Assembly (NCBI RefSeq): GCF_012524075.1
Contig: NZ_JAAZUI010000006.1
Location: forward strand, 1-64,000
Direction of reading: 5' to 3'
Source: Lutibacter sp. B1
GTDB taxonomy: Bacteria > Bacteroidota > Bacteroidia > Flavobacteriales > Flavobacteriaceae
DNA: 64,000 bases
The translations under genes and the position numbers were made by a program. Within the stretch, counting starts at the first letter, position 1; each line of letters opens with the position of its first letter. Positions 1 through 64,000 of this stretch are shown here, one piece after another. The notes beneath the pieces are model-generated. The model ran no database searches, had not been told where the DNA came from, and saw only the letters and a program-made list of their open reading frames with translations.

Positions 1-75
1 AAATTCAGCTTTTTTTAAAATCTATTACACCTTGTTTCTGAACCTCCAACCACACCATTTCCTCCTTAGCGGTTG

Positions 76-108
76 CAAATGTAATACCTTTTTTTATTCC
101 TTTACAAA
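76..108 (-). promoter_or_regulatory. Flavobacterial-type promoter reading out of the window
   Basis: On the minus strand there is a TTTG box (108-105), a 21-base spacer and TACATTTG (83-76), an exact match to the Bacteroidota -33/-7 pattern. It reads leftwards. The bases that follow on the minus strand (75 to 1) include AGGAGG, but no ORF can be followed in the remaining 75 bases. The product, coding or stable RNA, lies outside the window. Confidence 0.5.
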
Positions 109-277
109 CTTTTTAAACCTTTTTTTTGCCAATAATTTGAAGGTGTAAAACAACCTGCTGATTTTAAGTTAGTTATTTTAAAATATTTTTTTGGAGTTTT
201 GTTTCCGAAAAAAGCGGACGACTAAATTAGCAGATTTTTTTTGATTATACAACGTTTTTGTTAAAAATAATTATTGT

Positions 278-964
278 TTAATCTTTTTTAGGGATCTCGA
301 TTGGTTTAGCGCTCAATTCCAGATAATTAAAATTGAGTTTAGAAGGTTGTTCTTCTAAAACACCATCAATAAATGCTCTTTGTAGAATATCTTCAATTAA
401 AAAATCTTCTTTATTATTTTCGGGGTCGTAAGTATCTTTTAAGGATAGTTTAAACAAATTTGCTGTTGTATTGTACCAAAACGCTTTCCATCCACTTCGT
501 AAATCTTTTATTAGATCGAACGCAGTATGGCCCGTTTGCCTGTGTATTAGTTTTATTAAAATCCTTCCTTCTGTTCTGGTAAGTTTTTTTAACTGGTCTG
601 TAAATTCTCCTTCTAAATAATTTTGAATGATTTTGATATATTGTTTCTTTTTTCGTTTAGACTTGATATTTTCGAGTCGTTTATTAAGTTCTTCTAGCCT
701 TTCTGATGCAAGTTTTGCGTAAGGATATGCTTTTAGAGTTTTTTTTCGAAACCAATAATAATATCGTTTATCGTAACCTGAATTGAATTTCAGTTTTTTT
801 AAAAGTTTAACTTCATCAAGTTCTATTAATAAAGTATCACCTTCAAAAACTATATATTGTTCAGTTAATGGTATTGAGTCTGTTTTATTTTTTTCTTGTG
901 AGAATAAAAAATTACACATAAATATTAATGAAACAACTACAATGTATTTATAAATTTTAATCAT
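278..964 (-). CDS. DUF4294 family protein with signal peptide
   Basis: A 228-aa exported protein. Residues 1-22 form a short basic start, a hydrophobic core and an FLFSQ end that fits a signal peptidase I site. The mature part is rich in Lys/Glu and Tyr/Trp and contains the block around YYYWFRKK that I recognise from DUF4294, a flavobacterial family of unknown function. The frame is open from a GTG at 973, but the ATG at 964 gives a standard signal-peptide N-terminus and is preferred. It is divergent from an M42 peptidase gene, a neighbour pairing I recall as common in Flavobacteriaceae. The C-terminal half (about residues 100-200) is predicted helical. Function is unknown; a cell-envelope role is inferred only from the signal peptide. 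Confidence 0.75.
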   Translation of the reverse strand: MIKIYKYIVVVSLIFMCNFLFSQEKNKTDSIPLTEQYIVFEGDTLLIELDEVKLLKKLKFNSGYDKRYYYWFRKKTLKAYPYAKLASERLEELNKRLENIKSKRKKKQYIKIIQNYLEGEFTDQLKKLTRTEGRILIKLIHRQTGHTAFDLIKDLRSGWKAFWYNTTANLFKLSLKDTYDPENNKEDFLIEDILQRAFIDGVLEEQPSKLNFNYLELSAKPIEIPKKD

Positions 965-1050
965 TCTGTACACATCAATTTATAAGTGTTTCAAAATTAC
1001 AATATTTTAATATACAATATATATAATATAGTATTGGTTAATGCTATTTT

Positions 1051-1150
1051 TTGCGTTAGGGGTTGAACGACCTGTTTGAGCTCTTTTTTAAGTGTTGGAT
1101 AACACTTAAAAAAAGCGAGTAGTGAAAACCCGACCGACAGGGAACGCCCA
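1051..1150 (+). repeat. Palindromic structured intergenic element (flavobacterial type)
   Basis: A long-range pairing GCGTT (1053-1057) with AACGC (1143-1147), an inner pairing GGGTT (1060-1064) with AACCC (1127-1131), and a 13-bp hairpin with a 4-base loop (1084-1096 with 1101-1113) nest inside each other. The flanks GCGTTAGGG...TTGAA and ACCCGACC..AGGGAACGCCC resemble a dispersed palindromic element I remember from many flavobacterial intergenic regions. It may be a structured RNA; equivalence to the Flavo-1 motif is only a guess. It sits between divergent genes, directly upstream of the M42 promoter. Confidence 0.55.
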
Positions 1151-1181
1151 AATATTTTTTTATAAATGCTAAAAACTTGTG

Positions 1182-1189
1182 TACATTTG
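1182..1189 (+). promoter_or_regulatory. -7 box of the M42 peptidase promoter
   Basis: TACATTTG is an exact TAnnTTTG match and ends 19 bases before the ATG at 1209. The -33 region holds only a T-run, so the upstream box is weak. Confidence 0.5.
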
Positions 1190-1208
1190 GTGAAATTTTA
1201 ATTGAACT

Positions 1209-2300
1209 ATGAGTAAAACAAAATCTATATTGAATAAAAAGTCGTTATCTTTTTTAGAAAAATATTTAAACAATGCTTCACCAACAGGTTATGAGAGTGA
1301 AGGCCAAAAATTGTGGATGGATTATTTAAAACCTTATGTTGATACTTTTATAACTGATAGTTATGGTACTGCGGTTGGTGTTATTAATCCGGATGCTAAA
1401 TTTAAAGTTGTTATTGAAGGGCATGCTGATGAAATTTCGTGGTATGTGAATTATATTACTCCTGAAGGTTTGATATATGTGATTAGAAATGGTGGTAGTG
1501 ATCATTTAATTGCGCCTTCTAAAGTTGTAAACATTCATACCAAAAAAGGTATTGTAAAAGGTGTTTTTGGGTGGCCTGCCATACATACAAGATTAAGAGA
1601 TAAGGAAGAAACTCCAAAGTTAGATAATATATTTATTGATGTTGGTTGTAAAAAGAAAGAAGAAGTTGAAGCTTTAGGAATACATGTTGGTTGTGTTATT
1701 ACATATCCTGATGAATTTTTTATTTTGAATAAAAACAATTTTGTTTGTAGAGCTTTAGATAATAGAATGGGTGGTTTTATGATTGCTGAAGTTGCAAGAC
1801 TTTTAAAAGAAAACAATATTAAATTACCTTTTGGATTGTATATAACAAATTCTGTACAAGAAGAAATTGGCTTGCGTGGCGCTGAAATGATTACACAAAC
1901 CATTAAGCCGAATATTGCCATTGTTACCGATGTTTGTCATGATACAACTACACCTATGATTGATAAAAAGAAAGAAGGTGAAACAATTTCGGGTAATGGG
2001 CCTGTTATAAGTTATGCTCCTGCTGTTCAAAATAAATTGAGAGATTTAATTGTTGACACTGCTGAAGCTAAAAAGATTCCTTTCCAACGTATGGCTTCAT
2101 CTCGTTCTACAGGAACCGATACAGATGCTTTTGCTTACAGTAATGGTGGAGTTCCTTCAGCCTTAATATCACTGGCATTACGTTATATGCACACAACAGT
2201 AGAAATGGTTCATAAAGATGATGTTGAAAATGTGATTAAATTAATTTACGAAACACTGCTAAACATTAAAGAAGGTGAAACTTTTAGCTACTTTAAATAA
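1209..2300 (+). CDS. M42 family metallopeptidase (glutamyl/leucyl aminopeptidase type)
   Basis: A 363-aa cytosolic co-catalytic zinc aminopeptidase of the M42 (FrvX/PepA/endoglucanase M) family, which trims N-terminal residues from short peptides. The full set of family residues is visible: H72 in GHADE, bridging D184 in ALDNR, the catalytic pair E218-E219 in QEEIG, D241 in VTDV and H328 in RYMHT. Length is normal for the family. The ATG at 1209 is 19 bases downstream of a good -7 box. A rho-independent terminator follows at once, so the gene is probably monocistronic. Exact peptide specificity cannot be told from the sequence. Confidence 0.92.
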   Translation: MSKTKSILNKKSLSFLEKYLNNASPTGYESEGQKLWMDYLKPYVDTFITDSYGTAVGVINPDAKFKVVIEGHADEISWYVNYITPEGLIYVIRNGGSDHLIAPSKVVNIHTKKGIVKGVFGWPAIHTRLRDKEETPKLDNIFIDVGCKKKEEVEALGIHVGCVITYPDEFFILNKNNFVCRALDNRMGGFMIAEVARLLKENNIKLPFGLYITNSVQEEIGLRGAEMITQTIKPNIAIVTDVCHDTTTPMIDKKKEGETISGNGPVISYAPAVQNKLRDLIVDTAEAKKIPFQRMASSRSTGTDTDAFAYSNGGVPSALISLALRYMHTTVEMVHKDDVENVIKLIYETLLNIKEGETFSYFK

Positions 2301-2313
2301 ATTTTAAACAAAG

Positions 2314-2336
2314 CCCTTTCGTTTGAAAGGGTTTTT
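2314..2336 (+). terminator. Rho-independent terminator after the M42 gene
   Basis: A 7-bp stem, CCCTTTC with GAAAGGG, a GTTT loop, then a T-run, 13 bases after the stop codon. Confidence 0.85.
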
Positions 2337-2387
2337 TAATAAAAAATAATAATCAATTTGTATTTTTAAAGTCCCAAACAGCTTACT

Positions 2388-4310
2388 ATGAAAAACACTA
2401 TTGCTGAACGTATTTTAGATTTTTTAAAAGATTATCCTCCTTTTAATTTGATATCGAAAACTACTTTGTTAGAAGTAGCTAAAAATGTGGAAATACTTTA
2501 TTTTGAAAAAGATCAAATTGTGTTTAATCAAAATGATATTCCTCATGAACATTTTTATATTATTTATGAAGGAGCTGTTAGACTTTATAGATTTGGCGAA
2601 GGGAAAAAACACATAGTAGATATTTGTGACGAAGGAGATTTATTTGGTTTACGCCCTTTAATAATGAAAGAGAATTATTTAATGGGTGCTGCCGCTAATG
2701 AAGAAGCTATATTATATGGTATACCTATTAGTTTATTTAATGAGATTATTTTAAATTACCCAAAAGTAAGTCAGTTTTTAATTGCAAGTTTTGCTACAAA
2801 CACACGCGATCCTTTTACCGATAAACATAAAGGAAAATTATTTGCAAACATATCTGCTATCCAAAAAGTAGAAAATAGTTATTCCGAAACACAATCGGCA
2901 AAATATAATAAGAATCCTATTACCTGCTCTCCGGAAACTACTGTACAGGAAGCTGCTAAAATAATGACTGAAAAATTAATCAATTCAATTGTAATTGCTG
3001 AAAATAAAATTCCGATTGGTATTATTACAGATAAAGACGTTCGTATAAAAATAGGTACTGGTCAATTTAAAATTACAGATAAGGTAAGAGATATTATGAC
3101 AAGCCCGGTAATTACTTTTCCTGAAAATATTACTGTTGCCGAGGCTCAAATTACTCTTTTAAAACACAAAGTTTCCCATTTATGTATTACAAAAGACGGA
3201 ACAAACAAATCTGAACTTGTTGGTATTTTAGCTGAACACGATTTGGTTCTAACACAAGGTAACAGCCCTATAATGCTTACCAAAGAAATAAAAAATGCCA
3301 AAGATGTTGAAACGTTAAAATATATTAGAACCAAAGCTTCCGACTTAACCAAAGGGTATTTAGAGCAAGAAATACCTATTTATTTTGTTACCAAAGTAAT
3401 TTCAGAAATAAATACTGCCATTACAAAAAAAGCCATTCAATTATCAATTAATGAAATTGGAGAAAAACCTCCGGTTTCTTATGCTTGGTTAGCTTTAGGA
3501 AGCCAAGGACGTAAAGAACAATTATTAATGACCGACCAAGATAATGCCTTGGTTTTTGAAAATGTTGAAGAAGATCAATACGAATTGGTAAAAACCTACT
3601 TTTTAACATTAGCCGAAAAAGTAACCGAAAAATTAAATATTGTTGGTTTTGATTATTGCCCTGCCGGCATAATGGCTAGTAATACCAAATGGTGCTTATC
3701 ATTACGTGAATGGAAAAATCAATTTAAAGAATGGGTAAAAGATCCAATAGCCGAAAAAATTTTATTAAGCATTATCTTTTTTGATTTTGAACTAATTTAT
3801 GGTAATCAAGAGTTGTATTCTAATATGGCTGATGCTGTTTTTAGATATATTCAAAAAAATAAAATATTCTTAAGCTTTTTGGGTAAAGTTACTTTAGACA
3901 ACCCGCCTCCATTAGGCTTTTTTAAACAATTTTTAGTAGAACAAGATGGCGAAAACAAAGATAGTTTTGACATAAAAAGCAGAGCTCTAAGACCTTTGGT
4001 TGATGCAGCCAGAATTTTTTCATTATTTCATAATTTAAAAATCAACAATACTATTGCCAGATATGAGAAATTGATGGAAGTTGAACCTCAAAACAAAGAT
4101 TTATTTGAATCGTGCGCCAACGCATTTAAAATTTTACTTCAATTTAGAACTTTACAAGGTTTAACATATAATGACAGTGGTAAATTTGTTGACATAAGAA
4201 CTTTAAGTAAAGCAGACAGGTTAAAACTAAAAAGTTGCTTTAAACCTATAAAAAATGTACAAGAAGCATTAAAACTTCGTTTCAATACCTCACAAATAAC
4301 TCAAATATGA
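2388..4310 (+). CDS. cNMP-binding/CBS/DUF294 nucleotidyltransferase-like signalling protein (copy 1)
   Basis: A 640-aa cytosolic regulator. In order it has a cyclic-nucleotide-binding (Crp-type) domain at about 15-130, a pair of CBS domains at about 160-285 (two IGIITDKD/VGILAEHD-type repeats, each preceded by a PIT/PVITF strand), a DUF294 nucleotidyltransferase-like domain with GSQGRKEQ near 371 and a TDQDNA metal motif near 383, and a DUF294_C helical domain to the end. The family is thought to sense nucleotides and perhaps transfer a nucleotide to a partner; no substrate is established. The stop overlaps the next ATG by 4 bases (ATGA), so the exonuclease is translationally coupled. In many bacteria this pair lies beside acetate symporter genes, which fits the acs/actP cluster downstream. 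The whole pair is duplicated at 5038-7607. Confidence 0.88.
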   Translation: MKNTIAERILDFLKDYPPFNLISKTTLLEVAKNVEILYFEKDQIVFNQNDIPHEHFYIIYEGAVRLYRFGEGKKHIVDICDEGDLFGLRPLIMKENYLMGAAANEEAILYGIPISLFNEIILNYPKVSQFLIASFATNTRDPFTDKHKGKLFANISAIQKVENSYSETQSAKYNKNPITCSPETTVQEAAKIMTEKLINSIVIAENKIPIGIITDKDVRIKIGTGQFKITDKVRDIMTSPVITFPENITVAEAQITLLKHKVSHLCITKDGTNKSELVGILAEHDLVLTQGNSPIMLTKEIKNAKDVETLKYIRTKASDLTKGYLEQEIPIYFVTKVISEINTAITKKAIQLSINEIGEKPPVSYAWLALGSQGRKEQLLMTDQDNALVFENVEEDQYELVKTYFLTLAEKVTEKLNIVGFDYCPAGIMASNTKWCLSLREWKNQFKEWVKDPIAEKILLSIIFFDFELIYGNQELYSNMADAVFRYIQKNKIFLSFLGKVTLDNPPPLGFFKQFLVEQDGENKDSFDIKSRALRPLVDAARIFSLFHNLKINNTIARYEKLMEVEPQNKDLFESCANAFKILLQFRTLQGLTYNDSGKFVDIRTLSKADRLKLKSCFKPIKNVQEALKLRFNTSQITQI

Positions 4311-4975
4311 TACCTTTTTTTTCAAGAAAACAATATCCTAAGTTTTGGAAAGATCATTTAGAGAAAGTGAACGGCAACAAAAAGTATGGTAATTATGAAA
4401 ATATACGATTTGTTGTTATTGATACCGAAACAACCGGTTTTGATTTTTACAAAGATAGAATACTTTGTATAGGCGGTGTAGCAATTAAAAATAATAAAAT
4501 ATTAATTTCCGATTCTTTCGAGATTTATATTAAACAAGATGTTTTTAATAAGGAAACTGTAAAAATTCATGGTATAAGAAGAAATGGCGATGAAATTAAA
4601 GTAACTGAAGAAGAAGCACTTATTCAATTTATCAATTATTTAGATGATGCCGTAATTGTTGCTCATCATACTTCTTTTGATATTGGAATGATAAATCAAG
4701 CTTTAAAACGCTTAAATGTTGGTCCGATAAAATCCAGATTGTTAGATACTAATTATTTACATAAAAAATTATCGGGAACAAATCCTTATAAAAAATTGTA
4801 TAGTTTAGACGATTTATGCGAAATCTATAATGTTAAAATGCACGATAGGCATACTGCTTTGGGCGATGCGCTTCTAACAGCTTATATTTTTTTAAAAATA
4901 ACAAGTAAATTCAAAAAAAATAAAGCTGTTAACTTAAACGACCTGTTAGCTACCAATTATCAATTAAACAGATAA
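4307..4975 (+). CDS. DEDDh 3'-5' exonuclease, DnaQ/Pol III epsilon-like (copy 1)
   Basis: A 222-aa RNase T/DnaQ-fold exonuclease. Exo I is VIDTETTGFD (D-x-E), Exo II is the Asp in AHHTSFDIG, and Exo III is HDRHTALGD with the catalytic His and final Asp, so the active site is complete. The first 35 residues (FSRKQYPKFW) precede the fold and are also present in the second copy. There is no BRCT or polymerase-binding tail, so this is probably not the replicative proofreading subunit. It is coupled to the upstream DUF294 gene by an ATGA overlap. Its substrate is unknown; in this family it could be DNA, RNA or a nucleotide. Confidence 0.88.
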   Translation: MIPFFSRKQYPKFWKDHLEKVNGNKKYGNYENIRFVVIDTETTGFDFYKDRILCIGGVAIKNNKILISDSFEIYIKQDVFNKETVKIHGIRRNGDEIKVTEEEALIQFINYLDDAVIVAHHTSFDIGMINQALKRLNVGPIKSRLLDTNYLHKKLSGTNPYKKLYSLDDLCEIYNVKMHDRHTALGDALLTAYIFLKITSKFKKNKAVNLNDLLATNYQLNR

Positions 4976-5037
4976 CTGCCATTTTTTTCATTCACAAAAT
5001 TTTGTAACTTTAATACATATCATTGTTTCAAAATTTT

Positions 5038-6945
5038 ATGAAAAACACTATTGCAGAACGCATATTAGATTTTTTAAAAGACTTCCCTCCTTTTGATGTT
5101 TTAGAAAAAGAACAACTTTTTAAAATTGCTGAAAACGTAAAAGTTATTCATCTCGAGAAAGACAACTTCATTTTTAAACAAAACGAAAAACCTCATCTTA
5201 ACTTTTATGTTGTAAAAGAAGGTGCTATAGGCTTATACCGAACCATGGATAACGATCAAATTTTAGTTGATATTTGTGATGAAGGAGATCTGTTTGGCCT
5301 AAGACCTCTTATACAAAACGATCAATACTTAATGAGTGCTAAAGCCAATGAAGAATCTTTATTATATGCCATTTCTGTCGAAATTTTGAAGGAAATAATT
5401 AAAACGAATGATAAGATAAATAAGTTTTTAATTGCAAGTTTTGCTACCAATATTAAAACACCTTATGCAAATAAAGATCGTCAATTATTTGATTATGAAG
5501 AAATATCTGACTCCAATTTATCTGACATTCAAACTGCCGATTACAGCAAAAACCCTATTACCTGCACAAAAAATACTTCAATAAAAGAAGCCGCTCAAAT
5601 TATGAGCACTAAAAGAGTTGGTTCCATTTTAATAGTTGAAAATAAAAATCCTATTGGAATAATTACAGACAAAGATTTACGCTTAAAAATAGCTACAGGA
5701 TTAATTTCTATTGAAGCCAAAGTTACTGAGATTATGAGCTCACCTGTTATAACATTCCCAATAAATATAACAACTGCAGAAGCTCAAATAGCAATGCTTA
5801 AACATAAAGTTACACATTTGTGTATTACCAAAAACGGAACACCAAATTCTAAACTTATTGGAGTTTTATCGGAACATGATATTGTTGTACTTCATGGTAA
5901 TAATCCTTCAGTTTTGGTAAAAGAACTCAAACGATCCAAAAATATAAACACTTTAAAATACATACGAAACAAAACATCTAACCTTCTTAAAAGTTATATT
6001 GAACAACATATTCCAATAACATTTATTTCAAAAATAATTTCAGAAATAAATGATGTAATAACTAGTAAAGCAATCGAATTTTCTATTGAAGAAATGAAAA
6101 GCGAACCTCCTGTAAAATTTAGTTGGCTAGCTTTGGGCAGCCAGGGACGAAAAGAGCAATTACTTATTACAGATCAAGATAACGCTATTGTTTTTGAAGA
6201 TGTTCCTGAAGAAAACTACAAAACAACCAAAGATTACTTTATTAAATTGGCAAAAAAAATAACTGAAAAGTTAAATTTTGTTGGTTATGAATATTGCCCT
6301 GCTGAAATGATGGCAAGTAACCCAAAATGGTGTTTATCTTTAAATGAATGGAAAAACCAATTTAATACGTGGATTACAAAACCAACAGAAGATGCCGTGA
6401 TGTTATGCACTATATTTTTTGACTATTCCGTAATTTATGGTGATAAAAATTTAGTACATAAAATGTCTGAAAGCATTTTTAAATCCATCGAAAGCTACGA
6501 AATTTTCTTGAATTTTTTAGGCAGAAACGCATTAAGAAATCCGCCGCCGTTAGGATTTTTCCGTCAGTTTTTAGTTGAAAATAACGGAGAACATAAAGAT
6601 CAGTTCGATATAAAAAGCAGAGCGTTAATGCCTTTGGTTGATGCAGCAAGACTTATAGCTCTTTCGCACAATTTAAAAGATAACAATAATACTATTACAC
6701 GTTTTGAAGAAATTGCAAATGCCGAGCCTCAAAACAAAGACCTTTACTTAAACTGTGCCGACTCTTTTAAAATATTATTGCACTTTAGAACAAAACAAGG
6801 TATAGAAAATAATAGTTCAGGTCGCTATGTAAACCTTAATAAATTAAGCAAATCCGAAAAACTGAAATTAAAAGGATGTTTTAAACCTATTAAAGATATT
6901 CAGGATTTACTGAATATTCGTTATAACTTAGCTCAGATGATGTAA
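5038..6945 (+). CDS. cNMP-binding/CBS/DUF294 nucleotidyltransferase-like signalling protein (copy 2)
   Basis: A 635-aa paralogue of the protein at 2388, collinear over its full length with the same domain order: cNMP-binding, two CBS, DUF294 with GSQGRKEQ and TDQDNA, and DUF294_C. The frame extends up to a TTG at 5023, but the ATG at 5038 reproduces the MKNTIAERIL start of copy 1 and is chosen. The copies are near-identical in core motifs (NPPPLGFFKQF against NPPPLGFFRQF, RALRPLVDAAR against RALMPLVDAAR) and diverge most in the linker at about 130-160. That pattern indicates an old tandem duplication followed by divergence, not a recent repeat. A 1-base overlap (TAATG) couples it to the next gene. 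Confidence 0.88.
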   Translation: MKNTIAERILDFLKDFPPFDVLEKEQLFKIAENVKVIHLEKDNFIFKQNEKPHLNFYVVKEGAIGLYRTMDNDQILVDICDEGDLFGLRPLIQNDQYLMSAKANEESLLYAISVEILKEIIKTNDKINKFLIASFATNIKTPYANKDRQLFDYEEISDSNLSDIQTADYSKNPITCTKNTSIKEAAQIMSTKRVGSILIVENKNPIGIITDKDLRLKIATGLISIEAKVTEIMSSPVITFPINITTAEAQIAMLKHKVTHLCITKNGTPNSKLIGVLSEHDIVVLHGNNPSVLVKELKRSKNINTLKYIRNKTSNLLKSYIEQHIPITFISKIISEINDVITSKAIEFSIEEMKSEPPVKFSWLALGSQGRKEQLLITDQDNAIVFEDVPEENYKTTKDYFIKLAKKITEKLNFVGYEYCPAEMMASNPKWCLSLNEWKNQFNTWITKPTEDAVMLCTIFFDYSVIYGDKNLVHKMSESIFKSIESYEIFLNFLGRNALRNPPPLGFFRQFLVENNGEHKDQFDIKSRALMPLVDAARLIALSHNLKDNNNTITRFEEIANAEPQNKDLYLNCADSFKILLHFRTKQGIENNSSGRYVNLNKLSKSEKLKLKGCFKPIKDIQDLLNIRYNLAQMM

Positions 6946-7607
6946 TGATTTCATGGTTTTCACATAAAAAACATCCTGATTTTTGGAAGCAATATCTTAA
7001 AAAGTTCAAAAAAAAACTTCCTAAAAAAATTGAAACAACAAAATTTGTTGTTTTTGATACTGAAACTACCGGTTTAGATATTTCTAAAGACAGAATTTTA
7101 TCTATTGGAGCAGTTACTGTTTTGAATAATACCATTGATATTGCTGAAAGTTTCGAAATATATGTAAACCAAGAAGAATTTACATCAAAATCAGTTGAAA
7201 TACATGGCATTTTAAAAGAAGGAAATCTTCAAAAAATAACTGAGGCCGAAGCTATTGAGAAGTTTATTCATTTTATTGGAAACTCCGTACTTATTGCACA
7301 TCATGCTGCTTTTGATGTTGAAATTATTAATGCAGCACTTAAAAGATTAAATCTTCCAAAACTCAAAAATAAATATTTAGATACCGGTATTTTATATAAA
7401 AAATTAGAAGGAAAAAAAGACAATCATTTTAATTTAGATGTTTTGTGTAACGAATTCAATATACCAAAACATGACAGACATACAGCTGCAGGTGACGCTT
7501 TTATAACTGCCCAATTATTTTTTAAAATAATAGCAAAATTAAAAACTGAACGTACTGTATATTACTCCGATTTATTTAGAGTGTCTGATAAAAAAGGCTT
7601 GATATAA
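6945..7607 (+). CDS. DEDDh 3'-5' exonuclease, DnaQ/Pol III epsilon-like (copy 2)
   Basis: A 220-aa paralogue of the exonuclease at 4307. The DEDDh residues are intact: VFDTETTGLD, AHHAAFDVE and HDRHTAAGD. It shares the short N-terminal FSHKKHPDFW segment with copy 1 and otherwise has the same length. The start overlaps the upstream stop by one base. A strong terminator follows, ending the two-pair unit. Confidence 0.87.
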   Translation: MISWFSHKKHPDFWKQYLKKFKKKLPKKIETTKFVVFDTETTGLDISKDRILSIGAVTVLNNTIDIAESFEIYVNQEEFTSKSVEIHGILKEGNLQKITEAEAIEKFIHFIGNSVLIAHHAAFDVEIINAALKRLNLPKLKNKYLDTGILYKKLEGKKDNHFNLDVLCNEFNIPKHDRHTAAGDAFITAQLFFKIIAKLKTERTVYYSDLFRVSDKKGLI

Positions 7608-7609
7608 TA

Positions 7610-7637
7610 AACGCTCTCAAAAATTGAGAGCGTTTTT
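7610..7637 (+). terminator. Terminator between convergent exonuclease and synthetase genes
   Basis: An 11-bp perfect stem, AACGCTCTCAA with its complement, a 3-base loop and a T-run. The next gene converges from the other side, so the hairpin may serve both directions. Confidence 0.85.
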
Positions 7638-7646
7638 GGGGTTAAT

Positions 7647-10600
7647 CTATTTAACCAATGATCCTTCCTTAATAGCTTCTACTACTTCAGGATTTAATAA
7701 CGTTGAAATATCACCTAAATTAGAGGTTTCATTCTCAGCAATTTTCCTCAAAATTCTACGCATAATTTTTCCTGAACGGGTTTTAGGCAATCCGGGAACA
7801 AACTGAATTTTATCTAACTTGGCAATTGGCCCAATGGTACGTCCAATCAACTCATTGATCTCGTTGCGTAAAAAGTCTTCATTTTCAGGAGTTTCGTACA
7901 CAATAACATACGCATACAACGCATTACCTTTAATGTTATGAGGATACCCAACAATAGCAGATTCAACCACGTTACTATGCTCATTTATCACATTTTCTAT
8001 AGGAGCTGTTCCTAAATTATGGCCAGAAACTATCACAACATCATCTACTCTACCGGTAATTCTGTAATTACCTTCTAAATCTCTAAATGAGCCATCTCCT
8101 GTAAAATATTTTCCTGAAAAAGCAGAAAAATAAGTGTTTTTATATCTTTTATGATCTCCATAAATAGTACGTGCCATTGATGGCCAAGGATATTTAATAC
8201 ACAATCTTCCTTCTGCTGGATTGGTATTTAACTCTTCTCCTTTTTCATCAACTAAACAAGGTTGAATTCCAGGTAAAGGACGTGTAGCAAAAGTTGGTTT
8301 TGTTGGTGTAACACCTGCCAATGGAGAAATCATGATACCTCCTGTTTCTGTTTGCCACCAAGTATCTACAATTGGAGATTTTTGTTCACCAATTTTCTCG
8401 TTATACCAGTGCCAAGCTTCTTCATTAATTGGTTCCCCTACAGTTCCAAGAACTTTTATAGAACTTAAGTCGTTTCTTTCAATCAACTCATTTGGTTGAG
8501 CTGCTAAAGCTCTAATAGCTGTTGGTGCTGTATAGAACTGATTTACTTTATATTTTTCAACAATTTGCCAAAAACGTCCATAATCAGGATACGATGGAAC
8601 ACCTTCAAACATTAATGTTGTTGCTCCGGCTGCTAAAGGTCCGTAAACAATATAAGAATGACCTGTGATCCAACCAATGTCAGCAGTACAAAAATAAACA
8701 TCACCATGTTGGTATTGGAATACATTTTTAAAGCTGTAAGCCGTGTGAACCATATAACCTGCGCATGTATGTACCATACCTTTTGGTTTACCTGTTGAAC
8801 CCGATGTGTATAAAATAAACAACATATCTTCAGCATCCATTTCAACTGCTTTGCAAGTAGCATCCACTTTTTCTAACTCATCATGCCACCAAATATCTCG
8901 TCCTTCCTTCATAGTAACATCAGCATTTATTCTGTTTAAAATAATTGAAGTTTCTATAGTTGGGCACGTTTCAAGAGCTTCATCAGCAATGGCTTTTAAA
9001 TCGATTGGTTTAGCACCTCTGTAAACACCATCGGTTGTTAGTAAAACTTTACACTCGGCATCATTTATTCTTGTTGATAATGCTACCGATGAAAAACCTG
9101 CAAAAACAACTGAGTGCACAGCACCAATTCGGGCACAAGCCAATACGGCAATTGCCAACTCAGGAACCATTGGCATATAAATACAAACTCTATCTCCTTT
9201 TACAACTCCATTGTTTTTAAGCACATTAGCAAATTTATTTACTTCAGTATGTAATTCGTTATATGTTAAAGTTCTATTTGCTTCATTTGGATCGTTTGGT
9301 TCCCATATAATTGCTAAATCATCACCTTTTTTCTCTAAATGACGATCGATACAATTCTCTGTTATATTTAATTTAGCGCCTTTAAACCATTCAAATTTTG
9401 GAGTTTCCCAATCGTATTCAACAATTTTATCCCATTTTCTACGCCAAGTAAACGTATTTGCAATTTGAGCCCAAAATCCTTCAGGATCATTCACACTATG
9501 TTGATATGATTTATAATATTTAATAAAAGAATCAACTTGTAAATCGTCTAAAGTTTCTTTTTCTTCTTCAGTTACAAATTCAAAAGTTCCAATTTTATGA
9601 AGCTTGAATTCGTGTTCAATTTCAGTAATAATTTCAGAATCATCAATAGTTGAAGGAACTGTATACTCAACACCGTCAGCAATATTTCTTAAAAGTTTAC
9701 GCAGTATTTTTCCCGAACGAGTTTTAGGTAAACGTTTAACTATCAACACCTTTTTTAATGAGGCTACCGCTCCAATTACTTTTCTAATCTCTTGCTTTAT
9801 ATTGTATTCTAATTCGAAACTAGAAACATAATCTCCTGATTTTAATACAACTAAAGCTAAAGGAACTTGTCCTTTTAACTGATCTTCAATACCAAAAACT
9901 GCACATTCTGCAACTGAAGGATTAGAAGATACAACCTCTTCCATTTCGGCTGTTGATAACCTGTGACCTGCTACATTTATCACATCATCTACACGACCGG
10001 TTATATAGAAATAACCATCATCATCTACATAACCGCCATCACCTGAAAAATAGTAACCGTCATAACGTTTTAAGTATCCTTCAACAAATCTGTCAGTATT
10101 CCCCCAAATATTTAAAAGATTTCCGGGAGGTAATGGTAATTTGATAACTACAAAACCTTCTTCATTTGGACCAAGTACTTTTCCTTCTCTATTTAAAATT
10201 TGAATATTGTAACCACTAACAGGTTTTGCTGCTGATCCCGGTTTTACAGGCAAAGCTTCAACACCCATCATATTAGACAACATTGGCCAACCTGATTCTG
10301 TTTGCCACCAATGATCGATTACCGGAATTTGTAATTTTTCTTCCAACCATTTTAATGTAGCTACATCGCAACGCTCACCGGCTAAAAACTGGTATTTTAA
10401 GCAACTTAGATCGTAACCTTCCATCAACTCGCCATCAGGATCTTCTTTTTTGATTGCTCTTATAGCAGTTGGAGCAGTAAACATCACATTTACTTTATAC
10501 TCACTTATAATTCTCCAAAATGTGCCTGCATCAGGTGTTTTAATTGGTTTTCCTTCAAAAATAACCGTAGTATTTCTGTTAATTAGTGGTCCGTAAACAA

Positions 10601-11471
10601 TATAACTATGTCCTACAACCCAACCAACATCACTCGCTGCCCAATAAGTATCTCCTTCTTCAACTCCATAAATATTTTTCATAGAGTATTTCAGTGCAGT
10701 AGCATAACCACCACTGTCACGTAAAATACCTTTTGGTCTTCCTGTGGTTCCTGAAGTATATAAAATATATAATGGATGGTTAGACTCAACCTCTACACAA
10801 TCGGCAGGTTCTGATTTTTCTACCAATTTTTTATAATCTACAAAGCGGTGCGTTTTTGTTAAAATTGCACCTAACCTACGCTGAAATACAATTACTTTAT
10901 CGGGTTTGTGAGTTGCTTTTTCAACAGCTTCATCAACCAAAGGTTTATACGGTATCAATCGGTCAAATTCAACACCTGAAGTTGCTGTAATAATTACTTT
11001 TGGTTTGCAATCATCAATTCTAATAGCTAATTCATGAGGTGCAAAACCACCAAAAACAACCGAATGTATGGCTCCAATACGTGCACATGCTAACATACTA
11101 AATGCTGCATGCGGTATCATAGGCATATAAATAATAACGGTATCGCCTTTTTTTACACCTAAATCTCTAAGTCCACCTGCTAAACGCTCAACTTCACTTT
11201 TAACTTCATTATAAGAATAGGTAACTTTTCTTTGAGTTACAGGTGAATCGTAAATTAGTGCTGTTTGACTACCGTAACCATCTTCAATATGTTTATCTAC
11301 CGCTAAATAACACACATTTAATTTTCCGTCATCAAACCAACGATCAAATCCATTTTCATCTTTTGACAAAATAGTAGTCGGCTGCTTAAACCATTTTATT
11401 TCATTGGCCTGTTCACCCCAAAACTGCTCAGGGTTTTCTATGCTGTAATTATAATGTTTTTGATAACTCAT
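7647..11471 (-). CDS. Fused PrpE-like and Acs-like acyl-CoA synthetase (tandem AMP-forming ligase)
   Basis: A single 1274-aa frame carrying two complete AMP-forming acyl-CoA synthetases. Residues 1 to about 640 look propionyl-CoA-synthetase-like (YNYSIENPEQFW, TSGTTGRPKG, DHWWQTESGWP, RLPKTRSGK). From about 642 to the end looks acetyl-CoA-synthetase-like (HSVNDPEGFW, WFKGAKLNITENC, TSGSTGKPKG, DTWWQTETGG, GLPKTRSGK). Both halves keep the P-loop, the Trp of the acyl pocket and the C-terminal catalytic Lys, the usual acetylation target. A short acidic linker joins them. Usual family length is 620-660 aa, so this is a genuine double-length fusion or the product of a lost stop codon or sequencing error. 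It is the last gene of the acetate symporter and sensor cluster, consistent with activating imported short-chain acids to CoA thioesters. Confidence 0.85.
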   Translation of the reverse strand: MSYQKHYNYSIENPEQFWGEQANEIKWFKQPTTILSKDENGFDRWFDDGKLNVCYLAVDKHIEDGYGSQTALIYDSPVTQRKVTYSYNEVKSEVERLAGGLRDLGVKKGDTVIIYMPMIPHAAFSMLACARIGAIHSVVFGGFAPHELAIRIDDCKPKVIITATSGVEFDRLIPYKPLVDEAVEKATHKPDKVIVFQRRLGAILTKTHRFVDYKKLVEKSEPADCVEVESNHPLYILYTSGTTGRPKGILRDSGGYATALKYSMKNIYGVEEGDTYWAASDVGWVVGHSYIVYGPLINRNTTVIFEGKPIKTPDAGTFWRIISEYKVNVMFTAPTAIRAIKKEDPDGELMEGYDLSCLKYQFLAGERCDVATLKWLEEKLQIPVIDHWWQTESGWPMLSNMMGVEALPVKPGSAAKPVSGYNIQILNREGKVLGPNEEGFVVIKLPLPPGNLLNIWGNTDRFVEGYLKRYDGYYFSGDGGYVDDDGYFYITGRVDDVINVAGHRLSTAEMEEVVSSNPSVAECAVFGIEDQLKGQVPLALVVLKSGDYVSSFELEYNIKQEIRKVIGAVASLKKVLIVKRLPKTRSGKILRKLLRNIADGVEYTVPSTIDDSEIITEIEHEFKLHKIGTFEFVTEEEKETLDDLQVDSFIKYYKSYQHSVNDPEGFWAQIANTFTWRRKWDKIVEYDWETPKFEWFKGAKLNITENCIDRHLEKKGDDLAIIWEPNDPNEANRTLTYNELHTEVNKFANVLKNNGVVKGDRVCIYMPMVPELAIAVLACARIGAVHSVVFAGFSSVALSTRINDAECKVLLTTDGVYRGAKPIDLKAIADEALETCPTIETSIILNRINADVTMKEGRDIWWHDELEKVDATCKAVEMDAEDMLFILYTSGSTGKPKGMVHTCAGYMVHTAYSFKNVFQYQHGDVYFCTADIGWITGHSYIVYGPLAAGATTLMFEGVPSYPDYGRFWQIVEKYKVNQFYTAPTAIRALAAQPNELIERNDLSSIKVLGTVGEPINEEAWHWYNEKIGEQKSPIVDTWWQTETGGIMISPLAGVTPTKPTFATRPLPGIQPCLVDEKGEELNTNPAEGRLCIKYPWPSMARTIYGDHKRYKNTYFSAFSGKYFTGDGSFRDLEGNYRITGRVDDVVIVSGHNLGTAPIENVINEHSNVVESAIVGYPHNIKGNALYAYVIVYETPENEDFLRNEINELIGRTIGPIAKLDKIQFVPGLPKTRSGKIMRRILRKIAENETSNLGDISTLLNPEVVEAIKEGSLVK

Positions 11472-11483
11472 TTTATTTAGTTT

Positions 11484-11849
11484 TTATTTTTTTAAAAGTT
11501 CTTTTACCTCTTTTACTAATTTTTTTGTTGAAAATGGTTTAGAGATATATTTGTTTGCACCTAACTGCATTCCTATTTCAACATCTGATATTTTATTTTT
11601 TGCTGAAAGAATTATTACTCTAATATCGCTTAATTCTTCGCTTGATTTCAAATAATTAAGCACCTGATAACCATCTACTTTTGGCATCATAATATCTAAT
11701 AAAATAATATCGGGGATATTATTTTCTGCAATTTCAATAGCTTCTGCGCCATCACGCGCAATAAACACTTCAAAATTCTCTTTCTTAAAAATGTATTCTA
11801 ATGACATTACAATATTTGGCTCGTCATCAACAATTAAAATCTTTTTCAT
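11484..11849 (-). CDS. Single-domain CheY-like response regulator
   Basis: A 121-aa receiver domain without an output domain. The acidic pocket is D9/D10 (VDDEP), the phospho-acceptor is D52 (LLDIMMP), the switch Ser is S82 (LSAK) and the conserved Lys is K104 (KPF). It starts 2 bases after the symporter/histidine-kinase gene ends, so that kinase is the likely phosphodonor. The fused synthetase follows 12 bases downstream. With no DNA-binding domain it must act by protein contact or in a phosphorelay. Confidence 0.92.
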   Translation of the reverse strand: MKKILIVDDEPNIVMSLEYIFKKENFEVFIARDGAEAIEIAENNIPDIILLDIMMPKVDGYQVLNYLKSSEELSDIRVIILSAKNKISDVEIGMQLGANKYISKPFSTKKLVKEVKELLKK

Positions 11850-11851
11850 TA

Positions 11852-14482
11852 TTAATCTGTATTTAATGGTAATGTAAATGTTAGTCTTGCTCCTTGAGGT
11901 TTTATATTCTCAGCCCAAATTTTTCCGTTATGACTTTCAATAATTTGTTTACTTATTGCTAATCCTAATCCACTACCTTCAGGCTTTACAATAGTTTGAT
12001 TTTTAGATTGATAGAATTTATCAAAAATTGAAACAAGATCATCAACTTCAATTCCTTTTCCGTTATCTTCAACAGAAATTTCAATTTTATTTTGATTGAT
12101 GTATGTAAATACCGAAACTGAACCATTTTCTTTATTTGAAAATTTTATGGCATTCGATAATAAATTAATAATTACCTGCTGAATTCTATCTTCATCATAA
12201 ATAAGTTCAATATCTTTTACTCCTTCTTTATTAATCTTGATTCCGTTTGTTAAACTCAATTGACTAACTGCATCAATAGATTTTTGAATTGTATTTTTAA
12301 TTGAATTTTGATTAAGTTCCAGTTTTTCTTTACCGGTAGCCAGTTTTTCTAAATCTAAAATGTTATTTATAAGCCTGCTTATTCGTTTACTTTCGCTTAA
12401 AATACTTTTCAAAAATTGTTTTTTTGTAGCTTTTTCAATATCATCGTTATCTAAAAGTATTTCAGAAAGTGCTCTAATTGAGGTTATTGGCGTTTTTAAT
12501 TCGTGAGAAACTGTGTCTAAAAATTCATCTTTTTGTTTATCTCTCTCTTTTAATTCTTTATTAGATTCTTTGGTTTTTCTCGTTTCATCTAAAATACTTA
12601 ACACTTCAGTTAAACTTATTTCTTCTTCTTTGGCAACTGATGAAATTAAAATTCTAGCAGAAGCACTTCCTATACTTCCTGTTAATAATTTTTCGGAAAA
12701 ATTTACCAAACGTGCATCTGCCAATTTGTTTTTTTTATCTACTCCATACTTCATAAAAAACAAATTCAAAGCTCTTTCTGTTCTTTCTTCACCTAAAAAA
12801 CGTGTTAAAACTTTTCTAATATCACTAACATAAGCCTCTCCCTTCCAAACGTAAGCATCTTCATGTAACGATGCATATTTGCTGCTATCAACAAACATTT
12901 CTGCAAAATTTCGTTCTCTATAACTGCTAACAATTCCTACTGATACCAATACGTAAACAATAGTATTAAAAAATAAACTCCAAAATACTGCTGAAGGTAC
13001 AGGCTCAAAAATTTGTAATCCAAATAACTCATTTGGCTTTAAAAAACTGAGTCCGAACAAACCTTCCTCAACAAATGAAGTAGATATTGATTGAGAATCG
13101 ATGGTAAATGGAACAACTAAAATATAAAAGGTTATAATAAAACCAATTATAATACCCAATTTAGCTCCAAGTGACGAGCCTCTTCTCCAAAATAATCCTC
13201 CAAAAAATGAAGGCGCCAATTGGGCAATTATTACAAAAGAAACTAAACCAATAGATACCAAAGAGTGGTCTAACGTAAAACTTTTATAGAAAAAATAGGC
13301 AATAATTATTAATGAAAATATAGCTATACGACGAATTTTTTTAATTGACCCGGTATTTTCTTCAGATTCACCTTCACTAAATTTTCTTAAAAATCCATAA
13401 GGTATAATAAGGTTATTACTAAGCATGGTTGACAATGCTAAGGTTGAAATAACCACCATTGATATTGCCGCCGAAAAACCTCCTAAAAAAACCAATAATG
13501 CTAAAAATTCATGATTGTTATTAAGTGGTAACATCAACGTAAATAAATCGGCATCAACTTCTTGATTTTCAAAAATTATATTACCGCCCCAGGCTATAAA
13601 TATTACAAAAATATTGAACAACAGTAAATACAAAGGAAATAACCAAATTACCTTTTTTAAATACTTTTCACGATCATTTTCTACAACTGTAACCTGAAAT
13701 TGCCTTGGCAAAAGCATTATGGCTATCATAGAAACAAAACTTAGTAAAAACCAATTAAATCCTCCTTCTAAACCATCAATACTTTGTTGAATTTTGAAAT
13801 TTGGTAAACCTGAAGCTTTATCGTACACATCAGCAGGGCCATTAAACAGATAAAACGTTACATATACACCTATTACAAGAAAGAAAACCAATTTAATAAT
13901 TGACTCTAAAGCAACTGCGGTTATGATCCCTTTATGACGCTCGGAAGCATCGGTATGCTGTGTGCCAAAAAAAGCAGCAAAAATTGCTAAAAGTATTGCA
14001 ATATAAAAAGTAGTATCGTTTATAATATAATCTGTTGCAATATTATGATTTGTGATTACATTAAAAGTTTCTGAAATAGCTTTAAGTTGTAATGATATAT
14101 AAGGTACAATTGCCAAAATACATACAACTGTTACCAAAGCACCTAAAAAGCGGTCGTTTCCATAACGTAACGAAATAAAGTCTGCTAATGATGAAATTTT
14201 ATTTCCTTTTGAAATTCTAATTATTTTTTTCATTAAAATTATCCAACTTGGTATAATAATAATGGGTCCTATATAAATAGTTAAAAATTGTAAACCAGAG
14301 GTAGCTGCTAATCCAACACTCCCATAGTATGTCCATGCTGTACAATAAACTGCTAAAGAAAGTGTATAAACATAAGGATTATTTACCCACTTACTTTTTG
14401 AGTTTTTCTCTGCCCAATATGCAACATAAAAAATTAGGGCTAAATAAGCTATTATTATAAAAATCACTAAAAAACTACTCAT
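11852..14482 (-). CDS. Sodium/solute symporter-histidine kinase chimera (CbrA-like)
   Basis: An 876-aa membrane sensor. Residues 1 to about 520 are a multi-spanning SSS-family symporter domain. About 540-640 resembles the STAC linker found between SLC5 domains and kinases (GSASARILISSV). A HisKA dimerisation domain follows with H near 658 (VSHELKTP), then HATPase_c with an N box, DNGKGI near 805 and GSGLGLAI near 838. Known relatives such as CbrA couple transport or substrate binding to kinase activity. It is coupled by an 8-base overlap to the small gene upstream and followed after 2 bases by the response regulator. The neighbourhood (ActP-like symporter, Acs) suggests acetate or another short-chain acid as the signal, which is inference. 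Confidence 0.88.
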   Translation of the reverse strand: MSSFLVIFIIIAYLALIFYVAYWAEKNSKSKWVNNPYVYTLSLAVYCTAWTYYGSVGLAATSGLQFLTIYIGPIIIIPSWIILMKKIIRISKGNKISSLADFISLRYGNDRFLGALVTVVCILAIVPYISLQLKAISETFNVITNHNIATDYIINDTTFYIAILLAIFAAFFGTQHTDASERHKGIITAVALESIIKLVFFLVIGVYVTFYLFNGPADVYDKASGLPNFKIQQSIDGLEGGFNWFLLSFVSMIAIMLLPRQFQVTVVENDREKYLKKVIWLFPLYLLLFNIFVIFIAWGGNIIFENQEVDADLFTLMLPLNNNHEFLALLVFLGGFSAAISMVVISTLALSTMLSNNLIIPYGFLRKFSEGESEENTGSIKKIRRIAIFSLIIIAYFFYKSFTLDHSLVSIGLVSFVIIAQLAPSFFGGLFWRRGSSLGAKLGIIIGFIITFYILVVPFTIDSQSISTSFVEEGLFGLSFLKPNELFGLQIFEPVPSAVFWSLFFNTIVYVLVSVGIVSSYRERNFAEMFVDSSKYASLHEDAYVWKGEAYVSDIRKVLTRFLGEERTERALNLFFMKYGVDKKNKLADARLVNFSEKLLTGSIGSASARILISSVAKEEEISLTEVLSILDETRKTKESNKELKERDKQKDEFLDTVSHELKTPITSIRALSEILLDNDDIEKATKKQFLKSILSESKRISRLINNILDLEKLATGKEKLELNQNSIKNTIQKSIDAVSQLSLTNGIKINKEGVKDIELIYDEDRIQQVIINLLSNAIKFSNKENGSVSVFTYINQNKIEISVEDNGKGIEVDDLVSIFDKFYQSKNQTIVKPEGSGLGLAISKQIIESHNGKIWAENIKPQGARLTFTLPLNTD

Positions 14483-14669
14483 AATACTTTTTTAGGATTA
14501 TATATGATACAATAATACTTATTATCCAAATAAAAAAAATATAGAAATATATTAGTGGAAAACCTAAAATATTAAAGCTACTATTAAAAAGTAATATAAT
14601 TGGAACATTAAATAAACACAATAATAGTAATGAAAGTACAATAAGCTTTTGTTGATGTCTTTTTTTCAC
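14475..14669 (-). CDS. Small two-helix membrane protein
   Basis: A 64-aa protein with a basic start (KKRHQQK) and two hydrophobic segments at about 8-28 and 36-56, ending LKKYYE. The frame is open up to a GTG at 14708, but that codon lies inside the terminator hairpin of the preceding gene. The GTG at 14669, before the Lys-rich segment, is therefore the better start. It overlaps the symporter-kinase start by 8 bases. Its position between an ActP-like symporter and a symporter-kinase suggests an accessory membrane subunit. I do not recognise the family with certainty. Confidence 0.6.
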   Translation of the reverse strand: MKKRHQQKLIVLSLLLLCLFNVPIILLFNSSFNILGFPLIYFYIFFIWIISIIVSYIILKKYYE

Positions 14670-14695
14670 TGTATCATAAATTAACCTTAAATATA

Positions 14696-14735
14696 GTAAA
14701 AACAGCACTAGTATATAATAGTGCTGTTTTTTTTT
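14696..14735 (-). terminator. Bidirectional-looking terminator after the ActP-like gene
   Basis: A 10-bp stem, AACAGCACTA with TAGTGCTGTT and an 8-base loop. On the minus strand it ends in a run of 5 T. It lies between the symporter gene and the small membrane protein, so it probably attenuates transcription into the sensor and synthetase genes. Confidence 0.7.
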
Positions 14736-14748
14736 GACTAACTATTAC

Positions 14749-16440
14749 CTAATGGGTCTGTGCATCACCAGCTCCTGATGGGATTCTAATATGTTCTACA
14801 ATATCTTGTACTTCACTTGGTGGTTCTGCTGTAAATCTTGAAACAACAAATGAAACTATAAAGTTAAATACCATTGCTACTGTTCCAAAACCTTCTGGCG
14901 AAATACCAAACCACCATTCGCTTGGCGGAGGTGTTTCTCCAATCCAACCTAATTTAAATTTTGCCATGTAATAGGTCATTAAACCTAAACCTACAATCAT
15001 ACCCGAAATGGCTCCTTCTTTATTCATACGTTTATCAAAAATACCAAGTAGTATTGCCGGAAAAAATGATGCTGCTGCTAAACCAAAGGCTAATGCAACT
15101 ACTGCCGCAACGAATCCCGGTGGATTGATACCAAAATAGCCTGCAATTAAAACAGCTACGAAAGCACTAACACGGGCCGCAATTAATTCTCCTTTTTCTG
15201 AAATATTTGGTTTGATCATTTTCTTTAACAAATCATGAGAAATTGATGAAGCTATTACCAATAATAACCCTGCCGCTGTTGACAAAGCTGCTGCCAAACC
15301 TCCTGCACCAACTAAAGCAACAACCCAATTAGGTAATTTGGCTATTTCAGGATTTGCCAATACCATAATATCTCGGTCAATTGTTAATTCATTAATAGAA
15401 GTATCTGCAACATATTGCACAACCCCATCACCATTTTTATCATCAAATTTTAACAACCCTGTTTTTTCCCAATTCCCAAACCATTCCGGTAATTCTTCAT
15501 ATTTTGCATTGCTAACAGTTTCAATTAAATTGGTTCTTGCAAAAACAGCTACAGCAGGAACGGTGGTATATAAAATTGCAATAAATAATAAAGCCCAACC
15601 TGCAGAAACACGAGCGTCTTTTACTTTTGGTACCGTAAAAAACCGTACAATTACATGAGGTAAACCTGCAGTACCTATCATTAAGGCAGCAGTTATTGCA
15701 AATACATCTATCATAGATTTACTCCCTGAAGTATATTCATGAAAACCAAGTTCTTTATGTAATCCATCTAATTTATCCAGTAAATAAACGCCATCTTCAC
15801 CACTACCACCAAAACCTAATTGCGGTATCGGATTTCCAGTCATTTGAAAAGAGATAAAAATTGCCGGCACCATAAATGCAAATATCAATACACAATATTG
15901 TGCAACCTGCGTATAGGTAATTCCCTTCATTCCACCTAAAACTGCATAAAATAATACAATAAACATACCTATATAAACACCGGTATCAATATCAACTTCA
16001 AGATATCTTGAAAATACAATTCCAACACCTCTCATTTGTCCTGCTACATATGTAAACGAAACTATAAGTGCTGCTATTACTGCAACAGTTCTAGCTGTGT
16101 TAGAATAATATCGATCTCCTATAAAATCAGGCACTGTGAATTTTCCGAATTTTCGTAAATATGGAGCCAATAAAAGTGCTAATAACACATAACCTCCAGT
16201 CCATCCCATTATATAAACAGAGCCATCGTAGCCTGTAAAAGAAACAATCCCTGCCAATGAGATAAATGATGCTGCCGACATCCAGTCGGCCCCTGTAGCC
16301 ATACCGTTTAAAATTGGCGGAACACCTCCACCTGCTACATAAAATTCTTTAGAAGATCCTGCCCTTGCCCATATTGCAATACCTATATACAATGCAAATG
16401 TAATTCCAACAAGTATCCATGTCCATGCTAATATTCCCAT
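14749..16440 (-). CDS. actP: Cation/acetate symporter (ActP-like, VC_2705-type SSS family)
   Basis: A 563-aa sodium:solute symporter with about 13 predicted membrane segments. Its N-terminus (WTWILVGITF, AGGGVPPILNGMATGADWMSAASFISLAG) matches the acetate-permease branch of the SSS family. A soluble insertion at about 320-360 (DKNGDGVVQYV) resembles a calcium-binding loop and is a known feature of the DUF4212-linked subfamily. The immediate upstream partner is a DUF4212 protein, the usual small subunit. It imports acetate or similar monocarboxylates for the adjacent acyl-CoA synthetase. A terminator follows. The gene symbol is by family resemblance. Confidence 0.85.
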   Translation of the reverse strand: MGILAWTWILVGITFALYIGIAIWARAGSSKEFYVAGGGVPPILNGMATGADWMSAASFISLAGIVSFTGYDGSVYIMGWTGGYVLLALLLAPYLRKFGKFTVPDFIGDRYYSNTARTVAVIAALIVSFTYVAGQMRGVGIVFSRYLEVDIDTGVYIGMFIVLFYAVLGGMKGITYTQVAQYCVLIFAFMVPAIFISFQMTGNPIPQLGFGGSGEDGVYLLDKLDGLHKELGFHEYTSGSKSMIDVFAITAALMIGTAGLPHVIVRFFTVPKVKDARVSAGWALLFIAILYTTVPAVAVFARTNLIETVSNAKYEELPEWFGNWEKTGLLKFDDKNGDGVVQYVADTSINELTIDRDIMVLANPEIAKLPNWVVALVGAGGLAAALSTAAGLLLVIASSISHDLLKKMIKPNISEKGELIAARVSAFVAVLIAGYFGINPPGFVAAVVALAFGLAAASFFPAILLGIFDKRMNKEGAISGMIVGLGLMTYYMAKFKLGWIGETPPPSEWWFGISPEGFGTVAMVFNFIVSFVVSRFTAEPPSEVQDIVEHIRIPSGAGDAQTH

Positions 16441-16465
16441 GATTTAATTATTTTTTAAGTTAAAA

Positions 16466-16720
16466 TTATTCGTCTACTCCATATTTTTTATCCAGTTTAT
16501 TCATCAACCATACATAGACGAATATTAAGATAACAAACACATACATTGACCCTTGTTGCGCAAACCAAAAACCTAATTTATAACCACCAAGTTTAATTGT
16601 ATTTAATTGGTCTACTAATAAAATTCCAAATACATAGGAAACTAAAAACCAAATACTTAATAATATTGCTAAATATTTTAGGTTTTCTTTCCAATATGCT
16701 TTCATACTTTTTTCTGACAT
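16466..16720 (-). CDS. DUF4212 symporter small subunit
   Basis: An 84-aa protein with two transmembrane helices at about 15-35 and 55-73. KAYWKENLKYLAILLSIWFLV and FWFAQQGS are hallmarks of DUF4212, which accompanies VC_2705-type sodium:solute symporters. It lies 25 bases upstream of the symporter and 11 bases downstream of the porin gene, all on the minus strand, so one transcript is likely. Confidence 0.9.
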   Translation of the reverse strand: MSEKSMKAYWKENLKYLAILLSIWFLVSYVFGILLVDQLNTIKLGGYKLGFWFAQQGSMYVFVILIFVYVWLMNKLDKKYGVDE

Positions 16721-16731
16721 AATGCTAAGTT

Positions 16732-17907
16732 TTAAAATTTATAAATTGCTGTTGCTAATAATCTGAAATTGTCTACAGAATCTATACCTGTTGAAGATAT
16801 ATCGCCATTATTATCAATAGATCCGTATTGAGCATCGGTATACTCTCCTTCAATACCAATTTTTAAATTACCTGATTTCCAACCAACTCGAGGTGATATT
16901 CTAAACGCACTTTCAACAGTTCCTAAAAATCCGTTCACATAGGTTATAGGTTCTCCAAAACCATCGTTTTTTGTATACCCTCCAAATAAACCCCATTCCA
17001 TAGTTTCAGAAAAATCTCCATTAAATTCTGTCCACATAGAAAACGTATCGTTATTTACATAATCTCCATCAGCTTCACCAAAACCACTTATCATAAGAAC
17101 ATCGGACATGTTTTGACCGTAAGTACCTTCAATTTTCCATGTAGCTTTTCCAAGTTTAGTTCTAAAATATCCTATAAATGCTGTGCTCGATAAGTTATCT
17201 TCTCCAAGAGCCGGTCGGGCAGTTTTTAAATTAAAGCCAACACCACCAACCGAATTAGCTACAGACCCAAATTGTAATTGCGCATGAAATTGTGGTATGC
17301 CCGACTGACTTACACTGGCTCCTCTGGTTTTAAAATCTCTTTCAGTAAATAACACACCAATAAATTTTACCTTTCCTTTTGTAGTTACACGCAATTGCGG
17401 ATTTCTGGAAAAAGGTTGAAATGGAACACCTGTATTAAATGAGTAAGTACCTGGAAAAACAGCTGTAACAAACATTGGATGCCAGTATTGTCCCATCAAA
17501 ATCTCAATTTTATCATTTGATAATTGAACAAAAGCATGTCTTAAACGCAGTTCACCTGTAGAAGCATCAGTATTACCAAAAAAAGCTCCTTCAATTACTC
17601 CGGAAGTTTTCATTCCAAAAAAATCAGGCCCGGTAATTGTTCCTTTTAAACGAGTTTGAATTGCCAAAATATTGAAATTGGATTGATCATTTAAATCATC
17701 TCCATCAACAATATTTTCGGCTGCCGGTAAAATATTAAAATGACCTTCTCTGGCATAAACTGTTTGACGAGTATCAAACATATAATCTGTTTTTACAAAG
17801 CCACTCCACTTTATTCCAAAGTTTTGTGCAGTTCCGTCAGACTGCCCATAACTATAATACGTTAGTCCTAAACAAAGCACTAACACAACTAAAAGTTGAT
17901 TTTTCAT
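16732..17907 (-). CDS. Outer-membrane porin-like beta-barrel protein
   Basis: A 391-aa exported protein. The signal peptide is about residues 1-21 (ends YSYGQ). The mature chain alternates hydrophobic and polar residues with many Gly and aromatic residues and ends in Phe (AIYKF), as in outer-membrane beta-barrels. It opens the cluster with DUF4212 and the ActP-like symporter, so it may carry short-chain acids across the outer membrane. I recognise no named family with certainty; a DcaP-like porin is one option. Confidence 0.7.
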   Translation of the reverse strand: MKNQLLVVLVLCLGLTYYSYGQSDGTAQNFGIKWSGFVKTDYMFDTRQTVYAREGHFNILPAAENIVDGDDLNDQSNFNILAIQTRLKGTITGPDFFGMKTSGVIEGAFFGNTDASTGELRLRHAFVQLSNDKIEILMGQYWHPMFVTAVFPGTYSFNTGVPFQPFSRNPQLRVTTKGKVKFIGVLFTERDFKTRGASVSQSGIPQFHAQLQFGSVANSVGGVGFNLKTARPALGEDNLSSTAFIGYFRTKLGKATWKIEGTYGQNMSDVLMISGFGEADGDYVNNDTFSMWTEFNGDFSETMEWGLFGGYTKNDGFGEPITYVNGFLGTVESAFRISPRVGWKSGNLKIGIEGEYTDAQYGSIDNNGDISSTGIDSVDNFRLLATAIYKF

Positions 17908-18026
17908 AAGTAAAGTTTATTAATTATTAAGGTTTTTTTGCTAAAACATTAATTTTAAGCCTTTACAATATGAAAAGAAATCAAGTTGAAATAAAATTTA
18001 ATATATATATATGGTAATTAGTATAG

Positions 18027-18446
18027 TTAATCTTTAAAACGTTCCCAACGTATCAACATATATTTATCACCAAGTTCGGTAACTATAACTCCTGCCCCGA
18101 TTAAGTTTTTATTTTCAGAAAAGTATTTTGCAAGCTCTTTTTCATTTAAAATTTTATAAGTAGAATGATACTCAAAGCTATACGGACGTTTAATGTTATA
18201 TTTTTTTACCCAATTAATAATGCTAACATGTGAAATTCCTAAGATACGCTCTATTTCTCTGTAGCTTAAACCTTCTAAATAAAGTTGCAAAGCTTTATTC
18301 ACATAATAAGAATCTATTTGCTTACCTATTTTATTCACGGTAAAATAATATCCGCACTTTTTACATTTATATCGCTGTCTTTTTTTAACTACACCACTCT
18401 TAACATACTCATTAGAAGAACAATTTGGGCAAGACTCTATTTTCAT
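18027..18446 (-). CDS. Zinc-ribbon/HTH protein related to IS1-type transposase N-termini
   Basis: A 139-aa protein. Residues 1-40 hold a CxxC...CxxC zinc ribbon (CPNC, CKKC) like InsA of IS1, and about 45-85 a helix-turn-helix (LSYREIERILGISHVSIINWVKKY). No DDE catalytic domain follows; the C-terminal 50 residues are unrelated to a transposase. No terminal inverted repeats flank it. It therefore looks like a domesticated DNA-binding protein, not an active IS. It faces gltB across 254 bp rich in repeats and dyads, suggesting regulation of itself and of glutamate synthase, which is inference. The start at 18446 is an ATG followed closely by the zinc ribbon. Confidence 0.75.
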   Translation of the reverse strand: MKIESCPNCSSNEYVKSGVVKKRQRYKCKKCGYYFTVNKIGKQIDSYYVNKALQLYLEGLSYREIERILGISHVSIINWVKKYNIKRPYSFEYHSTYKILNEKELAKYFSENKNLIGAGVIVTELGDKYMLIRWERFKD

Positions 18447-18459
18447 ATATATTTATTTT

Positions 18460-18490
18460 GCATAAATATACCTTTTTAGCATAATATACC
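18460..18490 (-). promoter_or_regulatory. Direct-repeat operator upstream of the HTH gene
   Basis: GCATAAATATACC (18460-18472) and GCATAATATACC (18479-18490) repeat with a 19-base period, 14 bases upstream of the HTH start codon. The minus-strand copy includes a TATATTTA element close to the -7 consensus, so a bound protein would cover the promoter. Autoregulation is inferred. Confidence 0.45.
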
Positions 18491-18599
18491 AAAATAATAA
18501 AGAATTTTCTACTTATTTACCATCAATTTAGTAACTTTTAATTTTAATAATATTAAATTTTAAACTTAGTTTTTTAATGATTTTATTATTTATAACACA

Positions 18600-18638
18600 A
18601 TAATTGTTTTAATATAACAATTATAACGATTTCGTTAT
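18600..18638. promoter_or_regulatory. Overlapping dyads between the HTH gene and gltB
   Basis: ATAATTGTT and AACAATTAT form a 9-bp inverted repeat with a 7-base centre (18600-18624). It runs into a second dyad, ATAACGA-TT-TCGTTAT (18623-18638). Both lie just upstream of the gltB promoter and are candidate operators. Confidence 0.45.
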
Positions 18639-18666
18639 TATATAGCATTTTCAACATATTTTTCTA

Positions 18667-18674
18667 TATTTTTG
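18667..18674 (+). promoter_or_regulatory. -7 box of the gltB promoter
   Basis: TATTTTTG fits TAnnTTTG and ends 26 bases before the gltB ATG. No convincing -33 box is seen, which would suit an activated or repressible promoter. Confidence 0.45.
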
Positions 18675-18700
18675 TAAACATTCCTAAATAATTAATTAAA

Positions 18701-21700
18701 ATGATAAAACAAGGTTTATACTTGCCGGAATTTGAAAGAGATAATTGTGGTGCCGGATTTATTTGCAATTTAAAAGGTGAAAAATCTAACAAAATAATTC
18801 ATGATGCATTAGAAATCCTGATCAAGCTTGAACATAGAGGTGCTGTAAGTGCTGATGGTAAAACAGGTGATGGTGCAGGAATCTTAATTGATATACCTCA
18901 TGAATTCTTTCATAAAAACACAACATTTGACTTACCCGAGCCTAAAGAGTATGCTGTTGGAATGGTTTTTTTACCAAAAAATGAGAACCAGCTGAATTTC
19001 TGTAAAAATATTTTAGAAACAGAAGTGAAAAATATTGGTTTAGAGGTTTTAGGATGGAGAAAGGTTCCTGTAGACAGAACACACTTAGGACAAATAGCCG
19101 CAAAAAATGAACCTGCAGTTGAACAAGTTTTTATAGGTAAAAATGGACAAGATTTAGACGAAAACAAATTTAATGCAAAGCTTTTTGCTGCTCGTAAAAT
19201 AGCAGAACATGCTATTCAAAATTCTAAACTTTCAGATCGAAAAAAATTCTATCTGCCTAGTCTATCTTCAACAACAATAATATATAAAGGGTTATTGATG
19301 CCCGAAGATATCAGAAATTATTATACCGATTTATCAAACCCTGATTTGGTTACCAGATTAGCCTTGGTACACCAACGATTTTCTACAAATACATTTCCTT
19401 CATGGGATTTAGCACAACCTTTTAGATACATGTGCCATAACGGAGAAATTAATACGTTACGAGGTAATATTAACAGAATGAATGCTCGTGAAGAATTAAT
19501 GAAAACTGATATTTTTGGTAATGATGTTAAAAAATTATTTCCAATAATTCTAGAAGGTAAATCTGACTCCGCTTCAATGGATATGTCGGTTGAATTATTA
19601 TTAACAACAGGAAGATCTTTACCTGAAGTTATGATGATGATGGTACCGGAAGCATGGGAAAGAGATGACAAAATGGATGATAACAAAAAGGCTTTTTACG
19701 AATACAACTCGTGTATAATGGAACCTTGGGATGGCCCGGCTTCAATCCCATTTACCGACGGAAATTATATTGGCGCTTTATTAGACAGAAACGGATTAAG
19801 ACCTTCAAGATATACGGTAACAAAAGATGGAAATGTTATCATGTCTTCAGAAACCGGTGTATTAGATATTAAACCTGAAAATGTTGTAAGTCATGGCCGT
19901 TTAGAACCGGGAAAAATGTTTTTGGTTGATATGAATGAAGGACGTATTGTAAATGACGAAGAAATAAAACAAAAAATTGTAAATCAAAGACCTTACAGAC
20001 AATGGTTAAATAAAAACTTATTGCCACTAGCCAAAGTTCCATACACAGGCAATATGTGCCCAATAGAAGAAACTAAATTATTAGCAAGACAAAAAATATT
20101 TGGTTATACTATTGAAGAAGTTAAGAAAATTATTACCCCAATGGCATTAACAGGAAAAGAAGCTATTGGCTCAATGGGTAATGATACTCCTTTAGCAGTA
20201 TTATCCGACCAACCACAATTGCTGTACAACTATTTTAAACAACTTTTTGCGCAAGTTACAAACCCTCCTTTAGATGGTATTCGAGAAGAAATTGTTACAG
20301 ATTTTAGCTTGGCAATTGGTGGAGACAGAAACATTTTTGATATTTCTGAAGAGCAATGTAAAAAACTTAAAATTCAAAATCCGGTTATTTCTAACGAAGA
20401 TTTAGATAAGTTAAAACTTATAGATCATCCCGATTTTAAAGCAATTTCTATAGATGCTCTATACGATATCACCAAAGGTTTAAACGGTATTGAGGCTGCA
20501 TTAAAAAACATGGTGAAAGAAACCTACAAAGCTGTTTCTGAAGGTTGTAACATTGTTATTTTATCCGACAGACATGTAAATAAGCAATATGCACCTATAC
20601 CAATGCTATTGGCTTGCTCTCATATAAATACACAATTGCATATTCTAAATAAACGCTCAAGTTTTGGTATTATCATAGAATCTGCCGAGCCACGTGAACC
20701 ACATCATTTTGCAACTTTATTTGGTTATGGTGCAAGTGCCGTTAATCCATATATGATTAACGAAATTATCAGTCAACAGGTTAAAGAGAAAATAATCAAA
20801 GGAATTACAGAAGAACAAGCAATCTACAATTTCAATAAAGCAATTGCAAAAGGTGTATTGAAAATTATGAATAAAATTGGCATTTCAACATTACACTCTT
20901 ACAGGGCTTCTCAAATTTTTGAAATTTTAGGGTTAAGTAGCGAATTTACCAACAAATATTTCCCAAATACTCCTTCAAGAATTGAAGGCGTTGGATTATA
21001 TGAAATTGAAAAAGAAATCTACTTCCGTCATAGAACGGCCTATCCAAGAACTAAAATTCCACAAAGCCAAAGTTTAAATATTGGTGGTGATTATAGATGG
21101 AGAAGAAATGCCGAACGTCACATGTTTAATCCAACAACCGTAGCAAAATTACAACAAGCTGTACGAAGTAATAGCTACGAAAATTACGAAGTTTATGCTA
21201 AAAGTATAAATGAGCAAAGTAAAAATTTAATGACACTTCGTGGTTTATTTGAATTTAATAATTATGACCCTATTCCTATTGAAGAAGTTGAGCCTTGGAC
21301 TGAAATTGTGAAACGTTTTAAAACCGGAGCTATGTCATACGGTTCAATTAGTCAAGAAGCTCATGAAAACTTGGCAATTGCCATGAATCGTATTGGAGGC
21401 AAAAGTAACTCCGGCGAAGGTGGCGAAAATAAAAACAGATTTAGAAAAGACTTAAATGGAGACAGCCGTAACAGTGCTATAAAACAAGTTGCATCGGGTA
21501 GATTTGGAGTATCCATAAACTACCTAACCAATGCGCAGGAAATTCAAATTAAAATGGCACAAGGTGCCAAACCTGGAGAAGGAGGGCAATTACCTGGTGA
21601 AAAAGTATTACCATGGATTGCCGAGTGTAGAAACTCAACCCCTTATGTTGGATTGATTTCTCCTCCACCACATCATGACATTTATTCTATTGAAGATTTA

Positions 21701-23206
21701 GCACAATTAATTTACGACTTAAAAAATGCAAATAGAAAAGCAAGAATCAACGTAAAACTTGTTTCAAAAGTTGGAGTTGGTACCATAGCTGCCGGTGTTG
21801 CAAAAGCGAAAGCCGATGTAATTTTAGTTTCAGGCTACGATGGTGGTACCGGAGCTTCTCCATTAACATCACTAAAACACACTGGTTTACCTTGGGAACT
21901 TGGTATAGCTGAAGCTCAACAAACTTTAGTTTTAAACAATTTAAGAAACAGAGTTGTATTAGAGTGCGACGGACAATTAAAGACAGGACGAGATGTTGCA
22001 ATTGCTTGTTTATTAGGCGCTGAAGAATTTGGTTTTGCCACAGCTCCGCTTGTAGCTTCAGGATGTATTATGATGCGTGCATGCCATTTAAATACGTGTC
22101 CGGTTGGAATTGCAACACAAGATCCTGAATTGCGTAAAAACTTTAAAGGCACACCCGAACATGTTATCAATTTCATGTATTTTGTTGCAAAAGAACTGCG
22201 TGAAATTATGGCTCTGTTAGGTTTTAGAACTGTTAATGAAATGATAGGTCAATCTCAAAAAATAAATGCTTCTAAAGCAATAAAACATTATAAAGCTAAA
22301 GGACTCGATCTATCATCTATTTTACATCAACCAAAAACTGATAAAAAATTATATAATACAGAATCTCAAGACCATTGTTTAGATCATGTATTAGATTTAG
22401 ACATTATAAGAATTGCGCATCCGGCAATATACCGTAAAGAAAAAATGGAACTAGAATTTCCAATAAGAAATACTGACAGAACTGTTGGGGCAATTTTAAG
22501 TAATGAGTTATCAAAAATTTATGGTGAAAACGGGTTACCTGAAGATACGTTAAAATTAAAATTTAAAGGTTCTGCCGGGCAAAGTTTTGGTGCTTTTGCA
22601 ACCAAAGGTTTAACCTTACAAGTTGATGGTAATACCAACGATTATTTAGGAAAAAGCTTGTCTGGTGCAAAACTTATTATAAAAGCTCCAGACGAAGCAA
22701 CATTTCCATCGCATGAAAATATAATAGTTGGAAACGTTTCGTTATATGGTGCAATAACAGGTGAAGTTTATATAAACGGTATTGCCGGAGAACGTTTTTG
22801 CGTTAGAAATTCTGGAGCAATTGCCATTGTTGAAGGAGTTGGTGATCATGGTTGCGAATATATGACAGGAGGCACCGTAGTTGTTTTAGGTAAAACCGGA
22901 AGGAATTTTGCTGCCGGAATGAGCGGTGGAATTGCTTATGTTTTTGATGATAAACAAAAATTTAGAAACGGTTTATGCAATATGGAAATGGTTGAATTTG
23001 ATGCTATTACCGAAAACGATGAACAAACATTGAAACAACTGGTTAAAAATCATTTCAAGTATACCAATAGCGATTACGCTTATTCTATTTTAAATGATTG
23101 GGAAAACAGCCTGAAACATTTTGTAAAAGTAATGCCAACTGACTATAAAAAGGCATTACAAAGACTTGAAGATGAAAAAAATATTACTATAGAAACTGTT
23201 GCTTAA
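18701..23206 (+). CDS. gltB: Glutamate synthase large (alpha) subunit
   Basis: A 1501-aa enzyme that with GltD makes two glutamates from glutamine and 2-oxoglutarate using NAD(P)H. The class II amidotransferase nucleophile is C16 (DNCGAGF), exposed after removal of a 15-residue propeptide. Next come the central domain, the FMN-binding synthase domain ([37 protein letters not shown]) and the 3Fe-4S cysteines near 1121, 1127 and 1132 (C-x5-C-x4-C in the CHLNTC region). A GXGXG beta-helix occupies the C-terminal 250 residues. Length and motifs are complete. gltD starts 2 bases after the stop, so they form one operon. Confidence 0.97.
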
Positions 23207-23208
23207 TT

Positions 23209-24666
23209 ATGGGAAAAATTACAGGTTTTAAAGAATTTGACAGAAAAGATGAAGGATATATTTCTGTAAAAGAAAGGGTTCAGCATTATAATGAATTTAC
23301 TATATCATTAAAAACTGAAGAAATTGAAAAGCAAGGTTCTCGTTGCATGGATTGCGGTATTCCGTTTTGTCATAGCGGTTGCCCATTAGGAAATTTAATT
23401 CCTGATTTTAACGATATGGTTCATTTAGGTGAGTGGAAAAGAGCACTTGAAATTTTACACTCAACCAATAATTTTCCTGAATTTACAGGTAGATTATGCC
23501 CTGCTCCTTGTGAACAAGCATGTGTATTAGGTATTATTAAACCACCTATCACAATTGAAAATTTAGAAAAAATGATTGTTGAAAAAGGATTTTCAGAAGG
23601 TTGGATAGTTGCAGAACCTCCTATAAAAAGAACCGGAAAAAAAGTAGCAGTTGTTGGTTCAGGACCTTCAGGACTTGCTGCTGCACAACAATTAAACAGA
23701 GCCGGTCATTTAGTTACTGTGTTTGAACGAGATGATGCAATTGGAGGACTGTTGCGCTATGGAATTCCAAATTTCAAACTTGAAAAAGAAATTATAGACA
23801 GAAGAATTTCAATTTTAGAAGAAGAAGGAATTGAGTTTAAAACCAATATCAACGTTGGTGTTAACTACGCTGTAGAACAATTGAACGAATTTGATGCTGT
23901 TGTTTTATGTGGTGGCGCAACACAACGAAGAGAACTTGCAATTCCTGGTTCTAAAAGTAAAGGAGTTGTACAAGCTATGACCTTTTTAAAACAACAAAAT
24001 AAAAGAAATGCCGGAATAACAATTACAAAAGAAGAAATTTTTGCCACAGATAAAAATGTGATTGTTATTGGCGGTGGAGATACAGGATCAGACTGCGTTG
24101 GTACTTCAAATAGACACGGAGCTAAATCTGTGACCAATTTTGAAATTATGCCCAAACCGCCTGTAGATAGAAGTGAGAACACTCCTTGGCCTTATTGGCC
24201 TTTAAAATTAAAAACTTCTACCTCACATGAAGAAGGCTGTAATAGAAACTGGCTAATTTCAACCAAAGAATTTATTACTGATGAAAACGGAAATTTAAAA
24301 GCCCTAAAAACAGTAGAAGTTGAATGGATTAACAAACCCGGACAAAGACCTGCTTTAAAAGAAGTACCAAACAGCGATAAAATTTGGCCTTGTGAATTGG
24401 TTTTATTAGCTCTTGGTTTTACGGGACCTGAAGCTACGTTAAGCGAACAACTTGGTTTAAAAACCGATGTTAGAAGTAATTATGAAGCAACCGATTATCA
24501 AACTAATGTACCAAATATATTTACTGCAGGTGATATGCGCAGAGGACAATCTTTAATTGTTTGGGCAATTTCTGAAGGAAGAGAAGCTGCAAGAAAAGTT
24601 GATGAATATTTAATGGGTTATACCAATTTACCAACTAAAGGTGACGGAGATTTACCAAGCGTTTAA
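23209..24666 (+). CDS. gltD: Glutamate synthase small (beta) subunit
   Basis: A 485-aa NAD(P)H-oxidising flavoprotein partner of GltB. The N-terminal region has the cysteines of two 4Fe-4S clusters (CMDCGIPFCHSGCP and CPAPCEQAC). An FAD-binding GSGPSGLAAA follows at about 147-156, a second nucleotide site GGGDTGSD near 287, and a C-terminal FAD-contacting TAGDMRRGQSL. It is collinear with the family and directly follows gltB. A terminator lies about 45 bases beyond the stop. Confidence 0.96.
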   Translation: MGKITGFKEFDRKDEGYISVKERVQHYNEFTISLKTEEIEKQGSRCMDCGIPFCHSGCPLGNLIPDFNDMVHLGEWKRALEILHSTNNFPEFTGRLCPAPCEQACVLGIIKPPITIENLEKMIVEKGFSEGWIVAEPPIKRTGKKVAVVGSGPSGLAAAQQLNRAGHLVTVFERDDAIGGLLRYGIPNFKLEKEIIDRRISILEEEGIEFKTNINVGVNYAVEQLNEFDAVVLCGGATQRRELAIPGSKSKGVVQAMTFLKQQNKRNAGITITKEEIFATDKNVIVIGGGDTGSDCVGTSNRHGAKSVTNFEIMPKPPVDRSENTPWPYWPLKLKTSTSHEEGCNRNWLISTKEFITDENGNLKALKTVEVEWINKPGQRPALKEVPNSDKIWPCELVLLALGFTGPEATLSEQLGLKTDVRSNYEATDYQTNVPNIFTAGDMRRGQSLIVWAISEGREAARKVDEYLMGYTNLPTKGDGDLPSV

Positions 24667-24711
24667 TTTATTACACTTCAAAAAAATAGTACTTCATAGT
24701 TAAACATTTCT

Positions 24712-24745
24712 AAAATCATCTTTTGTTACAAAAAGATGATTTTTG
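24712..24745 (+). terminator. Terminator after gltBD
   Basis: A 13-bp stem, AAAATCATCTTTT with AAAAGATGATTTT, a 6-base loop and a T-rich tail. Confidence 0.75.
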
Positions 24746-24782
24746 TTTTGTAAATTACATCTGTTTTAAATTACTTCAGAAA

Positions 24783-25946
24783 ATGAAAAACAGAAAATTA
24801 TTGATGATTCCCGGTCCAATTGAATTTGAACCAAAAGTTTTACAGGCTATGGGTGCAGTAACTACAAGTCATGTTGCCCCAAATTTTATCAACTCTTTTG
24901 GAAATTCTATAGAATTGATGCGAAAAGTTTGGTTAAGTCCAAAAGGACAACCTTTTATTGTTGCGGGCTCCGGAACATTGGCTATGGACATGGCTGCTGC
25001 AAACTTAATAGAAACGAATGATAATGTTTTGGTTATTTCAACCGGTTATTTTGGTGAACGCTACGCTGAAATTTGTAAAAGATATGGAGCAAATGTTACC
25101 ATTTTAAAAACTGAAATTGGAGCTACTGTAAGTTTAACTGCTATTGAAAAAGAATTAGCTTCAAAAAAATACAAACTTTTAACTATAACTCATGTTGATA
25201 CTTCAACCGGAGTAGTTATTAATCCGCAACCAATTGCCAAATTAGCAAAAAAATACAATGTTCTTAGTGTTTTAGATGGTGTTTGCTCTGTTGCAGGCGA
25301 AGAAATTAAACAAGACGAATGGGAAATTGATGTGGTTTTGACAGCATCTCAAAAAGCAGTAGGTGTACCTCCCGGACTGGCACTTTTAGTAGCTTCAGAA
25401 AAAGCAATGAAAACTTTTAAGAACCGAAAAACACTTGTAGGTAATTACTATGCCGATTTTACCAATTGGTTACCTATAATGAATGCTTATGAAAATAGAA
25501 ATCCATCTTATTTTGGGACTCCTCCTGTAAATTTAATAGCTGCACTTGAAGTAAGTTTACAGTTTATTATTGAAGAAGGAATTGAAAACCGATTCAAACG
25601 TCATCAAAAAATGGCTTTAGCTTTTCGTGAAGCAATGTTAGCGTTAGAATTGCAACTTGTTCCAATTTCAAAAAATAATTCTTCCAATACATTAACTGCC
25701 GTTTATTATCCTGAAAATATAAATGGAGGTGATTTCTTAAAAAACATGTCTGATAACAATGTAATAATTGCAGGAGGTTTACTTCCTTCAATTAAAACAA
25801 AATACTTTAGAGTTGGACATATGGGAAGTGTTAATAGTAATGATGTTATTGCTACAATTTCAGCTATCGAAAAAAGTTTAAAAACATGTGGTTATCATTT
25901 TAGAAATGGTATTGGAATATCTACTGCTCAAGATATTTTAAGTTAA
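24783..25946 (+). CDS. Class V aminotransferase (alanine-glyoxylate/serine-pyruvate type)
   Basis: A 387-aa PLP enzyme. The N-terminal PGPIEF and SHVAPNF elements, AGSGTLAMD at 61-69, the VLDGVCSVAGEE strand with the PLP-binding Asp, and the Schiff-base K191 in TASQKAVGVPPG identify the AGXT/serine-pyruvate branch of class V aminotransferases. An upstream TTG-started extension of 20 residues is possible, but the ATG at 24783 gives the family's usual start (KLLMIPGP). It follows the gltBD terminator and is probably transcribed separately. The likely reaction is transamination between alanine or serine and glyoxylate or pyruvate; donor preference cannot be read from the sequence. Confidence 0.88.
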   Translation: MKNRKLLMIPGPIEFEPKVLQAMGAVTTSHVAPNFINSFGNSIELMRKVWLSPKGQPFIVAGSGTLAMDMAAANLIETNDNVLVISTGYFGERYAEICKRYGANVTILKTEIGATVSLTAIEKELASKKYKLLTITHVDTSTGVVINPQPIAKLAKKYNVLSVLDGVCSVAGEEIKQDEWEIDVVLTASQKAVGVPPGLALLVASEKAMKTFKNRKTLVGNYYADFTNWLPIMNAYENRNPSYFGTPPVNLIAALEVSLQFIIEEGIENRFKRHQKMALAFREAMLALELQLVPISKNNSSNTLTAVYYPENINGGDFLKNMSDNNVIIAGGLLPSIKTKYFRVGHMGSVNSNDVIATISAIEKSLKTCGYHFRNGIGISTAQDILS

Positions 25947-26051
25947 AATTTGATTATAACTGACTTTAATCATCATTTAATAAGAAATACCCTTTTAATT
26001 TAGTAAACGTATTGTTTATACAAAACAACTAAAAACCTAAAAATAAAAGTG

Positions 26052-26576
26052 ATGAAAAATATCGTAATAATCTTAGCTATTCTATTTTCTTTTTATGCAT
26101 GTAAAAAAGAAATAAAAAAAACAGCAGACACACAACAAACTGAAGTATCAGAAAAAATTGATATCCCAACATTAGCACTCAATGAATTTGATTCTAAAGC
26201 CGGAGATTTTGTAAATAAACAAGTTCTAGTAAAAGGCATTGTAGATCATGTATGCAAACACGGTGGTAAAAAAATTCTTTTAGTAACTGATGACGGAGAT
26301 GTACATGTAACTTCCGATGAACGTTTTGATGAAGCATTAATGGGAAGCGAAATTGTTATTAAAGGTGTTGTTCTAGAAGAAAGAATTGATGAAGCTTACT
26401 GCTTAAAAATGGAAGACGACAATATAAAAAGCCATTCAGAAGGAAAATCAAACGAAGATCAATTCAAAGCAAAAAAAGAACACATTCAACAATACAGAGA
26501 CCAAATGAAAGCTGAAAATACCGACCATATTTCAATATATTCTCTAAAATATGTTTCGCATACTGTAGTTGAGTAA
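26052..26576 (+). CDS. Lipoprotein with OB-fold-like domain
   Basis: A 174-aa protein with a lipoprotein signal (hydrophobic stretch ending FYAC, C17), so probably membrane-anchored. Residues 40-115 form a beta-rich region (VNKQVLVKGIVDHVCKHGGKKILLVTDDG) that fits an OB-fold nucleic-acid or ligand-binding domain. HVCKHGG also puts Cys and His close together, suggesting a metal or haem contact. The C-terminus is charged and helical. A GTG 3 bases upstream is an alternative start. It lies 12 bases upstream of a PepSY-like membrane protein and is probably co-transcribed. Function is unknown. Confidence 0.7.
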   Translation: MKNIVIILAILFSFYACKKEIKKTADTQQTEVSEKIDIPTLALNEFDSKAGDFVNKQVLVKGIVDHVCKHGGKKILLVTDDGDVHVTSDERFDEALMGSEIVIKGVVLEERIDEAYCLKMEDDNIKSHSEGKSNEDQFKAKKEHIQQYRDQMKAENTDHISIYSLKYVSHTVVE

Positions 26577-26588
26577 TTTCTGTTTTTT

Positions 26589-27149
26589 ATGATGAAGAAA
26601 ATTCGAAAATGGAGTAGAATACTTCATAGAGATATTGGTTTCTTTTTTATTGGAACTACTTTAATTTATGCCATTTCAGGAATTGCTTTAAATCATATAA
26701 GTGACTGGAATCCAAATTATTTTGTTGAAATTAAAAAATTTAATACTGATATAGACTTACAAAATTCAACTATTATCAAAGAAAATATCAGTAAGTTTTT
26801 AGATGAAATTGACAATAAAAAAAATTATAAACAACATTATTACCCCAACCAAAATACTCTTAAAATATTTTTAAAAGGTGGCTCATCAATTATTGTAAAT
26901 ACAACCACAGGAAATGCAAAAGCAGAATACTTAAAAAGAAGATCTGTTTTTTTTGAAGCAAATTATTTACATTACAATCCCAATAGAGTTTGGACATGGT
27001 TTTCTGATATTTTTGCCGGAGCACTCATTTTATTTGCCATAACATCATTATTTATGACTAAAGGAAAAAATGGAGTTATGGGAATGGGAGGTATTTATAT
27101 GTTGCTCGGAATTATAATACCAATCTTGTTTTTAATCTTTTATATGTAA
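26589..27149 (+). CDS. PepSY-associated membrane protein
   Basis: A 186-aa protein. An N-terminal helix at about 13-35 (LHRDIGFFFIGTTLIYAISGIALNH) resembles the PepSY-TM family, a soluble PepSY-like domain spans about 40-115, and two further helices lie at about 137-157 and 163-184. HRDIG and the H in ALNH are typical of the family, whose members are linked to metal uptake or reduction. It is probably in an operon with the upstream lipoprotein, pointing to one envelope process, perhaps metal or redox related; that is inference. The duplicated ATG leaves the start uncertain by one codon. Confidence 0.75.
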   Translation: MMKKIRKWSRILHRDIGFFFIGTTLIYAISGIALNHISDWNPNYFVEIKKFNTDIDLQNSTIIKENISKFLDEIDNKKNYKQHYYPNQNTLKIFLKGGSSIIVNTTTGNAKAEYLKRRSVFFEANYLHYNPNRVWTWFSDIFAGALILFAITSLFMTKGKNGVMGMGGIYMLLGIIIPILFLIFYM

Positions 27150-27189
27150 AACATATTTTAACAATCAGTATGATGAGATTCTGAAATAA

Positions 27190-27352
27190 GATTCCGACTT
27201 CGCTCAGTAACCTTTTAGAATGACGAGTTCTATACTATTTTAGACTTCCTTTTTATTTAACGTGAGTTCTATTTAGAAGCATCTGAGATAATTAATTTAA
27301 TATGGTTTTGGTTGATTAAGAATCTGTCATTCTCGCTCTTGCAGAAATGACA
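27190..27352. repeat. Possible dispersed intergenic repeat relics
   Basis: The 239-bp gap between the PepSY gene and aroC has no ORF. It holds CCGACTTCGCTCAGTA followed by AGAATGACG, and a short hairpin TGTCATT...AATGACA (27325-27352). Both resemble the AATGAC/TTCGCTC-type repeats common between flavobacterial genes. The identification is from memory. Confidence 0.3.
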
Positions 27353-27388
27353 AAAAAACACAACAACCTTGCCAACATATCAACTATT

Positions 27389-28453
27389 TTAATTAATATA
27401 ACTCACGTTATTTAACAACATAAAATCAGCTAAAACCATAGCGGCTAAAGCCTCTACAATAGGCACAGCTCTTGGAACAACACACGGATCGTGACGCCCT
27501 TTACCATGCATTTCAACATTATTTCCATCTTTATCAATGGTTTGTTGTGCTTGCATAATGGTTGCTACCGGTTTAAAAGCAACTCTAAAATAAATATCCA
27601 TTCCATTACTTATTCCTCCTTGAATTCCTCCTGATAAGTTTGTTTTTGTAGTTCCATCAGCATTAAAAATATCGTTATGTTCACTTCCCTTCATTTTAGC
27701 ACCGCAAAATCCACTTCCGTATTCAAAACCTTTTACTGCATTTATTGAAAGCATAGCTTTCCCTAATTGTGCATGCAATTTATCAAAAATAGGTTCACCC
27801 AATCCAACAGGAACATTTTGAATTACACATGTAACTGTACCACCAATAGTATCACCTTGCTTTTTTATTTCAGTTATTTTAGCAATCATTTTTTTTGCAG
27901 AAACCTCATCAGGACAACGTACTACATTACTTTCAATCTTTGTAAAATCGACTTCCTGATACGATTTTTCCATAAAAATATCACCTACGGAAGACGTAAA
28001 TGCATTAATTTTTATTGAAGAAATTACTTGTTTTGCTACTGCTCCTCCAACTACCCAATTTGCTGTTTCACGGGCTGATGTTCTACCTCCACCTCTATAA
28101 TCTCTCACACCATATTTTTTATCATACGTATAATCGGCATGTGATGGGCGATACGAATCTTTTATATGTGAATAATCATTTGAACGCTGGTGCACATTTT
28201 TTATGATAAAACCTATGGAAGCACCTGTAGTTTTTCCTTCAAAAATACCCGATAAAAATTGCACTTCATCAGGTTCTTTACGTTGAGTTACAATTTTAGA
28301 TTGTCCAGGTTTTCTTCTATTTAATTCATTTTGAATAGCTTCAAAATCTAACTCTATCCCTGCTGGGCAACCATCAATTACACCTCCAATTGCTTCACCA
28401 TGAGATTCTCCAAAAGTTGTAAGCGTAAATATTTTTCCAAACGAATTTGACAT
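27389..28453 (-). CDS. aroC: Chorismate synthase
   Basis: A 354-aa enzyme catalysing the last shikimate step, EPSP to chorismate, with reduced FMN. Family blocks are present: [18 protein letters not shown] at about 14-31, [20 protein letters not shown] (FMN/EPSP binding) and, at the C-terminus, [15 protein letters not shown]. Length is normal. The minus-strand gene stands alone, with a TSUP transporter gene 71 bases upstream on the same strand. Confidence 0.96.
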
Positions 28454-28524
28454 GTCAATAATTTAAGTAACAAATGTAAAAAAAAGAATTTTATTGAAGG
28501 TTCTTTTTAATTTTTGAAATAAGT

Positions 28525-29277
28525 TTAAAAAAGCCACAATTTTATTGCCATAGCTATAACCATAACTATCAGAAATTTTTTCACAAGTGTATCTCCTTTT
28601 TTAACCGACCATCTACTTGCAAACCAACCTCCTAAAGAGTTTCCTATTGCTAGAACTAATCCTACTTCCCAGTTAATTTTGTCATTATATGCAAAAACTG
28701 CCACAGCAGCAATGGTATAAATTAAAATTACCACCACTTTAATTGCATTACTTTTAACCAATGAAAAATTATTTATTGACGACAAAATCAACAATATAAT
28801 AAATCCAACACCTGCCTGTATAAAACCACCATAAATACCCACAAAAAAGAAAAGTACAATACTCAACCATAAATACTTACCCTTTACTTTTTCTTCTTTC
28901 ATAATTTGAGTCGATTTTGGCTTAAAAACCATAAAACCAACAACCAAAATCATAATAACAGCTAAAATTTTATTAAAAGTTTCTCCTTTTATATCTACTG
29001 CTATTTGTGCACCTATTATGGAGCCTATTAATGCTGAAATTCCTATATAAATACTAAACGGGAACGTAGAAACACCTTTACTTTTAAAGCCTGCAGTATT
29101 TGAAATATTTTGAAATAAAATTGCAATTCTGTTTGTACCGTTGGCAATATTTGGAGGTAAACCTAAAAAAATAAGTATGGGTAATGTTAATAATGAGCCA
29201 CCTCCGGCTATTGTATTTATCGACCCGGCTATAAAACCAATAAAAATAAGTGCTATTATTTCTAAAATGGAATTCAT
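28525..29277 (-). CDS. TSUP family transporter (TauE/SafE)
   Basis: A 250-aa membrane protein with about 8 hydrophobic segments and the family's repeated motifs: GFIAGSINTIAGGGSLLTLP near the start and GIYGGFIQAGVGF in the second half. TSUP proteins move sulfite, sulfoacetate or related anions out of, or sometimes into, the cell. No sulfur gene is nearby, so the substrate is open. Confidence 0.88.
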   Translation of the reverse strand: MNSILEIIALIFIGFIAGSINTIAGGGSLLTLPILIFLGLPPNIANGTNRIAILFQNISNTAGFKSKGVSTFPFSIYIGISALIGSIIGAQIAVDIKGETFNKILAVIMILVVGFMVFKPKSTQIMKEEKVKGKYLWLSIVLFFFVGIYGGFIQAGVGFIILLILSSINNFSLVKSNAIKVVVILIYTIAAVAVFAYNDKINWEVGLVLAIGNSLGGWFASRWSVKKGDTLVKKFLIVMVIAMAIKLWLF

Positions 29278-29345
29278 TTAGTTATTTGATACACAAAAGT
29301 ACATTAAAATTTATTAGAAATTTTTAGAAAAAAAAGTTAAAAAAG

Positions 29346-29377
29346 TTTGAGCAAAACAAAAAAGGGTTTTATATTTG
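29346..29377 (+). promoter_or_regulatory. tRNA-Ser promoter
   Basis: TTTG (29346-29349), a 20-base spacer and TATATTTG (29370-29377) match the flavobacterial consensus. The tRNA begins 11 bases after the -7 box. Confidence 0.8.
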
Positions 29378-29388
29378 CCCTCGCTAAA

Positions 29389-29473
29389 GGAGAAATGGCA
29401 GAGTGGTCGAATGCGGCGGTCTTGAAAACCGTTGAGGGTCACACCTCCGGGGGTTCGAATCCCTCTTTCTCCG
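29389..29473 (+). tRNA. tRNA-Ser (UGA anticodon)
   Basis: An 85-base class II tRNA. The acceptor GGAGAAA (29389-29395) pairs with TTTCTCC (29466-29472), with G as discriminator. The anticodon TGA is at 29423-29425 in a CTTGAAA loop. A long variable arm follows, then a T-arm with GGTTCGAAT. No CCA is encoded. Its 3' end is the attachment site of the integrative element that follows. Confidence 0.95.
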
Positions 29474-29474
29474 C
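29462..29474 (+). repeat. attL: attL core (13 bp, tRNA-Ser 3' end)
   Basis: CCTCTTTCTCCGC here is identical to 49382-49394. Over the 24 bases from the T-arm to the end the two sites agree at 19 positions, so the element copy also resembles the T-loop. Confidence 0.85.
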
Positions 29475-29497
29475 TGAAATTTATTCAATTTCAAACA

Positions 29498-29530
29498 AAG
29501 TCCTGTAAACACTATGTTTACGGGACTTTT
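29498..29530 (+). terminator. Element-borne terminator behind tRNA-Ser
   Basis: The 13-base arms 29498-29510 and 29516-29528 form a stem with one internal T-G position, a 5-base loop and a T-run, 25 bases after the tRNA. The host's probable original terminator now lies beyond attR at 49401. Confidence 0.8.
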
Positions 29531-29575
29531 TAGTTTCTACAAAACATCAAAAAGTGTATTAAAAACCATTCTGTT

Positions 29576-29710
29576 GGTGACCTTTTGGGTGACCTTTTTA
29601 AAACCTTTTTTAGGTCACTTATTTGTTAATAACTGTTTATAAATCAATTAGTTAAACGCAAAATAAAACCTAATTATTTCGTAAATTAATGTATAATTTT
29701 AAAGGTCACC
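29576..29710. promoter_or_regulatory. Left integrase arm-type sites
   Basis: Two direct GGTGACCT octamers at 29576-29583 and 29588-29595 (12-base period). Inverted copies lie at 29612-29618 (AGGTCAC) and 29703-29710 (AGGTCACC), the last ending 3 bases before the integrase ATG. The same pair with the same period recurs at the right end. The promoter-proximal copy suggests integrase autoregulation. Confidence 0.7.
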
Positions 29711-29713
29711 AGA

Positions 29714-30964
29714 ATGAACAAAACATTTGGATTATTATTCTACTTGAAGAAAAGTAAGGTAGATGCACAGGGCAAATGCCCTATTTATCTTCGTATTACC
29801 ATAGATGGTAAACGTACAGAAATCAGTACAAAACGCAGTATTGAAGTTAATAAATGGAACAGTCAAGGCAATAAAGCAATTGGAAGAACTGAAGACATAA
29901 GAGAGCTTAACGCTTATTTAGATTCCCTTACTACAAAAGTATATCAAAGTCAAAGAGACCTAATTCAAGACAATAAAGAGGTCACTACAGAAACCCTAAA
30001 GAATAAGTTTTTAGGTATTGAAGAAAAAGAGCGTACACTCATAACCATTTTTGAAAACCATAATACACAAGTAAAAAAGTTAGTAGGTAGAGAATTTTCA
30101 GCAGGTACTTTAGAGCGCTACAAAACCGTATGCAAGCATCTTAAAGAATTTATGCAGCATCAGTACAAAGTAAGCGATATAAGTATTAAGCGAGTAAACC
30201 ACCAATTTATAACAGACTTTGAGTTTTACTTAAAAACCGTTAGAAACTGCGGACACAACAGCACCATTAAATACATAAAGAACTTCAAAAAAATAGTGCG
30301 TATTGCTCTGGCTAATGGTTGGATAGCAAAAGACCCATTTTTAAATTACAAAGTACGTTTAAAAGAAGTCGAGCGTCAATTCCTTTCAGAAGAAGAAATA
30401 CAAACAATGCTCGAAAAAGAATTACACACCAAACGAGTAGAGCAAGTAAGAGACATTTTCATTTTCTGTTGCTTTACTGGTTTAGCCTATAGCGACGTTA
30501 AGAAGCTCTCAAAAGATAATTTGGTATTTGGTATTGATGGCGATAAATGGATTAAAACAAAGCGTACTAAAACCGATACACGCAGTAATATTCCACTACT
30601 TCCAACAGCTTTAGAGATTATAAAGAAATACGAAAACCATCCAGAGGCAGTAACAAAAGGTGTTTTACTTCCTGTATTAAGCAATCAAAAGTCCAATGCC
30701 TATTTAAAAGAGATAGCAGACTTGTGTGGTATTAATAAAAACTTAACCACACATTTAGCTCGTCATACCTTTGCAACTACGGTAACATTGTCTAATGGTG
30801 TTCCAATGGAATCAGTTAGTAAAATGTTAGGTCATAAATCACTTAAAACAACCCAACACTATGCTAAAATATTGGATAGAAAGGTGAGTGATGATATGGC
30901 TATTTTAAAGCAAAAGTTCGCTAATAAAAGTAATACAGAAGCATCCAAGCGATTAGCTAATTAG
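29714..30964 (+). CDS. int: Tyrosine recombinase/integrase of the Bacteroidota IntDOT-like group
   Basis: A 416-aa integrase. Residues 1-95 are the arm-DNA-binding domain (GLLFYLKKSK, GKCPIYLRITIDGKR), about 105-205 a SAM-like core-binding domain, and about 220-390 the catalytic domain. Catalytic residues seen are the beta-hairpin Lys region (KTKRTKT, 281-287), H347 and R350 (HLARHT), H374 (LGHKS) and nucleophile Y383 (HYAKI). The first catalytic arginine is replaced: TGLAYSD has A258 where most family members have Arg. IntDOT of CTnDOT also lacks this residue, so the enzyme can still be active. It sits 240 bp from attL and presumably cuts the 13-bp core. A terminator follows. Confidence 0.95.
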   Translation: MNKTFGLLFYLKKSKVDAQGKCPIYLRITIDGKRTEISTKRSIEVNKWNSQGNKAIGRTEDIRELNAYLDSLTTKVYQSQRDLIQDNKEVTTETLKNKFLGIEEKERTLITIFENHNTQVKKLVGREFSAGTLERYKTVCKHLKEFMQHQYKVSDISIKRVNHQFITDFEFYLKTVRNCGHNSTIKYIKNFKKIVRIALANGWIAKDPFLNYKVRLKEVERQFLSEEEIQTMLEKELHTKRVEQVRDIFIFCCFTGLAYSDVKKLSKDNLVFGIDGDKWIKTKRTKTDTRSNIPLLPTALEIIKKYENHPEAVTKGVLLPVLSNQKSNAYLKEIADLCGINKNLTTHLARHTFATTVTLSNGVPMESVSKMLGHKSLKTTQHYAKILDRKVSDDMAILKQKFANKSNTEASKRLAN

Positions 30965-31008
30965 GAGATATAAACAATAGCTTTCAAAATTGACTATTAA
31001 TTCAATAC

Positions 31009-31045
31009 AAAACCCTTGTAAACGCCTATAAAATCAAGGGTTTTT
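31009..31045 (+). terminator. Terminator after the integrase gene
   Basis: AAAACCCTTG pairs with CAAGGGTTTT around a 16-base loop, followed by T-rich sequence. It separates int from the HTH/polymerase-like operon. Confidence 0.75.
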
Positions 31046-31161
31046 CTGTTAAAATATAGTGCATAAATGTTAATAAGTTTGTTTTAACTAAAGCACAAAA
31101 TGTAGTAAATTAACACAATATAAATTAGGCGTTTATGCCTTTTAATACGTTTTATTATAAA

Positions 31162-31425
31162 ATGACATTTGAAGTAATTACAAAGGATGATTTAAAGACT
31201 CTTAAACAGGAAATCATCACGGAACTGAAGACAATTTTAGGGAGCCAAACGGAGCAAAAAAAGTGGTTAAAATCAGCAGACGTAAGAGAGATGCTTAACA
31301 TCTCACCAGGTACGCTACAAAATTTACGTGTTAACGGTACATTACCCTTTACCAAAATGGGTAAAACAATGTACTATGAATATGAGGACGTAATCAAAAT
31401 TTTAACCCAAAACAAAAGTGCCTAA
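31162..31425 (+). CDS. Excisionase-like helix-turn-helix protein
   Basis: An 87-aa protein with a short N-terminal helix and a MerR/Xis-type winged HTH at about 36-80 (WLKSADVREMLNISPGTLQNLRVNGTLPFTKMG then YYEYEDVIKIL). The frame opens at 31135, but the ATG at 31162 before TFEVITKDDL fits the usual start of this group. In Bacteroidota elements such proteins follow the integrase and act as excisionase or repressor. Its TAA overlaps the next ATG by one base, so it is translationally coupled to the polymerase-like gene. Confidence 0.8.
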   Translation: MTFEVITKDDLKTLKQEIITELKTILGSQTEQKKWLKSADVREMLNISPGTLQNLRVNGTLPFTKMGKTMYYEYEDVIKILTQNKSA

Positions 31426-32924
31426 TGAGAATATACATACCGGAAAACTTGGATATATTCGAGTTAACGCACAATAACCCACCAAGTTTTAAGCCCTATA
31501 AATTAGATAAGCTATGTTATATCTTGCATTTAATAAATGCTATTCCATTGATGGATAAGGATATTCAAAGTGAAGATTTTGTGCCTATCAACGCAAAAAA
31601 ATTGCAGGATAAAATTCAGAATTACAAAAAGTACCTCAACTATTTAGAACACGATTTGCAAATTATTGAATCTGACAATCACTATGTAGTTGGTGAAAAA
31701 TCAAAAGGGTTTCGATTTGTTGAGGAATTTAGAACACCTGTAAAGTCTATGCAGGTTGAAGATTTTACCTTTAGAAACAAATTAAAAGCACATAAAAATC
31801 GTAAAGTCGAATCGGTTAAACATCTTGACTTTTTAACAAAGTGGTTTAATGATAAACTGCAAATTGATTATGATTATATAAATGACTTTTTAGTTGAAGA
31901 GCATAACCTAAAAATGAAAGATAAAGCATTTTGGGAATATGATAGAGTCCGTAAAAAATATAAGCATCCAACAAATCAAATGATACACGCTCAAATGAGT
32001 GCGCAGAGATTAAAATGGCAAGATTATAATTTGATGCTGGATGATAACGTGTATCGCTTTCATACCAATTTAACCAATATGCCAAGTAGGATTAGAAATG
32101 CTGTAACCTACGATGGCCAAAAATTAATTTCACTAGATATTAAAAATAGCCAACCCTATTTGAGTACTATTTTGTTGAGTCGAGACTTTTGGATTGTGCA
32201 AAAATTTGAGCCAAATAAAAACAACTCTTTATCAATTGCTTTTGATGAACCGCAGAGTCACTATTTTTCTTCTTTTAAACAAATAAATAAGGTTTTCAAT
32301 GAAATAGAGAGTGATAAATTAAATATTTCACAAATAAACATTCATAACAATGATTCTTACATTATGTTAGGAGAAATCCCCCAATCCCTTATAGACAATG
32401 AGTTTCAGCATTATATTGATTTAGTAGTATCGGGTAAGCTATATGAGTTTTTAGCGAATGCCTTCAAACAGGAATTGGGTATTGAATTAAAAGACCGTAA
32501 AGAAGTTAAGGCAGCAGTATTTCAAGTGTTGTTTACATCTAATCAATTTAAGGGGCAAGCAGAAGCAGCACCAAAACGTTTATTTGAGCAAAAGTTTAAA
32601 GAGGTGTATGATTTATTTGCTAAAATTAAGAGTAAAGACAAATCACTACTTCCAAGATTATTACAGAGTATAGAAAGTCATTTAATGATTAACGTCATAG
32701 CAAAGCGTATTTCAGAAGAATATCCAGAAGCACCAATATATACCATTCACGATAGTATTTCTACAACCGAAGAATATGTAGATGTTGTTGAGCAGATTAT
32801 GATGGAAGAATTAACCAAAGCAATAGGTCACCCACCTACAATTAAACAAGAAGTGTGGTGCATAAGTAATATGGTTAAGCATCTTGAAAAGCTAAAACAA
32901 AAAGCATTTGCTGTAGCTTCTTAA
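31425..32924 (+). CDS. Family-A polymerase-like (Pol I/T7 RNAP palm) protein of the element
   Basis: A 499-aa protein. Residues 1-190 are a Lys-rich helical region with no motif I can name. From 210 on the signatures of family-A polymerases appear in order: the template motif YRFHTNLTNMPSRIR (210-224; compare RLSS..PNLQNIP..R in Pol I), motif A with D238 (LDIKNSQPYL), motif B/O-helix with R358, K362, F366 and F370 spaced R-x3-K-x3-F-x3-F, and motif C H442-D443-S444 (YTIHDSIST), where HDS is the T7-RNAP form. There is no 3'-5' exonuclease domain and the protein is shorter than Pol I. It follows the excisionase-like gene by overlap. I infer a replicative, primer-making or transcriptase role for the element; DNA versus RNA synthesis cannot be decided. 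The motif match is by eye. Confidence 0.7.
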   Translation: MRIYIPENLDIFELTHNNPPSFKPYKLDKLCYILHLINAIPLMDKDIQSEDFVPINAKKLQDKIQNYKKYLNYLEHDLQIIESDNHYVVGEKSKGFRFVEEFRTPVKSMQVEDFTFRNKLKAHKNRKVESVKHLDFLTKWFNDKLQIDYDYINDFLVEEHNLKMKDKAFWEYDRVRKKYKHPTNQMIHAQMSAQRLKWQDYNLMLDDNVYRFHTNLTNMPSRIRNAVTYDGQKLISLDIKNSQPYLSTILLSRDFWIVQKFEPNKNNSLSIAFDEPQSHYFSSFKQINKVFNEIESDKLNISQINIHNNDSYIMLGEIPQSLIDNEFQHYIDLVVSGKLYEFLANAFKQELGIELKDRKEVKAAVFQVLFTSNQFKGQAEAAPKRLFEQKFKEVYDLFAKIKSKDKSLLPRLLQSIESHLMINVIAKRISEEYPEAPIYTIHDSISTTEEYVDVVEQIMMEELTKAIGHPPTIKQEVWCISNMVKHLEKLKQKAFAVAS

Positions 32925-32954
32925 TATAAATTACAAATATTGACTCTAATAAAT

Positions 32955-32980
32955 AAACCCACTGGAAACAGCGGGTTTTT
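32955..32980 (+). terminator. Terminator before the defence operon
   Basis: AAACCCACTG with CAGCGGGTTT (one mismatch), a GAAA loop and a T-run. Confidence 0.75.
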
Positions 32981-33059
32981 AAATTGTATAAAAATATATC
33001 GCATTGCATTATATTAATATCAAGTAAATACAATATATTTAGTGTTTCAATTTTCCCTT

Positions 33060-33248
33060 ATGAATCGCATTAAAGAAGTTTTAGAAGAAAAAGGCATAAA
33101 ACAAGTCTGGTTAGCTGAAAAACTAGGCAAAAGTTTTAATACGGTAAATGCTTATGTACAGAACCGTACACAGCCAAGTCTGGAAGTGCTGTATGAGATA
33201 GCAGAAATTTTAAATGTAAAGGTGGGTGACCTTTTAATAGAAAATTAA
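33060..33248 (+). CDS. XRE-family HTH regulator, first gene of the defence operon
   Basis: A 62-aa single-domain Cro/C1-type HTH protein (IKQVWLAEKLGKSFNTVNAYVQ, then PSLEVLYEIAEILNVKVGDLLIEN). The ATG at 33060 is preferred over a GTG at 33042. The 10-bp palindrome ATATTAATAT (33011-33020) just upstream may be its operator. It lies 12 bases before the helicase gene. It resembles the control (C) proteins that delay restriction genes, so a timing role during establishment of the element is plausible. Confidence 0.8.
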   Translation: MNRIKEVLEEKGIKQVWLAEKLGKSFNTVNAYVQNRTQPSLEVLYEIAEILNVKVGDLLIEN

Positions 33249-33260
33249 TAGAAGTAAAAT

Positions 33261-36200
33261 ATGTCAAATATAGACCAAACAGACTTAACGTTTTTTACTA
33301 ATGAAGAAGGTCATAGTTTATTAAGTAGATTCAAATCAACTTTACGTGATACACAGTTATTTGATGTGTTAGTTGGTTATTTCAGGTTAAGTGGTTTTCA
33401 TAGATTATATGATTCCCTTGAACCATTAGAGAAAATTAGAATACTGGTAGGACTAAATGTAGATAAAGACTCTTACGATATTATTTCACATCACCAAGAA
33501 ATGGCGATGTTGGATTTAGAATCACATAAGAGAACAAAGAAAGTATATCAAAAAAATCTACTCGAAGAAATTGAAGATACTGAAGAACCTGAAAACAAAC
33601 TACAAGAGGGTATTGAAAAATTCATAGCGTTTTTAAACGCAGATTGTTCAGATCCCGAAATAGATAAAGCTTATCACGGTAATGGTAAGAAATTAGAAAT
33701 TCGAGCTTATCCATCTAAAAACATTCACGCTAAAGTGTATATCGGAAAGTTTAAACCAGATGATAGAGACTACGGATTTGTTATTACAGGTTCAAGTAAT
33801 TTCTCTGAATCAGGTTTAATTGCAAATCGTGAATTTAATGTAGAGTTAAGAACAAAACGAGATGTGTTATTTGCTGAAGACCAATTCAATAAACTATGGG
33901 CTGAATCTGTTGATATTTCAGAAGATTTTATAGATACTATTGAAAATAAAACGTGGTTAAGTGAAAATATCACACCTTATGAATTATACCTGAAATTAAT
34001 TTACGAATATCTTGAAGAAGATATAAATCTAGAAGATGAGTTCGACCCATTTCTACCAGATGGGTTTATGAAACTAAAATACCAAAGTCAAGCAGCCATT
34101 CAAGCGAAAAAAATATTAGATAGATACAATGGTGTGTTTTTAGCTGATGTTGTAGGTCTTGGTAAAACATTTATTACAGCTTTATTATTACAACAACTAT
34201 TAGGTAGAACATTAGTTATCTGTCCACCTGTATTAAAAGAATATTGGAAAGACTCTCTTTTTGATTTTGGTATTAGAAGTTTTGAGGTTGAATCATTAGG
34301 AAAGCTAACTCATATTTTAAAAAAGGGAACAGAACGATACGATTATATTGTGGTAGATGAAGCCCATAGGTTTAGAAACGAAGGTACACAAGCTTATGCA
34401 GACTTATTAGAAATTTGTAATAACAAAAAAGTGATTCTTGTTACTGCAACACCTCTCAACAATACCATTAACGATATTTTTGCGCAACTTAAATTATTCC
34501 AATCACCAAAAAACTCAACTATTCCTGGAGTAGTAAATCTTGAAAAATACTTTGCTGGTTTACGAACTAGATTAAATAAAGTTGATAAAGCAGACCCAGA
34601 GTACAAACATCTTATAAAGGAAATATCTGATGATATTCGTAACAATATATTACGCTATGTAATGGTAAGGCGTACACGTAATGATGTTATGACCTACTTT
34701 AAAAATGACATGCAAAAACAAGGCTTGGTATTCCCAATCCTTAAAGATCCAAGCAAAATTGTTTATCAATACGAAGGTAATTTAGAAGCCATTTTTAAAT
34801 CTACCATTCAACAGTTATTAGAGTTTACTTATGCCCGTTATACGCCTTTATTATTTTACAAGGGGAATAAGCAATTAACGGAATTTGAAAAGCAACAACA
34901 ACGTAACGTTGGTGGTTTTATGAAAGGCATTCTGGTTAAGCGTTTAGAGAGTAGTTTTTTTGCTTTCCGAATGAGTATTAACCGTTTTATTAAGTCCTAT
35001 GAGAATTTTATCGATATGTACAAATCAGGCACTATCTACATTAGTAAAAAAGTAGATGTGTATGATTTATTGGAAAATGATGATATTGATAAATTAGAAG
35101 AATTAGTAAATGAAGATAAGGCTCATAAATACAAATCAGAAGATTTTACACAGAATTATTCGGACTTACTTCAAAAAGACCTCGATATTCTAAAAGGTAT
35201 AAAAGAGTTATGGTCATCAGTTAATGAGGACCCAAAACTAGAAAAGTTTATACAAGACTTAAAAACAGATAATACACTTAAAAAAAGTAAACTTGTCATC
35301 TTTACGGAATCCAAAGAAACAGGAGATTACTTATATGAAGCCTTATTGCAAGAATTTCCTGAAAAAGTAATGTTCTTTTCTAGTAAAGGCGGTAGACATA
35401 CTAACGATACCTTACTATCTAATCACAATGTGTCAAGAGATATTATCCAATGTAATTTCGACCCTAACCGAAAAAAGAAAGACCAAGTTAATGATATTCA
35501 ATTTTTAATAACTACAGATGTTTTAGCAGAAGGTATAAACTTACATCGTTCAAATGTATTGGTAAATTACGATTTACCTTGGAACCCAACACGTGTATTA
35601 CAACGTGCAGGTCGTGTAAATCGTTTAGGTAGTGCATTTGACTTTGTATATATCTACAACTTTTTCCCAACTACACATTCCGATGCGCATTTAGGACTAG
35701 AAGTAAATATCACGAATAAAATTCAAATGTTTCACGATATTTTAGGTGAAGATGCTAAATATTTAAGTGATGGTGAAGAGTTTGGTAGTCAAGAGTTATT
35801 CAACACCTTGAATAATAAAAAGGCTTATTCAGGAGAAGATGAGGTTGGTGATTCCGAATTAAAATATTTAGAAATTATTAGAAACATCAGAGATAACGAA
35901 GCAGACTTATTCGAGCGTATTAAAAAGCTACCAAAAAAGGCTCGTAGTGGTTTTAATAATAATGAAGTTGAATTACAGACAATGCTAACTTTTTTCCGTA
36001 TTGGCAAACTCAAAAAGTTCTATCAGTTTCAAAGTGGTAAATCCAATGAGGTGACTTTCTTTGATGCTGTTCAAGAATTAGAATGTACACCAAAAACGCC
36101 AAGAGTTAAAGTCCCTGAAAACTTCTTTACAATGTTGCAAACCAACAGAGCAAAATTTACGCTCGATACCACATCAAAAGAAGAAACAGGTGGTAATAAA

Positions 36201-36506
36201 GGACGTTCTAATGCTAAATACATTGAAGACCGCATCATAAAAGATAAGCTATTTAAAAATTTTAAAGGCTTTACGGAAACTGATGAAGAATTTATTGCGG
36301 CAGTAAAGGCAACCCTTAAAGAAGGTAAAATGGCAAAGAAAACGGCTCAAATTGTAAAAAAAGAATTGGAAAAAGTGATAGAGCCTTTACAAGTATTGCA
36401 AGTATTACGCAAGTATGGTCGTATTCAGTTGGATATTACCAACAAAAACAATAAAAAATTTCAGAAAAGAGAAGTCATTCTTTCAGGATATATTACCAAT
36501 AAGTAA
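33261..36506 (+). CDS. PLD-nuclease/SNF2-type helicase fusion (defence)
   Basis: A 1081-aa protein. Residues about 25-230 are a phospholipase-D-like domain with the HxK motif H156/K158 and GSSN at 177-180, the catalytic pattern of HKD nucleases. A superfamily 2 SNF2-type helicase follows: Walker A VVGLGKT at 297-303, DEAH at 366-369, TATPLNNT at 395-402 and, in the second RecA domain, VLQRAGRVNRLG. A Lys-rich helical C-terminus of about 250 residues follows. In restriction-type systems such proteins translocate on DNA and may cleave through the PLD site. It lies 2 bases before the methylase gene. The pairing is reminiscent of DISARM (SNF2, PLD, methylase) but without drmA or drmB, so I do not assign it to DISARM. 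Confidence 0.88.
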   Translation: MSNIDQTDLTFFTNEEGHSLLSRFKSTLRDTQLFDVLVGYFRLSGFHRLYDSLEPLEKIRILVGLNVDKDSYDIISHHQEMAMLDLESHKRTKKVYQKNLLEEIEDTEEPENKLQEGIEKFIAFLNADCSDPEIDKAYHGNGKKLEIRAYPSKNIHAKVYIGKFKPDDRDYGFVITGSSNFSESGLIANREFNVELRTKRDVLFAEDQFNKLWAESVDISEDFIDTIENKTWLSENITPYELYLKLIYEYLEEDINLEDEFDPFLPDGFMKLKYQSQAAIQAKKILDRYNGVFLADVVGLGKTFITALLLQQLLGRTLVICPPVLKEYWKDSLFDFGIRSFEVESLGKLTHILKKGTERYDYIVVDEAHRFRNEGTQAYADLLEICNNKKVILVTATPLNNTINDIFAQLKLFQSPKNSTIPGVVNLEKYFAGLRTRLNKVDKADPEYKHLIKEISDDIRNNILRYVMVRRTRNDVMTYFKNDMQKQGLVFPILKDPSKIVYQYEGNLEAIFKSTIQQLLEFTYARYTPLLFYKGNKQLTEFEKQQQRNVGGFMKGILVKRLESSFFAFRMSINRFIKSYENFIDMYKSGTIYISKKVDVYDLLENDDIDKLEELVNEDKAHKYKSEDFTQNYSDLLQKDLDILKGIKELWSSVNEDPKLEKFIQDLKTDNTLKKSKLVIFTESKETGDYLYEALLQEFPEKVMFFSSKGGRHTNDTLLSNHNVSRDIIQCNFDPNRKKKDQVNDIQFLITTDVLAEGINLHRSNVLVNYDLPWNPTRVLQRAGRVNRLGSAFDFVYIYNFFPTTHSDAHLGLEVNITNKIQMFHDILGEDAKYLSDGEEFGSQELFNTLNNKKAYSGEDEVGDSELKYLEIIRNIRDNEADLFERIKKLPKKARSGFNNNEVELQTMLTFFRIGKLKKFYQFQSGKSNEVTFFDAVQELECTPKTPRVKVPENFFTMLQTNRAKFTLDTTSKEETGGNKGRSNAKYIEDRIIKDKLFKNFKGFTETDEEFIAAVKATLKEGKMAKKTAQIVKKELEKVIEPLQVLQVLRKYGRIQLDITNKNNKKFQKREVILSGYITNK

Positions 36507-36508
36507 TT

Positions 36509-39500
36509 ATGGATAAAAATTCAGCTATTAACCTAATTGATAAAACGTTTAATAATGCGTTTGATGAAGCACAGTTTACAAACTTCATACAAAACCTATT
36601 AAACGACTTTGAAATAAAACCGAATAAATATAGTGGCAATACCATTTGGGAAGACCAACGCGACCACGTAAGCTACTACAAACGCATTGGTAAATACATA
36701 GACCCAGAAGGCGAAGCTTTAGATGTCTTGATTGTTCAAGTAAAAAATGTTTCTAAACTAGAAAGAGCAAGAACAGCATTACGAAACTTTGTGATTAAAC
36801 ATCTTAACAATTTTGAGAAAGACTATGCTTTAGTAGCGTTTTACTCTAAAGAAGATGATGGGTTCGACTGGCGTTTTTCTTTTATAAAAATGGAGCATCA
36901 ATCCTATTTAGATGAAGAAAAGCAAAAAGTAAAAATGCGTAAGGAGTTTACACCTGCAAAACGTTATTCCTTTCTAGTTGGTAAATACGAGAAATCGCAT
37001 ACCGCTAAAACACAATTATTACCGCTTTTACAAAACATTGCGAATAATCCAACCATTTCAGAGTTAGAAAAAGCGTTTAGTATAGAGCGTGTAACCGATG
37101 AGTTTTTTGAACAGTACAAAAGCTTGTACATTAAAGTTTATGAGTATTTTGAAAAACAAGATTTATCTATTTTTCAAGACAGCCAATTAGATGCTTCAGG
37201 CTTTACCAAAAAACTATTAGGTCAAATCGTATTCTTATACTTTTTGCAGAAAAAAGGTTGGTTGGGTGTGCCTAAAAATGAAAGATGGGGTGCTGGTAAA
37301 AGACATTTTCTGCAACAACTTTTTGATGAGTCTTTAGAAAAAAATAAAAACTTCTTTAAAGACTATCTACAATACTTGTTTTATGAAGCATTGGCAAAGG
37401 AACGTGATAACGATAATTCGTTTTACCCACGTTTCAACTGTCGTATTCCATTTTTAAATGGAGGGCTTTTTGAAGCACAATACGATTGGAAAAACGCCAA
37501 CATTTCTATTCCAACCGATTTATTCCGTAATGACGAGAAAAACAAATCTGGAGACATAGGTACAGGTATTCTCGATGTATTTGACCGTTACAATTTTACC
37601 ATTAAAGAAGACGAGCCTCTTGATAAAGAAGTAGCAGTTGACCCAGAAATGCTAGGGAAAGTCTTCGAAAATATGTTGGAGATTAAAGAACGCAAAAGTA
37701 AAGGAGCCTTCTATACACCTCGTGAAATTGTACACTATATGTGTCAAGAAAGTTTAATACATTATTTAGATAATGCTTTAAATGATGACAATAAAACAGT
37801 TGTACCCAAAGAAGATATAGAGCAATACATACGCGAAGGGCATTTAGCATTAGAAAACGATGTACGTGTGGCAGAACGTGGCGAAACCAAAACCTATAAG
37901 TTTTTATTACCAGAAACTGTACGTAATAATGCCGATGTTATTGATAAGAAACTAACCGAAATACGTATTTGTGACCCTGCTATCGGTTCTGGAGCATTTC
38001 CTGTTGGTTTGTTACACGAGTTGGTAACGGCACAATTAATATTAAAACCACATTTAAGTTACAATTACCTAAATAATAAATTAAAGGAATTTGATTTTCA
38101 CGAACGAGAAAGCGTTAGCGAAAGCCGTTATGTCTACCGCTTAAAAAAACACATCATACAAGAAAGCATTTACGGAGTAGATATAGACCGCTCTGCTATA
38201 GATATTGCACGTTTACGTTTATGGCTGTCTTTGGTAGTAGATGAAGACGATTTAGAACCTATAGAAACCTTGCCAAACCTCGATTATAAAATTGTGTGTG
38301 GCAACTCTTTAATTGGTATGCCAGATGGTACAATGCGAGATTTAGAGGTTGAAAAAGAGTTAGAAACTTTAAAAGAAGAGTTTTATACGGTTACTAATGA
38401 GCAACGTAAAAAAACATTACGCAACAAGATTAACACAAAAATACGAGAGCTACTAGATACAGCCGAAACCTTTGCTGGATATAACATTGACTTTGACTTT
38501 AAACTCTTCTTTTCTGAAGTATGGAAGGAAAAAGGTGGTTTTGATGTGGTGATTGGAAATCCGCCTTATGTCAATGTGGAGAAGATTGATAAAAACATAA
38601 AGCAAATATCTAAAACTTTTAGAACAGCACATATGAAATATGATTTATATGTTTTATTTTATGAAAAGGGAATAGATATTTTAAAAGAGAAAGGAGTAAT
38701 AAGTTTTATAACATCAAACAAGTTTTTGTCGCAAGGCTATGGTTTGAAATTAAGAGAGGAATTTTTAAAGCATTCAATAAAAGAAATAATCAATTTCAAT
38801 TATGATATTTTTAGTACAGCGACTGTAAGAACTGCCATATGCCAAATTATCAAGATAAAACCTCACAAGGATGATATGATCAACATTATTGATGTTCATA
38901 GTATTGGTGATTCACAAAAATTTGAAAACTTAATGTATGAACATCTCTTACAAAGGATTTTTACAGAGACTGAAAATTTTAACTTTAGGATAAATCTAAA
39001 CAAAAGCAAAATAAATGTACTTGAAAGATTAAAAGATAATACTCTTCAACTTGAAGAAATTTTCTCTGTTAATTATGGATTGAGACCAGTGCCTTTAGAT
39101 AAAACAAAAGGGAAAGATTATTTTATTAAAAACGAATATCAGAAAGGATTGAGTAAATATTTTGAGGGTAAGGATTTAGGGTATTGGTCAATTAAAGAAC
39201 ATAAATATATAAACTATCTTCCTGATGAAATGTACAATCCGATGTTTAAGGGCTTATTCCTTAATGAAAATTTAGTGGGTTTATGTACCTTAAGTGATAT
39301 TACAAAACTAAGATTTTGTTACACTAAAAATGATTATTTCACTAATCATTCAAATGCTTTATTAACATTTTGGTGGCAGCTAGAAAACGAAAATTATACT
39401 ACAATTAAAAGAAATATTACTTCTAAAAGAATTAACAATTCTAAAAATTTTCAGTATAAATATGTCCAAGCAATCTTAAATTCAGATGTAATAAAATTTT

Positions 39501-39916
39501 ATTTTAATGAGCTAATGTATGATGGTACACACTTTTATCCTAATCATATGAAAGCTTTACCAATAAGACAATTAGAGTCAAAATATCAAGAAGTTATCTC
39601 TTCAATTTCAGAGTACAATTATTATTTAGAATTTTCAGAATTTAAAGATTTATATGATTTTTTCTCTTTGCTGTCAAACTCAATCATTTTTGAAATTTAT
39701 TTAGACTACGAATTTCAAACTACCGATAAATCCATTCTAAAACACCTTCCAGACCTCAAACCTATCAATGATAGTATGAGTGAAGAAGAAAAATTAGGTA
39801 TTATACAAAGCGAGTACGAGCGGTTGTACCACCCAGACCATCCTGTACGCTTTGCAATAGAAACCCTAGATAGTATAGAAGAGGTGCGTATAATTAGAGA
39901 GGCTTTAAAATCGTAA
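36509..39916 (+). CDS. Eco57I-type (type IIG-like) N6-adenine methylase with target-recognition domain
   Basis: A 1135-aa protein. The N-terminal 130 residues hold a beta-rich block with D72...QVK (77-79) that could be a PD-(D/E)XK-like nuclease with Gln in place of the second acid, which is uncertain. Residues about 170-390 are helical. The methylase core runs from about 400: GAFYTPREIV, SAM motif I DPAIGSGAF near 489, and catalytic NPPY near 684. From about 750 a TaqI/Eco57I-type specificity domain follows. It modifies adenine at a specific site and so marks self DNA for the partner helicase. It is 2 bases after the helicase and 3 bases before the McrB-like gene, in one operon. Confidence 0.88.
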   Translation: MDKNSAINLIDKTFNNAFDEAQFTNFIQNLLNDFEIKPNKYSGNTIWEDQRDHVSYYKRIGKYIDPEGEALDVLIVQVKNVSKLERARTALRNFVIKHLNNFEKDYALVAFYSKEDDGFDWRFSFIKMEHQSYLDEEKQKVKMRKEFTPAKRYSFLVGKYEKSHTAKTQLLPLLQNIANNPTISELEKAFSIERVTDEFFEQYKSLYIKVYEYFEKQDLSIFQDSQLDASGFTKKLLGQIVFLYFLQKKGWLGVPKNERWGAGKRHFLQQLFDESLEKNKNFFKDYLQYLFYEALAKERDNDNSFYPRFNCRIPFLNGGLFEAQYDWKNANISIPTDLFRNDEKNKSGDIGTGILDVFDRYNFTIKEDEPLDKEVAVDPEMLGKVFENMLEIKERKSKGAFYTPREIVHYMCQESLIHYLDNALNDDNKTVVPKEDIEQYIREGHLALENDVRVAERGETKTYKFLLPETVRNNADVIDKKLTEIRICDPAIGSGAFPVGLLHELVTAQLILKPHLSYNYLNNKLKEFDFHERESVSESRYVYRLKKHIIQESIYGVDIDRSAIDIARLRLWLSLVVDEDDLEPIETLPNLDYKIVCGNSLIGMPDGTMRDLEVEKELETLKEEFYTVTNEQRKKTLRNKINTKIRELLDTAETFAGYNIDFDFKLFFSEVWKEKGGFDVVIGNPPYVNVEKIDKNIKQISKTFRTAHMKYDLYVLFYEKGIDILKEKGVISFITSNKFLSQGYGLKLREEFLKHSIKEIINFNYDIFSTATVRTAICQIIKIKPHKDDMINIIDVHSIGDSQKFENLMYEHLLQRIFTETENFNFRINLNKSKINVLERLKDNTLQLEEIFSVNYGLRPVPLDKTKGKDYFIKNEYQKGLSKYFEGKDLGYWSIKEHKYINYLPDEMYNPMFKGLFLNENLVGLCTLSDITKLRFCYTKNDYFTNHSNALLTFWWQLENENYTTIKRNITSKRINNSKNFQYKYVQAILNSDVIKFYFNELMYDGTHFYPNHMKALPIRQLESKYQEVISSISEYNYYLEFSEFKDLYDFFSLLSNSIIFEIYLDYEFQTTDKSILKHLPDLKPINDSMSEEEKLGIIQSEYERLYHPDHPVRFAIETLDSIEEVRIIREALKS

Positions 39917-39919
39917 TCA

Positions 39920-41899
39920 ATGAAATCTAAAATCACCTATTACGATTGGATACCTTATTTTAAAGCTATAGCTATTAAAATGTTTGAGATTAGTAAAGAC
40001 AAGAGTAACCGTGACTCATTGTTACTCAATCTTGCTAATGAACTATTTGAGGAGGGCACAGCAATATTGAATTTTTCAATAACAGATCCGTTTTCAATTA
40101 TTTATTCTATAGCTCAAAAAAACACAAAAAATCAAAGAAAATATATTTTTGAAAGCATTAAAGCGGTTTGTGGTTTAGAAGAAAATTTACCAACCGATTT
40201 TACTTTTCCAACGCCTACTCCTAATACAAAAAGTCTGTTTTTTTTTAATGGGCACTATGTAGATGGCGAAGGGATAGCTATTGGAAATGATTGTTTGTGG
40301 AATTTATTTCACCAAGTGTATAATGGGGAAGAAATAAATAACGATGATTTTTTAAAGGTATTAGCGCTTAAAAATGTTGGAGTAACAAAGCTAACACAAG
40401 CAATGTTTTTAATAAATCCAAACGAGTATATGCCCTTTGATACTCAAATGAATAAGCTTCCTGTTGATTCATTAGATAATTTAAAATTAATATCCTTACA
40501 AATTGAAGAAGATGGCGTATTGCCTTATTATGATGTGTTAAGCATATTAAAAAGTAACTTTCCAGGATGTTATTACTACGAAATTAATTTACTCAACTAC
40601 CTACTTAATACAACCACAGGAGAGCAGTTAAGGGTTTCGAATACCTATTGTCAAGTAAGCAGTAATGCTCAAGGTCAAAACGAAGGCGATTATTTTGATG
40701 ATTTTGTAGACAAAAATGGTGTTTATACTGGAAGTGCGTTTTTAAATGAACATACAAAATATCCTTTACAAGATTATAAGCCAGGTGACGTGGTTTTGGT
40801 AAGAAGAGGCACTAAACGACTAGGGGGTATTGGTTTAATAGTAAATAATGAGTACTTACCCAATGGCTATGATGACGATTTAATGATTAAAATTATATGG
40901 TTAGTTAAAGACAACCGTAAAATTCAATCTACAGCGTTAGGACAATGGGATGGTTTTAGTCATGCAACAGCTAATACTGTTGATAGGTTTAAAGAATGTT
41001 ACCCCGAAACTTTCAAAATATTAGATTACACAAGAAATAAGCAAAAAACTATGGTAAATCATTCAGCAGTAAAGTTTAAGAATTTAATTCTTCAAGGACC
41101 GCCAGGTACAGGAAAAACAAGATTAGCCAAACAAATAGCAGAATGGTTAACTGATGAAACGTCAGATAAAGAAAAATCGATTCTTGAAGCAATCGAAAAC
41201 AAGATGTTTAGTAAAGAACCAGAAGTTGAAGAAAACCCTTGTGTAGAGGTTATTCAATTTCATCCATCATACACTTATGATGATTTTGTTAGAGGTGTTA
41301 AAGTAAATGTTGTTGATGAAAAAATATCTTATGATGTTGAAAATAAAATCCTTGGTCAAATGGCTTTCGAAGCAGCTAAACCAGAAAATCAGGATAAAGC
41401 TTTTGTGCTTATTATAGACGAAATCAATAGGGCAAACCTAAACAGTGTGTTAGGTGAGTTAATTTATGCTTTAGAATATAGAGGTAAAATGGTAAACAGT
41501 ATGTACAAAACAGAACAGGGTTATGGTATAACCATTCCTCATAATTTGTATGTAATTGGTACTATGAATACAGCCGACAGAAGTGTTAGCCATTTAGATT
41601 ATGCAATACGTAGAAGATTTACCTTTATACCTGTGCCAGTAAATGATGAGGTGATAACTAATGTGGAGTCTAAAAAAGTTTTCAATGTTATTAGAAATAT
41701 TGTAAAAAATAATATTTCTCCTGAATTTAATGTAGATGATATTCAAGTAGGACATAGTTATTTTTTAGTTGAAGGGAAAGACCTGTATTACAAAACAAAA
41801 TATGAAGTTATACCATTATTAAATGAATATATTAACGATGGGATTCTGTTACCTTCTGCAGAAGATGAAATAAAGGAGTTATTGTCAAATAATTTTTAA
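39920..41899 (+). CDS. McrB-like AAA+ GTPase with EVE-like N-terminal domain
   Basis: A 659-aa protein. Residues 1 to about 270 are an unassigned region. About 285-345 (PGDVVLVRRGTKRLGGIGLIV ... IIWLV ... ALGQWDGF) looks like an EVE/PUA-fold modified-base reader. The AAA+ module starts near 393: Walker A GPPGTGKT, FHPSYTYDDFVRG, Walker B LIIDEINRAN near 500, the McrB signature GTMNTADRS near 548 and RRRF. McrB proteins form hexamers that bind modified DNA through the N-domain and power the McrC nuclease. Its stop overlaps the McrC-like ATG by one base. This is a type IV restriction module inside an operon that also carries a methylase. Confidence 0.88.
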   Translation: MKSKITYYDWIPYFKAIAIKMFEISKDKSNRDSLLLNLANELFEEGTAILNFSITDPFSIIYSIAQKNTKNQRKYIFESIKAVCGLEENLPTDFTFPTPTPNTKSLFFFNGHYVDGEGIAIGNDCLWNLFHQVYNGEEINNDDFLKVLALKNVGVTKLTQAMFLINPNEYMPFDTQMNKLPVDSLDNLKLISLQIEEDGVLPYYDVLSILKSNFPGCYYYEINLLNYLLNTTTGEQLRVSNTYCQVSSNAQGQNEGDYFDDFVDKNGVYTGSAFLNEHTKYPLQDYKPGDVVLVRRGTKRLGGIGLIVNNEYLPNGYDDDLMIKIIWLVKDNRKIQSTALGQWDGFSHATANTVDRFKECYPETFKILDYTRNKQKTMVNHSAVKFKNLILQGPPGTGKTRLAKQIAEWLTDETSDKEKSILEAIENKMFSKEPEVEENPCVEVIQFHPSYTYDDFVRGVKVNVVDEKISYDVENKILGQMAFEAAKPENQDKAFVLIIDEINRANLNSVLGELIYALEYRGKMVNSMYKTEQGYGITIPHNLYVIGTMNTADRSVSHLDYAIRRRFTFIPVPVNDEVITNVESKKVFNVIRNIVKNNISPEFNVDDIQVGHSYFLVEGKDLYYKTKYEVIPLLNEYINDGILLPSAEDEIKELLSNNF

Positions 41900-43167
41900 T
41901 GAATGCTAAAAAAATAAATATTAAAGAGCATTCGTATTCCTACGACTTAAATGAAGAGGAATTAATTGACTTATTAAAAAAACCAAATCAATTAATAGAA
42001 GAAATTAATCTTGAAAAAGGGGGTTTTAAAACAGGATATTTTATTGGTATTTCTAGGTTAGGTTCAACTCAAAATATTCTAAATGTAGCACCTAAATTAG
42101 ACACAGCAACAACTAAAATCAATTACCTGTCCATGTTATCAAAAGGGATGCAACATCCTGAAATGACTAGTTTTGGTAAAGATTTGTTTTTTGTGGATCT
42201 GGATGCTAAACCTATAAAAGTTAAACAAGATCAAGATTTAATTACACCGTTAATTATTGTAAGCTTTTTACAGCTGCTTTCTATTATAGTAAAAAAAGGA
42301 TTGAGGAAGAGTTATTATAAAGTCGAACAAAATATTTACGGAAATGTAAGAGGTAAAATATTGGTGTCTAAAACCATTAAACAAAACCTGTTTAGAATTA
42401 AGAATCTATATACCTTTTGTGCATATGAAGAATTTGGTGTTGACAGCCCTGAAAACCGAATTTTAAAAAAAGCATTATTGTTTTCAATTAAGTATTTAAA
42501 GTCATTCAACACCCTAGAAAATAAGTTTGAACCATTAATTAATTACATTTCACCAGCATTTAAAACAGTTAATTCAAGTATATCAATATCTGAAATTAAG
42601 CACTTTAAAAACGATAATTTTTTTCCGGAATACAATAGAGGTTTAGAATTAGCTAAAATGATTATAAAGAGGTTTGGTTATAATATAAATTCAATCTCTA
42701 ACAATCAAGACGTAAATGTCTATCCATATTGGATAGATATGCCTAAACTATTTGAGTTTTATGTATTAGGTATATTAAAAGAAGAATTTGGTCGAAAAGA
42801 TATAGTTTTTCAATTCAGTGCAAATTATGGAGAGTTAGATTATCTACGAATCACAGAAGGTAAAGAACTAGTAATTGATGCAAAATACAAGAATCTATAT
42901 GTGAATAATAATTATGAAATTGATGATATTAGACAATTAAGTGGTTATGCAAGAGATAAAAAGACATTATCTAAAACCAATATAAAATCGGAGTTCTGGA
43001 AGTCAACTTTATTAAATTGTTTAATAGTTTATCCTGATCAAACGAGTGGTATTCTAGAAAGTTTTGAAAGCAAACTTTTTCTCAATCCAATAAGTCAGTT
43101 TGAAAATTTCTATAAAGTTGGTGTTAAAATACCAACAAAAGATATAATTCGAAATGAGCCATTATGA
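41899..43167 (+). CDS. McrC-like nuclease subunit
   Basis: A 422-aa partner of the McrB-like protein. The N-terminal half has the beta-rich McrC region (GYFIGISRLGS, NILNVAPKLD) followed by helices (NIYGNVRGKILVSKTI). The C-terminal PD-(D/E)XK nuclease is intact: acidic residues near 313 (GELDYL), then VIDAK near 325-329, followed by RQLSGYARDK with the downstream Gln. It activates and cuts once McrB is loaded on modified DNA. It is translationally coupled to the McrB-like gene. Confidence 0.86.
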   Translation: MNAKKINIKEHSYSYDLNEEELIDLLKKPNQLIEEINLEKGGFKTGYFIGISRLGSTQNILNVAPKLDTATTKINYLSMLSKGMQHPEMTSFGKDLFFVDLDAKPIKVKQDQDLITPLIIVSFLQLLSIIVKKGLRKSYYKVEQNIYGNVRGKILVSKTIKQNLFRIKNLYTFCAYEEFGVDSPENRILKKALLFSIKYLKSFNTLENKFEPLINYISPAFKTVNSSISISEIKHFKNDNFFPEYNRGLELAKMIIKRFGYNINSISNNQDVNVYPYWIDMPKLFEFYVLGILKEEFGRKDIVFQFSANYGELDYLRITEGKELVIDAKYKNLYVNNNYEIDDIRQLSGYARDKKTLSKTNIKSEFWKSTLLNCLIVYPDQTSGILESFESKLFLNPISQFENFYKVGVKIPTKDIIRNEPL

Positions 43168-43234
43168 ATATTAATACCAATCTAAATTACAATTGCAGAG
43201 TTTCAATTGATTAATAAAAATAAAATTTAAGCGT

Positions 43235-45055
43235 ATGAAAATACAAAACATAACCATTAACAAATACAAAGCTTTTCAGCGTTCAGAGATACTTGCTATT
43301 GGTAGTAAAAATGTATTTATCTATGGTGAAAATGGCAGTGGTAAAAGTTCTGTTTATTACGCGCTTAAAGATTTCTTTCAATCGAGTGTTGAGAATATCA
43401 ATATGGCAAATTTGCGCAATTTATACTTAACCGATGGGCTAACAGATTGCGCTATTGAAGTGGAATTTGACAATAATACAACTAATTCATTATCTGATTC
43501 TGGAAGAGATACAAATATTCCAAGCATAATAGATGCAAATCGTTTAAAAAGTTTCGTGACTTACAAACATCTTTTAGGTGTTCATAACGTAAAGTTGGAT
43601 AATGAGCTAAATATTTTTGATTTAGTAATAAAAGGGGTATTAAAACATTATAAATCACAAACAGTTACAGGGGGTGTAGAGCTAGGTAAATTGTGGAGTG
43701 ATTTGTTAGCAGAAAGTAAAATTCCTTATGGGAGTGGTAAATATTATCACGCAACTAAAAAACGTAAAGCTGTTGAAGTAAAAGCTGTTGCTTTCAATAA
43801 TGCATTAGACAGATTGTTTTTTACAGGAGGTAGTGATTACTTGGGTCCTGTGGTAAATAAAATTTTAAATACTTTAATTCCTGGTTTAGAAATAAATTTT
43901 TTAAGACATCGAATAAATGTTGATCAGAAAGGTGAGTTAAGTAAACCTAAAATAGCATTACTAATTTCTTCTAACGGAACTTCTTTAGATACTCATTATC
44001 CTCATTTTTCATTAAATGAAGCAAAACTATCAGCTATTGCTATTAGTATATTTTTAGGGGCAATAGTACGTCAATCAAGTTTTTCACAAGACATTAAAAT
44101 ATTGTTTTTAGATGATATTCTTATTGGTTTAGATAATGAACACCGTTTAAAATTGATAAAACTTTTAAAAGAACCAGAGTTTCAAGACTTTCAAATTTTC
44201 ATCACCACTTATGACAGGCACTGGTATGAAGTAGCAAAGCTTCAATTAACCGATTGGAAGTTTCTGGAGTTTTACAAGGGGGCTAATGGTCCGGCTATAA
44301 TTGATAATGAAAAAGATGATTTAAAAAGAGCAAAAGATTATTTTGATGCTTATGATTTTCCTGCTGCTGGAAACTATTTAAGAAAGGTTTTAGAAAAAAC
44401 GTTAAGAGACAAACTTCCTAAAACCTATACGCATAGTGAAGAAAAAAACGGTTCATTAAAGCCCTTAAAATTGGACACTATGATTGATAGGTTAAGATTA
44501 TATTATTCAGATATTGAAGTAGAAGTTCCAATTCAATTAATTGATAGTATAAAAATTTATAAATCAATTCTATTTAATCCAATGTCGCACGATGATATTA
44601 AAAGCCCCATTTATAAAAATGATATAGAAGATGGATTTAAAGTTATTGATGAATTACAAAATCTACAGTTACCAATAAAGGATATTGTACTTGAAAAAAA
44701 TAAAACATTCCAAATAGACTTACCCGATATTTCTTATACAGCAGAAGTTGTTGTTGTCGAAAACGTTTATAAAGTGGATAATAATAGAACAATTTCCTTT
44801 ACATCTACGAAGTTCTCATTTAACCTGTGGACTAGAGAAACGATTGATTTTGCCAAAAGTACAGGTGCACCTATCGAGTCGTATAAGCCTGGAGATAGAT
44901 TGGACAATATTTTAAAAGGACCATATGATTTAGAATGGATATCTAAAGCCATAAATCCAACTTATAAAGAAAAAGGATTAGCAGAGATCAATGTTGAAGA
45001 TTTAAAAAACGCTATGACTTGTGATGGTAAGACACTAACACAATGGTTGGTATAA
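43235..45055 (+). CDS. SMC/RecF-like AAA ATPase with unassigned C-terminal domain
   Basis: A 606-aa protein. The ABC-type head has Walker A GENGSGKSS at 31-39, then ASLNEAKLSAIAI-like signature sequence and Walker B LFLDDILIGLD near 290-300, with an intervening part too short for a long coiled coil. Residues about 360-475 are helical (YLRKVLEKTLRDKLP ... NPMSHDD), a fold I cannot name. The last 110 residues are beta-rich and end TLTQWLV. It lies 67 bases after the McrC-like gene on the same strand and may be a fifth member of the defence operon or an independent system. Overcoming lysogenization defect-type and Abi ATPases are possible relatives, unproven. Confidence 0.72.
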   Translation: MKIQNITINKYKAFQRSEILAIGSKNVFIYGENGSGKSSVYYALKDFFQSSVENINMANLRNLYLTDGLTDCAIEVEFDNNTTNSLSDSGRDTNIPSIIDANRLKSFVTYKHLLGVHNVKLDNELNIFDLVIKGVLKHYKSQTVTGGVELGKLWSDLLAESKIPYGSGKYYHATKKRKAVEVKAVAFNNALDRLFFTGGSDYLGPVVNKILNTLIPGLEINFLRHRINVDQKGELSKPKIALLISSNGTSLDTHYPHFSLNEAKLSAIAISIFLGAIVRQSSFSQDIKILFLDDILIGLDNEHRLKLIKLLKEPEFQDFQIFITTYDRHWYEVAKLQLTDWKFLEFYKGANGPAIIDNEKDDLKRAKDYFDAYDFPAAGNYLRKVLEKTLRDKLPKTYTHSEEKNGSLKPLKLDTMIDRLRLYYSDIEVEVPIQLIDSIKIYKSILFNPMSHDDIKSPIYKNDIEDGFKVIDELQNLQLPIKDIVLEKNKTFQIDLPDISYTAEVVVVENVYKVDNNRTISFTSTKFSFNLWTRETIDFAKSTGAPIESYKPGDRLDNILKGPYDLEWISKAINPTYKEKGLAEINVEDLKNAMTCDGKTLTQWLV

Positions 45056-45150
45056 AGTATAATAATATCTTAATAGAAACTATTAAATAAAGTATTATAA
45101 TAAGTAACATAAGAACTCTTTATACAACTCATAATAAAGAAGCTAATTAA

Positions 45151-45180
45151 ATAACTATTAAACCTTTTGGTATAACTATT
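45151..45180 (+). promoter_or_regulatory. Direct repeat upstream of the toxin-antitoxin pair
   Basis: ATAACTATT occurs at 45151-45159 and 45172-45180, 21 bases apart (two helical turns). It lies upstream of the promoter box at 45235 and is a candidate operator. Confidence 0.35.
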
Positions 45181-45234
45181 GCTCTAAATATTAATGTTAA
45201 TATTCTTTTAAATAGTCATTTAAATACTATTTTA

Positions 45235-45242
45235 TATCTTTG
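45235..45242 (+). promoter_or_regulatory. -7 box of the toxin-antitoxin promoter
   Basis: TATCTTTG matches TAnnTTTG and ends only 10 bases before the ATG at 45253, so the mRNA would be nearly leaderless. No clear -33 box is seen. Confidence 0.45.
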
Positions 45243-45252
45243 TATTAAGTAT

Positions 45253-45582
45253 ATGCTTATATACAAACTATTAAAAGGAAGAATAAAAGAAGTTTTGAAT
45301 AGAAGAATAGACATATCTAAAGTATTCCCTAAATATGCATTTTGGGATATGGATAGTAGTAAACTATCTCTTAAAAGAGATAAGGATATTATTATTCCAA
45401 GAGCTTTATATGCTACTACCAAAGAAACTTTTCCTAAAGATATTAGTGTATTAGAAGCATATTATTCTAAAAAAGAAATTGTAGATATTTTAAAGCACAC
45501 TAAAGAAAACATTAGTAATCAAGTATGCGAATTGGTAAGTAAACGCTACAATACAAAACCGTTTTACCGCTACGCTGTATAA
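45253..45582 (+). CDS. DUF6922-like antitoxin-position protein
   Basis: A 109-aa protein with the pattern FPKYAFWDMDSSKLSLKRDK-DIIIPRALYAT typical of the Bacteroidota family I recall as DUF6922, which sits upstream of AbiEii-type nucleotidyltransferases. The C-terminal FYRYAV matches the short aromatic tail of that family. It starts shortly after the promoter box and ends 2 bases before the AbiEii gene. By analogy with AbiE it is the probable antitoxin, though it does not resemble AbiEi in length. Confidence 0.65.
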   Translation: MLIYKLLKGRIKEVLNRRIDISKVFPKYAFWDMDSSKLSLKRDKDIIIPRALYATTKETFPKDISVLEAYYSKKEIVDILKHTKENISNQVCELVSKRYNTKPFYRYAV

Positions 45583-45584
45583 CG

Positions 45585-46340
45585 ATGCAAGCGGTTTCTT
45601 CTGCACTTTTAAAAACCATTAAAGAATTACAGGCTTTACCAAGTTTGTCTAAATTTGCTTTGGCAGGTGGTACTAATTTAGCATTACGTTTTAATCATCG
45701 CATTTCTGAAGATATTGACCTATTTGCTACTGAAATAATAGGTATAAAAGGCTTTGAAAACATTGAAGCTGAAGTAAAGGCATTCTATGGCAACAATGTT
45801 ATAAACATAGTATATCCCGTTAAAGAAAACGATCAGTTTGTATTTATACGCTTCTTTATTAAAAAAGGTGATGTCACCATTAAAGTAGATGTTATTCAAA
45901 ATATGAAAGCACTCTACCCTTTTGAAACCATTAAGGCTGTAAGATGTTATAATGTAAAAGATATTGGTTTGTTCAAATTAGTAAGTTGTTCTAACAGACC
46001 TGCCAAAAAAGATATTTACGATTTAGAATACATTACAGAATCTAACAACCTAATTGATTTATATAATATTTTAAAAGAGAAGAAAGCAAAATTCAATAAA
46101 GATACTGATAGGAACATCTTTGATTTAGACGAAGACCCAGACCCAATAGACAATCCGCATTTACTACTACTTTTTGATAAAAGAATGGCAACCAAACAAA
46201 AAATGCGTCATTCACACGATAACATTTTAAATATTGAAGGTAGTAAATCGTGGCGAGAAGCAAGTATGTATTGGAGAATGAAGGTCAGACGCTTATATGC
46301 ATCTATAGGAATTGAATATCCCAAGTTGTACACCATTTAA
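45585..46340 (+). CDS. AbiEii/AbiGii-type nucleotidyltransferase toxin
   Basis: A 251-aa protein of the AbiEii family. The nucleotidyltransferase signature is at the N-terminus: ALAGGTNLALRFNHRISEDIDLF with GG at 28-29 and metal-binding D43 and D45, then a third acidic strand (VTIKVDVIQNM). Family toxins transfer nucleotides, for example to tRNA or other acceptors, and stop growth on phage infection. It follows the DUF6922-like gene by 2 bases. The C-terminal WREASMYWRMKVRRLYASIG is commonly seen in the family. It may act as abortive-infection defence and also stabilise the element. Confidence 0.82.
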   Translation: MQAVSSALLKTIKELQALPSLSKFALAGGTNLALRFNHRISEDIDLFATEIIGIKGFENIEAEVKAFYGNNVINIVYPVKENDQFVFIRFFIKKGDVTIKVDVIQNMKALYPFETIKAVRCYNVKDIGLFKLVSCSNRPAKKDIYDLEYITESNNLIDLYNILKEKKAKFNKDTDRNIFDLDEDPDPIDNPHLLLLFDKRMATKQKMRHSHDNILNIEGSKSWREASMYWRMKVRRLYASIGIEYPKLYTI

Positions 46341-46348
46341 GAAAAACA

Positions 46349-46918
46349 TTGAGAACAGAATTAAAATACATAGAATTAAAGAGCGGATTTTCGGATAATG
46401 GAACTGCTTGGATTGGACTCGTTTCATTCTCTAAAAGCGGAAAAACAGTTTATTTTGATGGTAAAGGATTTCAAAGTTTAAATGGAACTGGAGTTTCAGG
46501 CGGAAACTATTATGAAATTGAATCTGGAAATGAATACTGGATTTCTGGAGTTAAAAAAAATATGTCTGACCGACACAAATTTGGCGGAGGAAAAATCTTT
46601 GTGGAAAAACGGATTTTAAATGATTATCTGCAAACTATCGAAAAAACGGAATTGCCAAAATCTGGTTATGAATTGACCGAAGTAGAAACTGAAAAACCGA
46701 CTGAAAGAATTAATGAATTAGAAAATTCTCAACTGGAAAAATCAGAAATTGACGAAAGTATTTATACAAAAACACCAAAGAAATTGACAAATTCCGAACT
46801 TGAATTTCTTATCGAAGAACTAATCGAAGACGAAAAGAATGCCAAGTATAATAAAGGTAGGAGAATGATTAAAAAAGATAGAATTGAATTAGAAACGGAA
46901 CTTGAGAAACGTGAATAA
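46349..46918 (+). CDS. Cassette-type conserved protein of unknown function
   Basis: A 189-aa protein with TTG as the only reasonable start (the sequence after it, RTELKYIELKSGFSDNG, aligns with the usual beginning of this family). The first 90 residues are beta-rich (GTAWIGLVSFSKSGKTVYFDGKGFQSLNG, GNEYWISGVKK, HKFGGGKIFVEKR); the rest is Glu/Lys-rich and helical, ending in an ELEFLIEEL type repeat. I recognise it as a recurrent single-gene cargo in Bacteroidota, sometimes annotated after an isoprenoid synthase, a name that its sequence does not support. Attenuated codon usage and the dyad structures downstream suggest independent acquisition. Function is unknown. Confidence 0.6.
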   Translation: MRTELKYIELKSGFSDNGTAWIGLVSFSKSGKTVYFDGKGFQSLNGTGVSGGNYYEIESGNEYWISGVKKNMSDRHKFGGGKIFVEKRILNDYLQTIEKTELPKSGYELTEVETEKPTERINELENSQLEKSEIDESIYTKTPKKLTNSELEFLIEELIEDEKNAKYNKGRRMIKKDRIELETELEKRE

Positions 46919-46924
46919 AAACGG

Positions 46925-47059
46925 TGTACAACAATGTATAACCGCAATTGCTGCGGATTTTCCTAAGCGGAAAATCCTCGCGAACGCCAAAGGTTCCTGA
47001 TTTTTAACTAAATTAGTACCAAAACCAACGCAACTGACGGTTATACGAGACCGTTATAA
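46925..47059. other. attC-like imperfect dyad behind the cassette gene
   Basis: TATAACCGCAATTGC (46937-46951) and GCAACTGACGGTTATA (47030-47045) are inverted repeats with one extra base. Between them, GGATTTTCC (46955-46963) and GGAAAATCC (46969-46977) form a perfect inner hairpin. An outer similarity joins GTACAAC with GTTATAA. This nested arrangement with an unpaired base resembles integron attC sites, but the terminal boxes do not fit RYYYAAC/GTTRRRY exactly and there is no integron integrase in the window. Confidence 0.5.
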
Positions 47060-47060
47060 G

Positions 47061-47183
47061 TCCCCACAACCCAAAACCCGGATCGAGCGTTTAGAATCTA
47101 TCCAGTGGATAGATTTAGCGAAGAGGCCAGCTGGCGTGGTGGCAATTAAACTATTTTCTTTTGTAATTCCCCACAACCCAAAA
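47061..47183. repeat. 16-bp direct repeat in the 560-bp gene-free stretch
   Basis: TCCCCACAACCCAAAA occurs at 47061-47076 and 47168-47183, about 107 bases apart. The stretch 46919-47478 has no convincing ORF; it holds this repeat, the attC-like dyad, a TTTGGTTTT/AAAATCAAACC hairpin near 47290, and the long dyad at 47372. Confidence 0.5.
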
Positions 47184-47371
47184 TCCAGTTTTCTCGTACC
47201 TCAAAACCCTCTGTCTTTTGTGTTGTTCCGCTCACCCCTACAAGTTTAGCGTTTTTTTGTCTTTAAGGTAATAGCATATTACAGCTTTGGTTTTTCATAA
47301 AATCAAACCAAACTGCAATAAGCTATAATTTATTATTTTATCATAAAAACCCTAAACTCACCCAAGCTATG

Positions 47372-47425
47372 TTTACATAATGCGTAGTTATAACAACTGA
47401 AGCGTTATAACGGTCATTATGTAAA
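47372..47425. repeat. 54-bp inverted repeat near the right end of the element
   Basis: TTTACATAATG-CGTA-GTTATAAC (47372-47394) faces GTTATAAC-GGT-CATTATGTAAA (47404-47425) across a 9-base loop. The outer 11 and inner 8 bases pair perfectly around a short internal bulge. The GTTATAAC core recalls the attC-like site at 47030-47059. It could be a replication or transfer origin, a recombination site or a terminator; a T-run is absent. Confidence 0.55.
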
Positions 47426-47478
47426 ATATCCGCTTTTGCCCACGCTCAAAACAGAACTAAACAAGAAACATTCGTAAG

Positions 47479-47814
47479 TTATTTAAACCTCAAAGGATTT
47501 TTAATTAGGTAATCAGAAGCCATTTGTTCAATATCATCATTGGTATATTGTTTATGCTTAACTATCCATTCATTTATTTCAGCTTTTTGAAAATATAGAC
47601 GTTTACCACGTTTAGAGTGAGGTATCTCTTTTGTGCTTGTTAATTTATAAATTGCAGATGGTGTTATACTTAAATAATTAGCAACTTCCTTAACATTCAT
47701 TATTTCAGGTATGATAACACCTTTAGCTTTAGCGTCTTTAGTAGCATAGATATTTTGTAATAACTTTTCAATTCTATCTAATCTCTCATTAATAATTTCA
47801 AAAGGATTTTCCAT
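47479..47814 (-). CDS. MerR/Xis-type helix-turn-helix protein
   Basis: A 111-aa protein. Residues 1-30 are a charged helix (ERLDRIEKLLQNIY, possibly dimerising). A winged HTH of excisionase type spans about 38-85 (NVKEVANYLSITPSAIYKLT, then IPHSKRGKRLYFQKAEINEWI). The frame is open for 42 more residues upstream, but the ATG at 47814 precedes the natural ENPFEIINERLDRI start. It is the second Xis-like HTH protein of the element and lies near attR, where a directionality factor would act. It is adjacent to the 54-bp dyad. Confidence 0.72.
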   Translation of the reverse strand: MENPFEIINERLDRIEKLLQNIYATKDAKAKGVIIPEIMNVKEVANYLSITPSAIYKLTSTKEIPHSKRGKRLYFQKAEINEWIVKHKQYTNDDIEQMASDYLIKNPLRFK

Positions 47815-47956
47815 AATACTATTTTTTATAGTGAAGTATGAAAATAAAAAAAGGTAGCAAATATAGGTAGCTACCTTGTGCCAATGCTCAATGCTATAAA
47901 GGTCAAGCCCTCTGGGTTTTGAATAAAACTTTTTAATCAAAATTGGTAAACAAGCA

Positions 47957-47997
47957 TCAAGGTTTTAGCATAAAAAACTTTTATCCAAAAACCTTGA
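47957..47997. repeat. Hairpin in the gene-free stretch 47815-48125
   Basis: TCAAGGTTTT (47957-47966) pairs with AAAACCTTGA (47988-47997). The 311-bp stretch holds no ORF I can support; besides this hairpin it contains the terminator at 48063-48097 and the region upstream of the HTH gene. Confidence 0.4.
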
Positions 47998-48062
47998 CAG
48001 CATCACCCACGCTACCAAGACATCAGCTTTCTTTTTTTGTTTTCTTTTAAAAATTAATAGTA

Positions 48063-48097
48063 AAAGAAAAAGCCCTATGATGCAAAACCATAGGACT
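48063..48097 (-). terminator. Terminator after the beta-rich protein gene
   Basis: On the minus strand AGTCCTATG pairs with CATAGGGCT (one wobble), then T-rich sequence, 29 bases beyond the stop. Confidence 0.8.
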
Positions 48098-48125
48098 CTT
48101 TCAGCTTCAAAGGTCAGAATGAAAC

Positions 48126-48875
48126 TTATGCCACTTCTACGATGTTTAAAACGTTATATGCGCCATTTTTAAGCGGATATTGAACACCGTTAATCTCTTG
48201 AAAGAACTCAACTAAAAGCAGGTAAATATCGTTTCCTGTACCTGTTGGCACACCTGCTGGAGTTAATGTTTGCGATGCAGAGGTCGAATCAATCGGAATA
48301 TTTACAGTCGGACTGTATTCAATCGCATTTTCTGTAGTATCAAAATCAACTTTTAAGAAAGCCGATGTAAAACTAACGTGAGTTGCACCACTTGGATAAG
48401 AAATGTCGTTAGTAGGCGTTAAATTGGGGATTGAAATTTCACCAGTCAAACTATCTACAGTAAATGGAGCGAATAAAACAGCACTTAAAATAGCTCTATT
48501 ATTGAAATCAAAGCCTTTTAAAGCAGCTTTACCCTCTGTAGTTGCTAATCCTGTAGCTACATTTCTTTCGCCTCTTATAGAGGTTGTATCGAAGTTCTTA
48601 ATTTGCGTCATTACTTGCGTAACACGACTTGAAACTCGATTATCTTTTGCTCTAATCATTAAGTTTCTCGCAGAAGTTCTTAACAACTTACCAGAAGATG
48701 CAGAACTACCAAATTCAGAACCATTTTCACGAGTACGCTCAAACGCAGGATCGTTTTGAATACGCTCTTTTGAAACACCGCTTTTAGTCTTTACTAAATA
48801 GCCTTCTTTACCCTTGTAAAACGTCAAATTATCTAACGTTCCTTCGAGTTTAATAATACCTTTTAACTTTGCCAT
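48126..48875 (-). CDS. Conserved Bacteroidota beta-rich protein of unknown function
   Basis: A 249-aa protein that begins MAKLKGIIKLEGTLDNLTF-Y, a start I recall from a family widespread in Bacteroidota mobile regions. Residues 20-110 are charged and mostly helical (ERTRENGSEFGSSASSGKLLRTSARN). From about 140 there is a predicted beta-sandwich with Ser/Thr/Asp-rich strands (TSAFLKVDFDTTENAIEYSPTV). No signal peptide and no enzyme motif are seen. A structural or DNA-associated protein of a decayed phage or satellite is one idea, without direct proof. It is monocistronic with its own terminator and sits between the HTH gene and the 62-aa gene in the right backbone of the element. Confidence 0.55.
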   Translation of the reverse strand: MAKLKGIIKLEGTLDNLTFYKGKEGYLVKTKSGVSKERIQNDPAFERTRENGSEFGSSASSGKLLRTSARNLMIRAKDNRVSSRVTQVMTQIKNFDTTSIRGERNVATGLATTEGKAALKGFDFNNRAILSAVLFAPFTVDSLTGEISIPNLTPTNDISYPSGATHVSFTSAFLKVDFDTTENAIEYSPTVNIPIDSTSASQTLTPAGVPTGTGNDIYLLLVEFFQEINGVQYPLKNGAYNVLNIVEVA

Positions 48876-49038
48876 AACAATACGTTTTTTAATGATGAAT
48901 AATCAAATATACGTGCTATAAAGCATCAATGTTTATAAGCACTTCCGTACTGTTTACAACTTGCCAAAACTTCCGAAATAGATAGTTTTTTCACTGCGAT
49001 AATTGTCGTATATTGTATATAAGAGCTTTACAGCTACG

Positions 49039-49071
49039 GTATAGCTAAAGTATAGTTAGAGTATTAATTTT
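49039..49071 (+). repeat. Phased 11-bp repeats upstream of the 62-aa gene
   Basis: GTATAGCTAAA (49039-49049), GTATAGTTAGA (49050-49060) and a weaker GTATTAATTTT (49061-49071) repeat with an 11-base period, ending 13 bases before the ATG. They could bind an HTH protein of the element along one face of the helix. Confidence 0.45.
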
Positions 49072-49084
49072 AAATTTTGAGCCA

Positions 49085-49273
49085 ATGAGCAGAATCTGTA
49101 TTTACCCTAAAGACGTGCAAGTGGTAACAGGTAAAAGTGAGCGTTATGGTAGAACTATAATCAGCAAGATTAAAGAGCACCTTAACAAAGATTCACACCA
49201 ATTAGTTACTATAGATGAATTTTGCGACTTTATGGGCTTTGAAATCAGTAAAGTACGAGGATTAATCAAGTAA
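49085..49273 (+). CDS. Small conserved protein near attR
   Basis: A 62-aa protein (RICIYPKDVQVVTGKSERYGRTIISKIKEHLNKDSHQ, then VTIDEFCDFMGFEISKVRGLIK). It looks like a compact helix-turn-helix or RHH-like unit: a short strand, two basic helices, then EFCDFMG. Its position next to the arm-type sites and attR, in the same place where I recall similar small proteins in other Bacteroidota tRNA-integrated elements, suggests a role in excision or replication control. That is inference. Confidence 0.6.
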   Translation: MSRICIYPKDVQVVTGKSERYGRTIISKIKEHLNKDSHQLVTIDEFCDFMGFEISKVRGLIK

Positions 49274-49302
49274 ATTTCGTATCTTTAACACAAGGTTTTA
49301 AA

Positions 49303-49322
49303 GGTGACCTATTAGGTGACCT
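49303..49322 (+). promoter_or_regulatory. Right integrase arm-type sites
   Basis: GGTGACCT at 49303-49310 and 49315-49322, the same octamer and 12-base period as at 29576-29595, 59 bases inside attR. Confidence 0.7.
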
Positions 49323-49381
49323 CATAATGGTACAGGACTGAAACATCAATAAATAAAGGCACTACGAAAGAGGTTCACTTA

Positions 49382-49394
49382 CCTCTTTCTCCGC
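49382..49394 (+). repeat. attR: attR core (13 bp)
   Basis: CCTCTTTCTCCGC is identical to the tRNA-Ser 3' end at 29462-29474. The preceding bases (AGGTTCACTTA) partly match the T-arm. No tRNA body is attached, so this is the element's far boundary. Confidence 0.85.
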
Positions 49395-49400
49395 AAAAGG

Positions 49401-49429
49401 AAACCCATAATGAAAATTATGGGTTTTTT
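49401..49429 (+). terminator. Displaced original tRNA-Ser terminator
   Basis: A perfect 11-bp stem AAACCCATAAT with its complement, GAAA loop and T-run, 6 bases beyond attR. It probably stood behind tRNA-Ser before insertion. Confidence 0.8.
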
Positions 49430-49580
49430 GTTTTTATCATTCATCTTAATAAAAAAAAATTTCTTAACCTTTATTCAAAATTATTCAAACTGACCAAAAT
49501 CATTTTAGAATTAACCATTTGATGATAATTTAAACATTGCCAATATAGGTTGTCCTTATGAAGGAAAATAAAGAAGTGCA

Positions 49581-49612
49581 TTGGTTTACATATATAATTA
49601 CCATTACATTTG
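49581..49612 (+). promoter_or_regulatory. Promoter of the acid phosphatase gene
   Basis: TTG (49581-49583), a 21-base spacer and TACATTTG (49605-49612) match the flavobacterial consensus, ending 34 bases before the ATG at 49647. Confidence 0.7.
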
Positions 49613-49646
49613 TAAGAATAAAATAATTCAAAAAATATCCATACCC

Positions 49647-50477
49647 ATGAAAATAAAAACCATAATCACTCTTTTTATATTTACTATACTCTTCGGTTGT
49701 AAAACACAACAATCTCAATCTGAAAGCACTATTTCAGAAATTAAAACTATTCAAATTCCTGTTCGCGAATATTCGGTATTAACCGTACTTTGGCAACAAC
49801 ACGCAGCCGAATACAGGGCTCTTGCATATCAAGCATACAATACCGCTCAGCTTCAATTAGATAATATTTTACGTAACAGGAAAAATTATGAGAAACCACT
49901 TGCAATTGTGACCGACATAGATGAAACTGTTTTAAACAACAGTCCTTATAACGGCAAAATGATTGAATTGAATGAAGAATATTCTAATGCACGTTGGATT
50001 GAGTGGGGTAAAGAAAAAAAAGCCGAAATTGTTCCGGGATCTCTTGATTTTTTTAAGTATGCTGCAAGTAAAGGTGTAGAAATTTTTTATATCTCTAATC
50101 GTTTATTGGTTCAAAAAAGTGAAACTATTGAAAATATGCAAAAGCTTGGGCTTCCGTTTTTAGACGATGCACATTTTTTATTGAGAGAGACTGTTAGCGG
50201 TAAAGAACCACGAAGGTTACAAGTACAAAAAACACATGAAATTATAATGTTATTGGGTGATAATTTATCCGATTTTTCGGAAGTCTTTGACAACCAAAAT
50301 ACTGAAACAAGAAATTTTAAAGTAGATAGTTTAAAGGCAGCTTTTGGAAACAAATACATTGTATTGCCAAATCCAATGTATGGAGATTGGGAAACCAAAG
50401 GGATTTTAGAAGGGAAATATAACTGGACCGCTTCTCAAAAAGATTCTATCCGACACAGTAAAATAATATCTTATTAA
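49647..50477 (+). CDS. 5'-nucleotidase, lipoprotein e(P4) family (class C acid phosphatase)
   Basis: A 276-aa outer-membrane or periplasmic lipoprotein: LFGC lipobox with C18. HAD-type catalytic motifs are DxDxT (D90, D92 in DIDET) with VLNN, YISNR in the middle and GDNLSDF for metal binding. The frame opens further upstream, but the ATG at 49647 gives the classical lipoprotein signal (MKIKTIITLF). Family members hydrolyse nucleoside monophosphates, including NMN, outside the cell. It lies downstream of attR with its own promoter and terminator, so it is host sequence. Confidence 0.9.
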   Translation: MKIKTIITLFIFTILFGCKTQQSQSESTISEIKTIQIPVREYSVLTVLWQQHAAEYRALAYQAYNTAQLQLDNILRNRKNYEKPLAIVTDIDETVLNNSPYNGKMIELNEEYSNARWIEWGKEKKAEIVPGSLDFFKYAASKGVEIFYISNRLLVQKSETIENMQKLGLPFLDDAHFLLRETVSGKEPRRLQVQKTHEIIMLLGDNLSDFSEVFDNQNTETRNFKVDSLKAAFGNKYIVLPNPMYGDWETKGILEGKYNWTASQKDSIRHSKIISY

Positions 50478-50478
50478 T

Positions 50479-50511
50479 CAAAAAACTCCGAAGTAAATTC
50501 GGAGTTTTTTG
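50479..50511. terminator. Bidirectional terminator between convergent genes
   Basis: A 13-bp stem (50480-50492 with 50498-50510), 5-base loop and T-runs on both strands, between the phosphatase gene and the convergent symporter gene. Confidence 0.85.
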
Positions 50512-50529
50512 ATATCAATTTTAATAATT

Positions 50530-52197
50530 TTAACCCGTAAAGTACGATAAAATTACAATTACAATAACAACCAATACTACTGAAAGTATAACATCTATTG
50601 CTGTATAGCTACCTTTGGTTTCTTGTTTGTGTTCTGCTGTTAATGTTCCGAATGATAAGCCTTTTATGGTTTCATAATTAGGTGCAGTAGTAGCTAAACT
50701 TACTGTAACACATAAAATAACTGAAAAAATAAACATAAAAATTGCCATATGCGCAAAGTTAACACTTGCAAAACCATACAATAAACCTGAAGCAATCTGT
50801 TCACCGGTTTCTTTAAAATGCACTATTGCCGGCTGATAATATATTTCTGAACCCAAACGCAGTATTAATAATCCTAAACCTGTTAATAATGTTGTAATAG
50901 CAGCAGTTGAATTTACACGTTTCCAAATTATACCCAATAAAAATACCGCTGTTACCGGTGGTGCAATATACGATTGTACATTTTGCAAATATTGATACAT
51001 TACTCCTCCTCCAATTTTTTGCATTATAGGTATCCAAATTATGCCTAAAATTACAATAATACTTGTTGCTATTTTACCTACGTTTAGCAGTTTTTTTTCA
51101 GTTTCAAATGGTCTTAATTTTTTATAAATATCCATAGTAAATATGGTTGAACAAGAATTAAATACCGATGCTAATGAGCTCATTAAAGCAGCCATTAATC
51201 CACCTGCTACTAAACCTTTAAGTCCAACAGGTAATAATGTTTTTACCAGCATTGGAAAAGCTCTGTCAGCTTTTGCTACACTAAACACTTCTGGATTTTG
51301 CACGCTTAAAGCAAAGGCAATTATACCGGGTATTAAAAATATAAATATGGGCAATAATTTTAAATAAGCACCAAAAATAGCACCTCTACGTCCAATTTTA
51401 ATATTGTGAGCAGCTAAGGTTCTTTGCACAATATATTGGTCGGTACACCAATACCATACACCTACTATAGTACCTCCAAAAAGTAAACCTGTCCATGGAA
51501 AATCAGGATCAGTCATTGGTCTCCACATATTGAAATGTTGCGGACTCGCCTCTCTAACAGTTTCAGTTAATTGTCCCCAGCCGCCTACTTCTTGCAATCC
51601 TAAATACGTAATTATAACAGAACCCATTATTAAAATAATTGTTTGCAAGGTTTCTGTATAAATAACGGCTTTCATCCCACCAACAATAGTATAAATTCCG
51701 GTAAAAATTACAATTCCGATAGCTCCATACCAAAAAGGAATTCCCAATAATTCAGACACTACAATTCCACCGGCATAAATAGTTACAGAAACTTTTGTAA
51801 TTACATACCCCACCAATGAAAATAACGATAAAAACCAACGCGATCGGCTATCAAAACGTTTTTCCAAAAATTCGGGCATAGTAAAAGCACCACTACGCAT
51901 GTAAAATGGTAAAAACAACCAACCTAACAATAAAACTATCCATGCATGTAACTCATAATGTGCCATTGGCATTCCTGTTTCATATCCTGTTCCTGCTAAA
52001 CCCACAACATGCTCTGACCCAATATTTGAAGCAAAAATGGAAGCACCTATAACAAACCAGCCTACATTACGCCCTGCCAGAAAATAATCTTCTGTATTTT
52101 TGTTTTTTTGAAGTACTACCCATACCGCAACTCCTATAAGAGCTAAAAAATAAATACCTAATACAACCCAATCAAAACGTTCTAATACTGACTCCAT
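50530..52197 (-). CDS. Sodium/sugar symporter (SGLT-type SSS family)
   Basis: A 555-aa transporter with about 14 predicted membrane segments and the SSS signature near the N-terminus (DYFLAGRNVGWFVIGASIFASNIGSEH). It belongs to the sodium/glucose-type branch, distinct from the ActP branch at 14749. It lies 90 bases downstream of xylA on the same strand, so xylose or xylose-derived sugars are the likely substrate. A hairpin between xylA and this gene may lower its expression. Confidence 0.85.
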   Translation of the reverse strand: MESVLERFDWVVLGIYFLALIGVAVWVVLQKNKNTEDYFLAGRNVGWFVIGASIFASNIGSEHVVGLAGTGYETGMPMAHYELHAWIVLLLGWLFLPFYMRSGAFTMPEFLEKRFDSRSRWFLSLFSLVGYVITKVSVTIYAGGIVVSELLGIPFWYGAIGIVIFTGIYTIVGGMKAVIYTETLQTIILIMGSVIITYLGLQEVGGWGQLTETVREASPQHFNMWRPMTDPDFPWTGLLFGGTIVGVWYWCTDQYIVQRTLAAHNIKIGRRGAIFGAYLKLLPIFIFLIPGIIAFALSVQNPEVFSVAKADRAFPMLVKTLLPVGLKGLVAGGLMAALMSSLASVFNSCSTIFTMDIYKKLRPFETEKKLLNVGKIATSIIVILGIIWIPIMQKIGGGVMYQYLQNVQSYIAPPVTAVFLLGIIWKRVNSTAAITTLLTGLGLLILRLGSEIYYQPAIVHFKETGEQIASGLLYGFASVNFAHMAIFMFIFSVILCVTVSLATTAPNYETIKGLSFGTLTAEHKQETKGSYTAIDVILSVVLVVIVIVILSYFTG

Positions 52198-52217
52198 AAT
52201 TTTTTATGATTTAAATG

Positions 52218-52252
52218 CAAAAAACGCCTGAACTATTACTAGCTCAGACGTT
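52218..52252 (-). terminator. Hairpin between xylA and the symporter gene
   Basis: On the minus strand ACGTCTGA pairs with TCAGGCGT (one G-T pair), a 12-base loop, then a T-run. It may act as an attenuator within the operon. Confidence 0.6.
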
Positions 52253-52287
52253 TTTCTATATATAATTAAACTAATGAAAACATAATT

Positions 52288-53613
52288 TTAAATATACTGA
52301 TTCACAATATTCTCAAACAATTCTTGTTTACCACTTTGCAATTCTAATTCTCCATTTTCCAACGCTATTTTATACAAATCTTTAAAGTCTAATTTTCCTG
52401 CTTCAAAATCTTTTCCTTTACCGGCATCAAAAGAACTGTATCTTTTTTCTCTTAAACTGTCGTAAGGTGATGATGTTATAATTTTATCAGCAATTAATAA
52501 TGCTCTGGCAAAATTATCAGCTCCACCTATATGTCCGTGGAATAAATCTTCCAAATCCGTTGAATTTCTTCTGATTTTAGCATCAAAATTAATACCTCCA
52601 CCTTGTAAGCCTCCTGCCTTTAAGAATACCAACATAGCTTCAGTTGTTTCTAAAAGATTGTTTGGGAATTGATCAGTATCCCAACCATTTTGGTAATCTC
52701 CTCTATTGGCATCAACACTTCCTAACATACCTGCATTTGCAGCAACTTGCAATTCGTGTTGCATTGTGTGTTGAGCTAACGTAGCATGATTTACTTCAAT
52801 ATTTAATTTAAAATCATCTTGTAAACCATATTGATTTAAGAAACCTACTACAGTTGCTGCATCAAAATCATATTGATGTTTTGAAGGCTCCATTGGCTTT
52901 GGTTCAATAAAGAAATTTCCTTTAAATCCTTGACTACGTGCATAATCACGAGCCATACCTAAAAAGCGTCCCATATGATCCAACTCACGTTTCATATCGG
53001 TATTTAACAACGACATGTAACCTTCTCTACCACCCCAAAAAACATAATTTTCACCATTTAACGCAATAGTTGCATCTAAAGCAATTTTAATTTGCGCTCC
53101 TGCTCTTGCAACCACATTAAAATCAGGATTGGTAGAAGCACCATTCATGTATCTAGGATTAGAAAAACAGTTTGCTGTTCCCCATAATAATTTTACACCA
53201 GAATCTTTTTGTTTTTGCTTTAAATAATCTACTACGGTTTTAATTCTTTTTTCAGATTCTGTTAACGTTGAAGCTTCATCAACCAAATCAAAATCGTGAA
53301 AACAGTAATAATCAAATCCCATTTTAGTGATAAATTCAAAAGCTGCATCAGCTTTATCGTAAGCAGCTTGAATTGGATCTGCAGCTGTTGACCAAGGATA
53401 CACTTTTGTTCCCGGACCAAAAGGATCACCACCTGTGTTGCATAACGTATGCCAATAAGCTACAGCAAACTTAAAATGCTCTTTCATTGTTTTTCCTGCA
53501 ACTACTCTATTTTCATCGTAAAATTTAAATGCAAGTGGGTTGTCAGATTCTTTTCCTTCGTATTTTATTTTATCAATACCTTTAAAATACTCTTTGTTAC
53601 CTATTAGTGCCAT
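52288..53613 (-). CDS. xylA: Xylose isomerase
   Basis: A 441-aa TIM-barrel enzyme converting D-xylose to D-xylulose. Family residues are seen: catalytic H106 with D109 in CFHDFDL, the metal-binding [13 protein letters not shown] around 237, and [16 protein letters not shown] near the metal site. Length is normal. It is 23 bases downstream of xylB. Confidence 0.97.
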
Positions 53614-53636
53614 TTTATTTTATTTTATTTATTTTA

Positions 53637-55124
53637 TTAATTTATGTATTTGTTTTCTAATTCGTATTTCCATGCTTGATATGCGTCAACATAAGCTTGT
53701 TTTTCTTGTAACGGATGGTATGTTTGAACTTTTTCATTATCAGAAAAAGCATCACTCAACGTTTTAAAATCCCCATTACTAACTCCGGCAGCTCTTGCAG
53801 CACCAACGGCTCCTGTTGTTGCCAATAAATTTATTTCTGTTTCTACCAAAGTAGCTACAGTACTTGCAAAAATCTCTGAACGGAATAAATTATCATTACC
53901 GGCTCTTATGGCAGATAGATTTACGCCATCATTTTTTAAAATACCTATACCATATACAAATGAAAATGCAATTCCTTCAATTGCTGCTCTAAACAAATGT
54001 TCTTTTTGATGCAAATTGAAGTTTAAATTTAAAATTTGTGAACCCTTGTTTTGATTATTCAGCATACGTTCAGCTCCGTTACCAAAAGGAATAATTCTTA
54101 ATCCGTTTGAACCCACCGGAACAGTTTCTGCAAGTGCATTCATTTCATTATAAGAATCTGTTTTATCGGCTATATTTTTTTTCATCCAACTGTACTGGAT
54201 TCCCGCTCCGTTAATATTTAAAAGTTTTCCTATTCTAGGTTGTTCTTTTGTATAATTTACATGCGCAAAATTGTTGATACGTAAACTTTCGTTTGTTTTA
54301 GTACTCTCTGTTATTGCATAAACAACACCCGATGTACCTCCTGTAGCAGCAATTTCTCCCGGATGAAATGCATTTAACGATAATGCATTATTAGGTTGAT
54401 CACCTGCTCTGTACAGAATTGGAATACCTGCAGGTAAACCTACTTCTTCAGAAGCTTTTTGAGTAATAGTTCCCTGATTTGAAAAAGTAGGAACAATGGT
54501 TGGAATTAAATCGGTTGAAATTTCCAGATACTCAAACAGCCAGTTTGCAGGAGTGTTTTGATTAAAATCCCACATAATTCCTTCAGAAAGACCAGAAATT
54601 GTGGTTGTTGCTTCTCCTGTAAGTTTTAAGGCTATAAAATCTCCCGGCAATAAAAATTTGTCAATTTTATCATAAATCTCAGGTTCATTTTCTTTTACCC
54701 ATTTTAATTTTGACAACGTAAAATTTCCTGGAGAATTTAATAAACCAGATACACATTTGTCTTCTCCAACACCTTTAAAAGTTTGGTTTCCTATTTCTAC
54801 AGCTCTACTATCACACCAAATAATAGATGGTCTTAAAGCATGTTGATTTTTATCTACAACTACCAAACCGTGCATTTGATATGCAATGCCTACTCCTTTC
54901 ACTTTTTTGGGTGAAATTCCTGTTTTTCCCAATAATTTTTGAGTTACTTTACAAATATAACTCCACCACAAATCAGGATCTTGTTCCGCCCAACCCGGTT
55001 TTTCAGAGTGTATGGTCATTTCTTGCTCCGGATATTGTGTAACTCCAATTGATTTTCCTGTATTTGCTTCAACTAAAGCTGCTTTAATTGAAGAACTTCC
55101 TAAATCATACCCTATGTAATACAT
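53637..55124 (-). CDS. xylB: Xylulokinase
   Basis: A 495-aa FGGY kinase phosphorylating D-xylulose. The N-terminal phosphate loop is YDLGSSSIKAALVE, GIAYQMHGLV lies in the substrate region, and IGKLLNINGAGIQ, RIIPFGNGAER and GAVGAARAAG lie in the second domain. Order and length fit XylB. It starts 18 bases after the regulator gene ends and precedes xylA. Confidence 0.93.
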   Translation of the reverse strand: MYYIGYDLGSSSIKAALVEANTGKSIGVTQYPEQEMTIHSEKPGWAEQDPDLWWSYICKVTQKLLGKTGISPKKVKGVGIAYQMHGLVVVDKNQHALRPSIIWCDSRAVEIGNQTFKGVGEDKCVSGLLNSPGNFTLSKLKWVKENEPEIYDKIDKFLLPGDFIALKLTGEATTTISGLSEGIMWDFNQNTPANWLFEYLEISTDLIPTIVPTFSNQGTITQKASEEVGLPAGIPILYRAGDQPNNALSLNAFHPGEIAATGGTSGVVYAITESTKTNESLRINNFAHVNYTKEQPRIGKLLNINGAGIQYSWMKKNIADKTDSYNEMNALAETVPVGSNGLRIIPFGNGAERMLNNQNKGSQILNLNFNLHQKEHLFRAAIEGIAFSFVYGIGILKNDGVNLSAIRAGNDNLFRSEIFASTVATLVETEINLLATTGAVGAARAAGVSNGDFKTLSDAFSDNEKVQTYHPLQEKQAYVDAYQAWKYELENKYIN

Positions 55125-55142
55125 AATTTTATAATAATTCTC

Positions 55143-56144
55143 TTATAACGATTCTCTTAAAGTTAATTTTGTAGCCACATAACATTGCATCGGCTTTTCT
55201 TGTGTAATAAACTCAGCTGCTTTTGTTCCCATTTCTTTAAAATCAGTAGAGATTACTGAAATTCCTTTGTAGATAAATTTTTTCATAGGAGTTTCATTGT
55301 ACGACAATAAACCTACATCTTCTCCGGGTTCAAAACCTTTATCTCTACATTGCTCTAAAAATGTACCTAAAATCCTATCACTTACACTTATATAAGCAAT
55401 ATCTTTTTGAATATCAAAATCTTTGGGGTTGGTTATTATCTGGTATTTAAAATTGTTTTTTTTACAATACTTTTTAAAATAAGTAACTGTTTCTAAAGGA
55501 TGGTTTGTATACGTTGGGTATACAAAATTAATTTCTTTATATTTTTTAAATAATTCGGCAGCTTCAATTAAAGAACTGTAAAAGGATTGACCAAAATCTT
55601 GGAAAACATAATTATTTTCAGGTTTAGAAAGTACATTCCAATCAATTAACAATAACTTTTCATTACTTATTTTAGCTAATATTGATGGAATTTCTTTATG
55701 AGCAAAATTCATTACAACATACTTGTAATATTTACCTACACTGTTATGTATTATGGTTTTAAAATTATCAATATTATAATGATGAAACTGAACATCTGTA
55801 ATAATATTTTCGGGCAAATTATTGATAAAAGAATGGTATAATACTTCTTTATATGCCTTAAACGTATCTAAAACCAACAATACTTTTTTAGTTTCAGTAG
55901 CTACATAATAACCTTTATTTGGGACAGATTCTATAACATTTTGTTCTTTTAAAATAGAATACGCTTTAAAAACAGTATCACGCGATAAATTATGTGTTTT
56001 ACAAACGCTGTTTACTGAGGGAAGCATATCACCAATATGTAATATATCTTTAGCAATAGCATCATTAATAGCATCTAAAATTTGTTGATACTTTGGGATA
56101 TCACTGGCATGGTTAATTTTAAATATAAAACTATTTTTAGACAT
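55143..56144 (-). CDS. GntR-type regulator with sugar-binding domain (XylR-like)
   Basis: A 333-aa regulator. The N-terminal winged HTH (DIPKYQQILDAINDAIAKDIL, DMLPSVNSVCKTHNLSRDTVFKAY) is of GntR type. A periplasmic-binding-protein fold typical of LacI-type regulators fills residues about 90-333 (SDRILGTFLEQCRDKGFEPGEDVGLLSYN). This combination is the standard xylose or arabinose repressor of Bacteroidota. As first gene of the xylB-xylA-symporter operon it probably controls that operon. Its ligand, xylose or a xylo-oligosaccharide, is inferred. Confidence 0.85.
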   Translation of the reverse strand: MSKNSFIFKINHASDIPKYQQILDAINDAIAKDILHIGDMLPSVNSVCKTHNLSRDTVFKAYSILKEQNVIESVPNKGYYVATETKKVLLVLDTFKAYKEVLYHSFINNLPENIITDVQFHHYNIDNFKTIIHNSVGKYYKYVVMNFAHKEIPSILAKISNEKLLLIDWNVLSKPENNYVFQDFGQSFYSSLIEAAELFKKYKEINFVYPTYTNHPLETVTYFKKYCKKNNFKYQIITNPKDFDIQKDIAYISVSDRILGTFLEQCRDKGFEPGEDVGLLSYNETPMKKFIYKGISVISTDFKEMGTKAAEFITQEKPMQCYVATKLTLRESL

Positions 56145-56232
56145 TTTAACGTACTGTTCTGTTCCGGTATGCTAAATTAATAAATTTAAATGTAACAGAC
56201 TAGTATTATTTTTATTTATTGTAATGAATTTT

Positions 56233-57978
56233 TTACTTAAAATGTTTGGATGATGTGTACATTGCTAAATAAGTTCCTACAAATCCTTTTGCTTCTTTGG
56301 TGCTTAAAAGAGAAGCATCAATATCTTTTGCCAATAACTTCCACTCATCATTTTCAGAAGTTTTATAGTAAAAATCGAAATAACGTGTTTTACCATCAAT
56401 CCTTAAATACAAATCATCTGAATTTACATCTATATTTTGATTAGCAATAATAATAGGATTGCCTTTGTTTACTTTTAATTCTGCTTTTTCGAGAAAAACT
56501 TCAGTTTTACCTTCTGAATTTAAGCGCTTTCCTATAAATAAATACTGTTTTTCATTTTGAAAAGCCACTAATCCGGCAGTTTCGGTAGTATCTTTTAAAT
56601 GAAAAGTAAGTTTTGTTGAGGCTTCAAAATTCAAATGCTGTTGTCTTCTTCCAATAAAAGAAAAATTAGTTTCTGTATGAATGGTTTCTTTTCTAGGTTT
56701 TATTAACAGTTTTCCTTCTTTAAGCTCGTACCATTTTTCTAACGGAGTTCTTATAAAATTCCATTTATAATCCAATTTATCTAAATTAAAATCATCTTTA
56801 TAAATGTAATTTCCAGTTAATGGAGCTATATTTTCTGTGGAAATTGCCAAATTTGGCCGCTTATTTTTAAAAGGTAATGGTTTGTTTCCATCAACAATTG
56901 TTGGCCAACCATTTTTCCAAGCAACAGGCATTAAAAAAGTTTCTCTGCCAATATTGTAAAGGTCGTCTCCATAAGGTCTGCATCCTAAAAATACAGCCCA
57001 CCAATCGCCATTAGGCAATTCAACAAAATCGGCATGTCCGGCTGTTGTAATTTGATTTTTTCTATTTGGATCTAAATGACGTTGCGTTAAAATTGGGTTA
57101 TCTTCAAAAACCTCGTATGGTCCATAAACACTTTTACTTCTAAAAACTACTTCAGAATGATTGTAAGCAGTTCCACCTTCAGCACAAATTAAATAGTAAA
57201 AACCATCTTTCTTAAAAATATGCGGTGCTTCAATCCAAACCGGTTTTTTAGCCATATCAGTTCCTCCATTAATAATCAATTTAGATTCACTTGCTATTTT
57301 CTGATTTTCTAAATCATATTCAAACATATAAATAGCTCTATGCCCGTCGTGTAATGAAATATTATTTGGTGGTGGTCCATTATGAGTTATGTACAATTTT
57401 CCATCTTCATCAAAAAATAAATCAGGGTCAATACCATCAACACCCTTTATCCAAATTGGGTCAGACCAAGGCCCTTCAGGATTTTTAGCAGTAACAATAA
57501 AATTTCCTCCAGCATCTACATTGGTACAAATCACATAAAAAGTTCCGTTATTATAGCGTATAGTTGGAGCAAACATACCGCGAGAAACTCCCATTCCGCT
57601 AAAATCAGCTTGTTCTTTTCGGTCAATTACATGCCCAATTTGTTTCCAATTAACCAAATCAGAACTTTCAAATATGGGTATTCCTGGGAAATAGGTAAAT
57701 GATGATGTAATTAAATAAAATTTATCACCTGCTCTACAAATACTGGGATCAGGGTAAAATCCTGCTAAAATAGGATTTAAATATTCATCTTTTGTCTTTG
57801 AAATAGTATCATAAATTACATCTTTTCCTTCATAATTAAACCACTCAAAAACTGCATTTTTTCCATACGCAACCGATTGCTCATTTTTAGAATTATTTTT
57901 ACACGAATACGTTAACGTAACCAATAATATTAAAATTATAATATCGTAAATACTTAAATATTTGTTTTTTTGTTGCAT
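56233..57978 (-). CDS. GH43 beta-xylosidase/arabinofuranosidase lipoprotein
   Basis: A 581-aa glycoside hydrolase anchored as a lipoprotein (C26 in LTYSC). The five-bladed propeller shows the catalytic base D77 (GFYPDPSI), the pKa-modulating Asp in DGIDPDLF and the general acid Glu in WIEAPHIF. The C-terminal 180 residues form a concanavalin-like domain (FIGRRQQHL...AGLVAFQNE), as in GH43 beta-xylosidases. Activity on xylan or arabinoxylan oligosaccharides is expected. The gene lies upstream of the xylose operon and carries a probable LacI-family operator inside codons 33-38. Confidence 0.9.
   Translation of the reverse strand: MQQKNKYLSIYDIIILILLVTLTYSCKNNSKNEQSVAYGKNAVFEWFNYEGKDVIYDTISKTKDEYLNPILAGFYPDPSICRAGDKFYLITSSFTYFPGIPIFESSDLVNWKQIGHVIDRKEQADFSGMGVSRGMFAPTIRYNNGTFYVICTNVDAGGNFIVTAKNPEGPWSDPIWIKGVDGIDPDLFFDEDGKLYITHNGPPPNNISLHDGHRAIYMFEYDLENQKIASESKLIINGGTDMAKKPVWIEAPHIFKKDGFYYLICAEGGTAYNHSEVVFRSKSVYGPYEVFEDNPILTQRHLDPNRKNQITTAGHADFVELPNGDWWAVFLGCRPYGDDLYNIGRETFLMPVAWKNGWPTIVDGNKPLPFKNKRPNLAISTENIAPLTGNYIYKDDFNLDKLDYKWNFIRTPLEKWYELKEGKLLIKPRKETIHTETNFSFIGRRQQHLNFEASTKLTFHLKDTTETAGLVAFQNEKQYLFIGKRLNSEGKTEVFLEKAELKVNKGNPIIIANQNIDVNSDDLYLRIDGKTRYFDFYYKTSENDEWKLLAKDIDASLLSTKEAKGFVGTYLAMYTSSKHFK
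57866..57880. promoter_or_regulatory. Intragenic LacI-type operator in the GH43 gene
   Basis: TACGCAACCGATTGC is identical over 15 bases to 60703-60717 in the uxaC/GH67 intergenic region. It lies about 100 bases downstream of the GH43 start codon, where a bound repressor could block elongation. Confidence 0.5.
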
Positions 57979-58122
57979 TATTACATTTTTTAAAATAAGA
58001 CAACAATTTACAACAGTTCGTTAAAGACTCAAAACTATTTAAGAAAAATTGTAACTTTTATATAATTTTCAACAAACCTTTAATTTAAGCTCAAAAAAAT
58101 TCAAATTAAATTTAAAAAACCT

Positions 58123-58130
58123 TATTTTTG
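58123..58130 (+). promoter_or_regulatory. -7 box of the LacI gene
   Basis: TATTTTTG fits TAnnTTTG and ends 21 bases before the ATG at 58152. No convincing -33 box is seen. Confidence 0.4.
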
Positions 58131-58151
58131 TTTAAAGAATTCTTTTTATAA

Positions 58152-59183
58152 ATGAAAGATAAAAAAGACGTTACCATCTATGACATTGCTGATAAGTTAA
58201 AACTTTCAACTTCAACAATCTCAAGAGCATTAAAAGATCACCATAGCATAAGTGAAAAAACCATTAAAAAAGTAAAAAAAACTGCTGAAGAAATGGGGTA
58301 CAGACCCAATACTTTAGCCGCAAGTTTACGAAGTAATAAAACAAAAACTATTGGAGTTTTGATTTCCAGAATTAACCGACCGTTTATTTCTTCACTCATT
58401 AGCGGTATCGAAATTGCAGCTCAAAAAGGTGGTTACAATGTTATTATAACACAGTCTCACGACTCGTACCAAGACGAAGTAAACAATGCTAAAACCCTCT
58501 ACAACAGTAGAGTAAGCGGGGTTATTTGTTCGCTCGCAATGGAAACCATAGATACATCTCATTTTCAACAATTTATTGATAAAAATATTCCATTGGTTTT
58601 TGTAGATCGAGTTCCTAAAGATTTTGATACTTACAGAGTAATGATTGATAATTATTCGGCAGGTTATAAAGCTACAAAACACTTAATTGAGCAAGGCTGT
58701 AAAAGAATTGCTCATTTTGCCGGTTCTCAATTCAGAAATATTTACAGCGAGCGTAAAAGAGGTTATATTGATGCTTTAAAACATTATAATTTACCTATTG
58801 ATGAAAATTTGATTGTTTATTTTACAACTATGAGTTTTCATGAAGGTGAAAAAGCAACCAATAACTTATTGGATATGCAAAATCCGCCTGATGGTATTTT
58901 TTCTTCAAACGATACAACAGCTGTAAGTGCAATTCAATATGCTAAAAAAAGAGGCGTTAAAATACCTCAGGAATTAGCAGTAATTGGTTTTAATAACGAT
59001 CCTATTTCTCAAATTATAGACCCAGGGTTATCTACCATTACACACCCTGCAGTAAAAATGGGACAAACTGCAGCCGAAAAAATATTGAGTCATTTAAAAG
59101 ATCCTTCCAATAAGGATGAAATAACCGAAATAACCTTTTTAAATACTGAAGTTTTGGTTAGAGAATCATCCAAAAGGATCTAG
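58152..59183 (+). CDS. LacI-family transcriptional regulator
   Basis: A 343-aa regulator. The HTH and hinge helix occupy residues 5-60 (VTIYDIADKLKLSTSTISRAL, then GYRPNTLAASLR). A periplasmic-binding ligand domain follows (IGVLISRINRPF, NDTTAVSAIQYAKKRG, GFNNDPISQIIDPGLSTI). It is divergent from the GH43 gene and convergent with uxaC, whose stop codon directly abuts its own. It is the probable repressor of the glucuronate genes, by context and by operator match. Confidence 0.9.
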   Translation: MKDKKDVTIYDIADKLKLSTSTISRALKDHHSISEKTIKKVKKTAEEMGYRPNTLAASLRSNKTKTIGVLISRINRPFISSLISGIEIAAQKGGYNVIITQSHDSYQDEVNNAKTLYNSRVSGVICSLAMETIDTSHFQQFIDKNIPLVFVDRVPKDFDTYRVMIDNYSAGYKATKHLIEQGCKRIAHFAGSQFRNIYSERKRGYIDALKHYNLPIDENLIVYFTTMSFHEGEKATNNLLDMQNPPDGIFSSNDTTAVSAIQYAKKRGVKIPQELAVIGFNNDPISQIIDPGLSTITHPAVKMGQTAAEKILSHLKDPSNKDEITEITFLNTEVLVRESSKRI

Positions 59184-60599
59184 TTATTTATCATCTAACT
59201 CGGGGAAATTAAAATACGATTTTGCATTGTTATAGCAAATATCTTGTATTATTTTACCTATCCATTTTATATCTTTTGGAAGTTCACCGTTTTTAATATC
59301 ATTCCCAAAAATATTACATAAAATTCGTCTGTAATATTCGTGCCTTGGAAACGACAAAAAACTTCTGCTATCAGTTAACATACCTAACGAGCAAGTTAAA
59401 AGTCCCATATTAGACAAACTGTTAATTTGTTTGGTTATACCATCTTTTTGGTCTAAAAACCACCAAGCTGTTCCAAACTGAACTTTTCCTCTAATTCCAT
59501 TTTCACTAAAATTACCTGCCATTGTTGCAAATACATCGTTATCAGCCGGATTAGAATTGTATATTATAGTTTTTGGAAGAGCTTCTTTGTTATTTAACCT
59601 ATCTAAAAATTTCGCTAAAGCTTCGGCTTGTTGAAAATCACCAATACTATCTACACCGGCATCAAGACCAACTTTAGTTAAAAGTGAAGTATTTGTATTT
59701 CTTATAGGTCCTAAATGCAACTGCATGGTCCAGCTTTTTTCTGCATACATTTTTCCTAAATAATATAATATAGCTGACTTGAATTTTAAAATATCTTCTT
59801 TTGTGATTAATTCACCCGATAACTTCTTTTTTACAATTGTATCAATTTCTGAATCAGTAAAATCTTCAGCATAAACATACGACAAACCATGATCGCTAAG
59901 TCTGCCTCCATTTTCATGAAAATAATCTATTCGGCTTTGAATAGCTGTTAATAACGACTCTAAATTAGCGATTTTTACTGCTGTTTTTTCAGAAAGTTTT
60001 TTAATATATTCTTTAAAATGAGTACTCTCAATATTAATAATACCATCAGGTCTAAAAGAAGGCAATACCCTTGTTGTAAGAGATGAATATGCTATTTCTT
60101 TATGATGCTGAAGATCACTTAACGGATCGTCTGTAGTACAAAGAATTTTAACATTCATCTTTTTCAAAAGCCCTTGCGTTGAAAAAGTGTCTTTTTTTAA
60201 TTGTTTATTGCAAAATTTATATATTTCTGAAGATGTTTCCGGACTCAAAATTTCATCAATTCCAAAATAACGTTGAAGTTCTAAATATGTCCAATGATAT
60301 AGTGGATTTCTTAATGTATAAGGTATTGTATATGCCCATTTATCAAACTTTTCTTCGTCCGAAGCATTTCCGGTTATATACTTTTCATCAATACCTAAAG
60401 TGCGCATTGCTCTCCATTTATAATGATCGCCGTCTAACCAAAGTTTTGTCATATTTTGATAGCTCCTGTCTTCAGCAATTTCATTTGGTGGCAAATGGTT
60501 ATGATAATCAATTATTGGTTGATTTTTAGCGTACTCATGATAGAGTTCCTGAGCAATTTCTGTTTCTAACAAGAAATTTTCAGTGATAAAACTTTTCAT
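59184..60599 (-). CDS. uxaC: Glucuronate isomerase
   Basis: A 471-aa enzyme of the uronate isomerase family converting glucuronate to fructuronate (or galacturonate to tagaturonate). Family motifs include YHNHLPPNEIA with the metal-binding HxH near 32-34, TTDDP, MQLHLGPIRNTN and LTDSRSFLSFPRHEYYRRIL. Length is normal. It follows the LacI gene tail to tail with no gap and is divergent from the GH67 gene, sharing the operator between them. Confidence 0.95.
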   Translation of the reverse strand: MKSFITENFLLETEIAQELYHEYAKNQPIIDYHNHLPPNEIAEDRSYQNMTKLWLDGDHYKWRAMRTLGIDEKYITGNASDEEKFDKWAYTIPYTLRNPLYHWTYLELQRYFGIDEILSPETSSEIYKFCNKQLKKDTFSTQGLLKKMNVKILCTTDDPLSDLQHHKEIAYSSLTTRVLPSFRPDGIINIESTHFKEYIKKLSEKTAVKIANLESLLTAIQSRIDYFHENGGRLSDHGLSYVYAEDFTDSEIDTIVKKKLSGELITKEDILKFKSAILYYLGKMYAEKSWTMQLHLGPIRNTNTSLLTKVGLDAGVDSIGDFQQAEALAKFLDRLNNKEALPKTIIYNSNPADNDVFATMAGNFSENGIRGKVQFGTAWWFLDQKDGITKQINSLSNMGLLTCSLGMLTDSRSFLSFPRHEYYRRILCNIFGNDIKNGELPKDIKWIGKIIQDICYNNAKSYFNFPELDDK

Positions 60600-60702
60600 A
60601 TTGCTTAGTTTGATTAGTTTTTTAAATTTTTTAAGTAAAAACTTAACTTTTGTGCAGAAAAAACATCTAAAACTTTTATCTTAAATTTCAATGTTTTACT
60701 TT

Positions 60703-60718
60703 TACGCAACCGATTGCG
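60703..60718. promoter_or_regulatory. LacI-type operator between uxaC and the GH67 gene
   Basis: CGCAACCGATTGCG (60705-60718) is a 14-bp palindrome except for one pair, with the central CG typical of LacI-family operators. A 15-bp stretch (60703-60717) recurs inside the GH43 gene. Confidence 0.6.
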
Positions 60719-60772
60719 AAGTTAGAAAATATTTACTAACTTTACAATAAATTTTAGAATAGATTACACCTA

Positions 60773-60825
60773 ACGTATTTTTAAAATATCAGGTTTTTAA
60801 AATTTTTTTGAATACGTATTTTTAA
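60773..60825 (+). repeat. 12-bp direct repeat before the GH67 gene
   Basis: ACGTATTTTTAA occurs at 60773-60784 and 60814-60825, 41 bases apart, the second touching the GH67 start codon. Possible binding site of a second regulator. Confidence 0.35.
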
Positions 60826-63005
60826 TGCTTATGAGATTAACATACAAAAGAAGTTTAATAATTACCCTTCTATTAATTTTTTCTATAAAATTATTAGCAA
60901 AAGATGGTTATAATTTATGGTTACAGTATGATAAAATAAAGAATGAAAATGTTTTGTCAGAATATCTTTCAACTATAAAAGAAGTTTCATATTCCGGCGA
61001 TTCAGAAATTATTAATGCTGCAATATCAGAAATACAACTTGGACTTTCAGGTTTGTTAGGTAAAGAGTTTATTTCTCAAAAAAATAGTGATAGTAATAAC
61101 TTACTGTTTCTAGGTTCAAAAGAACGTTTAAGCAAAAATCTTACTAAAAATTTAGAAGACGATTTTAAATTAATTAATAATGAAGGTTATATCATAAAAA
61201 CAATTAACCTTAAAGGAAAAAATAGCATAGTTATTACCGGTAAAACTGATATTGGAGTTTTATACGGTGCATTTAATTTTTTAAAACTTTTACAAACTCA
61301 AAAATCAATCTCACAATTAAATATTATCGATTCCCCAAAAATTGATGTTAGAATGTTAAACCATTGGGATAATTTGGATAGAACTGTTGAACGTGGTTAT
61401 GCCGGATTTTCACTTTGGAATTGGCATACATTACCTGATTATATTGACCAACGCTATATAGACTATGCACGAGCAAATGCTTCTATAGGAATTAATGGTA
61501 CAGCATTAACAAATGTAAATGCCAATGCACTTATTTTAACACCTCAATATTTAGAAAAAGTTAAAGCTTTAGCAGATGTTTTTAGACCTTACGGTATAAA
61601 AGTATATGTAACAGCACGTTTTTCTGCACCTATTGAAATTGGAAATTTGACTACTGCCGACCCTTTAAATGAAGACGTTAAAAATTGGTGGAAACATAAA
61701 ACTGAAGAAATTTACAAGCTGATTCCAGACTTTGGAGGATTTTTAGTAAAAGCTAATTCTGAAGGACAACCAGGTCCTCAAAATTACGGAAGAAACCATG
61801 TTGATGGAGCCAATATGCTAGCTGATGCTGTTGCTCCTTTTGATGGAATTGTAATGTGGAGAGCTTTTGTATATTCTGAACACGACACTACCGATAGAGC
61901 TAAACAAGCTTACAGTGAATTTGTACCTTATGATGGAAAATTTAGAGATAACGTTATCATTCAAGTAAAAAACGGTGCTATAGATTTTCAACCACGTGAA
62001 CCCTTCCACCCAATGTTTGGTGCCATGCCAAATACACCTTTAATGATGGAATTTCAAATTACTCAAGAATATTTAGGCTTTAGTACGCACTTAGTGTATT
62101 TACCAAAATTATATGAAGAAGTTTTAGAAGCCGATACCTATAGAAAAGGAAAAGGTTCAACTGTTGCTAAAGTAATTGACGGAACACTTAACCATAAAAA
62201 ACTAACCGGTATTGCAGGAGTTTCAAATATAGGAAATGATATAAATTGGACAGGACACCCTTTTGCACAAGCAAACTGGTACGGTTTTGGACGTTTAGCA
62301 TGGAACCCTTATTTAAAATCGGAAACTATTGCCGACGAATGGCTACGCTGTACATTTTCAAATGATAAAAATTTTATACAGCCTATAAAAGAAATGATGC
62401 TAAAATCTCGAGAAACGGTTGTAAATTATATGACTCCTCTTGGTTTGCATCACATTATGGATACCGGTCATCATTATGGTCCGGGACCTTGGGTTAGTAA
62501 TCTTTCTAGGCCGGAATGGAATCCTGTTTACTATCATAATGCCGATGAAAATGGCATCGGATTTAACAGAACAAGTACCGGAAGTTATGCAACAGAGCAA
62601 TATGCCCCGGAAATTGCAGAAATGTATAACAACATAGAAACGTGCCCTGAAAAAGATTTATTATGGTTTCACCATGTTTCATGGGACTATACTTTAAAAA
62701 ATGGAAAAACGCTTTGGGACAACATAGCTCTAAAATATCAAGAAGGAGTTAATGATGTTGAATACATGAGTACAACTTGGAATACCATGCAAAATTATGT
62801 AGATAAAGAACGCTTCAATCAAGTAAAAATGTTATTAAATATTCAGCTTAAAGAAGCAAAATGGTGGCGTGATGCCTGTTTGTTGTATTTTCAACAATTT
62901 TCAAAAAAAGAACTACCTATTGAGGTTAAAAAACCTGAACATACATTAGAATATTTTCAATCTTTGAAATTTCCGTACGCTCCGGGTATTAAACCCCAAT
63001 GGTAA
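60825..63005 (+). CDS. GH67 alpha-glucuronidase
   Basis: A 726-aa exported enzyme (signal peptide about residues 3-25, ends KLLAKDG; an ATG at 60831 would remove two residues). The family is GH67, which removes 4-O-methyl-glucuronic acid from the non-reducing end of xylo-oligosaccharides. Motifs fit: HWDNLDRTVERGYAG, the acid Glu in KANSEGQPGP and the base pair D/E in VKNGAIDFQPREP. It releases the acid consumed by uxaC, the SDR and uxuA and lies at the head of that plus-strand operon. Confidence 0.95.
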   Translation: MLMRLTYKRSLIITLLLIFSIKLLAKDGYNLWLQYDKIKNENVLSEYLSTIKEVSYSGDSEIINAAISEIQLGLSGLLGKEFISQKNSDSNNLLFLGSKERLSKNLTKNLEDDFKLINNEGYIIKTINLKGKNSIVITGKTDIGVLYGAFNFLKLLQTQKSISQLNIIDSPKIDVRMLNHWDNLDRTVERGYAGFSLWNWHTLPDYIDQRYIDYARANASIGINGTALTNVNANALILTPQYLEKVKALADVFRPYGIKVYVTARFSAPIEIGNLTTADPLNEDVKNWWKHKTEEIYKLIPDFGGFLVKANSEGQPGPQNYGRNHVDGANMLADAVAPFDGIVMWRAFVYSEHDTTDRAKQAYSEFVPYDGKFRDNVIIQVKNGAIDFQPREPFHPMFGAMPNTPLMMEFQITQEYLGFSTHLVYLPKLYEEVLEADTYRKGKGSTVAKVIDGTLNHKKLTGIAGVSNIGNDINWTGHPFAQANWYGFGRLAWNPYLKSETIADEWLRCTFSNDKNFIQPIKEMMLKSRETVVNYMTPLGLHHIMDTGHHYGPGPWVSNLSRPEWNPVYYHNADENGIGFNRTSTGSYATEQYAPEIAEMYNNIETCPEKDLLWFHHVSWDYTLKNGKTLWDNIALKYQEGVNDVEYMSTTWNTMQNYVDKERFNQVKMLLNIQLKEAKWWRDACLLYFQQFSKKELPIEVKKPEHTLEYFQSLKFPYAPGIKPQW

Positions 63006-63039
63006 CAAAAACAGATTTACAGATTTAATATAATACCAA

Positions 63040-63771
63040 ATGAATAAAATAGCAATAGTGACCGGTGGTAATGCCGGCCTAGGTTATGCAACAGCAAAAA
63101 AATTCTGTGACAACGGAATTAAAACATACGTAATTGGAAGATCAAAAGAAAAGACAGAAAATGCTTGTTTAGAAATGGGAAGCAATGCTGTTCCTGTGAT
63201 TTTTGATCTAACAAATTTATCGGAAATCCCGCAATTAATTGAATCAATTGGAAAAAAAGGGACAATTGATATTTTAGTAAACAATGCCGGAATAAACTTA
63301 AAGAAAGATTTTATAGATGTTACTGACGAAGATTTTTCATCAATAATACACACCAACGTTCAAAGCGTATTTACTATTAGCAGAGAAGTTGTAAAAATTA
63401 TGAAAAATACAGGTGGAAGCATCATAAATATAAGTTCAATGGCTTCACAATATGGATTGCCAAAAGTAATTGCATATTCTGCAAGTAAAGGAGCAATTGA
63501 AGCTATGACACGTGCCATGGCTGTAGACTTAGCCTCTTTTGGAATTAGAGTAAATTGTATTGCTCCCGGTTTTATCGAAACAAAAATGTCTGCCAAAGCT
63601 TTAAATAATGATCCTGAAAGAAAAAATAAAGTACTTTCAAGAACTCCAATGGGCATTTTAGGTAAACCATCAGATATAGCTGATGCTGTTTATTATTTTG
63701 CGGGCAGTGAATCAAAATTTGTTACAGGTACCATTTTACCTGTAGATGGTGGAAATAGTATAGGATTTTAA
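63040..63771 (+). CDS. SDR oxidoreductase, probable fructuronate reductase
   Basis: A 243-aa short-chain dehydrogenase. TGGNAGLG at 8-15 binds the cofactor, NNAG is at 81-84, and the catalytic residues are S132/S133, Y146 and K150 (YSASK). It lies between the GH67 gene and uxuA, exactly where the step fructuronate to mannonate is needed; some bacteria use an SDR enzyme for this step instead of the MDR-type UxuB. A KduD-like role is the main alternative. SDR sequence alone does not define substrate. Confidence 0.75.
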   Translation: MNKIAIVTGGNAGLGYATAKKFCDNGIKTYVIGRSKEKTENACLEMGSNAVPVIFDLTNLSEIPQLIESIGKKGTIDILVNNAGINLKKDFIDVTDEDFSSIIHTNVQSVFTISREVVKIMKNTGGSIINISSMASQYGLPKVIAYSASKGAIEAMTRAMAVDLASFGIRVNCIAPGFIETKMSAKALNNDPERKNKVLSRTPMGILGKPSDIADAVYYFAGSESKFVTGTILPVDGGNSIGF

Positions 63772-63784
63772 TTCTTATTTATAA

Positions 63785-64000
63785 ATGATACGAATGCAAC
63801 AAACAATGCGATGGTACGGAGTGCACGATGCTACATCGCTTATTGATATAAAACAATGTGGAGTTACCGGTATTGTTACAGCTTTACATGAAGTACCTAT
63901 TGGCGAAATTTGGACAGTAGAAGCTATTAATGAACGTAAGCAAATTATTGAAAAAGTAGGTTTAGAATGGAAAGTAGTTGAAAGCCTTCCTGTACACGAA
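63785..64000 (+). CDS. uxuA: Mannonate dehydratase (5' end, cut by window)
   Basis: The first 72 codons of a frame that runs off the window. The [36 protein letters not shown] region and VVESLPVHE match the N-terminus of UxuA, which dehydrates mannonate to 2-keto-3-deoxygluconate. It starts 13 bases after the SDR stop. A further in-frame ATG lies at codon 4. Confidence 0.92.

Follow-up and report, generated by a model that had tools for sequence, protein, structure and literature searches.

The window analysed here, the first 64,000 nucleotides of contig NZ_JAAZUI010000006.1 of Lutibacter sp. B1, contains an element that starts in the 3′ end of an intact tRNA-Ser(TGA) gene and spans positions 29462 to 49394 (Table 1). 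A reading made from the sequence alone (hereinafter the sequence-only reading) had described a tRNA-integrated island, which is borne out by a 13-bp direct repeat, one copy of which ends the tRNA gene while the other closes the island on the right. The motif GGTGACCT occurs seven times in the window compared with 0.53 expected, five times at the element ends and twice inside genes. The element has its own putative polymerase, recombinase and attachment sites in the form of int, xis, a pol homologue, the 13-bp repeat and the end repeats, and defence-type cargo follows the pol homologue (hereinafter the gene product is designated POL; P0001 denotes the protein of the window). The stop codon of XIS and the start codon of POL share one base (TAATG), in agreement with the translational coupling claimed in the sequence-only reading. 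Relaxase or mobilisation families were matched by 0/14 island ORFs scanned, for which reason we rejected a relaxase-bearing IME and do not retain the earlier label 'IME-like'. No replication gene other than POL was recognised among the same 14 ORFs, and no gene for a phage structural protein was identified in the island.

Table 1. Features of the Lutibacter element and of POL (positions in the window).
Feature	Positions	Strand	Basis or remark
tRNA-Ser(TGA), integration target, intact at left end	29389-29474	+	ARAGORN
Left attachment core CCTCTTTCTCCGC, 3′ end of tRNA gene	29462-29474	+	13-bp exact direct repeat
Pair of GGTGACCT sites with 12-bp spacing, proposed arm sites of the integrase	29576-29595	+	
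Inverted GGTGACCT site just 5′ of int	29703-29710	-	
INT, tyrosine integrase: arm-binding, SAM-like and catalytic domains	29714-30964	+	Pfam PF17293, PF13102, PF00589
XIS, excisionase-like HTH_17 protein	31135-31425	+	Pfam PF12728; stop overlaps POL start
POL, exonuclease-less family-A polymerase homologue, 499 aa	31425-32924	+	ATG start
POL residues 1-110, possible winged-helix DNA-binding domain	31425-31754	+	weak winged-helix matches of the model, best E 0.16
POL residues 211-224, template (T) motif RFHTNLTN...R	32055-32096	+	R211 in 178/178
POL residues 238-244, motif A DIKNSQP	32136-32156	+	D238 in 178/178, Q243 in 175/178
POL residues 259-323, low-confidence insertion	32199-32393	+	pLDDT <50 at 259-261 and 265-323
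POL residues 358-371, motif B / O helix RKEVKAAVFQVLFT	32496-32537	+	K362 in 177/178; in register with Pol I O helix
POL residues 440-444, motif C TIHDS	32742-32756	+	H442 and D443 in 176/178
XRE-type regulator, cargo start	33042-33248	+	PF01381
Cargo: HKD (PLD) + SNF2 helicase, defence-type	33261-36506	+	
Cargo: type IIG restriction-modification / PglX-like methyltransferase	36509-39916	+	
Cargo: McrB-like; McrC-like	39920-41899; 41899-43167	+	
Cargo: SMC-like ATPase	43235-45055	+	PF02463
Cargo: DUF6922 protein + AbiEii nucleotidyltransferase	45253-46340	+	
Second HTH_17 (AlpA-like) protein near right end	47479-47940	-	
Two GGTGACCT sites, right end, identical 12-bp spacing	49303-49322	+	
Right attachment core, second 13-bp copy	49382-49394	+	13-bp exact direct repeat

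The T motif and motifs A, B and C that the sequence-only reading had listed all lie at the residues it gave for them in the 499-aa ORF, and nine invariant columns in an alignment of 77 sequences (R211, D238, Q243, Y340, K362, Q414, E417, H442 and D443) make this more than a chance arrangement. The T motif comprises R211, H213, T217 and R224, motif B reads R358-x3-K362-x3-F366-x3-F370 and motif C reads H442-D443-S444. Identities to P0001 in this alignment range from 92% down to 20% and lie mostly at 20-35%. The insertion at residues 259-323 is largely missing from the huge-phage members, most phage rows of the alignment having gaps there.

POL relatives were found in 25 of the 299 genomes of the host's own family (the window's genome included), in 6/50,697 phage records, all of them uncultured phage genomes of 595-735 kb, and in 1/72,556 plasmid records. 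Pattern-led scans yielded 79 cellular loci (from 80 retained matches out of 103), 16 further viral contigs and 68 contigs of huge-phage type. The record titles of 78/79 cellular loci give what we take to be Bacteroidota lineages, the remaining one being titled just 'bacterium'. Ten of the first 36 loci were excluded as own copy, duplicates or fragments; alignment A5 holds 76 of 78 representatives (L120 and L127 excluded), and 73/76 segments were computed for alignment A6. The resulting census comprises 178 sequences with lengths of 380 aa or more (155 distinct, the window's POL included), 11 shorter ORFs out of 162 having been excluded; L131 yielded no ORF.

Across this census the putative catalytic residues are almost uniformly retained: R211 and D238 in 178 sequences, K362 in 177, H442 and D443 in 176, Q243 in 175 and S444 in 167, with D238, K362, H442 and D443 jointly kept in 176/178. 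The two exceptions, L040 and L122, are truncated ORFs in which the missing residues are gaps. Homologues without D238 and D443, which the sequence-only reading had named as evidence against itself, are therefore absent among the 178 except for the D443 gap in these two ORFs. Comparison of the window's POL with 12 relatives gave dN/dS of 0.06-0.21 in the 11 computable cases, values that are rough because dS exceeds 1 in eight of the 11; judged from these substitution patterns, POL is under purifying selection as a protein. Degraded POL copies also occur.

Placing POL among known polymerases by sequence required an indirect route. Searched alone, P0001 has no convincing counterpart in Pfam, PHROG, NCBIfam, PADLOC or the PDB sequences, and its Pfam matches are all below threshold (for example Trp_halogenase, E 0.018). 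A Pfam profile search had been suggested alongside the sequence-only reading, and in it PF00476 (DNA_pol_A) did not match P0001; the single PF00476 gene of the host genome lies elsewhere than POL. Searching with 77 members gave 55 Pfam families at E ≤1, with no polymerase and no PF00476 among the 25 of 55 listed, and their profile gave 0 matches to PDB chain sequences. Among the 25 of 93 PHROG families listed for the same members are a 'DNA polymerase I' family, matched by one member at E 0.002, and HNH families, also matched by one member. The PHROG family phrog_4756 (function not assigned) is matched by 15/77 members at E ≤1 (best 1.7e-7) and by a compact phage DNA_pol_A protein (E 7e-5); it does not match P0001 itself.

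With hhalign, the POL family aligned to 12 Pol I sequences at 0.84% (E 0.066), or 3.0% (E 0.015) with T7 gp5 added, and to six T7-like RNA polymerases at 10.8% (E 0.003) over 59 columns around motif C. Controls gave 0.96% (E 0.057) for integrases, 0.16% for a phage cluster and 0.14% and 0.24% for the reversed family, and Pol I against RNA polymerase gave 0.17%. The Pol I alignment puts R358, K362, F366 and F370 on the O helix and H442-D443 on HD, all in register, at a score that is not significant. At the level of sequence profiles, direct comparison of POL with Pol I or with RNA polymerases decides nothing.

A bridge is provided by compact phage proteins. In five viral records (LR756511, L117, L118, L121 and L123), a DNA_pol_A protein of 425-430 aa is encoded directly 3′ of a POL relative with a 4-base overlap; since both proteins of L121 recur unchanged in L123, these represent four distinct pairs, and the alignment built from the compact proteins has five rows, four of them distinct. 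The compact protein of L117 matches PF00476 at E 1.1e-21, and the set as a whole reaches 97% against the Pol I/T7 gp5 profile compared with 0.06% against the RNA polymerase profile. The alignment of the same set to the POL family covers 148 columns, corresponding to P0001 residues 329-477, and reaches 86% (E 4.8e-6), compared with 0.2% for the reversed family.

The active-site motifs bear on the choice of product. The Glu of Pol I motif A selects the sugar; at this position (motif A +5, an ungapped register being assumed) Glu is found in 12/12 Pol I sequences, Gly in 6/6 T7-like RNA polymerases and Gln in 175/178 POL members. The sequence-only reading had pointed to HDS as in single-subunit RNA polymerases. 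HDS is indeed present, in 167/178 members and in 5/6 T7-like RNA polymerases, and Ser at motif A +4 of POL likewise recurs in 5/6 of the latter, but HDS is a weak sign of an RNA polymerase. The third residue of motif C is not diagnostic because the compact DNA_pol_A protein in LR756511 reads HDG, and in view of this neighbour and of the Gln at motif A +5 we set HDS aside as an argument for an RNA polymerase. Neither the motif A +5 Gly nor the palm-wide profile similarity that would be expected of a single-subunit RNA polymerase is seen in POL, which has Gln in 175/178 members and a match of 59 columns. From the bridge, the overlapping gene pair and the motif A +5 Gln taken together, we therefore favour DNA rather than RNA as the product of POL, as far as sequence comparison can indicate.

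An AlphaFold2 model of POL computed from the 77-sequence alignment has a mean pLDDT of 87.1 and a pTM of 0.84, and Foldseek found 100 PDB matches at E ≤0.001, of which the best 50 are all family-A DNA polymerases, including Pol I of Mycobacterium, Thermus, Bacillus and Aquifex and the apicoplast polymerase. The best E value is 3.9e-6, and the TM-scores by query length are low in these best 50 of 100 (0.26-0.38). The structure prediction that the sequence-only reading had proposed confidently yields a palm fold, and this fold matches family-A DNA polymerases. Against a viral library, the two top matches measure 409 aa (E 4.5e-24) and 403 aa (E 9.7e-18), the second of which carries the name 'Putative DNA polymerase I'. 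No exonuclease was recognised among the fold matches or anywhere else among the matches of POL, consistent with the earlier claim that POL lacks a proofreading domain. Of the family-A hallmarks, POL has the motif A Asp, the O-helix Lys, the motif C His-Asp and, in the model, the right-hand fold; recognition by PF00476 is lacking. Overall, the earlier reading of POL as an exonuclease-less polymerase of family-A type is supported.

A separate model of the first 200 residues has a pLDDT of 93. The sequence-only reading had found no recognised domain here, which holds insofar as the model has no PDB match at E 0.001, but a weak winged-helix resemblance emerges below significance (best E 0.16). The top matches are mostly regulators of the CodY, PadR and MarR kinds, which we take to be winged-helix proteins; others have initiator or Rep-DNA complex in their titles. 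A winged helix (residues 1-110) followed by linker helices is a possible description of the modelled N-terminus.

Comparison of related loci reveals what travels with POL. An integrase lies near POL in 59/79 cellular loci, and INT and XIS both lie upstream of POL on the same strand in 37/79, some of the other loci being short contigs. XIS of the same cluster is upstream of POL in 39/79 loci and overlaps it by 1 nt in 19 of these 39; this strict count (39, or 37 with INT) omits two further small-gene clusters, with which it becomes 46/79, or 42/79 with INT. The DNA behind POL is far from constant, with 12 clusters over 23 loci for the first ORF 3′ of POL, and its gene content in relatives includes a type I R protein, N6/N4 methylases, a Dam-like protein with DpnII, and a TonB receptor with FUR. 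POL is part of an int-xis-pol core with exchangeable cargo. In another branch, POL lies near AAA_24 and DUF3871 cluster genes in 6 cellular loci, these Pfam names being taken from L079 only.

The DNA around the core is conserved in part. Among 20 elements, conserved DNA lies before int and, more weakly, between int and xis; none was found 3′ of pol, and there is no origin candidate beside pol. Four GGTGACCT sites at near-fixed distances 5′ of int are present in 15 of 22 int-bearing relatives (L037-L059), some of the sites in five and none in two. tRNA-Ser(TGA) was found in 21/48 related loci scanned and in 17/19 of the closest. The gene flanking the element on the left is present in 31/38 genus genomes, with tRNA-Ser(TGA) beside it in 30/30 loci examined, and an integrase similar to that of the window follows this tRNA in 10/30, the window's own included and some loci ending at contig ends. 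Because the tRNA is present in 30/30 loci and a similar integrase in 10/30, the tRNA-Ser(TGA) site appears to be variably occupied. The right-flank gene occurs in 4/38 genus genomes and lacks an adjoining tRNA in all four, yielding no empty site.

We regard as real both the kinship of POL to family-A polymerases, as a divergent homologue with no recognised exonuclease, and its place as a core gene in a class of Bacteroidota elements, and we infer the activity of POL, its use of dNTPs, its recognition of DNA, an origin, excision of the element and a role in replication. In our preferred reading, POL is probably a divergent exonuclease-less family-A DNA polymerase that replicates a mobile element integrating at tRNA-Ser(TGA). 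By analogy with known tyrosine-integrase systems, INT and XIS would release the element as a circle, and an xis-pol transcript would yield POL through the stop/start overlap. The winged-helix-like N-terminal domain would bind a site on the circle and the Pol I-like palm would extend a strand, D238 and D443 serving the metal ions and O-helix K362 the incoming dNTP, with assistance from a host helicase and other host factors. Such copying would allow the element to survive loss of its chromosomal copy and to transfer.

A more ambitious version of this reading, which we consider rather doubtful, makes POL an origin-binding self-priming initiator-polymerase, in which the winged helix would find the origin and the family-A palm would start and extend DNA without a separate primase. 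POL would then correspond, within family A, to piPolB and the PrimPol replication proteins and would be the hallmark of a large Bacteroidota element class. In some phages with large genomes, it would be partnered by a second family-A polymerase, encoded by the gene that follows and overlaps its own.

Plasmids and phages set bounds on the role of POL. The Hymenobacter plasmid that carries a POL relative has its own annotated replication initiation protein, and POL as its sole replicator was dropped on this ground. Since the only one of the 72,556 plasmid records with a relative has its own Rep, stand-alone plasmid replication is not a common role of POL. Of nine hand-picked records of huge-phage type, eight have a PolB match and the ninth combines a match to Pol III with a compact DNA_pol_A protein; with these enzymes also present, POL need not be the main polymerase of huge phages and may be an accessory there.

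Other functions were weighed against replication by POL. It is unlikely that POL is a primase or origin-specific initiator whose short primers pass to a host polymerase or, in phages, to the adjoining DNA_pol_A protein. The weakly winged-helix-like N-terminus and the five viral records (four distinct pairs) in which a relative and a separate DNA polymerase are encoded in tandem are compatible with such a role, as is the position of POL after int-xis, which resembles that of primase-replication genes in known satellite islands; against it, primase families gave no match, and we know of no family-A DNA polymerase for which de novo priming is the main task. A repair or defence polymerase, which would fill excision or integration gaps or act against phages together with the defence cargo, strikes us as quite improbable: POL lies directly 5′ of defence genes in this island and restriction-modification cargo follows it in several relatives, yet it stays with int-xis as the cargo changes, metal-handling cargo included, PADLOC gave no match, and relatives of POL occur in phages themselves.

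An element-specific small T7-like RNA polymerase driving expression of xis or of the cargo is very improbable. The motif C HDS, the motif A +4 Ser and a direct hhalign value nominally better than that to Pol I (11% compared with 0.84%) would fit such an enzyme, whereas the bridge proteins go to DNA_pol_A and not to RNA polymerases, the best 50 of 100 PDB fold matches are all DNA polymerases, a bulky Gln replaces the motif A +5 Gly found in all six RNA polymerases, and viral relatives are paired with an overlapping DNA polymerase gene. That POL is a catalytically dead DNA-binding accessory of excision, as the possible winged helix and the translational coupling to xis might suggest, is scarcely credible given that the catalytic residues are kept in 176/178 members, the other two being truncated, and that dN/dS is 0.06-0.21.

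The POL group, which is exonuclease-less, has a possible DNA-binding N-terminus, forms part of the core of Bacteroidota elements with defence and metal-handling cargo and also occurs in phages with very large genomes, is apparently an unnamed and widespread addition to family A. It is unnamed in Pfam, NCBIfam and PADLOC, and no POL-like family was found in the literature as represented by titles and abstract openings, a body of text that leaves subscription papers mostly outside. If POL is active, replication by it would explain how elements without a recognised replication gene are copied, a new small polymerase would become available for study, and origin recognition and initiation by a family-A enzyme would become testable.

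Compared with known family-A enzymes, POL shares with Pol I, T7 gp5 (PF00476) and the compact phage DNA_pol_A proteins the order and register of the T motif, the motif A Asp, the O-helix R/K-x3-K and the motif C His-Asp. The predicted fold is common to POL and the Pol I family, and the profile link between them runs through the compact phage proteins. Unlike Pol I, POL has no recognised exonuclease domain and possibly a winged helix instead, and it reads D-x-x-N-S-Q-P rather than D-Y-S-Q-x-E in motif A and HDS rather than HDE in motif C. T7 and SP6 RNA polymerases share HDS and the motif A +4 Ser with POL, but have Gly at motif A +5, and the bridge falls short of them. The enzyme of PrimPol-PV1 elements is an archaeo-eukaryotic primase with a fold unrelated to family A.

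Passages of published surveys allow a wider comparison. Those from a 2026 survey of bacterial DNA polymerases name PolA1, PolA2, PolA3 and PolA1-like and contain no mention of an exonuclease-less A-family group of mobile elements; PolA1, PolA2 and PolA3 share the A-family palm with POL, whereas an active or vestigial 3′-5′ exonuclease domain is theirs only (PMC12926913). The corresponding portions of a jumbo-phage survey give five polymerase types, among which the exonuclease-less one belongs to family B and a T7-like one is the sole A-family type named; large phage genomes and exonuclease-less enzymes are thus common ground with POL, the family differs, and the POL group has no description in those portions (PMC7824862). 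The mobile elements in passages of another article are of kinds other than the POL element (PMC12324425). Many PrimPol-PV1 elements are tRNA-integrated like the POL element, and origin binding is assumed for a winged helix present in some of their replication proteins (PMC5862659). Pipolins likewise resemble the POL element in being tRNA-integrated, in carrying their own DNA polymerase beside recombinases as a hallmark and in having variable cargo, the difference being that the pipolin polymerase (piPolB) belongs to family B whereas POL is family A-like by predicted fold and motifs (PMC7385651).

In the huge-phage branch of relatives of the window's polymerase homologue (POL), which comprises 68 contigs (L132-L199), two genes are retained next to the POL relative, one upstream (median 442 aa, in 58 of the 68) and one downstream (median 179 aa, in 64), neither of which has a family match. 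Another branch (loci L068, L075, L079, L080, L082 and L089) carries AAA_24 and DUF3871 cluster genes close to POL, and in five of these six loci the tyrosine integrase gene faces it.

The POL gene is degraded in L008/L026, L016, L020, L040 and L067, where its frames are split or nothing beyond 51-55 aa of the C-terminal end persists. Among the aligned family members, NUMOD4 and HNH_3 of Pfam are each matched by one sequence, as are HNH endonuclease PHROGs; judged from these sequence matches, a homing endonuclease perhaps lies within or adjoining the POL gene of one member.

In the window's own island, defence genes are densely packed as cargo, and two minus-strand genes lie just within the right end; the 249-aa product had no match in the Pfam scan.

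Cargo and right-end features of the island
Feature	Position	Strand
Defence cargo: PLD-SNF2 helicase, type IIG/PglX-like enzyme, McrB-McrC, SMC-like ATPase, DUF6922-AbiEii pair	33261-46340	
Second HTH_17/AlpA-like gene	47479-47940	minus
Gene for 249 aa	48126-48875	minus

Viral records L032, L117, L118, L121 and L123 each encode two different family-A palm proteins from a pair of overlapping genes, which could together constitute a two-subunit polymerase.
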